From NCBI GenBank assembly GCA_016782645.1, contig JADHYC010000019.1, forward strand, positions 1 through 38,542: DNA of 38,542 bases, given 5' to 3'. Both the position numbers and the translations under genes were made by a program. This document shows, in pieces, positions 1 through 38,542 of this stretch; the first letter of the stretch is position 1, and each line of letters begins with the position of its first letter. This DNA comes from Fidelibacterota bacterium (GTDB lineage: Bacteria > Fidelibacterota > UBA2242). A model generated the notes under the pieces. The model saw only the letters and a program-made list of their open reading frames with translations, did not search any database and had not been told where the DNA came from.

Positions 1-2
1 AC

Positions 3-164
3 GCCTATCTGATAGGTTCAAGTTTTCGGAATCATTACAGAGTCAGGCAACAGGAAAGAATTTCCAACAACCTGCAGACCACCGCTGAAATAGCCGCCGC
101 ATTAGCCGGCATAACCAAAGTTATCACCGCAAGCATAGGCGGGCATCATGCCGAGACAGGTTAA
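3..164 (+). CDS. C-terminal end of an unrecognised protein (partial)
   Basis: An open frame enters from the window edge and stops with TAA at 162-164, giving about 53 residues. The tail is helical and alanine-rich and ends in HHAETG. It overlaps the next start codon (ATG at 148) by 17 bases, the same kind of translational overlap seen between the following genes, so it probably belongs to the same operon. No family is recognised and the start lies outside the window. Confidence 0.5.
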   Translation, partial: AYLIGSSFRNHYRVRQQERISNNLQTTAEIAAALAGITKVITASIGGHHAETG

Positions 165-681
165 ATACTATCAACCGGAAGACCGAAGATACAACATTGA
201 GAACAATCTCCAGTGTATCCACTGCGGCAATACAACGGCGTTCTATATGAATCTGCGATTGAGACATCAGATCGATATTGAAGAAAGCGGACTTATATCT
301 GTTGAACTAAACAAGCAGATGACCGAACGTGTATTCAATTCTATCGGCAAAAACATCTGGAACATCATTGACAAGTCCAAAATGGAAGACAAAGAGATCA
401 TCCATTGCGCTAATTGCAATGACTCTGAGTCTGTTGACTTCCAGGCTCGCCTGTTGGACTGGTGCTGGCAAATGGGTTGTCCCGGTTGCGACGTCTGCGG
501 TGAGTTTATCTCTGAAGATGATGTTCGTGATATCTGTTCGGATTGCCTTAAAGAACACAAGGGCGAGATCACCGAAGATGACTGTCAATATGCCTGTCCT
601 CAATATGATGACGGACTGACCATTGTTCTAAACCACTACGGTCTTGATCTTGAGCAACTGAAAAGAGAATTGGGCTATTAA
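148..681 (+). CDS. Zinc-ribbon protein, first of four sharing one module
   Basis: The 177-residue protein has cysteine pairs C23/C26 (followed by Gly-Asn), C87/C90, C111/C114/C117 and C130/C133, all spaced as zinc ligands. The first two pairs are separated by a segment containing F32, an alternating beta stretch and a Gly-Leu-Ile turn near 48-50. The same layout recurs in the next three genes (C-terminus of the SAM-domain protein, and the products at 1700 and 2076), so the group is a paralogous set inside one operon. It may bind nucleic acid or a partner protein, but I do not recognise a named family. The start overlaps the upstream frame. Confidence 0.7.
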   Translation: MPRQVKYYQPEDRRYNIENNLQCIHCGNTTAFYMNLRLRHQIDIEESGLISVELNKQMTERVFNSIGKNIWNIIDKSKMEDKEIIHCANCNDSESVDFQARLLDWCWQMGCPGCDVCGEFISEDDVRDICSDCLKEHKGEITEDDCQYACPQYDDGLTIVLNHYGLDLEQLKRELGY

Positions 682-698
682 AGTGAAAAGTGAGTAAA

Positions 699-719
699 AT
701 CCGGCTATTGACGGATAAC
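699..719 (+). repeat. 21-bp direct repeat, copy 1
   Basis: The core CGGCTATTGACGGATAAC lies just ahead of the SAM-domain gene. An identical 21-base word occurs at 14062-14082 just ahead of the Gam-like gene. In both places the word translates in one frame as IRLLTDN, so it may be the tail of a lost gene or a shared leader. A partly similar stretch with a 5-base insertion is seen near 5605-5625 inside the 45-residue gene. Confidence 0.7.
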
Positions 720-723
720 CAGA

Positions 724-757
724 AAAAAGGGACTGGCTCAAATGCTGGTCCCTTTTT
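724..757 (+). terminator. Intrinsic terminator or attenuator in a leader
   Basis: A 10-bp perfect stem (AAAAAGGGAC at 724-733 with GTCCCTTTTT at 748-757), a 14-nt loop and a T-run form a terminator-like hairpin. It lies between the end of the first zinc-ribbon gene and the ATG at 774. It could limit read-through into the operon and argues that translation of the next gene starts after it. Confidence 0.65.
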
Positions 758-773
758 GCATTTTGAGGTAAAG

Positions 774-1703
774 ATGAAACAGGAAATAAAAACAACCCGG
801 GACAAAAAAGGCTGGTTGATACCGTATTTACTAGGATTGGATCATATGTTCTTCAAGCGCTGGGATTACTGGACCAGAATATGTGTATCAGACAAACTCT
901 CACCTGATCCGATTCCCTTTATCCGCTTCCAGCCGTCCTATGCCTATCAGCAGAAACAGGTTTACAAAAACATCCGTAAATGCCTGGACTTTGCAGCGCA
1001 CATATCAAACCCATTAGAGGCATTTATTGACTGGCTGCTCTGGGGCTTCAACCGCGGTGATTTTCCAAACATCACAGACAAGATAGATGATTACTGGTAT
1101 AGAACATTCAATATGGGACTCTTCTATTTGGAACCGGCTGATCACTGGGGTGAAATTGCCTCCGAATATCTTGGTCGAAACAATTCACTGGGCTTCTTCC
1201 CAACGCCCGGCAATGTTGTGGAACTGATGGTAAGAATGAACTTCGGCGATGAGCCAAAACATGAGCATAAACGACTGTCAGTCTGCGATCCCTGCTGCGG
1301 CGCCGGCGTCATGCTGCTGTATGCCTCCAACTATTCCCTGAATTTGTACGGAGTGGATATTTCATTATTGCTTACAAAGATAGCACAGGTCAATGCCTTT
1401 ATCTATGTGCCCTGGATGGCTTACAGACCAATGAATCTGACCATATTTGATGAGATAGAACAGAGCGCAATCACGGAGATCGAACTACCTACAGGTATAA
1501 AGATACCGCATTGCAATATCTGTAACGGCGAGAGCCAATCTTTCCTGCTTGATCTAAAGACGGAGCATGAACTGATCGTTAATAATGGATTGATCAGGGT
1601 CGGCAAGCCAAATATCTCAAGAGATCTGATTGCCAAAAGGCTTAAACCGGAAAATATAACCTGTGCCAAATGCTTCAAACAGTTCGAAAAGGAGGGCCTA
1701 TGA
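774..1703 (+). CDS. SAM-binding methyltransferase-like protein fused to a zinc ribbon, lacking a visible catalytic motif
   Basis: The 309-residue protein starts at ATG 774 after GAGGT. The in-frame GTG at 690 would force translation through the terminator hairpin at 724-757. Residues 141-145 (FFPTP), 172-178 (DPCCGAG, motif I) and 193-195 (GVD) match the SAM-binding part of N6-adenine methyltransferases. The expected motif IV (N/D-P-P-Y/F) is not seen: after GVD the chain runs into a different segment. From residue 247 it becomes a zinc ribbon (C247/C250, C297/C300) of the same type as the neighbouring genes. The gene overlaps the next by 4 bases (ATGA). It could be a catalytically dead SAM-binding regulator, or an enzyme using a divergent motif. 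Confidence 0.7.
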   Translation: MKQEIKTTRDKKGWLIPYLLGLDHMFFKRWDYWTRICVSDKLSPDPIPFIRFQPSYAYQQKQVYKNIRKCLDFAAHISNPLEAFIDWLLWGFNRGDFPNITDKIDDYWYRTFNMGLFYLEPADHWGEIASEYLGRNNSLGFFPTPGNVVELMVRMNFGDEPKHEHKRLSVCDPCCGAGVMLLYASNYSLNLYGVDISLLLTKIAQVNAFIYVPWMAYRPMNLTIFDEIEQSAITEIELPTGIKIPHCNICNGESQSFLLDLKTEHELIVNNGLIRVGKPNISRDLIAKRLKPENITCAKCFKQFEKEGL

Positions 1704-2110
1704 AACTACTCTGCCTGCAATGCGGCAATTATACCTACTTTGAAACCGACATCACTACAGTAAAAGAAATCACAACGGATCCTGACGGATTATCAATCGA
1801 TAACGCCCTGTTTCCGGATTTAAATTACACCGAAGATACTATTCGTGATAACCTTAAGGATATCGTCGATTATGTCCTCAAACAGGATGACTCCGGTTTA
1901 GCGTTTGATCCTGAAACGGAATCCTATTACAACCGGCATATTATCTGTGCGAGATGCGGCAGCGGAAAAGTATCAAATCCCATTCCCAGGCCGCTTCCAT
2001 GCGACCTGTCTCTGGAGGAAGAACTGGATAAGAACCGGGAAGAATTCAACTATTTGAGAAAGGAGCGCAAACACCATGAAAATAAGCTGCCCGTCCTGCG
2101 ACAACAATAA
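1700..2110 (+). CDS. Zinc-ribbon protein of the same module family
   Basis: This 136-residue protein starts at ATG 1700 (after AAGGAGGG), overlapping the upstream TGA. C5/C8 (CLQC followed by Gly-Asn) and C83/C86 (CARCG) bracket a long insert with a Gly-Leu-Ser turn, the arrangement seen in the flanking genes. The last 40 residues are charged and helical. The coding end overlaps the next gene by 35 bases. The function is unknown; a zinc-stabilised binding domain is the only supportable statement. Confidence 0.7.
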   Translation: MKLLCLQCGNYTYFETDITTVKEITTDPDGLSIDNALFPDLNYTEDTIRDNLKDIVDYVLKQDDSGLAFDPETESYYNRHIICARCGSGKVSNPIPRPLPCDLSLEEELDKNREEFNYLRKERKHHENKLPVLRQQ

Positions 2111-2345
2111 GAGTTTTTTAATACCGCTCTGGGTCAGATGCACCTTCAAGTTCAACAAAGATGGCACCATCTCAATCCTGCATGTCAGGCAACTGGAATC
2201 GCTAGAAGACAAAATCGTAGACCAGGGTAAAACAAGTTTTGCCATAACCTGTAAAGAATGTGGTAATGACGCCGAAGTAATCCTTAATGAATATGAAGAC
2301 CTGGAAACTCAAAAACGGCAAAGCCTTGCATTGGGGGACTTATGA
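2076..2345 (+). CDS. Small zinc-ribbon protein of the same module family
   Basis: The protein has 89 residues, with C5/C8 (CPSC) and C59/C62 (CKEC) around a beta-rich segment that includes Gly-Thr-Ile-Ser at 30-33. This is the minimal, single-module version of the family found in the three genes upstream. A ribosome site (AGGAG) precedes ATG 2076 inside the previous gene, and the stop overlaps the next start (ATGA at 2342). No named family is recognised. Confidence 0.7.
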   Translation: MKISCPSCDNNKSFLIPLWVRCTFKFNKDGTISILHVRQLESLEDKIVDQGKTSFAITCKECGNDAEVILNEYEDLETQKRQSLALGDL

Positions 2346-3190
2346 CAGCAGAAGACTATAAACAGCAGATTACCGTAAAGATCAAAGACAGCATCAACCA
2401 GTGGATCGATAAACTCAAAGAGGAGCATAAGGAACTGTTACTCACCAAGCAGTGGAATATCCACTTTCCCAAAGGCTTTAAGCCTGGTAACAATATCATT
2501 CCCATCGTAACAGCCTCAAAGCGGGGCAAGTACCTGATTGGCGAACTGCTGTTCTACCTGCCGGACAACCTGGAACTGAACATGGACAGCATTGAACTGA
2601 CTTTAAAGAATGAACCCTTTGACGAGAAACAGGTAAGGGTTAAAACACCGGTTCCGTTGGACGAACCGCTGGATGTATTGAACAATATTATTCTGGGGCT
2701 GAATGATTTTTTGGGGACCCTGCCTATGCCCGCATACTCATCAAATCCGGTCGTCAGGAAGTCTCAAAATTTATTTGACAATATGCAGGGTACGGTCGTT
2801 AAACCTAAAACAATCCCGATAAACGGTTTTGCTAATAACATTAATAACGGCGATATCGACACTATCAGGAAACAAATCCTGCAGAGTGATCACTTGCCGG
2901 AATGGTTCAGGACGATCGGCTCGCATGAAATAAGAGAACAACTGCTTACCAAAATAGCCGAATCGCTGGCTCATTACCGGAAACAGGTCGGGCGCGCCAT
3001 TGATCTGCAGGAGTTCTTTGACAGGTACACTGAAATGCTGCTCAAGCAGGATAAACTGTACCACTACTGCAAGTACAAATCCAAGCCGGTCAGTCTTGAT
3101 GTAAGCGGCCATTGCACCGAGAACTATTGCAGCAAGAAACCCTACAACGCCGGATGTCCTCATGTGACCCTCCGGTTCGGTATTAAATAA
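2342..3190 (+). CDS. Unrecognised operon protein with a cysteine-rich C-terminus
   Basis: The 282-residue protein has a helical, charged first 35 residues, a beta-rich middle, and a C-terminus with a cluster of Cys and His residues (YHYC, GHC, ENYC, AGCPH). That cluster could hold a metal ion or an iron-sulphur cluster. The end of a TetR-like or replication protein was considered but no motif supports it. The start overlaps the upstream stop by 4 bases. A 45-base gap separates it from the clamp gene, so it likely shares the transcript. Confidence 0.6.
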   Translation: MTAEDYKQQITVKIKDSINQWIDKLKEEHKELLLTKQWNIHFPKGFKPGNNIIPIVTASKRGKYLIGELLFYLPDNLELNMDSIELTLKNEPFDEKQVRVKTPVPLDEPLDVLNNIILGLNDFLGTLPMPAYSSNPVVRKSQNLFDNMQGTVVKPKTIPINGFANNINNGDIDTIRKQILQSDHLPEWFRTIGSHEIREQLLTKIAESLAHYRKQVGRAIDLQEFFDRYTEMLLKQDKLYHYCKYKSKPVSLDVSGHCTENYCSKKPYNAGCPHVTLRFGIK

Positions 3191-3235
3191 CCCGCTAACG
3201 GGTTTATAAAAACGAGTTTAATCAAGAGGTGAAAT

Positions 3236-4312
3236 ATGTTAAACGAATTAAGAGCCTTTCTGCCGATGGCGGAAAAGGTCAAAGCAAGAAATCCGACCAT
3301 GCCGATTCTCAACCATTTGTGTATTGAGAATGGCGCTATGCGTATCACTGATATAGAAACGACAATTATAATTCCCGTTGATGATGACCGGATATACACT
3401 CTGCCCATCCCCATCATAAAACAGATTCTGAAACAGCGGCCGGCAACAATTGAAATCACTCCATTGGAAAATTATAAAATGAAAGTCCTGTTTGACGGCA
3501 ACACCGTCGTGTTCCCAATACTGGATGTTAAAGAATATCCGGTGATTCCCAAAGACAAGTTCAAAAAGATCGGGACATGGACCAAGGAGATATTTCTGCA
3601 ACTGTACAAACAACTGGACTTTGTATCAAAAGATGAACTCAAACCGGCATTAACAGGCGTCTGGATTAATCAGAACGGCAGCATTAATTCATGTGCCACG
3701 GACGGACATATCCTGGAGTATATTGAGAATCTTCAGCAGGATATTAAACAGTGTAAGACAAGCGGAAAATTCAGCGGCATTATTCCCGCCAATGTAATCC
3801 GCTTAATGGCAAAGTATTTCAGAAGTAATATAGCGGTCTATGTGAGCGAAAATTACATTCGCTTTGAATTGCCCAATAAGATCGAAGTCTATTCAAGGCT
3901 TATTGATGAACAGTATCCGGAAGTTAATACATTCCTGAAACAGGACAGATCAAATGAAGTAAAGATAAAAAAGGCTGGCCTTTTAAAAGCCATTCAGGCA
4001 GCCAGACCCTTTAGCAACCCAACAACAAAACTGGGCATACTGACAGTTAATAACGGCACAATCGCCGTGAATACCCGGGATATTGAGCAAAACATTGAGT
4101 TTGAAACCCATGTTCCAGCTGTTGACCGCAAGGGTGAAGAACTGACTGTCGGCTTCAACATGGACTATCTGGAAATGGTGATCAAGGACATCGACAGCGC
4201 TGAATTGCTCTGGTATTATGAAAATGCCATTAGAGCCTCAATTTTCAGAGCGTCGCAAGACGACTGTAAAAAAACCTGTCTGCTGATGCCGGTCAGACTG
4301 GAGGAGGAATGA
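3236..4312 (+). CDS. DnaN-like DNA polymerase sliding clamp (mobile-element version)
   Basis: At 358 residues it matches the usual length of the DNA polymerase III beta clamp. Recognisable marks are the N-terminal opening (LNELRAFLPMAEKV), CATDGHILEY, which corresponds to the conserved ATDGHRL segment of DnaN domain 2, and the C-terminal LLMPVRLEE, which matches the conserved end that forms the partner-binding pocket. The clamp ring tethers polymerases and repair proteins to DNA. It sits in an operon of zinc-ribbon genes far from dnaA or recF, so it is more likely a phage, plasmid or conjugative-element clamp than the host's housekeeping copy. The start follows GAGGTGAAAT. Its stop overlaps the next start (ATGATGG). 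Confidence 0.8.
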   Translation: MLNELRAFLPMAEKVKARNPTMPILNHLCIENGAMRITDIETTIIIPVDDDRIYTLPIPIIKQILKQRPATIEITPLENYKMKVLFDGNTVVFPILDVKEYPVIPKDKFKKIGTWTKEIFLQLYKQLDFVSKDELKPALTGVWINQNGSINSCATDGHILEYIENLQQDIKQCKTSGKFSGIIPANVIRLMAKYFRSNIAVYVSENYIRFELPNKIEVYSRLIDEQYPEVNTFLKQDRSNEVKIKKAGLLKAIQAARPFSNPTTKLGILTVNNGTIAVNTRDIEQNIEFETHVPAVDRKGEELTVGFNMDYLEMVIKDIDSAELLWYYENAIRASIFRASQDDCKKTCLLMPVRLEEE

Positions 4313-5100
4313 TGGAGAATTTAGTTATCGACACTCCCGAACGGATTGACAGCGATATCGAAGACTTTAAACTGGATTGTGTTGATGAGGAAAAGAACTA
4401 TACTGCTTCCAGGATCAAACTATGCCGTGATCCCGAAAATGACAAACCGGTATTGTTCTACACACAGGAACTGGCAAGGAACTTTAGAGACCAGAGCGAT
4501 CCATTTGGCAAGCGTCATGTGATCAAAGTCTTTACACCCTCAAACCTGACGGCTGTGGCAGACAGTACCCTGGAAAGCAAGTTTAATGATACCATATTGG
4601 CTTTTAAACCGAAAGTACATGATTACCTGCCGCTGACAGACATACATTCTCAAAAGATGAACCTGTTCATGGATGAGGATACGGCTACTTTTGTGTCTGA
4701 TATTGGTATCAATGTAGACGGTCTTGGAGAGGATTTTGCCGGTATTGAGACGGTTAACGCCAATCCCTACCTGGAAGACCTTTCTCAAGACGCCGGCAAA
4801 CTGAAGGTTGAACTCTATGAACTGAAAAAACAACTCTTAAATATTAAGGAGATGATGGCTGATGAATTCGTTAATTATGTTGATCCTCGCAGTGTTAGTG
4901 ATGAACTGTTTGATCAGGCCCTTGCCAACGAGAAAGTTCCTCAAGGATATGTTCAATCGTTTCTTTCGCTAAAGGAACAGATCAGGCGGATTGAATCCCA
5001 ATTAGGTGAAGTTAACACGGCAGTATTTGCGGAAACGTCCAGCAGGATCAGGCTGCCAAAACTATTGGAAGGGAGAGCCCATGAATTACTCCAACTATGA
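4309..5100 (+). CDS. Unrecognised operon protein with a coiled-coil segment
   Basis: The 263-residue acidic protein has a long helical, coiled-coil-like stretch in its second half (roughly 155-180 and 215-240), containing Leu/Ile heptads. GGAGG lies 4-8 bases ahead of two consecutive in-frame ATGs (4309 and 4312), so the exact start is open by one codon. It follows the clamp gene with a 4-base overlap, which suggests coupled synthesis and possibly a functional link to the clamp. No family is recognised. Confidence 0.6.
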   Translation: MMENLVIDTPERIDSDIEDFKLDCVDEEKNYTASRIKLCRDPENDKPVLFYTQELARNFRDQSDPFGKRHVIKVFTPSNLTAVADSTLESKFNDTILAFKPKVHDYLPLTDIHSQKMNLFMDEDTATFVSDIGINVDGLGEDFAGIETVNANPYLEDLSQDAGKLKVELYELKKQLLNIKEMMADEFVNYVDPRSVSDELFDQALANEKVPQGYVQSFLSLKEQIRRIESQLGEVNTAVFAETSSRIRLPKLLEGRAHELLQL

Positions 5101-5374
5101 CTTTGAGGGTCTCTGGTTTGATATTTACAGAAAGGTGCTCAGACACAATGAAACCCTCGGTGACAGCGGTCTGGATAAATCCCAGTTAAAGGAGGTGGTG
5201 ACAAGTATCTTCATTGCCCAATCACAGCGGGGTGTTGTGAGACCTTTGAAACTCAACGGATTTACCGAATCGGTTATGAAAATAGTGTCTGAAATTAAAG
5301 ACAGGAGTACTCAGGAAAAGGTTTACAAAAGCATTAATGATATTATTAAAACAACTAAATCGAAAGGAGGCTGA
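5081..5374 (+). CDS. Small hypothetical operon protein
   Basis: The protein has 97 residues, starting at ATG 5081 after GGGAG and overlapping the previous gene by 20 bases. It is helical with a conserved-looking IFIAQSQRGVVRPL core. An in-frame start at 5006 is possible but would lie deep inside the upstream gene without a ribosome site. Its function is unknown. It belongs to the clamp operon by spacing. Confidence 0.6.
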   Translation: MNYSNYDFEGLWFDIYRKVLRHNETLGDSGLDKSQLKEVVTSIFIAQSQRGVVRPLKLNGFTESVMKIVSEIKDRSTQEKVYKSINDIIKTTKSKGG

Positions 5375-5375
5375 G

Positions 5376-5588
5376 ATGCCGTTATATGAGTTCAGGTGCA
5401 CACATTGTGATAATCTTTTTGAACAGATCCAGCCTTATCACGCCGACTGGCCACTGTGCCCGGTATGCGGATCGGAGACTATGAGAATTATGAGTTCATC
5501 CAGTGTAAAGTTCAAAGGATCGGGGTTCCATTGTACGGATTACACCAAACACGGCCGGGTCAGACATCATCATGTGAATAAAACATGA
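5376..5588 (+). CDS. FmdB-type zinc-ribbon protein
   Basis: The 70-residue protein opens with MPLYEFRCTHC and carries a second pair, CPVCG, then the typical tail leading to VKFKGSGFHCTDY. This is the FmdB/CxxC_CxxC_SSSS regulatory-protein zinc ribbon (the SSSS run is visible). Members are widespread small proteins, often described as putative regulators, with no settled biochemical role. AAAGGAGG lies 6-13 bases upstream. The stop overlaps the next start (ATGA). Confidence 0.85.
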   Translation: MPLYEFRCTHCDNLFEQIQPYHADWPLCPVCGSETMRIMSSSSVKFKGSGFHCTDYTKHGRVRHHHVNKT

Positions 5589-5722
5589 AGAAGGATTATG
5601 CCTGGCCGGCTTCGCAATTGACGGATAAAGAGATGGAATTACTTTATGAGGAAAGAAAGAAAAGTAATAAGCCAATATGTTTGTTGATTAAGGAAGCGAT
5701 TAATAAAGTGTATGGTAAATAA
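5585..5722 (+). CDS. 45-residue protein, possible ribbon-helix-helix type
   Basis: The ATG at 5585 overlaps the FmdB stop. The residues SQLTDKEMELLYEERKKS and then CLLIKEAINKVYGK have the strand-helix-helix spacing of small ribbon-helix-helix regulators, but the protein is too short to be sure. It is the last gene of the operon, ending inside the left arm of the terminator. If it is a DNA binder, it may autoregulate the operon. Confidence 0.55.
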   Translation: MKKDYAWPASQLTDKEMELLYEERKKSNKPICLLIKEAINKVYGK

Positions 5723-5746
5723 GAAGAGTCTTTGGCTCTTCTTATT
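5718..5746. terminator. Bidirectional intrinsic terminator
   Basis: An 11-bp perfect stem (AATAAGAAGAG with CTCTTCTTATT) and a 7-nt loop (TCTTTGG) lie between the convergent 45-residue gene and the XRE regulator gene. The symmetric A/T ends let it work in both directions. Confidence 0.8.
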
Positions 5747-5756
5747 AGCTTTGTGA

Positions 5757-6002
5757 TTAACTTAAAGAAGAATTTTTATTGACTAATAGTTTCTCGACGT
5801 CTGTTACCAACGCAGAAGGTGATACTTTTAATGCTCTTGATATTGTGAATATTGTATCAAGTGTAGGACGCCTTTTCCCCCTCTCCAATAGACTGATATA
5901 TGTACGATCAAGGTTACAATCAAAAGCCAATTTTTCTTGCGAATAATTCGCTTTCTTTCGATAGCACCTTAATATGACTCCAAACGCTTGCTTTATTTCC
6001 AT
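5757..6002 (-). CDS. XRE-family helix-turn-helix regulator
   Basis: The 81-residue protein consists of one Cro/CI-type HTH. Helices 2 and 3 are visible as YSQEKLAFDCNLDRTYISLLERGKRR in two halves (YSQEKLAFDCNL, then DRTYISLLERGK), followed by the PTLDTIFTISRALKVSP helix typical of XRE proteins. It is transcribed divergently from the GTPase gene. The inverted repeat at 6030-6050 over the GTPase promoter is a plausible operator, so it likely represses the cargo operon and perhaps itself. Confidence 0.85.
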   Translation of the reverse strand: MEIKQAFGVILRCYRKKANYSQEKLAFDCNLDRTYISLLERGKRRPTLDTIFTISRALKVSPSALVTDVEKLLVNKNSSLS

Positions 6003-6017
6003 TTAAATAAAAAATCC

Positions 6018-6050
6018 TTGACTTATTATACAAATAATGTTACTATTTGT
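6018..6050 (+). promoter_or_regulatory. Sigma-70 promoter with overlapping inverted-repeat operator
   Basis: TTGACT (6018-6023), a 17-base spacer and TACTAT (6041-6046) form a near-consensus promoter facing the GTPase gene. The inverted repeat ACAAATA (6030-6036) / TATTTGT (6044-6050), with a 7-base centre, covers the spacer and the -10 element. This is what a small XRE repressor dimer would be expected to bind. Confidence 0.65.
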
Positions 6051-6111
6051 CCACGGACTATAGTCGCCACTTATTTTTATAAATTAGACAAATGAGAAAA
6101 GGAATATAATT

Positions 6112-7356
6112 ATGAGGAATGAAAAAAGAGAGGAAACCTTCAGGTGCAGAATGAATGAAATTTTTGAACTTATTGTTGAAAATGTAATTCCGAAGTTGCC
6201 TGAACCGATACGGTCGTTGGTGGAAGCAGAAATAAGCAAATTGAGGGAGGTAATCATGGAAGCAAGAGCACCAAGATTTGCAATTGTAGGGCGCCGTGGA
6301 GCGGGGAAATCTAGTTTGATAAATGCGATCTTTAGCAATAAAGTCGCAGAAGTGGGAGATGTTAAGAGTACGACTGGTATAGGGAAATGGTATGATTACG
6401 AAGATGAAAAGAGAAAGATGTCAATTTTAGATTCGAGAGGGCTTGGAGAGGGTTCTATTCCAGATATGGAGGTTAAAAAGAAATCAGCTGAGGAAGAAGT
6501 AAAAGCTTCCATTGATCATAAATGCCCGGACGCACTTCTATTTTTGGGCAAAGCAGATGAAATTGACGCTCGCATTGACGAAGATCTAAAAAGTTTCTTG
6601 GAGATAAAATCTTACGTCCAGAAGAAATACACTTACAATCCTCCTGTAGTAGGAGTAATGACCCAAGTAGATAAGCTCGCCCCCGCACAGGTGCTCGATC
6701 CCCCCTATAAAGATGAAAGAAAACAGAAAAACATAGCTTATGCCAAGGCACTTCTAACCAGAAAAATAGAAACTTTGTTTGACGATACGATAGAGGTGAT
6801 ACCAATCAGTGCTTACATTGATTTCAGTAACGGTAAGATCGTTTATGACGGAAGATGGAATATTGACAAACTCGTAGAATATTTAATTGAATGCCTACCG
6901 CGTAGTGCTCAAATGGAATTTGCAAGAATCGCAAGAGTCAAATCGGTACAGAAAAAGATGGCAAGGATTTTAATTGGTAGTGCCGCAACAATTGCAGGGG
7001 GAGTTGGTTTAGAACCGATCCCGGTTGCAGATTTACCTGTTATAACAAGTATTCAAATCGGTATGATAATTGGGATCGGATATATATCGGGAAGGGAAAT
7101 GAATAAGAAGAGTGCTGTTGAATTTATGACTTCTATGGGATTAAATGTTGGTCTATCTTTTGTGTTCAGAGAATTAGCACGTGCACTTGTTAAGCTCATT
7201 CCAGTTGCAGGCAATGCTGTTTCAGGTGCGGTAGCCGCTGCATCTACTTGGGGCATTGGTGAAGCAACAATAGCTTACTTTATTGACAAAAAAAGTCCTG
7301 ACGAAGCAAAACAAATATTTGAACAAGAAAGAAAGAAAAGGCAAGAGGAAAAATAG
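6112..7356 (+). CDS. Membrane-associated GTPase with C-terminal DUF697-like domain
   Basis: The protein has 414 residues. G1 is at 60-68 (GRRGAGKSS), G3 at 107-110 (DSRG), a non-standard G4 at 184-187 (TQVD instead of NKxD) and G5 around 232-234 (ISA). From about 285 to 395 there are two long hydrophobic blocks, including EPIPVADLPVITSIQIGMI, which matches the DUF697 domain of Era-like bacterial GTPases and likely inserts in or on the membrane. A helical N-terminus precedes the G domain. It is the first gene behind the XRE-controlled promoter and AAAGGA precedes the start. Such GTPases are often found with stress or defence genes, but this one's role is not known. Base composition is more AT-rich than the upstream operon, suggesting separate acquisition. 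Confidence 0.8.
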   Translation: MRNEKREETFRCRMNEIFELIVENVIPKLPEPIRSLVEAEISKLREVIMEARAPRFAIVGRRGAGKSSLINAIFSNKVAEVGDVKSTTGIGKWYDYEDEKRKMSILDSRGLGEGSIPDMEVKKKSAEEEVKASIDHKCPDALLFLGKADEIDARIDEDLKSFLEIKSYVQKKYTYNPPVVGVMTQVDKLAPAQVLDPPYKDERKQKNIAYAKALLTRKIETLFDDTIEVIPISAYIDFSNGKIVYDGRWNIDKLVEYLIECLPRSAQMEFARIARVKSVQKKMARILIGSAATIAGGVGLEPIPVADLPVITSIQIGMIIGIGYISGREMNKKSAVEFMTSMGLNVGLSFVFRELARALVKLIPVAGNAVSGAVAAASTWGIGEATIAYFIDKKSPDEAKQIFEQERKKRQEEK

Positions 7357-7485
7357 GATATTAATACATTGGCAAAACGGTATATAATACGGTATTTGTG
7401 AAACGTAGTTTCCCAAAATCTGCTTTGACAGACTTCAAAAACACCAAAAATATTAATCATACGTAAAGGAGTCAACTATAAATAA

Positions 7486-8688
7486 TTAGCCATGATTAGG
7501 AACGAATTTCACCTGTTTAGTCAGGATAGCAAAGATAACTCTCAACAGTTTATTCCAGGTAGCGATGACTGCCTTTCGATAGGCCATTCCTTCTTCTCTT
7601 TTTCGAATGTAATAGTCTCGGAAAACACCATCGTGCCGAATAACCGAACAGGTAATGAGATAACCGACTCTTCTCAGGCTACTTACGCCCCGTTTGGATA
7701 TTTTCCCTCTTTTGATCATTTTTCCAGACTGTTTAACACTGGGGTCGGTACCGGCATAGGCAATCAGTTGTTTATAATTAGAGAAGCGCTGAATATTTTT
7801 CACTTCACTGAGGAAGTGACAAGCGGTGGTATCGCCGATGCCTTTAATGGACTTCAGGATTTCCAGTTCATTGCCAAAGCGCTTATTAACGTTATCAATC
7901 AATTTACTTGTGACTTCATCCAGATGTTTTTGAAGAAATACAAGATGCTTAATATCAAACTTAATCGCCATTTCCAGGCTTTCATCCGCAGTACCGATGG
8001 AATATTTGGCCAGATCAAAGAGTTGATCCGGGTTCATATCCGGCTTTTTCCCTCTGGATTTAGTCGGATTGTAGAAGATTTTTTGGATTCTTTTTTTTGT
8101 GGCTTTTCTAATTGCTTTAGCAGAAGGGAACTGTTCCAGAATTTGCAGAAATGTATCGGTAAATACATTGGCATGTTTCAACAATTCAGGGAAGGCAATA
8201 TTCAGCATTTGCTTCAAGTGTGTTTTGGTTTTACCAACATCTCGTGTAATGGATTCTCTGAGTCTGGCAAGTTGAGTAAGATAAGCGGAATCAATTTCAG
8301 TCATGGCAAATATGCTGTGTTGTCGATAAATCAGAAACCTTGCAATAGCGATAGCATCTACGGCATCGGTTTTTGTTTTTCTCAGGGAATCGGCTTCCGC
8401 AAACTTCTTTACCAGGGCTGGATTTAAGAGGTAAACATGTTCAGTAAGAGAGAGCAGAAAAGACATGATATTGACGTGATAAGTTCCGGTGGATTCGAAC
8501 CCGACTACAACGTTGGGAAACGATTCAATCAGTTGACTAATTTCTTGTCCCAGAAGGGAATCTTCGATAAAGCCATCTCTATTCATTTGAAGAGATCCTT
8601 TCTTGATGATGGTATTGTGCGTATCCATGGCGGCATAGTCAAACTTGTCCTTCGATACATCAATACCAATGTAAATGGGTGTTTGCAT
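7486..8688 (-). CDS. IS110-family DEDD transposase
   Basis: The protein has 400 residues. The RuvC-like DEDD domain is marked by D10 (YIGIDVSKDKFD), E65 (FESTGTYH), D108 and D111 (KTDAVDAIAIAR). The C-terminal Transposase_20 domain shows IKGIGDTTACHFLSEV, AYAGTDPSVKQSG and KISKRGVSSLRR with the catalytic serine region. The length is normal and no frame break is visible, so the gene may be active. In this family the enzyme works with a bridge RNA encoded in the element's own non-coding end. Confidence 0.92.
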   Translation of the reverse strand: MQTPIYIGIDVSKDKFDYAAMDTHNTIIKKGSLQMNRDGFIEDSLLGQEISQLIESFPNVVVGFESTGTYHVNIMSFLLSLTEHVYLLNPALVKKFAEADSLRKTKTDAVDAIAIARFLIYRQHSIFAMTEIDSAYLTQLARLRESITRDVGKTKTHLKQMLNIAFPELLKHANVFTDTFLQILEQFPSAKAIRKATKKRIQKIFYNPTKSRGKKPDMNPDQLFDLAKYSIGTADESLEMAIKFDIKHLVFLQKHLDEVTSKLIDNVNKRFGNELEILKSIKGIGDTTACHFLSEVKNIQRFSNYKQLIAYAGTDPSVKQSGKMIKRGKISKRGVSSLRRVGYLITCSVIRHDGVFRDYYIRKREEGMAYRKAVIATWNKLLRVIFAILTKQVKFVPNHG

Positions 8689-8717
8689 TACTTTACTCCT
8701 TCCCGGTTTAGGATTTT

Positions 8718-8902
8718 ATTTGAAAGGGCGACGGGGGCTGTCTTGATATCCAATCTCCCGATTGACGGTAGCTCAATGGCCAAATCAACTTATTGGGACT
8801 TGAAAGACAGCGGGAAGACTCCTTTTGAGGTTCTTCAAATAATCCCTATCGGGAAAAGACCTATAAAAAATGCGTCCCTACTGTTCCCAAGCCCTTTCAA
8901 AT
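8718..8902 (-). ncRNA. Candidate IS110 bridge RNA
   Basis: The non-coding end upstream of the transposase is enclosed by a 12-bp perfect inverted repeat (ATTTGAAAGGGC at 8718-8729, GCCCTTTCAAAT at 8891-8902). Inside are further paired arms, for example GCTGTCTT (8737-8744) with AAGACAGC (8804-8811) and ATTGA (8761-8765) with TCAAT (8773-8777). A ~185-nt multi-stem RNA between the left end and the transposase start is the known position and size class of bridge RNAs. The loop sequences have not been matched to target and donor DNA here. Confidence 0.5.
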
Positions 8903-8964
8903 ATCTTTTTCAAATAACACTAAAACATATGAAATATTAACCAATTAATTAGTAGGAGAACAAA

Positions 8965-9354
8965 ATGGCAAAGGTAACAAAAAAGCAAGCAGAAGAAGAA
9001 CTTAAAAAAAGGGCTAAGAACGTAGCTGAAGAAGACCTCAAGAAAGTTATTAATAAAAGAGATGAAATTGAGGAGAAATTCAAGAGCAATGGTCCACTTG
9101 GGAAATTTGTTTCAGACCTAAAACTCCTATTTTCTGTGATCCAAGATTACATTAGTGGAGAGTATCGTGAGATACCTTGGTGGTCCATCGCTGCAATTGT
9201 CGCAGCTTTGCTATATGTTTTAAGTCCAATTGACCTTATTCCGGATTTTATTCCTGTTATAGGATATATTGATGATGCTTTGGTTGTAGCCGCTTGTTTG
9301 GCCATGGTTGAGCAGGATCTTCAAAATTATAGAGATTGGAAGAAGAACACATAA
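8965..9354 (+). CDS. DUF1232 (YkvA-like) membrane protein
   Basis: The 129-residue protein has a lysine/glutamate-rich helical N-terminus (1-45). It is followed by a hydrophobic stretch and the DUF1232 signature SPIDLIPDFIPVIGYIDDAL (87-106). The family is small, membrane-linked and functionally undefined. TAGGAG lies 7-12 bases ahead of the ATG. The IS110 insertion divides it from the GTPase gene, so it was probably once in the same operon. Confidence 0.85.
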   Translation: MAKVTKKQAEEELKKRAKNVAEEDLKKVINKRDEIEEKFKSNGPLGKFVSDLKLLFSVIQDYISGEYREIPWWSIAAIVAALLYVLSPIDLIPDFIPVIGYIDDALVVAACLAMVEQDLQNYRDWKKNT

Positions 9355-9472
9355 ATTATTAACTGTTTTTCTTTTATTTGACTTGCACATAACAAGGTTC
9401 TTCCTCTATTCGACAACAGATTAACAAATCTTTAATTGTATTGTTCAACTTAAAATGAAAAGGAGAAATATT

Positions 9473-9487
9473 ATGCACCCACCATAA
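9473..9487 (+). other. Four-codon mini-ORF with a strong ribosome site
   Basis: AAAAGGAG stands 6-13 bases ahead of ATG-CAC-CCA-CCA-TAA (MHPP). It lies between the DUF1232 gene and the lipoprotein gene. It may be a leader peptide with two prolines, or the scar of a deleted gene. Confidence 0.3.
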
Positions 9488-9547
9488 ATAGTTTCGGAAT
9501 TATCATTATTGAATTTTTTAAATCAAAGATTAAAGGAGAGACTAAAA

Positions 9548-10234
9548 ATGAAAAAATTATTTCTTATTGTTTTTATTTTGGGAATTGTTTTATTGTTTTC
9601 AAATTGTGCTTCCAAACTACCATTAACTATTGCAGATATTGAGCCAAAACTTGCCCAATTTTCCGAAGCACATAGATGGGGCTTTACAGATGAAGAAGGA
9701 TTTGTTGAATATTATAAAATTGGAGACCCTAAATTTGACAATTTTTTCAAAACTGCTGCAAAGTTAGATGGTTTGGTTATACTTACCCAAGGAATGACTC
9801 AAAGTGCGACAAAACAATTAAAACAATATGCAATGTCAAAAGCATCTGATGAAGCACTTAAGGAAAGTATAAAAGAAATTACTGAAGATACTCCACCAGC
9901 GGAATATACAACTGAACAATCAATAGCCATAATGAAACTTGCTAAACAGAAAAATAGGGTTAACAAAGACGAACTTAAATATTTTGCTACTACATCCGCT
10001 TCATTAGGAGTGGGGGTATATGCCCTAGGGAAAGGAGTTAAAGAAGTTGGTGATTTAATATTGGATGGTACCAAATTATTAAAAAATGTTAAAAGTACTA
10101 AACCTTGGTTAATTCCCGCAGCAACCAAAGGTTTAAAAGGATGTATTACAAATCTAAAAGGAGTTAAAAAGAACGCACCAACGACTTTAGAAGAAATGAA
10201 AGTTCTTTTAGAAGGCTTTAAAGCATTAAGTTGA
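9548..10234 (+). CDS. Predicted lipoprotein of unknown function
   Basis: The start is ATG 9548 after AAAGGAGAG; an in-frame ATG at 9509 lacks a ribosome site and would spoil the signal peptide. The 228-residue product begins MKKLFLIVFILGIVLLFSNC, a type II signal peptide with a cysteine at residue 20. The mature part is mostly helical and alanine/lysine-rich with a Gly-rich hydrophobic patch around 155-170. No family is recognised. It overlaps or abuts the next lipoprotein gene, so the two are likely made together at the cell envelope. Confidence 0.7.
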   Translation: MKKLFLIVFILGIVLLFSNCASKLPLTIADIEPKLAQFSEAHRWGFTDEEGFVEYYKIGDPKFDNFFKTAAKLDGLVILTQGMTQSATKQLKQYAMSKASDEALKESIKEITEDTPPAEYTTEQSIAIMKLAKQKNRVNKDELKYFATTSASLGVGVYALGKGVKEVGDLILDGTKLLKNVKSTKPWLIPAATKGLKGCITNLKGVKKNAPTTLEEMKVLLEGFKALS

Positions 10235-10242
10235 GGTTAATT

Positions 10243-11196
10243 TTGAAGTGCAAAGCATTATTATTTTCAATATTTATTTTGTTTACTACTGCCTTTTTTA
10301 ATTGTGCTTCTACAACTTCAACGCAAAAAATAGCACCGTCTTCTATAGTCGGTGCTATTACCCTTCCCTCCGGTTGGGATGATTCTATTATTGAACAAAT
10401 AAAAGCTGGTAAATCAACTAAAAATATTTTAGCAGTATTAGATTTTGAAGGTAATGAGAAGCTCAAAGGAAAAGTTGACCTCAAAATGTCTGATATGTTA
10501 ACAACTTCATTAGTAAAAACAAGCCGTTTTGAAATTGTAGAACGCAATAAAATAAATAAAGTTATTAATGAACAAAAATTTGGTCTATCAGGAATGGTTG
10601 ATGAAGCATCGGCAGCTGAGGTTGGAAAAATTCTTGGTGCAGAATACGTAGTTTTTGGATCAATAACATCTGCTACAAGGAAAGATATTGATAAATTTGG
10701 GTACATTTTAGTTCAAATAGAAGTTAGTATTGATGTAAGAGCTGTAAATACTTCTACAGGAAAAATATTACTGTCTGAATCAGCTGAAGGTTTATGTGAA
10801 AGTAAAATTGTACAAACAGCTGATGGAGTAGTTGTTAGTGGTGCAATTGATTATAATTCTTCTTATGCAAAAGCCTCAAGAGATGCTGTAAATAAAGTAT
10901 CAATAAAAATTGCAAAATTATCACCATTATTAGGATTTGTAGTAGCGGTTACTAACGAAGAAATTACTATAGATGTTGGTGAAAAAAGAGGTGTTAAAAA
11001 AGATGATTTATTCGTAGTATTTCGTGTTGGAGGTGAAATAATACATCCATCAACCGGTGGACATATTGGATGGAAAAAAGAAGTACTTCGTGAAATTAGA
11101 ATAACTTCAACTGAAAAGTTAATGTCAACGGGTAAAACGACGAGAAAAAAAACAGAAAAAATCGTACAACCAGGTGATTTTGTAATCTCAATATAA
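10243..11196 (+). CDS. CsgG-like lipoprotein
   Basis: I place the start at TTG 10243, which has GAGG six bases upstream and gives an N-terminus MKCKALLFSIFILFTTAFF followed by Asn-Cys, a lipobox. TTG 10231 would overlap the upstream stop. The 317-residue product has the CsgG fold signature: ILAVLDFEGNEKLKGKVD, then MLTTSLVKTSRFEIVERNKI, then AEVGKILGAEYVVFGSIT. CsgG-type proteins assemble at the outer membrane, and other members are general envelope lipoproteins. No curli genes are nearby. Here it ends an operon begun by the GTPase. The C-terminal 80 residues form a beta-rich extension. Confidence 0.75.
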   Translation: MKCKALLFSIFILFTTAFFNCASTTSTQKIAPSSIVGAITLPSGWDDSIIEQIKAGKSTKNILAVLDFEGNEKLKGKVDLKMSDMLTTSLVKTSRFEIVERNKINKVINEQKFGLSGMVDEASAAEVGKILGAEYVVFGSITSATRKDIDKFGYILVQIEVSIDVRAVNTSTGKILLSESAEGLCESKIVQTADGVVVSGAIDYNSSYAKASRDAVNKVSIKIAKLSPLLGFVVAVTNEEITIDVGEKRGVKKDDLFVVFRVGGEIIHPSTGGHIGWKKEVLREIRITSTEKLMSTGKTTRKKTEKIVQPGDFVISI

Positions 11197-11242
11197 AATA
11201 CCTTTAATATATTTTATCAAGGCTCTAAACATCGCTCCACCT

Positions 11243-11270
11243 AAAGCCGGGAGCGGCTTTGATGATTTTT
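11243..11270 (+). terminator. Intrinsic terminator after the CsgG-like gene
   Basis: AAAGCCG (11243-11249), loop GGAG and CGGCTTT (11254-11260) form a perfect 7-bp stem, followed by GATGATTTTT. Confidence 0.7.
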
Positions 11271-11476
11271 AAAAGGTTACACCATAGCAAGGAACCCTAA
11301 AAAGATCTTGGAAATGAAATAACCTGACATAATCGATTAATATTATCAGGGGCAGGCTGTTATCGTCCCGCCCTTTTTTATAAACCCACAATCCCCAAGC
11401 GAACTACGCCCGCATTGAGAAAAGATAACCGCATAAATTGAATTTATGGATAGAATGCAACAATTTTGTAAAGAGA
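11271..11476. other. Intergenic stretch before the IS21 element
   Basis: No gene is supported here. A GC-rich GGGC...GCCC pair followed by a T-run near 11350-11380 could be a second weak terminator. The last five bases (AGAGA, 11472-11476) are the left target-site copy of the IS21 insertion. Confidence 0.5.
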
Positions 11477-11529
11477 TGTCAAGGGTCGCGAAAAAATGTA
11501 CCAAAAATGGTCGTGAAAAGTGTACCACT

Positions 11530-12306
11530 TTAGCCTTCCGTTCCATTCATATCAATAAGCTCCTTTTCAGTTTTTTCTTTTAGCCGAAAACTTTTCCCAC
11601 GAATATTCAGCACAATACTATGATGAAGCAACCGGTCTAAAATAGCCGTCACGATTATCGGATCATGGAACATTTCCGTCCAGTCACTAAATGCCTTATT
11701 AGAAGTAATAATGGTACTGGCTTTCTCGTATCGATTGGCGATAAACCGGAAAAACAAGTTACATTCTTCCCTGGTGATCGGTGTATAGCCGACCTCATCG
11801 ACGATCACCAGCGCTGATTTATAATAGCTTCTTCCTTTACCTCTGCGATTGGACTCGTGGTCTTTCTTGAGTTTCTTGATCAGATCCTCCATCGTAGTAG
11901 AATAAATGCTGAACCCGGACTGACAGGCTTTAACGGCCAATGCCACGGCCAGATGGGTTTTACCAACGCCTGGAGGCCCGAGGAAGATGACATTCTGTTT
12001 ATATTGGATAAATGTCAGATCGAACAACGACATTACTTTTTGCCGATCAAGTTTTGGCTGGAAGGCAAAATCGAACTCATCAATGGTTTTAATAAATGGC
12101 AAGCCGGATATTCTGAGATTCGTTTCCACACGACGTTGTTCTTTTTGGGCAACCTCTTCATCGAGTAATTCATCCAGGAAGGCCAGATGGCTTTTACTTT
12201 TTTCTTCGGCAGTCTTAATAACCGCCTGAAGGATCTGACTGATTCGAGGTAACCGTAAGCGGGTCAGATTGGCTTCCACTCTTTCAAGGATCAAACTGTC
12301 GCTCAT
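11530..12306 (-). CDS. istB: IstB-type transposition helper ATPase
   Basis: The 258-residue AAA+ protein carries Walker A GPPGVGKTHLAVAL, Walker B LVIVDEVGY and the IstB N-terminal helical region (LPRISQILQAVIKTAEEKS). IstB loads on target DNA and recruits the IstA transposase. Its start overlaps the istA stop by 4 bases, the standard coupled arrangement. Length and frame are intact. Confidence 0.93.
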   Translation of the reverse strand: MSDSLILERVEANLTRLRLPRISQILQAVIKTAEEKSKSHLAFLDELLDEEVAQKEQRRVETNLRISGLPFIKTIDEFDFAFQPKLDRQKVMSLFDLTFIQYKQNVIFLGPPGVGKTHLAVALAVKACQSGFSIYSTTMEDLIKKLKKDHESNRRGKGRSYYKSALVIVDEVGYTPITREECNLFFRFIANRYEKASTIITSNKAFSDWTEMFHDPIIVTAILDRLLHHSIVLNIRGKSFRLKEKTEKELIDMNGTEG

Positions 12307-13577
12307 AAACCAGCTCCGCAGGCATGGTCATAAACGCTAACCGGACGGATTTCCACATCCATTTCATACAAAGGTTTTGAGGGACTGATCGTCTGTTTCG
12401 CTTGTCCTTTCGGACGGCGGCTGCTACTATGATATTTTCGTGCATTCATCTCTTTGTCACGACGCAAGGCCTCGTAAAAACGTTTGTCCTGCACCAAATG
12501 TCCCTTTCCGTCCGGAATGATATAAGCCACAATAAAATGATCATTACTAAACACTTTTATGGTCTTGTCTTTTACCCGCAAGATCACTTGTTGATCTACC
12601 AAAGAATGAGGAACGACATAACTGTTACCTTCAAATCTAATGGTGCAGTCTTTGTGAACTTTACGATATACCCGATACGAAGTATCAAATGCCAGGATCG
12701 GTAATGACTGAAGATGAGGCTGTTCCCGGATAAATCTCCGGGACACAATCTCATGGGTGGTACCATGGACCCGTTCATCTTTTTTCTTTAACCAGGCTTG
12801 CAGATCACGATTAGCGGTTTCAAGATTAATGAAACCGTATCCGCGCCAGAAGCCTTCCCGGATAAAGGAATAGGGGCGCTCTATTTTGCCTTTAACCCAG
12901 GCAGCGTAAGCGGGGGCAACTTTAGGCGTAAATCCATAGTGCAAAGCAAAACCTGTCAGGGTTGTATTGAATTTGTGTTTGCCGGCTATCTTACCGATAT
13001 ACACATTCTTCATCCGGTCATACAATATCTCCTGCGGAACACCACCAAAATATTCAAACGCCCGTATATGACAATCTAAAAAAGTTGGCAGATCGCACTT
13101 TCGGATTAACTCAGCGTATATCTTCCGGGAATAACCCAAAATCATTGAAAACAAGTAGTATTTATCAATGGTGTCGTCTGCGTTTATCACTTGGAACTCA
13201 CCAAAATCAACCTGGGCCTGGTATCCCGGTTCGGTCTCAAATCGAAGATAGGCCAAGCGACTGCGCTCCGTTTTTAAAGCCTTTACCCGACGTTTGACGA
13301 TCTCATAACTACCATCAAATCCTAATGAAATCAAATGGTCGTAAATCCAGGTCCCTGTGTATAAAATGTCATCTTCCAGCCAAGCCTCAATATTTCCACT
13401 AAAGGGATCGAGCTTACTATCTCGTTTATGGTTGGTTCTGTTGTGCATCCAGTCCGGATTCTCCAGATATTTCTTTACGGTCTTGCGATGAATACCAAGT
13501 TTCCTGGCTATTCCTCGCTCTGAATATCCTTGTCGTTTTAATGAAAGTACATCCAAAATTTCCTCCAGAGTTTTCAT
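12303..13577 (-). CDS. istA: IstA-type DDE transposase
   Basis: The 424-residue protein has an N-terminal helix-turn-helix (GYSERGIARKLGIHRKTVKK) and an integrase core with the first acidic residue in YQAQVDFGEF and the second in PQEILYDRMKNV. A C-terminal beta domain and basic tail (HSSSRRPKGQAKQ) follow. It cuts and joins the element ends with IstB. The frame is uninterrupted, so the element could be active. It is somewhat shorter than the ~500-residue IS21 prototype but within the family range. Confidence 0.92.
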   Translation of the reverse strand: MKTLEEILDVLSLKRQGYSERGIARKLGIHRKTVKKYLENPDWMHNRTNHKRDSKLDPFSGNIEAWLEDDILYTGTWIYDHLISLGFDGSYEIVKRRVKALKTERSRLAYLRFETEPGYQAQVDFGEFQVINADDTIDKYYLFSMILGYSRKIYAELIRKCDLPTFLDCHIRAFEYFGGVPQEILYDRMKNVYIGKIAGKHKFNTTLTGFALHYGFTPKVAPAYAAWVKGKIERPYSFIREGFWRGYGFINLETANRDLQAWLKKKDERVHGTTHEIVSRRFIREQPHLQSLPILAFDTSYRVYRKVHKDCTIRFEGNSYVVPHSLVDQQVILRVKDKTIKVFSNDHFIVAYIIPDGKGHLVQDKRFYEALRRDKEMNARKYHSSSRRPKGQAKQTISPSKPLYEMDVEIRPVSVYDHACGAGL

Positions 13578-13770
13578 TAGCGCCCCTTTTTATTGATACC
13601 AACTTACTCATCTTCCACCTGTCTACCGTTAGTTTACGACAGGTAGAGAGCAAGATTACTATCATTTGAGGCACTTTGTTCATGCTTTTCTAATCAATTC
13701 TCATTTGAAATTCTGGTACACTTTTAAACGACCATAATTGGTACAATTTAATACGACCATTTACAAGAGA

Positions 13771-13804
13771 GCGGGAAGGTTTGGATATTAACCTCCCCGC
13801 TTTT
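13771..13804 (+). terminator. Intrinsic terminator next to the IS21 insertion
   Basis: GCGGGAAGGT (13771-13780) pairs with ACCTCCCCGC (13791-13800) with one mismatch, and is followed by TTTT. The IS21 element landed just upstream of it. Confidence 0.6.
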
Positions 13805-13826
13805 ATCATACCCCTTTATTTTTAAA

Positions 13827-13891
13827 AGAAAAGCGGCGATTTGTTGATGTGAGGGGTTAATCGACTTATTATCAATATCCACCGCTTTTCT
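13827..13891. repeat. Inverted repeat in a 500-bp gene-free stretch
   Basis: AGAAAAGCGG (13827-13836) and CCGCTTTTCT (13882-13891) form a 10-bp perfect inverted repeat around a 45-base centre. The surrounding gap 13772-14101 holds no supported gene. It also contains a GCCTGCCTG...CAGACAGG repeat-like stretch near 14031-14058. Confidence 0.5.
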
Positions 13892-14061
13892 AATATTTTG
13901 AAAATACTGAAAACCATATAAAATGCTCCCTTGGCATTTACCGTTATTACTACGGTTGAATAGTAGCAGATATTTAGTTGAAAGTCAAGTAAAAGCGCTT
14001 TATTGAGGATAAAAAGTCGGAGTAAAACGCCTGCCTGACCTACCGGGACGCAGACAGGAAG

Positions 14062-14082
14062 ATCCGGCTATTGACGGATAAC
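14062..14082 (+). repeat. 21-bp direct repeat, copy 2
   Basis: The word is identical to 699-719 (core CGGCTATTGACGGATAAC). Here it lies 19 bases before the Gam-like start and reads IRLLTDNKN-stop in one frame. Confidence 0.7.
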
Positions 14083-14101
14083 AAAAACTAAGGAGGTTCC
14101 C

Positions 14102-14716
14102 ATGAACACAACTCTCCCCGGGCGAACTATGCCCACACTGGAAGATGTATTATTACCAATAACCAATGAACAGGACGATGAATTATCGCCTTTTGAATTA
14201 ATTGATTCACAGGAGAAAGACTCTTCTCCTGATCCCGGTGATCTGCTCGACATCACAGATTTCTTCAAAGCCGATGTCGCAGTCATGAAACTCATCTACC
14301 TGCAGGATCGCATGGATGAGATCGACGATCTGTACCACAAAGAACTCGATCACCTGAACCGTTGGAAAGAGCAGCGTACTGCTATCTTACAGCGTCAGTA
14401 TAACTTCTTCAGCAGGTCCCTGGAAAACTGGCTGACAGTCTCAAACCGGAAATCCGCCAACCTGCCCCACGGCAAGCTGATATTCCGCAAGCAGCCGCCC
14501 CATGTGGATATTCTGGATGAGGATACGGTGTTGAAAAAAGGTCTGTTTATACGGATAAAGAGATTACCTGACATGGCTGCTATCCTGAAACATTACAAAG
14601 CCACTGGCGAAATCCCGGATGGCTGCGACATTATTGAACCGGAACCAAAGTTCTCAATCAAATTAACCCCTGGAAAGGAGCATGCCAATGTACAGTCCCC
14701 AAATTCACCTCATTAA
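14102..14716 (+). CDS. Mu Gam-like host-nuclease inhibitor
   Basis: The 204-residue protein starts after AAGGAGG. The first ~60 residues are acidic and probably disordered. The rest has the Gam layout: a long helix (MDEIDDLYHKELDHLNRWKE), then QYNFFSRSLENWL, the turn NLPHGKLIFRKQPP, VDILDEDTVLKK, and a C-terminal part with IPDGCDIIEPEPKFSIKL. Gam-like proteins are Ku-like binders that coat double-stranded DNA ends and protect phage or conjugative-element DNA from host exonucleases. The gene's composition and its leader repeat tie it to the clamp operon at the start of the window. No phage structural gene is present. Confidence 0.8.
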   Translation: MNTTLPGRTMPTLEDVLLPITNEQDDELSPFELIDSQEKDSSPDPGDLLDITDFFKADVAVMKLIYLQDRMDEIDDLYHKELDHLNRWKEQRTAILQRQYNFFSRSLENWLTVSNRKSANLPHGKLIFRKQPPHVDILDEDTVLKKGLFIRIKRLPDMAAILKHYKATGEIPDGCDIIEPEPKFSIKLTPGKEHANVQSPNSPH

Positions 14717-14774
14717 CGAAATGCTGGGAAAGTCCATCGCCCTGGTAGAATCCGTATTAGCGCGGGCGCCTTAA
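14688..14774 (+). CDS. 28-residue ORF overlapping the Gam-like gene
   Basis: AAAGGAG stands 9-15 bases ahead of ATG 14688. The product MYSPQIHLINEMLGKSIALV is followed by ESVLARAP and stop. It overlaps the Gam-like stop by 29 bases, like other coupled genes of the clamp operon. It is probably the stump of a longer gene: its last ten codons lie inside the 197-bp direct repeat that starts at 14742, suggesting that recombination or insertion cut it there. Confidence 0.4.
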   Translation: MYSPQIHLINEMLGKSIALVESVLARAP

Positions 14775-14938
14775 GACCGGTTTGCGGATGTATTGAACAG
14801 ATTAGATGTAAGATATTGAATATCTTGAGTTTGTTGTATAGAGGGTAAATTTGAGCGGTTTAAGATTCATTTTACCCACAATTGTTACCTGTCATTGATT
14901 TGTCTAAAACTGCTTTGCATGAAGAAAGAATAGAGGGA
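14742..14938. repeat. ~197-bp imperfect direct repeat, copy A
   Basis: This stretch matches 26617-26814 in the same orientation at roughly 85% identity by eye. Shared words include GCGCCTTAAGACCGGTTT, GAGCGGTTTAAGATTCATTT and GAAGAAAGAATAGAGGGA. Copy A contains a perfect 17-base palindrome (AAGATATTGAATATCTT, 14810-14826) that is eroded in copy B. The two copies frame the WYL/AAA/nuclease segment. Nothing codes in it except the end of the 28-residue ORF. Confidence 0.85.
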
Positions 14939-15035
14939 TTAATATCCTTCTATTTTTTTAGCCTTTAGTTGAAATATTGTTGAAAATGGTTTTTATGATT
15001 GGTAGTTTCATACAGGAAACAAGGAAAGAGGAGTC

Positions 15036-16034
15036 ATGCCTGACCTAAAACCCCTAGAACGCCAAATCCGAATTCTTCAGCAGTTTACGCTGAAAAAAGA
15101 ATTGACGGTCGATCTTCTTTTTGAACTTTTTGAACGATTAGTGTCCAAGCGAACAATTCAACGTGATTTAATTGCGCTGACTGCCGCCAATGTGCCACTA
15201 AATGAAAGACGAGGCGCGCATGGACAGATTCACTGGTCCTTAAATCCGAATTATCTGAAATTCATACCGATGACGCTTGGCGTTGATGAAGTTATTTCGT
15301 CCCTGCTCCTGAAGCGCCTGGGCAGTATCTTCAGAAATACACCGATTGCAGAAGATATTGCGGAATTGGACAAGAAACTCAAACAACTTATCACTGATGA
15401 TGTATTATCAACCAGTGATGATCTACAGAACCTGGAACCCTTTTTTAGTTCCCTGCAATTTGGCTATATCGATTATAGTGACTGTGGCGAACAACTTCAG
15501 AAATTTCTTAATGCGGCAATCAATAAAAGAATATGCAGTGTTATTTACAAAGCGGCTTATTCCGAAAAACCAAAAAGATATTTGATAATGCCCTACTCTT
15601 TGTTGTTGCATCGAGGAGCGTTTTACGGCATTGTGTATCAACCCAATCATAAAAGTTATATTCACCTGTTAATCCACCGAATCCAGAAGATCGATGTATT
15701 GAACAAATCTTTCCAGAGAGATCCGGATTTCAAATTAGAAGAATTCATATCAACGGCATTAGGTATCTGGCACGATAAGCCCGAAAAAGTCCGGATTAAA
15801 TTCTTTCCGGATGTCGCTACCCGCATCGCCGAGCGAATCTGGCAGAAAGATCAAAAGATTGAAAAGCAGGATGGCGGCTCAATAATTCTGGAATTAAATG
15901 TAGCAGTGTCATATGAATTAGTTGCCTGGGTTCTGCGCTGGGGCTCATTTGCGGAAGTATTATCACCGCCCAAATTGATTGAGATGGTCAAGGCGGAAGT
16001 AAAAAACCTCAATAAAATTTACTTTGATAAATAG
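15036..16034 (+). CDS. WYL-domain transcriptional regulator
   Basis: The 332-residue protein opens with a winged helix-turn-helix (LEQRIRILQQ-like start, then SKRTIQRDLIALTAANVPL). It is followed by a WYL domain (CSVIYKAAYSEKPKRYLIMP, SLLLHRGAFYGIVY, IHRIQKIDVL) and the C-terminal extension typical of WYL regulators (KVRIKFFPDVATRIAERIW; LRWGSFAEVLSP). Such proteins often repress defence operons and respond to nucleic-acid ligands. It is the first gene after repeat A, with GGAAAGAGGAG ahead of the ATG, and all genes to 22620 lie on the same strand behind it. Confidence 0.88.
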   Translation: MPDLKPLERQIRILQQFTLKKELTVDLLFELFERLVSKRTIQRDLIALTAANVPLNERRGAHGQIHWSLNPNYLKFIPMTLGVDEVISSLLLKRLGSIFRNTPIAEDIAELDKKLKQLITDDVLSTSDDLQNLEPFFSSLQFGYIDYSDCGEQLQKFLNAAINKRICSVIYKAAYSEKPKRYLIMPYSLLLHRGAFYGIVYQPNHKSYIHLLIHRIQKIDVLNKSFQRDPDFKLEEFISTALGIWHDKPEKVRIKFFPDVATRIAERIWQKDQKIEKQDGGSIILELNVAVSYELVAWVLRWGSFAEVLSPPKLIEMVKAEVKNLNKIYFDK

Positions 16035-16048
16035 AGATTGGAGTTTAT

Positions 16049-16580
16049 ATGGAAGGTGTTTTTTCTTTACCCTATTCAGAATATGAGGTGATTAATCAAT
16101 TACAAAAAAAACTGAAAAAATCAGAGGGTTATTCTTTTTATATTCCTACAAGTAGACAACAGAAAGGAATAGATTTTATCATTCATATATTCACCGTCCG
16201 AAAAAATTAAAATCTGGCAAAACTACTGAGGTCAAATATAAATATTCCTTATGGTTTAATAATTTTCTTGATAGATATGAAAAAGATAATGCTGATTTTT
16301 ATATTTTATTTGGGCTATATCCAATGTATCAAAAAAATAAGAATATCAAATCAAAAACGGTTTTTTGGAAACCGCTATTAATGTGTTTCTCAGAGAATGA
16401 AATGATTGATCTTCTAAAACAGGTACGAACAAAGAAAGAAAAAAACCCGATAGGTTTTTTGGATTTGCCTTTAATACAAAAGAACAAATATTTGGAACAA
16501 GGGGATTAGAAGAAGATATTGATCTTTCTGACTTTCTCTTAGACCATAAATACCGTGATATTAAAAAAATACTAGAGTGA
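16049..16580 (+). pseudogene. PD-(D/E)XK nuclease-like gene broken by two homopolymer frameshifts
   Basis: Three frames read in order give one continuous ~177-residue protein. Frame 1 has SLPYSEYEVINQL and TSRQQKGIDFIIH, frame 2 has KTTEVKYKYSLWFNNFLDRY, and frame 3 has FNTKEQIFGTRGLEEDIDL, ending at TGA 16578. The D of KGIDF and the E-V-K of TEVKY form a PD-(D/E)XK pattern. Frame 1 is lost in an A6 run near 16200 and frame 2 in a T6 run near 16455. One extra base in each run restores the frame (532+2 bases = 178 codons). This may be real decay, phase variation or sequencing error. It lies 14 bases after the WYL gene. Confidence 0.7.
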
Positions 16581-16697
16581 ACAACCTATTTTAAATTAAT
16601 ATATAAAATTTTTCCTGATTATTTAGAACGACATAATCTGACCACCTGAATAATTATATTTACTTCTGATATTGATATTTGAATATTGGAGGTTGTG

Positions 16698-18506
16698 ATG
16701 AGTATTAATACGTCTCTAAGTGAGCGATTAATTCTGGTTGCTCAATTATATAAGAAAAATAAAAACAGGCTCGCTCAGCAGGTCCGTGATGAGATAAAAT
16801 CAATTCAAAAGATGAAATATTTTCCTGCCCAGGTTCAGCAAAAAGATATTTTAGTTATTGCTGTAATCTGGCACGGAATTTCATCGGCAGAAGATACAAA
16901 ATATGCTCCTATTGATCTATTGAATAAAATATTCGGCGACCAAATTCGTGCTCTCCAGAATTTAGATCGGATTGTGAAATTAATAAAACTCGGAATACTT
17001 GATTCACAATCAAAAAAGATCGATAAAAATTCAAAACAACAAAAAGTAAAAGTAACTATTGAAAAGGAAACACTGTTTAAAGCAGATATATCTTTGTCGA
17101 GTCGTTTTTTAAAAAAATTAGTCTATAATCGAAATCTATCAATCGATGAAAATAATCCTTATACAACAAACAGAGAATTCATGAATGATTGGTTTGCATA
17201 TGTTGATGCAGCTAATGATTTATCTTCAGCCAGATTTCATTATTATTTGGACAATGAGCCCGAGGAAGAATTGTACAATGTAACCGTAAAATGGCAGAAT
17301 CTCCAGGCCAAGCTCGAAAAAACAAAAAAATGTTTTCCTTTCAATAGTATTACTGATGAATACAATCTGGATCACAAAGAACAAATGATCGTTATGTATT
17401 TACTTAAAGAAACAATTGACGGATCAGATTGTGATGTTAATGAATTATTACAATTGATCAGCCAGGATCGATATGAATTAATCAAGAATGAGACATACTT
17501 ATCGGATAATGCAAATTTAATACTTAATGGTATTGTTGAGAAGAGAGATGGTTTTGGATTTAGATCCAGAACAGAAGTACGCCTGTGTTCTACGATGTTA
17601 AGAATATTATTAGATGAAAATCCACTTAATAAAGAATGTGAGATAAAAGAGATACTGCGTGGTAATCCATTCTTCACGATTGTGCACCCCAAACAGAATA
17701 TGAATGATCTGATCCTTGAAGAAAGTATCAAGCAAACCCTTGTAAAGAGTTTAAAACTATACCAAAAAAATGTATCCGGGATTTTGGCACAATGGGGAAT
17801 AAGCGGCAACAATGAAACTAAAAATCCAGGCACGTTACTTTTGCTTTATGGTCCTCCCGGAACCGGTAAAACCTTTTGTGCCGGAGCTGTATCAAACTAT
17901 CTGAACAGGTCTCTGATCACAACAGACATTTCAAAAATCTTATCAGCATGGGTAGGAGAAAGCGAACAAAATGTCAGGAGTATATTTTTAACCTATGATA
18001 GAATTGTAAAACGTCTGCAAGAACCACCGATATTATTACTTAATGAAGCCGACCAGTTTTTGACAAAACGAGGTGAAGCGCAACGGTCGGTTGATAGAAT
18101 GTATAACCAGATGCAAAATTTATTCCTGGAGGCATTTGAAAACTTTCAGGGAATATTAATCTGTACCACTAATTTAAGAGGTAATCTGGACCCTGCATTT
18201 AGCCGTAGATTTCATTTGAAATTACAGTTCCCTTTTCCAAAGATTAATGAAAGAATAAAATTATGGCATCTCCATATACCAGGGAGCGTTCCCGGTGTGA
18301 ACGAGATTGACATTAATCATTTAGCGTCAAGGTATGAATTAAGCGGCGGACAGATTTCTGTTGTTATCAAAAATTCCGCTACTGAAGCTGCCGGGAGAAA
18401 GGGTCATGAAAAGATTTTAAAGCAAGAGGATTTGGAAAAATTCTGCTTACTGGAATTAAACTCCTCTTTTGAAAACACTCAAAAAAAATATGGCTTTGCC
18501 ATTTGA
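16698..18506 (+). CDS. AAA-family ATPase with helical N-terminal region
   Basis: The 602-residue protein starts at ATG 16698 after TTGGAGG. The first ~330 residues are helical with winged-helix-like parts. The AAA module has Walker A GPPGTGKT (385-392), a variant Walker B with Asn-Glu (LLLNEAD, N449/E450), sensor 1 TTN (about 490-492) and arginine fingers R503/R504 in FSRRFH. The first Asp of Walker B is replaced by Asn, as in some CDC48-like bacterial ATPases, and the catalytic Glu is kept. It probably forms a ring that remodels a partner. Its position between a nuclease gene and a small 79-residue gene, behind a WYL regulator, suggests a defence-type complex. Confidence 0.85.
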   Translation: MSINTSLSERLILVAQLYKKNKNRLAQQVRDEIKSIQKMKYFPAQVQQKDILVIAVIWHGISSAEDTKYAPIDLLNKIFGDQIRALQNLDRIVKLIKLGILDSQSKKIDKNSKQQKVKVTIEKETLFKADISLSSRFLKKLVYNRNLSIDENNPYTTNREFMNDWFAYVDAANDLSSARFHYYLDNEPEEELYNVTVKWQNLQAKLEKTKKCFPFNSITDEYNLDHKEQMIVMYLLKETIDGSDCDVNELLQLISQDRYELIKNETYLSDNANLILNGIVEKRDGFGFRSRTEVRLCSTMLRILLDENPLNKECEIKEILRGNPFFTIVHPKQNMNDLILEESIKQTLVKSLKLYQKNVSGILAQWGISGNNETKNPGTLLLLYGPPGTGKTFCAGAVSNYLNRSLITTDISKILSAWVGESEQNVRSIFLTYDRIVKRLQEPPILLLNEADQFLTKRGEAQRSVDRMYNQMQNLFLEAFENFQGILICTTNLRGNLDPAFSRRFHLKLQFPFPKINERIKLWHLHIPGSVPGVNEIDINHLASRYELSGGQISVVIKNSATEAAGRKGHEKILKQEDLEKFCLLELNSSFENTQKKYGFAI

Positions 18507-18518
18507 AATGGAGGGGAA

Positions 18519-18758
18519 ATGAATTACAAAAAATTGATGGAACTTCTCAATAATATTGATAAGAGAACGCCTGAAATAATTGACACAACAACGAGCGAAA
18601 CTGAAAAAATCATGGCTCTAAATGCTGTATATCTAATGAAACTTGAGCATATTGATAATTATATCGCTGAAAATTGTTATGACGCTAATATCAGCCGGGC
18701 TTTTAGGATGTTTAGTGATATAACCGTAAAAGCAATTGATGATCTGCAAAAATTGTAG
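18519..18758 (+). CDS. Small helical protein paired with the AAA ATPase
   Basis: The 79-residue, mostly helical protein has no recognised domain. ATGGAGGGGAA precedes ATG 18519 and the gap to the ATPase gene is only 12 bases, so the two are cotranscribed and the protein is likely an adaptor or substrate of the ring. Confidence 0.65.
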   Translation: MNYKKLMELLNNIDKRTPEIIDTTTSETEKIMALNAVYLMKLEHIDNYIAENCYDANISRAFRMFSDITVKAIDDLQKL

Positions 18759-18802
18759 AAAATGAATCGCGAGCAGATGAATAATGTATAACAGGATATT
18801 GC

Positions 18803-18831
18803 TTGACATGGGGAGAGTGATTATTTATATT
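18803..18831 (+). promoter_or_regulatory. Sigma-70 promoter upstream of the nuclease-like gene
   Basis: A consensus TTGACA (18803-18808), 17-base spacer and TATATT (18826-18831) precede the next gene by about 185 bases. It gives the downstream genes their own transcription start. Confidence 0.55.
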
Positions 18832-19015
18832 CAAACGTGATTGGATTGGTTGTGATTAGCATATATAGAGTATGAAAACCAGACGATATAATTTGTGTTG
18901 ACAAAGACATTTTAGTAACAATTGACCCTGTAAAATGTGATAGCGACAGAAGACAGAGAAAAAGAAAGGTATGCACATAACATCGGCTATAAACAAGCGG
19001 GCTGATAGAGGTAAA

Positions 19016-20545
19016 ATGAAATCATTATCTGTATTTAAATGTGACAATAGACTCAATTTATTTTATTCATTTGATCACGGAAGCACAAAATCTCCAGATA
19101 AGAATATACAGTTGGAAGACAATATAACTCGAAGTTTTATTTTAACGCTTTGCAACTTAAGTCATAAAAACATTGTTAGTTTTCTTGAAAGGATACTACC
19201 AAATCGAATTGAAATAGATAAAGGAAATAATATTGTTTTTGATTTGCAATCTCGTAATGATTCTACGAGTTTTCTTCGTAATGGAAGAAACACTAATATT
19301 CAAAATAGTTTCGTTTTAACAATTTCTAATCACAAACAAAAGATTTCTTTAAATAATAAACAAAAGGAAAAAATTAATTGTATTAACAAGATCGGTGATG
19401 ATAGAAAAAGATATCTAAAAAGGATCAAATCAATTTGGAAGAAGAATCAAGTTAATTATTTAGAATCTATACCGGATACTTTTTGTATTCAACAATTTGA
19501 AGAAAAGGAAATATTGGGTTTCTATGAATTATTATCAGAATGTAGACCAGATGGTTGGATAATTGGTGATAATTTTCAAATCCTTATTGAAACCAAAATT
19601 GGAAGTAACAAAATATTTGTTCCACAAATTTATCGCCATATTACAGATGACAAAGGTTTCGGATTTAAAACATGTACACCAAAACAATTTAATGATCTTG
19701 TAATCAATTGCACTTGGACAGATGTATTACAATACTTTAATGATTTGGAAAATATCAACAATACGGAAAAATTTCTAATAAGCGAATTTAAGGAGTACTT
19801 AGTTATGAATGGTATTGTTCTAGATTTATCATTTATCACCGAACTAAAAAAGGGATATAAACGAGAGACTGCAAGAAAACAATTTCCTTTTTTACTTGAG
19901 AAACTAGATGAAAAGATTTCATCTCTTAATCTTAGAGATTTTAAAAGAAGTAATAGACCAAAATCAGGGCATTTGTGGGACTATTATGGACGGGCAATGT
20001 TAGAAAGAAATAAGAATACAAATAAAATGAAAGAAATTGTGAAGTTAGACCCACACTACTCAATATATTTTGATCAACCCGGTGCCGGTGTAGGATTTAC
20101 AATAAATAATAAGACTCAAGTTAAAAAGTTATTAAATGAAGATTTCATTAATTATTTGAGAGAACTCCAAGAAAAAACTGATCAAGTAAGTCTGATGAGG
20201 TATTATTTTGGTCTTATAAATTACCGTTTAATTGACCATAAAAAAGGTCAAATAAAAGGTGACACTCGGGAAACTTTTAATATGAGGATTTTTCTTTCAG
20301 AATTAAAAAATTCGACAATTCCGATAAAGACAGTTATGGACGATATGGTTAAATATTTTAAACTTGCAAAACAATTTGAGTTTGGAATCATAGTGTTATA
20401 CCCCAATAGGAACAGTAATATCAAATCTGAAAAAGGATTAAAGAACTCGAATATAAACTTATTTAAGAATCCTGATGAACTTCTTGATCTCTTCACAGAA
20501 TTTATAAAAGATACATATCATTATTTTGACAATTTATCGAGATAA
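19016..20545 (+). CDS. PD-(D/E)XK nuclease-like protein, 509 residues
   Basis: ATG 19016 follows AGAGGT at usable spacing; ATG 18971 is in frame but its purine run almost touches the codon. Around 177-200 lies the pattern RPDGWIIGDNFQILIETKIG: D179, E192 and K194 in the order D-(12)-E-x-K, the core of the PD-(D/E)XK fold, followed by PQIYRH. The protein is lysine-rich and strongly AT-coded compared with its neighbours, which suggests recent transfer. A role in cleaving foreign DNA or RNA is plausible. No specific family is recognised. Confidence 0.6.
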   Translation: MKSLSVFKCDNRLNLFYSFDHGSTKSPDKNIQLEDNITRSFILTLCNLSHKNIVSFLERILPNRIEIDKGNNIVFDLQSRNDSTSFLRNGRNTNIQNSFVLTISNHKQKISLNNKQKEKINCINKIGDDRKRYLKRIKSIWKKNQVNYLESIPDTFCIQQFEEKEILGFYELLSECRPDGWIIGDNFQILIETKIGSNKIFVPQIYRHITDDKGFGFKTCTPKQFNDLVINCTWTDVLQYFNDLENINNTEKFLISEFKEYLVMNGIVLDLSFITELKKGYKRETARKQFPFLLEKLDEKISSLNLRDFKRSNRPKSGHLWDYYGRAMLERNKNTNKMKEIVKLDPHYSIYFDQPGAGVGFTINNKTQVKKLLNEDFINYLRELQEKTDQVSLMRYYFGLINYRLIDHKKGQIKGDTRETFNMRIFLSELKNSTIPIKTVMDDMVKYFKLAKQFEFGIIVLYPNRNSNIKSEKGLKNSNINLFKNPDELLDLFTEFIKDTYHYFDNLSR

Positions 20546-20619
20546 AGTAAAGTAAATCGTCTGTAATAAAAGAAGTTTTAATTAATTCTATTAAAATAAG
20601 TGTATTGAAGATTAGGAAA

Positions 20620-22620
20620 ATGCCCAAACACCTCACCAAATCCCGTTTTGCTGTAGCACTGCAATGCCCGACTAAATTGTACTATCTGGATAAATCAGAA
20701 ATATACGCCAACCAGAAAGTTGAAAACGATTTCCTTGAAGCCCTTGCCGAAGGCGGTTTTCAGGTTGGTGAATTGGCAAAGTATTACTTTCCAGGTGGAA
20801 CTGATATTAAAACGCTCAAATATGATGAGGCGTTAGCCCAGACAAATGAATTGCTCAAACAGGATAATGCTATCATCTATGAAGCGGCGGCTAAGTTCGA
20901 GGATTTCTTCATCCGCATTGATATTCTGAAAAAGACCGGCGATGTGCTTGAATTAATCGAAGTCAAAGCCAAATCATTCCATCCGGAAGAAGACAGTTTC
21001 ATAAATACTAAAGGTTATATAAACGGCGGATGGCTGCCTTACTTGCAGGACGTTGCTTTTCAGACGTGGGTAACAGAAAAAGCGTTTCCGGATTATAATA
21101 TTGAGCCTTATCTAATGTTGGCTGATAAATCCAGTAAAACTACAGTCGATGGATTAAACCAGATATTCCGTGTTAGAAAGAACGAGCGCGGCAGAAAAGA
21201 AGTTTCGCTGACGATTCCTGAAATCACTTCTGATATTCTGGGAGAAAAAATACTGATCAAGATTCCGGTTAGACCATACGTTGATCAGATATTACGAGGG
21301 CTTGATAAAGATCCTGACAAAAAAAGTTTGGAAGAACAGAAATCATTCATCAAACGTGCAAGGGAATATGCCCGGTATTATAAGAACGGTGAAAAATATC
21401 CGGTTGAAATCGGCTCCAAATGCAAGGATTGTGAATTTAGCTGTAATGAGGAAGCCCAATCTAAAGGATTGAAAGACGGATTTATAGAATGCTGGAATGA
21501 AGCGACAAACGGTAAATTCGATCCTTCAAAATCCCATATATTTGACGTCTGGAACTTCCGTAAAAAGGATTCATTAATTGCCGGCGGTAAATACTATATA
21601 GAAGATGTCAAAGAATCTGATATAGCGCCAAAACCGGATGGCAAGCCCGGAATTTCCGGATCTGAAAGACAATGGCTGCAAATTCACAAAGAGAATATGA
21701 GAGATACAGAACCATACTTTGACGAAGAGGGTTTGAAAGAAGAAGGATTAAACTGGCGCTACCCGTTACATTTCATTGACTTTGAAACCAGCGCTGTCGC
21801 TATTCCCTTTAATAAAGGTCGCAGACCCTATGAAGGAATCGCCTTTCAATGGTCCCATCATATCTATTATCAGAATGGCACATATGAACATAAAGGGCAG
21901 TTCCTGAATACTCGTAGAGGCTGCTTCCCAAATTTTGAGTTTATCAGATCACTTAAAAAGGAACTTGAGAACGACGATGGAACTGTCTTCCGATACGCAG
22001 CCCATGAAAATACTTTTCTGAATATTATATATTCCCAATTAAGTGAATCTACAGATGAAGATATTCCGGACAAAAACGATTTAATGGAATGGATTCAAAC
22101 AATTACTCATTCTACATCAAGCGCGCCTGATAAATGGGAAGGAACCAGAGATATGGTTGATATGTGGAAACTGGTGAAACGTTATTACTATCACCCTTAT
22201 ACACATGGTTCAAATTCTATTAAAGCAGTATTACCGGCAATATTGCGATCAAGCGAATATCTACAGGAAAAATATGACAAGCCGATATATGGGGCAAAAG
22301 ATGGAATAAAGAGTCTTAATTTCAAGGACTGGATCTGGATCCAAACTGATGAAAATGGACAGGTAATGGATCCTTATAGATTATTGCCGCCTCTGTTTGA
22401 AAATATTGGTGATGATGAATTGGATGGTTTTGTTGGTGACGCAACATTATGTGACGGCGGCGCGGCAATGATGGCTTATGCCAAAATGCAGTTTTCAGAT
22501 ATCAGCGATTTAGAACGTCGGAAAGTTGAAGAGGGTTTATTGCGATATTGTGAGCTTGATACACTTGCAATGGTGATGATTTGGGAGTATTGGAAAAATT
22601 TAACGTATGATTATTCGTAA
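20620..22620 (+). CDS. DUF2779 protein: Cas4-like nuclease fused to a DEDD exonuclease-like domain
   Basis: The start is ATG 20620 (TTAGGA upstream), giving 666 residues. The N-terminal part (LTKSRFAVALQCPTKLYY, C16) with D101 and E114-x-K116 (ELIEVKAKS) is Cas4/RecB-like. C268, C271, C275 and perhaps C16 or C291 could hold a 4Fe-4S cluster. The second half is DUF2779, an RNase H-fold region with IDFETS (D387, E389), AAHENTF and YCELDTLAM, matching DEDD exonuclease motifs. The fusion is known in bacteria but its biological role is not settled. Its composition is less AT-rich than the nuclease-like gene upstream. Confidence 0.85.
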   Translation: MPKHLTKSRFAVALQCPTKLYYLDKSEIYANQKVENDFLEALAEGGFQVGELAKYYFPGGTDIKTLKYDEALAQTNELLKQDNAIIYEAAAKFEDFFIRIDILKKTGDVLELIEVKAKSFHPEEDSFINTKGYINGGWLPYLQDVAFQTWVTEKAFPDYNIEPYLMLADKSSKTTVDGLNQIFRVRKNERGRKEVSLTIPEITSDILGEKILIKIPVRPYVDQILRGLDKDPDKKSLEEQKSFIKRAREYARYYKNGEKYPVEIGSKCKDCEFSCNEEAQSKGLKDGFIECWNEATNGKFDPSKSHIFDVWNFRKKDSLIAGGKYYIEDVKESDIAPKPDGKPGISGSERQWLQIHKENMRDTEPYFDEEGLKEEGLNWRYPLHFIDFETSAVAIPFNKGRRPYEGIAFQWSHHIYYQNGTYEHKGQFLNTRRGCFPNFEFIRSLKKELENDDGTVFRYAAHENTFLNIIYSQLSESTDEDIPDKNDLMEWIQTITHSTSSAPDKWEGTRDMVDMWKLVKRYYYHPYTHGSNSIKAVLPAILRSSEYLQEKYDKPIYGAKDGIKSLNFKDWIWIQTDENGQVMDPYRLLPPLFENIGDDELDGFVGDATLCDGGAAMMAYAKMQFSDISDLERRKVEEGLLRYCELDTLAMVMIWEYWKNLTYDYS

Positions 22621-22712
22621 TAATCCGTATCCAGTTCCGTATCCGGTTTGCAAACATAAAATTAAGTAAAATATAGTAATATTTAGAAAATCTTAGTTTG
22701 GCCTGTAAAAAC

Positions 22713-22736
22713 AAAAAACCCGCCTCTCTCGACGGG
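22713..22736 (-). terminator. Minus-strand terminator after the tRNA-Phe fragment
   Basis: Read on the minus strand, CCCGTC, a 6-base loop and GGCGGG are followed by a T-run. It is placed just after the tRNA-Phe 3' end, where the native tRNA gene would have terminated. Confidence 0.6.
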
Positions 22737-22746
22737 AAACAGGGTG

Positions 22747-22798
22747 TGGCTCGGGACAGAATCGAACTGCCGACACAGGGATTTTCAGTCCCCTGCTC
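22747..22798 (-). pseudogene. 3' half of a tRNA-Phe(GAA) gene (attachment-site remnant)
   Basis: On the minus strand the sequence reads GAGCAGGGGACTGAAAATCC, then CTGTGTCGGCAGTTCGATTC, then TGTCCCGAGCCA. It covers the anticodon stem-loop with GAA, variable loop, T arm, 3' acceptor strand and discriminator A. The 5' acceptor strand and D arm are absent: the sequence diverges just before GAGC. This is the footprint left when an integrative element recombines into a tRNA 3' half. No CCA is encoded. Confidence 0.75.
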
Positions 22799-23231
22799 AC
22801 CCCTTGATTATCAGGCACTTACGGCCGCGAGTGACCAAAAAGTGACATATATGATCATAAAATTCCTCTCACATAACACAACTCAAAATAAAGAGACATC
22901 TCCATTTTATCAAGGGATTTGGCTATCCTCGAATTTTTCAGTGAGTGGTTGTCTGTAAAACATTCTGTAAATATTTCAAAATCTTTTGTAAGAAACTAAA
23001 TTTATATAACATCAGTTCATCTAAAATATATTTTTCAGATCGATTTATTTTGACATTTTGATATTATTAACATAGATTAATTTTGATATCATAAACAGAT
23101 TAGTAGAATTGTGATTCATTCAAAGAAAAAATTCAATGGCAAAATTCCCCAAACCACTGAATGTAATCAAATTTCCAAAATGGAAGAGCATTCAATGTAT
23201 ATCCCATTAACATTTAAACAGGAGGCTGAAA
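22799..23231. other. Gene-free stretch between the tRNA-Phe fragment and the M16 gene
   Basis: No supported gene. The AT-rich sequence holds one good promoter (23050-23078). The open frame across 22698-22958 is a shadow of the tRNA fragment. Confidence 0.6.
23050..23078 (+). promoter_or_regulatory. Sigma-70 promoter for the M16 peptidase gene
   Basis: TTGACA (23050-23055), 17-base spacer, TAGATT (23073-23078). It predicts a leader of about 145 bases. Confidence 0.55.
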
Positions 23232-26174
23232 ATGAAAAAGAGTTATAATTCAATTTATCTTAAATTGTTCTTACTATTTTTAATTATTTCTCTTTGCACT
23301 TTCATTGCTTGTACACGAACAACAAAAGTTACAAGTGGTAAGTACAGTTATGAAACCGTTAAAAACGATCCGTTAAAAGCAAGGATTTATAAACTTAATA
23401 ACGGTTTGACTGTTTATTTGACTGTATATAAGGATGCCCCGAGAATACAAACTGCTATTCCTATAAAGGTAGGCAGCAAATACGATCCTTCGGATAATAC
23501 TGGAATGGCACATTATCTTGAGCATTTACTATTTAAAGGAAGCGATGAATTTGGCACCAAAGATTGGGAAAAGGAAAAAGTGGAAATAGATAAAATAATT
23601 GATCTTTTCGAAGTTTATCGTCAAACGATAGATTCGCTAAAGCGAATTGCTATTTATCATAAGATTGATAGTATCTCCAGCATTGCTTCCTCATACGCAA
23701 TTGCAAATGAATATGCTAAAATGTTGAACTCAACTGGCGCATTAGGAACCAATGCTTTTACTTCTGTTGAGCAAACCGTATATATCAATGATATTCCAAC
23801 CAATCAATTCGAAAAATGGCTTTCCATTGAATACGAGAGATTAAAAGATCCAGTCATGAGGCTTTTCCACACAGAATTAGAAGTTGTTTATGAGGAAAAA
23901 AATAGAAGCCTTGATAACGATTGGAGCAAGGTTTATGAATCTTTAAATGCCGGTTTGTTTCAGAAGCACCCCTATGGCACCCAAACGGTACTCGGAAAAG
24001 TTGAGCATTTAAAAAATCCATCAATGAAATCGGTTATCGAATATTACAATACCTATTATGTACCCAATAACATGGCAATATGTCTCTCCGGTGATTTCGA
24101 TCCAGACTCAATCATCCAAATTATTGATGCAACATTCGGACAACTAACCGCTAAGGATATTCCTTCCTATTCTCCACCAATAGAAGATCCGATTTCAGAA
24201 CGAATTATCAAAGAGGTTTGGGGACCAGACGCAGAAAGTGTTTCACTAGCACTCAGGTTTCCCGGGGCTTCATCGAAAGAAACTGATCTTTTAATAATGA
24301 CTGATATGATCTTGATGAACAGTACCGCTGGTTTGATTGATCTAAACCTGAATCAAAAACAAAAGGTGATCGATGCCTATTCATACCCAAGAATAATGAA
24401 AGATTACTCTTATCATGGTTTGGGAGCCAGAGCCAGAGAAGGTCAAAAACTTGAGGAAGTAGCAGAATTGCTCATTGGGCAAATTGAGCTAGTAAAGAAA
24501 GGTGAGTTCCCAGATTGGCTGCCCAAGGCTGTAGTAGCCGATTTAAAGTTAAATAGAATTCGAAGTTATGAAAATAACTGGCCTCGCGCTTTTGCCTTCG
24601 TACAAGCATTCACAATGGATGTACCCTGGGAACGTTCTGTCCGTGAATTAGACCGTCTTAGTAAGATCACGAAACAGGATATTATTGATTTTGCCAGAAA
24701 GAACTATAGTGATAACTATGTCGTAGTCTACAAGAGAACCGGTGAAGATAAAAAGGTTAAAAAAGTAAAAAAACCTAAGATTACACCTATAGAACTTAAT
24801 AGAACAGACCAGTCTGATTTTGTAACAAATATTTTGAAGATGAAAGTGGAGGATATTCAACCGGTATTCTTGGATTTTGAAAAAGATATCAAGCATTTTG
24901 CTATTAAAAATAAACTCCCGGTTTACTATAAGAAAAATACAGAAAACAATCTATTCAATCTGTACTATATTCTAGATATGGGGACAGATCATAATAAAAA
25001 AATAGGTGTCGCTCTGGATTATCTGGAATATCTAGGCACTTTAAAATATTCCCCCGAAGAAGTGAAACAGGAATTTTATAAAATAGGCTGTTCATTTAAT
25101 GTACATAAATCGAGAGATCGGGTATGGGTCAGTTTATCGGGATTGACTGAGAACTTTATGCAGGGGCTTAAACTTTTCGAACATCTTTTAGCAAATGCTC
25201 AACCAAATCCCGAGGCACTAGATAATTTAGTAAAAGACATTCTTAAGAAACGAGCCGATGATAAACTATCAAAATGGCGTATTGGTGGAGCAATGAGATA
25301 TTATGGAAAATATGGAACCCAATCTCCTTTCACCAATATTTTAAATGAAAAAGAATTAAATAATTTGCATCCGAAAGAACTGATTGACATAATTAAACAG
25401 ATCAACGGGTATGAGCACCGTGTGCTCTATTATGGTCCTAATGACAAAGGCACTTTAATTTCCTCTTTAAATCAGTACCACAATTTCCCAAAAGAATTAA
25501 AACCAATTCCTGAACCTACAACATACAGTGAATTACCTACTAATGAAAATAAAGTATATATAGTTGATTATGATATGAAGCAAGTGGAAATTCAGATGCT
25601 TTCAAAAAGTGAACCTTTTAACAAAGACAATCTTCCAATTCGATCTCTATTCAATGAATATTATGGAGGCAGTATGTCTTCAGTTGTATTTCAGTCCATG
25701 CGCGAATCTAAAGCACTTGCCTATTCAGTTTATGCCGCCTATCTGAATCCGCCCAACAAAGAGGAATCACATTACATCTCCTCATATATCGGCACACAAG
25801 CGGATAAATTACCAGAAGCAATGGCGGGATTTTTTGACCTCCTGACGAACATGCCAGAATCGGATAAATCTTTTACAGCCTCGAAAGATGCTATAATTAA
25901 TAGAATAAAACCCGAGCGAATCACAAAGACAGACATCTTAATGAGATATGAAAGAGCAAGAAAATTTGGATATGATCATGACGTTAGAAAAGACCTCTAT
26001 AATGATATTCCAAAATTTAAAATTGAAGATATAAAGACATTTTTCGAAAAATACATCAAAAATAAACAATACACGATCCTCGTTCTTGGTGATGTTAAAA
26101 AACTGGATACCAGAGAGCTTTCTAAATATGGAAAAATTAATTTCCTGACACTGGAAGATATTTTTGGCTACTAA
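23232..26174 (+). CDS. M16-family zinc metalloprotease, predicted lipoprotein
   Basis: The 980-residue protein starts after AACAGGAGG. Residues 1-27 form a lipoprotein signal (hydrophobic core, then TFIAC with C27). The inverted zinc motif HYLEH is at 94-98, and the third ligand is expected in the ELEVVYEEKNR segment about 120 residues later. The length fits a two-repeat pitrilysin/insulinase-like chain: an active N-terminal half and an inactive C-terminal half that closes the chamber. It probably degrades peptides at the periplasmic face. It stands alone under its own promoter and is not obviously linked to the nuclease island. Confidence 0.9.
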   Translation: MKKSYNSIYLKLFLLFLIISLCTFIACTRTTKVTSGKYSYETVKNDPLKARIYKLNNGLTVYLTVYKDAPRIQTAIPIKVGSKYDPSDNTGMAHYLEHLLFKGSDEFGTKDWEKEKVEIDKIIDLFEVYRQTIDSLKRIAIYHKIDSISSIASSYAIANEYAKMLNSTGALGTNAFTSVEQTVYINDIPTNQFEKWLSIEYERLKDPVMRLFHTELEVVYEEKNRSLDNDWSKVYESLNAGLFQKHPYGTQTVLGKVEHLKNPSMKSVIEYYNTYYVPNNMAICLSGDFDPDSIIQIIDATFGQLTAKDIPSYSPPIEDPISERIIKEVWGPDAESVSLALRFPGASSKETDLLIMTDMILMNSTAGLIDLNLNQKQKVIDAYSYPRIMKDYSYHGLGARAREGQKLEEVAELLIGQIELVKKGEFPDWLPKAVVADLKLNRIRSYENNWPRAFAFVQAFTMDVPWERSVRELDRLSKITKQDIIDFARKNYSDNYVVVYKRTGEDKKVKKVKKPKITPIELNRTDQSDFVTNILKMKVEDIQPVFLDFEKDIKHFAIKNKLPVYYKKNTENNLFNLYYILDMGTDHNKKIGVALDYLEYLGTLKYSPEEVKQEFYKIGCSFNVHKSRDRVWVSLSGLTENFMQGLKLFEHLLANAQPNPEALDNLVKDILKKRADDKLSKWRIGGAMRYYGKYGTQSPFTNILNEKELNNLHPKELIDIIKQINGYEHRVLYYGPNDKGTLISSLNQYHNFPKELKPIPEPTTYSELPTNENKVYIVDYDMKQVEIQMLSKSEPFNKDNLPIRSLFNEYYGGSMSSVVFQSMRESKALAYSVYAAYLNPPNKEESHYISSYIGTQADKLPEAMAGFFDLLTNMPESDKSFTASKDAIINRIKPERITKTDILMRYERARKFGYDHDVRKDLYNDIPKFKIEDIKTFFEKYIKNKQYTILVLGDVKKLDTRELSKYGKINFLTLEDIFGY

Positions 26175-26616
26175 AGAAACAATTTGAACAGGGGTTATGT
26201 CATAAAACCAGTGTTAAGATATTCATTTTATCTATTAAAGAACCCGTTGGGGACAATTCTTAAAAATCATCGCAAATTTGAGGAGTCATCAAATTAAGAA
26301 ATCATTATTCCTTAACGCGGTGGTATCTTTAATTTTATTATCGTGTGAATGGAACAATTAAAAATACGCAGATAATGAAAAATGTAATTTTTTTTGAGAT
26401 ATCTCCCGAAGCCAAAAACAACTGGAACCATGTTATTTGAAGAGACAATATTAAAGAGGCGTTCGATACGTTCCTTTTCCGGTATAAAACTCTAAGATGA
26501 GGAACTATCTCAGATTCTCTTTGCTGCTCAGGGTATCACTGATCCAATCAGAGGATTCCGTGCTGCTACTTCGCCTACAGTTGATTAATAGAAACATTTT
26601 AAAACTCCGCTAAAAA
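26175..26616. other. Gene-poor stretch with decayed coding remnants
   Basis: No intact gene. One frame (26293-26361) encodes a lipoprotein-like signal peptide without a proper start. Another near 26500-26586 reads EELSQILFAAQGITDPIRGF before stopping, but upstream stops break it. The region looks like relic genes next to repeat B. Confidence 0.4.
26293..26361 (+). pseudogene. Lipoprotein signal-peptide remnant
   Basis: The frame IKKSLFLNAVVSLILLSC, then EWNN and stop, has the n-region, hydrophobic core and lipobox cysteine of a lipoprotein. The first codon is ATT and the frame ends after 22 codons. GAGGAG lies about 10 bases upstream. Confidence 0.3.
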
Positions 26617-26814
26617 CTAGTGGAATCTGTATTGACGCGAGCGCCTTAAGACCGGTTTACGGAGATAATAAACAAATTAGAGGTTAAGGTATAGAATATC
26701 TTGAGCTTGTTGTGCAGAGAGCAGATTTGAGCGGTTTAAGATTCATTTTACCCGCAATTGTTACCTGTCATTGATTGGTCTAAAACTGCTTTACATGAAG
26801 AAAGAATAGAGGGA
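26617..26814. repeat. ~198-bp imperfect direct repeat, copy B
   Basis: This stretch matches 14742-14938 in the same orientation. Both edges are sharp by eye: unrelated sequence lies before CTAGTGGAATCTGTATT and after GAATAGAGGGA. It lies between the relic region and the tRNA genes. Confidence 0.85.
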
Positions 26815-27105
26815 GTGTTATTTTTAAATCAATTCTTCAAATGACCACTGTAGTTATCAATTAGTTACAATAACACCACCCTTGATTTTCAGGGGGTGAT
26901 TAACATCGAGAATTTTTATTGAAAATTATTCCTTTGGGGGTGGGTATATTTTTGTTATTAAAAGGAATTGATATTAAAAATCCGTATACGTCGTATACGC
27001 GTCACTCCTGACTATCTATGACGGGAAAATGATACCCTTATTGGGTTTTTAATTAAGTGTCTATTGGATTTGTAATTTTACGTTTCTCGACGGGAGAAAC
27101 ACTTG
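26815..27105. repeat. Intergenic DNA with a GTATACG palindrome
   Basis: No gene. CGTATACG (26983-26990), T, CGTATACG (26992-26999) form a 17-base palindrome that is also a tandem repeat and could be an operator. A CCACCC...GGGGGTG hairpin lies near 26875-26902. Confidence 0.4.
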
Positions 27106-27178
27106 TACCCCGAGCAGGACTCGAACCTGCAACCCTCTGCTTAGAAGGCAGATGCTCTATCCTTTGAGCTATCGGGGC
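27106..27178 (-). tRNA. tRNA-Arg(UCU)
   Basis: On the minus strand a full cloverleaf reads GCCCCGA acceptor, D arm GCTC...GAGC, anticodon stem TCTGC/GCAGA around loop CTTCTAA (anticodon TCT), T arm GCAGGTTCGAGTCCTGC, acceptor TCGGGGT and discriminator A. The first pair is a G-U wobble. CCA is not encoded. Confidence 0.93.
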
Positions 27179-27251
27179 ATTAAAACTTAGATTATCGAGA
27201 TGATTCTGATAATTCAGTAGCACGGCGATAATATCGTCAAAAATCTGGATG

Positions 27252-27326
27252 TCGGGGTGGCAGGATTCGAACCTGCGACTTCCTGCTCCCAAAGCAGGCG
27301 CGCTAACCGGGCTGCGCTACACCCCG
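27252..27326 (-). tRNA. tRNA-Pro(UGG)
   Basis: The minus strand reads acceptor CGGGGTG, D arm, anticodon stem CCTGC/GCAGG with loop TTTGGGA (anticodon TGG), T arm GCAGGTTCGAATCCTGC, acceptor CACCCCG and discriminator A. The 26 bases of its 5' end are duplicated 112 bp away at 27413-27438. Confidence 0.93.
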
Positions 27327-27387
27327 AAAACATCAGTTTTAAAATAATTGGTGTGTTTAGCGACCGGATTTACCAATGGATGGATAT

Positions 27388-27438
27388 GCGACTTTCCCGC
27401 CCTGGCGGGACTCGCTAACCGGGCTGCGCTACACCCCG
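27388..27438 (-). pseudogene. Decayed tRNA-Pro copy with replaced anticodon arm
   Basis: The 26 bases at 27413-27438 are identical to the 5' end of the tRNA-Pro gene, and GCGACTT also matches beyond the anticodon arm. The anticodon stem-loop itself is replaced by CCCGCCCTGGCGGG, a short palindrome. The T arm and 3' acceptor are missing. Confidence 0.7.
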
Positions 27439-27633
27439 TTTTCGTGTAAAATCTTTTTATCAAACAACATTTTTCAATGAAACCCACGACTTTCCCGGTA
27501 AGAATCGGAGGGTTGCCTGCCCGACTTGTCAGGCGGATACCACATCACATACGAATAATTCACCTTTCTGAAAGCGTGCAAAGTTATTTTACCATAGAGA
27601 TAAAGTCAAGTCTAAAAAGAGACGCTGCTTGAG
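27439..27633. other. Gene-free stretch before the sigma-factor promoter
   Basis: No gene. It contains another ACGACTTTCCC word like that in the tRNA-Pro remnant, and a GCCTGCCCGACTTGTCAGGC inverted repeat (about 27514-27533), probably members of dispersed palindromic repeats. Confidence 0.4.
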
Positions 27634-27662
27634 TTGACAAAATTAGTAAAATAGCGTATCTT
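27634..27662 (+). promoter_or_regulatory. Sigma-70 promoter for the sigma-factor gene
   Basis: TTGACA (27634-27639), 17-base spacer, TATCTT (27657-27662), about 36 bases before the predicted ATG. Confidence 0.6.
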
Positions 27663-27704
27663 AAATTGCTGTATGTTGAATGGGAAATTAAATAAGCTGA
27701 ATGC

Positions 27705-28562
27705 ATGAATATAAAAGCCATGAGAGCGTCTTCAGATTCAAACAGAGCATTAAGTAAATATTTGGAAGAGATCGGGAAGTATAATCCTTTATCTCCCGAT
27801 GATGAAATTGAACTTGCCCGGCGGGTTCACAAGGGTGAACACGCAGCCCTGAAAAAATTAACCGAATCGAATTTGCGGTTTGTAGTAAGCGTTGCAAAGG
27901 ATTATCAGGGTCGGGGATTACCTCTCACAGATCTGATTAATGAGGGGAATCTGGGATTAATAAAAGCCGCTGAACGCTTTGATGAAACCAGAGGATTCAA
28001 GTTTATTTCTTACGCGGTCTGGTGGATTCGCCAATCAATCCTTCGAGCGTTGGCAGAACATTCCAGAATTGTCCGTTTGCCGTTAAACCGGGTTGGTACT
28101 ATCGGCAAAATTACCAAAGAAGCAGAGGTTCTGGAACAGCAGTATGAAAGGTCGCCCCGTCAGGATGAAATTGCCAGTGGACTCGACATGCAGTCAGCAG
28201 AAGTTACTGACGCTATCCGTATTTCCAGGCGGCATCATTCTCTTAACACTCCCTTTCGGGATGGCGAGAAAAACTCCCTGATTGATGTGATTCGGGATGA
28301 GGGACAACCCCTGCCGGAATTTTCCCTTATGGGAGAATCTCTGAAACAGGAAATCAGAGACACCTTAAGTACTCTGAAGGAACGGGAACGCGATGTTATT
28401 AAAATGTATTTCGGGATAGATCGCGAACATGCATTAACACTTAACGAAATAGGAGAAATATTCAGTCTTACACGGGAACGTGTTCGACAGATCAAGGAAA
28501 AAGCAATTCGCCGTTTGCAACATAAATCCCGTAGTAATGAATTGCGGGCATATTTGGGATAA
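27705..28562 (+). CDS. rpoD: RpoD-like sigma-70 factor
   Basis: The 285-residue protein has region 1.2 ([19 protein letters not shown]), region 2 ([39 protein letters not shown]), region 3 ([20 protein letters not shown]) and region 4 ([28 protein letters not shown]). It lacks the long acidic region 1.1, as in the primary sigma factors of the FCB group, and directs RNA polymerase to -35/-10 promoters. Starts at 27705 and 27720 are both possible, and no clear ribosome site is seen. It could be the primary or a closely related group 2 factor. Confidence 0.88.
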
Positions 28563-28742
28563 TGACGAATAGATTCCAATAAGAATATCTATGATTCAGG
28601 TAAATGTCATACACAACCTGGTGCGGAAACACAGATAAAACGGCGCAGGTATTGCTGATGATTAATTAGCAGAGTTAATTGAAAAGACAATCATTGCTCC
28701 ACCTTGATTCTATCGGGTGGGTTTAAATTTATTGAGGAATAT

Positions 28743-30098
28743 ATGTTAATAGAAAGCTTATCAGGAGTCAGAGGTCGTGATACTGATCTCAATGAAGAGG
28801 TCGTAACATCTTATGCATATGCGTTTGCTGAATTTACCGACAGAGATAAAATTCTTGTAGGACGAGATACACGGCAGAATGGACAGTACATAAAATCTAT
28901 TTTAATTGAAGCATTAATAAATGCGGGTAAAACGGTGGTTGATCTTGGGATCTGTCCAACTCCGACTGTCCAACATGCTGTTGAACACCATCAGGCTGCT
29001 GGGGGGATAGTCATCACTGCCAGTCACAATCCGCTGCCCTGGAATGGACTGAAATTTATTGGATCCGATGGAATTTTTCTGGATGCCGATGAAATGTTGC
29101 AATTGAAAAACAGACGGATAGAGATTGGCGGAACCTATCAAGAGTATGAAAAACAAAAGGGCTCGGCTCATTTATACGATTCCGCTGTTGATGATCACAT
29201 TCAATCGGTATTGAATATCCACTATATTGATCCCTCTACAATACGGAAAGCCGGGTTTAAAGTGGTTGTAGATGCTGTCAATGGCGCTGCTTATAGAGCG
29301 GTTCCCGATCTGTTGACCAAATTAGGCTGCGATGTAATTCGTATAAATTGTCACTATGATAAACCTTTTCCCAGAAACCCTGAACCATTGCCGGAAAACC
29401 TGACGGAATTGAATCAAACGGTTCTTGAACATCAGGCGCATATCGGTCTGGCAATCGATCCCGACGGTGACCGATTGGCTATTGTATCGGATCTTGGCAA
29501 ACCGATTTCGGAAGAATATACTCTCGTTCTGGCGGAATACCTGGTTTTGTCGAAAACGAAGCGAGTCGAAAAGAAGGTCGTGACTAATCTTTCAACTACA
29601 TTGGCGATCGATGATATAGCCAGGAAATTTGACGCTACTGTTATCCGGACACCTGTCGGAGAGATCAATGTTGCCAAGAAGATGCGCGAAGTAGATGCCT
29701 GTATCGGCGGTGAAGGCAATGGCGGCGTATTACTGCCGGAAGCTCATTTGGGACGTGATTCATTGGTTGCGTCGGTATTGGTGCTTCAACTTTTAGCGGA
29801 ACAGGGCAAACCTCTATCAGATCTGATGAATGAGTTGCCGCGCTATACCATGATAAAAAAGAAAGTCCCTCGAGGAAATCTGGAATTAAATGAATTGATC
29901 GATGATCTTAAACAATTGAAACAACCTGAAGAACTGGATTCGCAGGACGGGATCAAATTTATCTGGAGAGATCGCTGGGTTCATATGCGTCCGTCTAATA
30001 CTGAGCCGATTATCCGGATCTATGCGGAAGCGACCACAAAAGAAGCCGCCGAAGAAGCTGTAGCGCCGTTTGTGAAATTCTTTAAAAACAATTCATAG
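28743..30098 (+). CDS. Alpha-D-phosphohexomutase (GlmM/phosphomannomutase-like)
   Basis: The start is ATG 28743 after TTGAGGAA, giving 451 residues. All four family motifs are present: the phosphoserine loop TASHNP (Ser94), the metal loop DPDGDR (239-244), the sugar loop GEGNGG (323-328) and the phosphate loop RPSNTEP near the end. It moves a phosphate between C1 and C6 (or C5) of a sugar. It may be the housekeeping GlmM. Because it precedes a deoxyribose-phosphate microcompartment operon, it could instead serve as a phosphopentomutase. The 108-base gap to the regulator contains that gene's own promoter, so cotranscription is not required. Confidence 0.85.
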   Translation: MLIESLSGVRGRDTDLNEEVVTSYAYAFAEFTDRDKILVGRDTRQNGQYIKSILIEALINAGKTVVDLGICPTPTVQHAVEHHQAAGGIVITASHNPLPWNGLKFIGSDGIFLDADEMLQLKNRRIEIGGTYQEYEKQKGSAHLYDSAVDDHIQSVLNIHYIDPSTIRKAGFKVVVDAVNGAAYRAVPDLLTKLGCDVIRINCHYDKPFPRNPEPLPENLTELNQTVLEHQAHIGLAIDPDGDRLAIVSDLGKPISEEYTLVLAEYLVLSKTKRVEKKVVTNLSTTLAIDDIARKFDATVIRTPVGEINVAKKMREVDACIGGEGNGGVLLPEAHLGRDSLVASVLVLQLLAEQGKPLSDLMNELPRYTMIKKKVPRGNLELNELIDDLKQLKQPEELDSQDGIKFIWRDRWVHMRPSNTEPIIRIYAEATTKEAAEEAVAPFVKFFKNNS

Positions 30099-30158
30099 AT
30101 AATTTTACATATTCTACACACAATTTTTTTAGCGGATAAACAGCAGGAAAAATTTTCC

Positions 30159-30187
30159 TTGACAAAGGGTTTAGCATTTCTTATATT
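30159..30187 (+). promoter_or_regulatory. Sigma-70 promoter of the microcompartment operon
   Basis: TTGACA (30159-30164), exact 17-base spacer, TATATT (30182-30187). Just downstream the words GAACATGTG (30188-30196) and GAACAGATGTG (30209-30219) form a direct repeat that could be the regulator's operator. Confidence 0.7.
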
Positions 30188-30206
30188 GAACATGTGTTAA
30201 GTAAGT

Positions 30207-31175
30207 ATGAACAGATGTGCAGCAATGATCAATAAGCAAAACCAGACAGCTATCCTCGTTGAAGCTGCCCGGCTGTATTACGAGCATCATTTTAGTCAGC
30301 AGCAAATTGCTCTGAAACTTGGTATATCCAGACCCGGGGTTTCAAGGCTTTTAAAAAAAGCCCGCGACAATGAGATTGTAAGAATAAAAATAATTGATCC
30401 TACAGAGTACGGGACCAACCTGGAAAATAAAATAAAGCAAAAATTTAATCTCATAAAGGTTATTGTCGTACCGGCAGATGACGAAAATATAGGTATAATA
30501 AAAAAAAGGCTGGGTGCAGCTGCCGCAATGTTGCTCGATGAATTAGTAAACCCGGGAATGACCCTTGGAGTTTCCTGGGGAACAACAATGCAGGAAGTTG
30601 CGAAGCAAGTGAAGAACAGATCAGTAAAAAATATGATTGTCGTACAGTTAAATGGCGGTGTATCACGTGCTGAATATGATACCCATGCCAGTGAAGTTGC
30701 CCAGAAAATCGGGGAAGCCTATAGCGCCATTCCCTATCTCCTTCCTCTTCCCGCGATTGTTGATAGGGAAGACGTAAGAAGAGCGATAGTTTCAGATAAA
30801 AATATTGCCCATACTTTGCAAATTGCCCGGGAAGCCAAAGTTGCTATGTTCACGATTGGATCTTTTGGATATGATTCAGTACTGGTAAAATCCGATTATT
30901 TCGAAAAAGAAGAGGTGGATTCTTTAATAAAACGAGGCGCCGCTGGTGATATATGTTCACGAATAATCAATTATAACGGAGAAATTTGTTCTGAAGATTT
31001 GAATTTACGGACTATCGGGATTGAACTGTATGAATTACAGAAAAAAGAATATTCAATAGCTGTCGCAGGCGGAAAGGAAAAATTACCCGCTATCCAAGCC
31101 GCCTTAAATGGAAAGTTATTCAATGTTTTAGTGACCGATGAGTGGGTGGCAAACAAACTATTATCAGAAAATTAA
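30207..31175 (+). CDS. SorC/DeoR-type sugar-phosphate-responsive regulator
   Basis: The 322-residue protein has an N-terminal helix-turn-helix (FSQQQIALKLGISRPGVSRL), then the SorC effector domain (MTLGVSWGTTMQEVAKQVK; VVQLNGG; GDICSRIINYNGEICSEDLN; VAGGKEKLPAIQAAL). This is the family of Bacillus subtilis DeoR, which responds to deoxyribose 5-phosphate. As first gene of an operon with DeoC and RpiB activities, it probably senses a pentose phosphate and autoregulates the operon. The ATG at 30207 has a weak ribosome site. ATG 30225 is an alternative. Confidence 0.88.
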   Translation: MNRCAAMINKQNQTAILVEAARLYYEHHFSQQQIALKLGISRPGVSRLLKKARDNEIVRIKIIDPTEYGTNLENKIKQKFNLIKVIVVPADDENIGIIKKRLGAAAAMLLDELVNPGMTLGVSWGTTMQEVAKQVKNRSVKNMIVVQLNGGVSRAEYDTHASEVAQKIGEAYSAIPYLLPLPAIVDREDVRRAIVSDKNIAHTLQIAREAKVAMFTIGSFGYDSVLVKSDYFEKEEVDSLIKRGAAGDICSRIINYNGEICSEDLNLRTIGIELYELQKKEYSIAVAGGKEKLPAIQAALNGKLFNVLVTDEWVANKLLSEN

Positions 31176-31188
31176 AATTGAATTTATT

Positions 31189-32604
31189 ATGAGTGATGAA
31201 AAACAGAAAATAATAGCAATCGGAGCCGACCACGGCGGGTATCCGTTAAAAGAAAAGATAAAAAGTTTTCTAAATGAACAGGGTTATCAAATGTTGGATT
31301 GTGGCACAAACAGTACAGAATCCGTTGATTATCCAAAATTCGCTTATGCCGTGGCGAAGCAGGTCTCCCAAAAGAAGGTCGATTTTGGTATAATAATAGA
31401 CGGCGCCGGAATCGGATCTTCAATGGTGGCTAATAAAGTGAAGGGTGTCAGAGCCGCGCTTTGTTATGATATCTCCACTGCAAAAAATTCCAGAGAACAT
31501 AATAATGCGAATGTATTAACCCTTGGCGCCGGTCTAATTGGCGAAGCCCTTGCCAAACAAATCGTGATGACTTTTATTGAGAGCCAATGTACGGTTGATC
31601 GCCATTTAAAGCGGGTAGATATGATCAATGAAATGGATAAAGTCGAAGTAAACGAAGAAATCTTCAATACCAATTTCCCAATCAGCAAGGAGGAAATTTT
31701 GACAGATATTTCAAATGCAGATCTGATAAAAATCGCTGAACGCGTTAACCAGATCATAAATGAACGAAACACTTCAGCTTGCGCTATCGATCCCAATCAC
31801 AAAGATTCAGATATGGTTTGCTATTGTGGTGTATCGGTTGAAAGAAAACCGGAGACAATCCGGCAATTTCTGGATTTTGGTGTACAAAGGCTGGGATACC
31901 ATGAAGGGACCGCTTGTGACTGTGTACCCGAAGATATTGCCCATTGCATCGATCATACGGTTTTAAGTCCTAATGCCACCGAAGCAGACATAAAACGAAT
32001 TTGTGCCGAAGCCCGTGAATATCAATTTGCTGCAGTTTGTATTAGTCCCAGCTACGTATCTTTAGTCGCGAAAGAATTAGCCGGCTCGCCGGTAAAGGTT
32101 TGTACTGTAGTTGGCTTTCCATCCGGGGCTCACTTACCGGAGATAAAAGCCATGGAAGCCCGGAAGGCAATCCGCGATGGCGCCAGGGAAATTGACATGG
32201 TTATAAATATCGGAGCGCTGAAAAGCGGGAACGATGATCTGGTTTACAGGGATATTCGCATGGTTTGTGAAGCCTGTGAAGACGGCGGCGCAACCAGCAA
32301 AGTGATTATCGAAGCTGCGTTGCTAACTGACGATGAGAAAATCCGTGCCTGTGAGTTAGCCAAAAAAGCGCGGGCAAACTTTGTAAAGACCTCCACAGGA
32401 TTTGGTCCCCACGGAGCGACTGCCGAAGATGTTGCCCTGATGAGAAGAGTGGTCGGATATTCGGGAATTGGCGTTAAAGCCGCCGGTGGTATTCGCTCGT
32501 ATGAAGACGCCGAAAAAATGATCAAAGCCGGCGCGAATCGTATTGGTGCAAGCGCCAGTATGAAAATTCTCACTGGAGCTAAATCTTTAACGATATCAAA
32601 TTAA
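31189..32604 (+). CDS. RpiB-DeoC fusion: sugar-phosphate isomerase plus deoxyribose-phosphate aldolase
   Basis: The 471-residue protein starts at ATG 31189, 13 bases after the regulator stop. Residues 8-135 are RpiB/LacAB-like (IGADHGGYPLKEKI; IIIDGAGIGSSMVANK; SREHNNANVL). D71 stands where the catalytic Cys of E. coli RpiB would be. Residues 140-245 are a linker with an amphipathic helix (ADLIKIAERVNQIINER, 177-193) and Cys pairs (C211/C213, C243/C245). Residues 253-471 are DeoC (IDHTVLSPNATEADI): D336, Schiff-base Lys400 in FVKTSTGFGPHGA, and Lys430 in GVKAAGGIRS. It would isomerise a pentose phosphate and cleave deoxyribose 5-phosphate to glyceraldehyde 3-phosphate and acetaldehyde in the compartment lumen. 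Confidence 0.92.
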   Translation: MSDEKQKIIAIGADHGGYPLKEKIKSFLNEQGYQMLDCGTNSTESVDYPKFAYAVAKQVSQKKVDFGIIIDGAGIGSSMVANKVKGVRAALCYDISTAKNSREHNNANVLTLGAGLIGEALAKQIVMTFIESQCTVDRHLKRVDMINEMDKVEVNEEIFNTNFPISKEEILTDISNADLIKIAERVNQIINERNTSACAIDPNHKDSDMVCYCGVSVERKPETIRQFLDFGVQRLGYHEGTACDCVPEDIAHCIDHTVLSPNATEADIKRICAEAREYQFAAVCISPSYVSLVAKELAGSPVKVCTVVGFPSGAHLPEIKAMEARKAIRDGAREIDMVINIGALKSGNDDLVYRDIRMVCEACEDGGATSKVIIEAALLTDDEKIRACELAKKARANFVKTSTGFGPHGATAEDVALMRRVVGYSGIGVKAAGGIRSYEDAEKMIKAGANRIGASASMKILTGAKSLTISN

Positions 32605-32627
32605 TCAAGATCTAAAAGGAGAAGAAA

Positions 32628-33251
32628 ATGGTTGACCTTCGTGCTTATGTATTTTTAGATAATTTGCAACCCCAGTACGCCGCATATCTGGGTACTGTTG
32701 CCAAAGGATTTCTGCCTATTGCCGGAATGGCTTCTTTGTATATTGAAATTTCTCCCGGCATTGAAATTAATCGGATCACGGATATTGCGCTCAAATCGAC
32801 AGATGTCACACCGGGAATGCAAATTGTCGAGCGTTTGTATGGAATGCTGGAGATTCATTCGGAGTCGCAGGCAAACGTACGCCAGGCAGGCAGCGCCATC
32901 TTGAATGCCCTGGAGTTAAAAGAGGAAGATCGCTGGAAACCGAAAATCTTTTCAAAACAGGTTATTAGACGTATCGACGATCATCAGACTCAGCTAATTA
33001 ACAGAATGCGGTTTGGAAACATGATTATTCCCGGTCAGACAATGTTTGTAATGGAAGTACAGCCAGCCGCCTATGCTGCACTTGCCGCCAACGAAGCTGA
33101 AAAAGCGGCTGAAATCAATATCCTGGATGTGCGTGCTTTTGGTAGTTTCGGCAGAATATATCTTGGCGGAGAAGAGAGGGATATAGATGTTGGCTGGCAG
33201 GCGGCAGTCAAAGCTATCGAAGATGTAACGGGAAAAGTTCAAGAAAAATAA
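32628..33251 (+). CDS. BMC-T shell protein, permuted CsoS1D-like
   Basis: The 207-residue tandem-domain protein has [20 protein letters not shown] at the start, [34 protein letters not shown], and [20 protein letters not shown] followed by [18 protein letters not shown]. These are hallmarks of the circularly permuted, double-stacking trimers (CsoS1D/CcmP type), whose large central pores are thought to be gated. The pseudohexamer sits in the shell facets and may pass CoA-sized molecules. AAAAGGAG precedes the start. Confidence 0.88.
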
Positions 33252-33320
33252 CAGGGTTATTATATCATTTTTAAAAAGAATTTCTAAACTAATTAAGCCA
33301 ATAATTTGGAGGAAAGAAAA

Positions 33321-33623
33321 ATGGCAGAAGCATTAGGAATGATTGAAACGAGAAGTTTTGCAACGGTTGTAGAAGCTGCGGATGCAATGGTAAAAGCAGC
33401 CAAAGTTGAATTGGTACAGTATGAAAAAACCGGTGGTGGCTATGTGACGGCAGTGATTCGTGGCGATGTCGCCGCTGTAAAAGCAGCTTGCGACGCCGGA
33501 AGAGTAGGCGCTACCAGAGTTGGCGAAGTTGTATCTGTTCATGTAATTGCCCGTCCTCATCAGAATGTGGATGAGATTATGCCCCTCGGACGTGCAGACG
33601 AAGCCAAAAAAGCTAAGAAATAA
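33321..33623 (+). CDS. BMC-H hexameric shell protein
   Basis: The start is ATG 33321 after TTGGAGG, giving 100 residues, normal for a single Pf00936 domain. It opens with [20 protein letters not shown] and has [33 protein letters not shown] and [14 protein letters not shown], closely like PduA/EutM/CsoS1A. It is the only BMC-H in the window and so is the bulk facet tile. The lysine-rich end (DEAKKAKK) is ordinary. Confidence 0.95.
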
Positions 33624-33638
33624 GTTACCGGAGGCAAA

Positions 33639-33938
33639 ATGATTCTTGCCAAAGTAGTGGGTACGGTTGTTTCCACTCAAAAAGAACAGAGTATGGAAGG
33701 ATTGAAATTTCTGATTCTTCAACAGGTTGACCTGGAAGCGAAGGCAACAGGTGGTTTTGTCATAGCGGCGGACGCTGTCGATGCCGGGATCGGGGAGTAT
33801 GTTCTTTATGCCACCGGAAGCTCGGCGCGCCAGACAACCCGAACCGACAAAAAACCTTGTGACGCCGTAGTAATGGCAATAGTTGATAATTGGGAAGTTC
33901 AGGGAAAGTTCAAGTACAAAAAAGGCCAAGACGATTAG
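33639..33938 (+). CDS. BMC-P pentameric vertex protein 1 (EutN/CcmL)
   Basis: The 99-residue EutN/CcmL-family protein has MILAKVVGTVVSTQKEQSME, then LKFLILQQVDL, FVIAADAVDAGIGEYVLYAT, and SSARQTTRTDKKPCDAVVMA with IVD. Pentamers cap the icosahedral vertices. ACCGGAGG lies just upstream, and only 15 bases separate it from the BMC-H gene. Of the three vertex proteins in this operon it is the one adjacent to the main tile. Confidence 0.92.
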   Translation: MILAKVVGTVVSTQKEQSMEGLKFLILQQVDLEAKATGGFVIAADAVDAGIGEYVLYATGSSARQTTRTDKKPCDAVVMAIVDNWEVQGKFKYKKGQDD

Positions 33939-34047
33939 GAATTTTTGATTGAAGATTGGTGATTGTAGATTTATTATTGAAAATCGTCCATGAACCGATT
34001 TCCTGACTGAAATAGACATTATTAACAATTTTGCAAGGAGCTAAAAA

Positions 34048-35502
34048 GTGACCCCTCTAAGCAAAGAGCAAATAGATAATATTGCATCCCGTATTGTTGG
34101 CATCATGGATGGAAAAGGGAGTATTCCCGGGATTGACGAAATACCTGAAACACAGGATTCTACAAACATGATTCTGAATAATGGTATTTTCCCGGATATT
34201 GATTCTGCGGTAAAAGCTGTTCGGGAAGCGCAATCACAATTAATGAATCTGACACTCGAAAAGCGCGCTGAAATCATTGCAAACATTCGGAAAAATATGT
34301 TACTGCACGCTGAAGACCTGGCGAAAAGAGCCCACTCGGAAACAGGGCTCGGACGCGTTGAAGATAAAATTCAGAAAAACCGGCTGGCAGCGAAAAAAAC
34401 TCCAGGTATCGAAGTCCTGAAACCAATGGCTTATACCGGCGATCGGGGCTTGACTCTCATTGAATTGGCTCCATATGGAGTAATTGGAGCGATTACGCCG
34501 GTGACAAATCCGACATCCACGATTATCTGCAATTCTATTGGAATGATAGCCGCCGGCAATGCCGTCGTTTTTAACGTTCATCCGTCAGCAAAAAATGTGA
34601 GCATTTATAATATTCATCTATTAAATAATGCAATTGTCGAAGCCGGCGGACCAATGAACTTAGTGACGGCTATTTCAGAACCTACTGTTGAAAGCGCTCA
34701 GGAACTTATGCAGCATCCGGGCGTCCGGCTATTGGTGGTCACCGGTGGCGCAGTCGTGGTAAAGGCGGCTATGACCAGTGGTAAGCGGGCGATTTGCGCC
34801 GGACCGGGCAATCCACCTGTTGTTGTCGATGAAAGCGCTGATATTGAAGCCGCCGCGAGAGATATTGTCAGGGGCGCTTCATTGGATAATAATATCATTT
34901 GCGTGGATGAGAAAGAGGTTTTCGTTGTTGAGTCAGTTGCTGATCAATTGTTATCGGCGCTTACTCGTAATAATGCTATCATTTTAACAGCGGAGCAGAT
35001 TCAGCAGCTGGAAAAGGTGATTATTGCTCAGAATAATGGTCCCGGAAAGCCTGCCAAAATGGAAAAATCTTTGGTTGGGAAGAATGTTCAGATAATCCTG
35101 TCTAAAATCAGTTTGCTGGTATCGGATAATATCCGCCTCGCGATCGCGCCGGTTGAAAAAGAACATCCTTTAGTCTGGACGGAGCAGATGATGCCGGTAA
35201 TGCCGCTTGTCAGAATGCCAGACGCCGACTCGGCGATTGATCTTGCCAAAGAAGCGGAACAGGGAAATGGTCATTCAGCAATTATGCATTCGAAAAATCT
35301 CGATAATCTCAGCCGTATGGCCAAAGAAATGAATTGTAGTATTTTTGTGAAAAACGGTCCCGCATATTCCGGGCTTGGTTTCGGCGGGGAAGGATATTGT
35401 TCATTTTCAATTGCCAGTCCCACCGGTGAAGGATTAACCGGTCCCCGAAGTTTCTCCAGAGAGAGACGTTGTGTTCTTGTAGATCATTTCAGGATTGTAT
35501 AA
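34048..35502 (+). CDS. CoA-acylating-type aldehyde dehydrogenase (PduP/EutE-like)
   Basis: The 484-residue protein starts at GTG 34048 after AAGGAG. Catalytic Cys285 is in SLDNNIICVDEKE, and the cofactor region includes APYGVIGAITPVTNPT and VTGGAVVVKAA. The first 22 residues (PLSKEQIDNIASRIVGIMDG) form an amphipathic helix followed by a Gly/Pro-rich linker, the shape of an encapsulation peptide. The expected reaction is acetaldehyde + CoA + NAD+ to acetyl-CoA + NADH, which removes the toxic aldehyde made by DeoC. Its stop overlaps the next ATG by one base. Confidence 0.92.
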   Translation: MTPLSKEQIDNIASRIVGIMDGKGSIPGIDEIPETQDSTNMILNNGIFPDIDSAVKAVREAQSQLMNLTLEKRAEIIANIRKNMLLHAEDLAKRAHSETGLGRVEDKIQKNRLAAKKTPGIEVLKPMAYTGDRGLTLIELAPYGVIGAITPVTNPTSTIICNSIGMIAAGNAVVFNVHPSAKNVSIYNIHLLNNAIVEAGGPMNLVTAISEPTVESAQELMQHPGVRLLVVTGGAVVVKAAMTSGKRAICAGPGNPPVVVDESADIEAAARDIVRGASLDNNIICVDEKEVFVVESVADQLLSALTRNNAIILTAEQIQQLEKVIIAQNNGPGKPAKMEKSLVGKNVQIILSKISLLVSDNIRLAIAPVEKEHPLVWTEQMMPVMPLVRMPDADSAIDLAKEAEQGNGHSAIMHSKNLDNLSRMAKEMNCSIFVKNGPAYSGLGFGGEGYCSFSIASPTGEGLTGPRSFSRERRCVLVDHFRIV

Positions 35503-36110
35503 TGAAGAAATATCCGGCATTAGCATTAATTGAGTTATCAGCAATATCAACCGGAATCCTGACCGGTGATGCTATGGTTAAAACCGCCCCTGTTTCAGTG
35601 CTGAAGTCAGGTACCGTTCATGATGGGAAATATCTCATCCTGGTCGGCGGAAGCGTTGCATCCGTCGAAGAGGCTTTTAAAAAAGGTCTTGCAATCGGTG
35701 GCGATCAAATTATTGACAGCGTTTTTCTCCCGGATGTTCATCCCCAGGTTAATGATGCAATCTTAGGCAAGCGCTTAACCTGTACAGAAGAATCGCTCGG
35801 AATAATCGAAACATCCTCCGTCGCGGCGGTCATTAATGCTGCAGATGCCGCAATCAAAGGTGCACATGTAAAAATTGTGGAAATCCGTCTGGCTGATGAT
35901 ATTGGAGGAAAAGGGCTGGTTATTTTTAATGGAAAAATAGAGGAAGTCGAAGAAGCAATTTCGATCTCTAAATCAGTCCGTAATGGTCAACATGTTACAC
36001 TGAATGACACGCTTATCCCGAATTTTCATTCTGAAATGGCGAAACAGTTGGATCATAGCAGTATTTTTGAGAAAAACAATCTGGAAAAACTGAATGGCGG
36101 GGAGGTTTAA
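35502..36110 (+). CDS. BMC-T shell protein, PduT-like tandem trimer
   Basis: The start is ATG 35502 inside the TAATG overlap, giving 202 residues. Two BMC domains in ordinary order: ALALIELSAISTGILTGDAM with KYLILVGGSVASVEEAFKKG, then SLGIIETSSVAAVINAADAA with KGLVIFNGKIEEVEEAIS. It forms a pseudohexameric trimer in the facets. It is translationally coupled to the aldehyde dehydrogenase. No cysteine is visible at a PduT-like central cluster position, so an iron-sulphur pore is not supported. Confidence 0.9.
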   Translation: MKKYPALALIELSAISTGILTGDAMVKTAPVSVLKSGTVHDGKYLILVGGSVASVEEAFKKGLAIGGDQIIDSVFLPDVHPQVNDAILGKRLTCTEESLGIIETSSVAAVINAADAAIKGAHVKIVEIRLADDIGGKGLVIFNGKIEEVEEAISISKSVRNGQHVTLNDTLIPNFHSEMAKQLDHSSIFEKNNLEKLNGGEV

Positions 36111-36395
36111 TTGCTTCTTGGAAAAGTAATTGGTACTTTGACGCCTTGTGTGGTTTATGAAGGATTAAAAGGCGTTTCGTTGCTTTTAATTCAGCCTCTT
36201 GACAAGCAGACAATACCTTCCGGTTCTCCGATTGTCGCTGCCGATTCAACGCGCATGACAGGTCCGGATGAACTGATCTATTACGAAGGCGGACGCGAAG
36301 CTGCCATGGCATTAGAAACTACTTTTGTGCCGGTTGACGCTACGATTATCGGGATTGTCGATGACGTCAAACTGATTAACGAGGAGGAATTATGA
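36111..36395 (+). CDS. BMC-P pentameric vertex protein 2 (EutN/CcmL)
   Basis: The start is TTG 36111 immediately after the upstream stop, with GGGGAGG six bases ahead. The 94-residue protein begins LLGKVIGTLTPCVVYEGLKG, followed by LLIQPLD, IVAADSTRMTGPDELIYYEG and a C-terminal IIGIVDDV. It diverges from the other two vertex proteins in loop length, and its stop overlaps the next ATG (ATGA). Confidence 0.9.
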   Translation: MLLGKVIGTLTPCVVYEGLKGVSLLLIQPLDKQTIPSGSPIVAADSTRMTGPDELIYYEGGREAAMALETTFVPVDATIIGIVDDVKLINEEEL

Positions 36396-36667
36396 TTCTG
36401 GGACGAGTCTGCGGTTCAATTGTCTCCACGATTAATCATAAGTTCTACGACAATAAACGACTACTTCTCGTTGACCGTTTGACAATTGCAGGAGAGCCAT
36501 CCGGCAAATACATTATCGCGATTGATTCAGTCGGAGCAGGCGCCGGAGAGACGGTTTTGATTATAGACGAAGGAAACTCCGCCAGACAAATTGTAGAGGA
36601 TAAAACCGCGCCGCTCCGGTCGATAATTATCGGCGTGGTGGATCAAATTAATATTCAATCCTTTTAA
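36392..36667 (+). CDS. BMC-P pentameric vertex protein 3 (EutN/CcmL)
   Basis: The 91-residue protein begins MILGRVCGSIVSTINHKFYD, followed by LLLVDRLTI, YIIAIDSVGAGAGETVLIID, EGNSARQIV and IIGVVDQI. It follows GAGGAGG and overlaps the previous gene by 4 bases. It is the last gene of the operon. Confidence 0.92.
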   Translation: MILGRVCGSIVSTINHKFYDNKRLLLVDRLTIAGEPSGKYIIAIDSVGAGAGETVLIIDEGNSARQIVEDKTAPLRSIIIGVVDQINIQSF

Positions 36668-36670
36668 TTT

Positions 36671-36694
36671 CTCTGCGTCCTCTGCGCCTCTGCG
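36671..36694. repeat. CTCTGCG triple repeat (dispersed intergenic element)
   Basis: CTCTGCG occurs at 36671-36677, 36680-36686 and 36688-36694. It is the kind of short dispersed repeat that yields spurious frames reading RRGAEDAEK on the opposite strand. Confidence 0.6.
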
Positions 36695-37124
36695 TTTATA
36701 AAATATTGTTGTCATTTTTAGTTCTGTTTGCCCAGTAACGAAGTGTACAGGGGCTTGTCCAGGCTAGGTTAAACATTAACCACCGAATTTATTCGGTGGG
36801 TTGTGAAAATAATACGCTTTATCCGACTTTAGTCGGTGTATTATCCGAATCCGTCAAAAGCCGGACAGGTGTAATCATCTAAAAATATTTAACCAATGAT
36901 TTTAAAAAAGCGGAGTGGTATTTAGGATTTTATGTAGATAATCTTTGCGAAAGTTAACTCCATAATGTGTGAATATTTATATCTGTCCGTTGAGAACTTC
37001 ATCAGAATAGCTTTCGCAAAGGTTATTACCACATTAACCTGACATGTTTGCAGCTGAGTATTTACGAATATCGTTTCATAGAACAAAACTTTTGAAAATT
37101 GCTATAATATCTTAATTTAGATGC
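36695..37124. other. Structured gene-free stretch after the microcompartment operon
   Basis: No gene. Two adjacent hairpins are clear: CCACCGAA (36780-36787)/TTCGGTGG (36792-36799) with a TTTA loop, and CCGACT/AGTCGG (about 36823-36836) inside an AATAC/GTATT outer arm. One may end the operon. A separate inverted repeat follows at 36943-37021. Confidence 0.55.
36943..37021. repeat. CTTTGCGAAAG inverted repeat, pair 1
   Basis: CTTTGCGAAAG at 36943-36953 and its reverse complement CTTTCGCAAAG at 37011-37021 enclose 57 bases. The same arms recur 424 bases further on as a tight palindrome (37445-37473). Confidence 0.75.
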
Positions 37125-37439
37125 ATGACCGACTGGATTCCCATCCAAAAAGATAAAAAGCACATTGACCGGGAGCGGGCGAGAGCCAAAGAACTGCGCA
37201 AGAGCCAGTGGTGGCAGGATAAATTGAATGAAGGTATCTGCTACTATTGCCGCAAACAATTTCCCCGGGAAGAGTTGACGATGGACCATATTGTTCCGGT
37301 ATCGAGAGGCGGTAGAAGTAACAAGGGCAACATTGTTGCGTCGTGCAAGCAGTGCAACAGTGAAAAAAAGTATCTGACTCCCGTTGAAATACTGTTGCGG
37401 AAAAAGTCATCAGAAGAAAATCTGAAAGACAATGAATAA
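37125..37439 (+). CDS. HNH endonuclease-like protein
   Basis: The 104-residue protein has C39/C42 (CYYC), D54-H55 (MDHIVPVSRGG), the N69 region (NKGNIVASC) and C74/C77 (CKQC): a zinc-bound HNH (beta-beta-alpha metal) nuclease domain with a charged N-terminal helix. Small free-standing HNH proteins are common in mobile or repair settings. No partner gene is adjacent. Its 3' part is duplicated at 37481-37523. Confidence 0.85.
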   Translation: MTDWIPIQKDKKHIDRERARAKELRKSQWWQDKLNEGICYYCRKQFPREELTMDHIVPVSRGGRSNKGNIVASCKQCNSEKKYLTPVEILLRKKSSEENLKDNE

Positions 37440-37444
37440 TAGAT

Positions 37445-37473
37445 CTTTGCGAAAGTTCCAAACTTTCGCAAAG
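37445..37473. repeat. CTTTGCGAAAG palindrome, pair 2
   Basis: A 13-bp perfect arm CTTTGCGAAAGTT, centre CCA and arm AACTTTCGCAAAG. It lies between the intact HNH gene and the duplicated HNH tail. Confidence 0.85.
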
Positions 37474-37482
37474 TTAAAGCGC

Positions 37483-37572
37483 AAGCAGTGCAACAGTGAA
37501 AAAAAGTATCTGACTCCCGTTGAGATATTGATGAAGAAGGTCAGCCCTGTCCAAAAGAAGAGATCCAAATAG
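37483..37572 (+). pseudogene. Duplicated 3' fragment of an HNH nuclease gene
   Basis: In frame it reads KQCNSEKKYLTPVEILMKK and then VSPVQKKRSK-stop. The first 43 bases (37481-37523) are identical to 37345-37387 inside the HNH gene, and the tail then differs. It has no start or ribosome site and is preceded by the palindrome. Confidence 0.75.
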
Positions 37573-37609
37573 AATTGATATTATGGAAATATTTCCATCT
37601 ATTGACAAT

Positions 37610-37639
37610 GTTAAGCCGGCCGCAGGCGGCCGGCTTAAC
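37610..37639. repeat. 30-bp perfect palindrome with integron-core-like ends
   Basis: GTTAAGCCGGCCGC, centre AG, GCGGCCGGCTTAAC. Its ends GTTAAGC and GCTTAAC fit the attC core patterns GTTRRRY and RYYYAAC. The bases after it (GGCACCGGCG) match one arm of the attC site downstream. Confidence 0.7.
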
Positions 37640-37683
37640 GGCACCGGCGTATCAGAGATCCGATTGTCACGCCGCCTGCGGCG

Positions 37684-37771
37684 GCCTAACAATGCGTATC
37701 GAGCCGACTGCGGTCGTTCTGAAACAAGTTTCATCACGATCCTCGCGGCTCATCCGCCGGTGCCGTTAGAC
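37684..37771. repeat. Integron-type attC recombination site
   Basis: The site starts with GCCTAAC (37684-37690, RYYYAAC) and ends with GTTAGAC (37765-37771, GTTRRRY). The arms fold on each other: GAGCCG (37701-37706) with CGGCTC (37746-37751), and an inner GAAAC-AA-GTTTC tip with flanking complementarity. The size (88 bases) and imperfect symmetry are those of attC sites. The next gene begins 18 bases after the core, as in a cassette. No integron integrase is in the window. Confidence 0.7.
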
Positions 37772-37788
37772 ATTAAAGGAGGGATATA

Positions 37789-38418
37789 ATGAGTATTGAA
37801 AGGGAAATTAAAGATCAATATGCAAAATTCTTTTTAGAAGAAGACTGGCTTATATTTAAAAGCACAGCTGAATATTATCTTGAAACCGCAGCGAAAATTC
37901 TGAAAAAGGATATTCAGTATGAAAGCGATGGCTTAAAACTATGGCGTAGAAATGTTCAAAAGAGGTTATATATTGGAATAGCTTGTGAATTGCTTCTAAA
38001 AGCATGTTATCTAAAGAACGGTTATTGTACAAATAAAGTAAAAGATGGGAAAAAACTGAATATTAAATTTCCATTTAAGATAAAAGATGTAAATAAAGAT
38101 TACCTCAGGGATGATGACACATTCTCATTTAATGATTTGATGAAAAAGTTGGATTACATTATTGACTTTGGGAACGATAAAGAGATTGTCAATAAAGGTT
38201 TTAGAATTGCTAAAGTATTCAGAAATAAAGAAGGACATATCGCTGTTCTTTGGCAGGATTATAATCCACAAAATTTCAGAGATATAGAAAATGGCATAAT
38301 TGGATTTTATAAGATAGTATTTAACGAAAATTTAAAACTACATTTTAGCATTAGTGATGGAGAGGAAGCAGTTTTTGATGTGGTAAAAATGTCTAACCAT
38401 TGTCTACTTTTATATTAA
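37789..38418 (+). CDS. HEPN-like protein in a putative integron cassette
   Basis: The 209-residue protein starts after AAAGGAGGG. Helix RLYIGIACELLLKACYLKNG (59-78) and, later, FRNKEGHIAVLWQDY with R145-x4-H150 fit the paired helices and Rx4-6H motif of HEPN domains, many of which are RNases in toxin-antitoxin or defence systems. The residue pattern is suggestive, not proof. No antitoxin partner is visible downstream in the last 120 bases. Composition (AT-rich) differs sharply from the GC-rich attC just ahead, which fits a captured cassette. Confidence 0.6.
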   Translation: MSIEREIKDQYAKFFLEEDWLIFKSTAEYYLETAAKILKKDIQYESDGLKLWRRNVQKRLYIGIACELLLKACYLKNGYCTNKVKDGKKLNIKFPFKIKDVNKDYLRDDDTFSFNDLMKKLDYIIDFGNDKEIVNKGFRIAKVFRNKEGHIAVLWQDYNPQNFRDIENGIIGFYKIVFNENLKLHFSISDGEEAVFDVVKMSNHCLLLY

Positions 38419-38498
38419 AAACAACTATTTTCTTTAGATACGAGAGAAAAGACTAATTGCAGACAGTCTTAAATTACCGATTCTACTCTTTCGGCAGT

Positions 38499-38514
38499 CC
38501 CCGATAAATCGGGG
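38499..38514. terminator. Short hairpin downstream of the HEPN-like gene
   Basis: CCCCGAT, loop AA, ATCGGGG. A perfect 7-bp stem without a clear T-run; it may be a terminator or a dispersed repeat. Confidence 0.35.
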
Positions 38515-38542
38515 CCGCGGGCATACTATCTTGGCTATATTT

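Follow-up and report, generated by a model that had tools for sequence, protein, structure and literature searches.

A six-gene cassette at positions 15036-22620, in which a WYL-type regulator heads an AAA ATPase, a 79-residue companion protein, candidate nucleases and a DUF2779 protein, probably serves anti-invader defence in the broad sense. It lies in a window of 38,542 nucleotides, the whole stretch of DNA analysed, which forms the start of contig C3 in a 2.56-Mb metagenome genome of a marine Fidelibacterota bacterium; relatives in this phylum are named Candidatus Neomarinimicrobiota. All six genes are present on the same strand, as the original prediction had described, and five of them are intact, including the WYL regulator, the AAA ATPase, the 79-residue protein and the DUF2779 protein. 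Its proposal of a candidate defence set also holds up, in that relatives adjoin BREX, McrBC and Zac genes and the cassette occupies a mobile cargo slot. No earlier description of this gene combination was found in the family libraries and papers searched, while its WYL and DUF2779 parts belong to known families.

The first gene (15036-16034, forward strand) encodes a 332-residue transcriptional regulator with HTH, WYL and WCX parts. Pfam profiles for WCX (PF25583, 7e-18) and WYL (PF13280, 2e-8) both score above their cut-offs, the N-terminus gives a weak HTH match (HTH_11) below its cut-off, and WYL proteins in the PDB match at about 1e-6. Copies occur in the relative G066 (92% identical; contig C28, locus L191) and at locus L036 (73%). 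The same HTH-WYL-C-terminal build characterizes BrxR, whose family members act as repressors at defence islands (PMC9122601). Like them, the window regulator heads a defence-like operon; unlike them, it stands in a cassette without BREX genes, PADLOC finding no PglX, BrxC or PglZ core gene there, and its sequence identity to the family is low. A 15-nt imperfect inverted repeat (87%) at 14925-14958 is a candidate site only, of the kind that BrxR-like regulators bind at their own operon. Some WYL factors sense or bind single-stranded DNA and respond to DNA damage (PMC10693628), and the window protein may likewise be an infection sensor.

The ATPase (606 residues; 16686-18506, forward strand) consists of an N-terminal region of about 330 residues, with a weak winged-helix match below its cut-off (PF22977, 1e-5), and a classic AAA domain (PF00004, 1e-25). 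It carries a Walker A motif (GPPGTGKT), a Walker B motif (NEAD), paired arginines that correspond to arginine fingers (SRRF) and a pore loop (WVG). An AF2 model with a pLDDT of 81 retrieves proteasome ATPases, p97, Rix7, Msp1 and katanin in Foldseek, so that Walker motifs, arginine fingers, aromatic pore loop and fold all agree with those of classic AAA protein remodellers. AAA rings of the p97, proteasome and Msp1 kind thread proteins, which makes protein remodelling the likeliest role. Judged by its motifs and modelled fold, the ATPase is thus probably of this protein-remodeller type rather than a DNA motor.

Homologues of the ATPase occur in 14 of 245 genomes of the phylum at E<=1e-20, about nine of them full-length. 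Its tree contains one clade of 51 rows, nearly all from Campylobacterota and without WYL neighbours, and otherwise patchy lineages that include Marinimicrobia, Cloacimonadota, Zixibacteria, Planctomycetota, Chloroflexota, one Dojkabacteria MAG and others. Since the Campylobacterota homologues sit in conserved chromosomal neighbourhoods that lack WYL genes, the ATPase family is not confined to defence. The 19 rows with a WYL neighbour all fall outside this Campylobacterota-dominated clade, and the trait changes 9 times on the tree against 17.4 times when shuffled, a value that none of 500 shuffles matched or undercut.

Thirteen nucleotides past the ATPase begins the gene for the 79-residue protein (18519-18758, forward strand), for which no family was found. 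In G066, a copy 87% identical follows the ATPase (contig C242, locus L024), where a longer opposite-strand open reading frame overlaps it. An HMM built from these two copies detects another one downstream of the G111 ATPase (E 6e-4) that has diverged and carries a frameshift; the arrangement is certain for the window and G066 and likely for G111. With these copies in G066 and G111, the pairing holds within a sub-lineage; the sequence comparisons indicate that the small protein is a real companion of the ATPase, as had been proposed. The ATPases of G066 and the window are 64% identical overall, with 53% in the first 360 residues and up to 92% near the end. G066 therefore combines a WYL gene at 92%, a small protein at 87% and an ATPase at 64% whose identity rises sharply toward its 3' end, a pattern that reads as a sign of allele exchange.

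The last gene (20605-22620, forward strand) encodes a 671-residue DUF2779 protein (PF11074, 4e-23; 82.6 bits against a cut-off of 23.3) that joins a Cas4-like PD-(D/E)XK domain to a DEDD 3'-5' exonuclease domain. Fifteen aligned homologues share four invariant cysteines (21, 273, 276 and 296) and keep D106, E119-x-K121 and D392-x-E394, and the full-length rows also contain a YCELD motif. By residue conservation, both the DEDD and the Cas4-like active sites of the window protein are intact. DUF2779 has been classed among 3'-5' exonucleases of the RNase H-like clade with a PD-(D/E)XK-like domain (PMC3985635), and the window protein agrees as a family member that retains the residues of both sites; the available passages of that source differ in naming no partner genes or role. 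No description of DUF2779 linked to WYL or AAA genes, or of a WYL/AAA/MBL set, was found in the literature searched, a body from which subscription papers were mostly absent. Homologues 44-54% identical adjoin PglZ and BrxL, WYL and BrxL, or McrBC with SbcCD-like genes on contigs of a viral collection, and one in the same phylum adjoins MBL and ZacABC genes.

Between the 79-residue and DUF2779 genes lies a variable slot that here holds a large candidate PD-(D/E)XK-like nuclease (18971-20545, forward strand). The original prediction gave it 509 residues, which corresponds to the ATG at 19016; from the first ATG at 18971 the protein has 524. Both the reading frame and the motif are present, but the protein matches no sequence in Pfam, PADLOC, NCBIfam, PHROG or PDB, and so its assignment as a nuclease is a motif call. 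The motif comprises D194, E207-x-K209 and Q219 and agrees in alignment with two PDDEXK_4 proteins. It is also kept in a protein whose gene neighbours are a Type ISP restriction gene and one for a PLD nuclease, and to which an 86-residue stretch is 35% identical. The single-gene nucleases that PADLOC lists as PDC-S26, or PDDEXK_4, share this D...ExK...Q arrangement; they differ in that the large protein matches none of their HMMs in Pfam or PADLOC, and hhalign against two PDC-S26 proteins gives a probability of 0.1%. A single-sequence AF2 model (pLDDT 34) yields no usable fold. In Segatella, a PDC-S26 protein adjoins an AAA ATPase and a WYL gene.

Homologues of the large protein were sought in 199 genomes of the same phylum, with one weak fragment-level match as the sole return, and none was found in 125 genomes of a second phylum, in genomes with other cassettes, or among plasmids, phages and viral contigs; nor does the protein stand beside any other ATPase or cassette found. 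It is best regarded as a predicted PD-(D/E)XK nuclease. The other candidate nuclease gene, at 16049-16580 on the forward strand between WYL and ATPase, continues to code across three frames and is therefore a broken gene with two or more frame changes, which may stem from an assembly error rather than from real mutation. The frameshift proposed earlier is thus present, but the accompanying label of a small PD-(D/E)XK protein depends on a short motif (GIDFIIH...TEVKYK) that matches no family, and 244 genomes of the phylum contain no confident relative.

The cassette belongs to a foreign block of 11.9 kb bounded by direct repeats of about 200 bp, whose left (14742-14938) and right (26617-26814) copies, both on the forward strand, are 87% identical and are the only two in the genome. 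Elsewhere, only an integrative element in this family of bacteria is known to carry the repeat, on three contigs of two relatives, G030 and G089. On two of the three contigs it directly follows a Gam-like gene 88-91% identical to the Mu Gam-like gene of the window (14102-14716, forward strand; PF07352, 9e-13). Past the repeat, these elements carry other cargo, a small gene resembling an excisionase and a tyrosine integrase, after which two of the three contigs have a tRNA; in the window, tRNAs lie to the right. No integrase was seen within the window, which would fit an element that survives as a remnant or one that continues past the end of the contig. Comparison of these sequences, with island borders judged from genome slices, places the cassette as apparent cargo in a repeat-bounded slot of this integrative element.

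Further features accompany the element. The foreign block also contains an M16 peptidase gene (23232-26174; GC 35%) with a lipoprotein-like start, absent from 15 other genomes of the family searched. The left part of the island carries an IS110-like transposase (7486-8688) and an IS21 istA/istB pair (11530-13577), recognized from translations, and phage- or element-like replication genes occupy 148-5588, one of which (3236-4312; PHROG 947, 8e-40) encodes a sliding-clamp homologue. A 26-base piece of tRNA-Pro (27301-27326) recurs 112 bp away at 27413-27438 as a possible integration scar. Farther right, microcompartment shell-like, aldehyde dehydrogenase-like and RpiB/DeoC-like genes (31138-36667) likely form a metabolic microcompartment operon.

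Outside the window, the WYL, ATPase and DUF2779 genes recur together in several phyla. WYL and ATPase genes are often adjacent, frequently with a shared strand and a gap of 50-100 nt, and DUF2779 is found no more than a few kb from one or both at eight loci, the window included; at one of them (L052) it is a distant homologue, and two are cut off by the contig end where the ATPase would be expected. With the window excluded, the ATPase and DUF2779 share a genome of the phylum 3 times against 0.37 expected (p 0.004, a figure that ignores relatedness). The supposition that homologues never co-occur, which the original prediction had named as its refutation, is thereby itself refuted, with the 79-residue protein again standing beside the ATPase.

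The link among these three genes is nonetheless loose. Among 15 further WYL homologues, 7 adjoin an ATPase, 2 lie at contig ends and 6 have no full-length ATPase; across the phylum, several WYL and most DUF2779 homologues stand without the ATPase. In G066, the 92% WYL copy is on a separate contig from the ATPase, and no ATPase follows it. The slot between ATPase and DUF2779 changes as well: it holds a 326-residue protein and an MBL hydrolase at L036, and a 336-residue protein and an MBL hydrolase at L052, while in G066 the ATPase is followed by the small protein and then an MBL hydrolase. Relatives of the ATPase adjoin McrBC, Zac, DUF262-type and DUF2779/MBL genes. GC content separates the genes too, at 41% for WYL, 40% for DUF2779, 35% for the ATPase and 28% for both the large nuclease and the broken gene, against 44% in the flanks. 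Together, loose linkage, variable slot contents and the GC split fit a reused frame of WYL, ATPase with the 79-residue protein, and DUF2779, between which genes are exchanged; the low, uneven GC is in keeping with swapped middle genes. The proposed trio of ATPase, small protein and nuclease is accordingly kept in its first two members, within a sub-lineage, and as a unit it is rejected for the nuclease, which was not found in other cassettes or, beyond one weak fragment-level match, in the genomes, plasmids, phages and viral contigs searched.

Other neighbours recur around these genes. MBL-fold hydrolases, of RMMBL type where tested, are found near the ATPase/WYL/DUF2779 set at seven loci, often with a partner of 220-340 residues to which no family was assigned. 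Proteins starting with SGRMSVGRFE lie beside the ATPase or DUF2779 at three loci. On one IMG/VR contig that bears phage terminase- and portal-like genes, an McrBC pair is directly followed by the ATPase.

Comparison with named systems yields partial matches only in PADLOC, Pfam, NCBIfam and PHROGs, so the earlier claim that the set fits no named defence system stands for the libraries and literature searched. The best PADLOC and NCBIfam match of the AAA domain is IetA (2e-29 and 5e-27), the ATPase of the IetAS system, which pairs it with the protease IetS. The window ATPase differs in its N-terminal region, and the cassette carries nucleases instead of a protease. IetAS is rejected at 94.9 bits against the 510 of the IetA equivalog; PADLOC finds no IetS subtilisin-type protease among the cassette proteins, the sole protease nearby being the M16 peptidase. 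The TRIP13/Pch2 arm of CBASS follows the same logic, in that an AAA ATPase that remodels proteins works with a small partner, but the resemblance is confined to the AAA core (1e-9), and CBASS is rejected with no CD-NTase cyclase or HORMA protein among the cassette genes in PADLOC. IetAS and TRIP13-type remodelling are the closest in logic, while membership in either fails.

Gene content, intact active-site residues, fold class, the ATPase/small-protein pairing, recurrent linkage and mobile context form the observed basis for a mechanism in which operon expression, the signal, the remodelling target, nuclease activity and phenotype are supposed. As a modular, WYL-controlled mobile-cargo cassette directed against invading DNA, this mechanism has somewhat less than an even chance of being right. 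The WYL protein would hold the operon low until its WYL domain picks up a nucleic acid or nucleotide that signals infection or DNA damage, and would thereupon release or activate it. The AAA ring could then use the 79-residue protein as an adaptor or substrate and remodel a partner, most likely to free or load a nuclease effector. The PD-(D/E)XK-like protein would cut invader (or host) DNA, and the DUF2779 protein with its Cas4-like and DEDD domains would trim or degrade DNA ends. The motor-sensor-effector logic suggested before keeps its ring with a small partner; given the unfoldase-like ATPase, its motor should be taken for a protein remodeller, not a DNA motor, and the nuclease it included is not conserved.

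The cassette may act as a single machine or as several separate ones. The main rival is a tentative reading as a stack of independent defence genes, in which a WYL/ATPase/small-protein unit, a stand-alone PDC-S26-like nuclease and a stand-alone DUF2779 nuclease would sit at the same place and might use one promoter without acting through a common mechanism. Each part is found without the others elsewhere, GC varies gene by gene, a gap of 213 nt separates the small gene from the nuclease reading frame, and the nuclease slot is not conserved, all of which favours a stack. Independent genes would sit less easily with the repeated occurrence of WYL, ATPase and DUF2779 within a few kb in several phyla and in the same genomes above expectation, or with an ATPase and small protein that stay paired.

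Two other explanations appear improbable. A stress or DNA-repair module, in which WYL senses damage-derived single-stranded DNA and the unfoldase and nucleases process the cell's own broken DNA, with defence incidental, draws on the damage response of some WYL factors (PMC10693628), on the suitability of Cas4-like/DEDD nucleases for end processing and on the wide, conserved presence of the ATPase family in Campylobacterota; the mobile-element cargo slot, patchy distribution and low GC argue against it, as do relatives next to BREX, McrBC and Zac genes. Slightly more improbable still is that the cassette serves the integrative element itself in competition or maintenance, through superinfection exclusion or addiction. 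The cassette does directly follow the element's Gam-like gene between its repeats, but sister elements carry other cargo at the same place, and relatives of the cassette lie outside this element in other phyla.

The preferred reading of a WYL-controlled cassette against invading DNA has a more specific form, an undescribed modular immunity in which a WYL-switched unfoldase of the p97/proteasome type and its small adaptor arm interchangeable effectors, either nucleases or hydrolases, alongside a Cas4-like/DEDD exonuclease; in this full form it is rather unlikely. If true, ring-ATPase protein unfolding would join the ways of arming a bacterial defence nuclease, and DUF2779 would gain a cellular setting. 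It would also supply a testable pair of ATPase and small adaptor, and the swapped middle genes, with their MBL hydrolases and PD-(D/E)XK nucleases, would become a shelf of effector candidates for screening.
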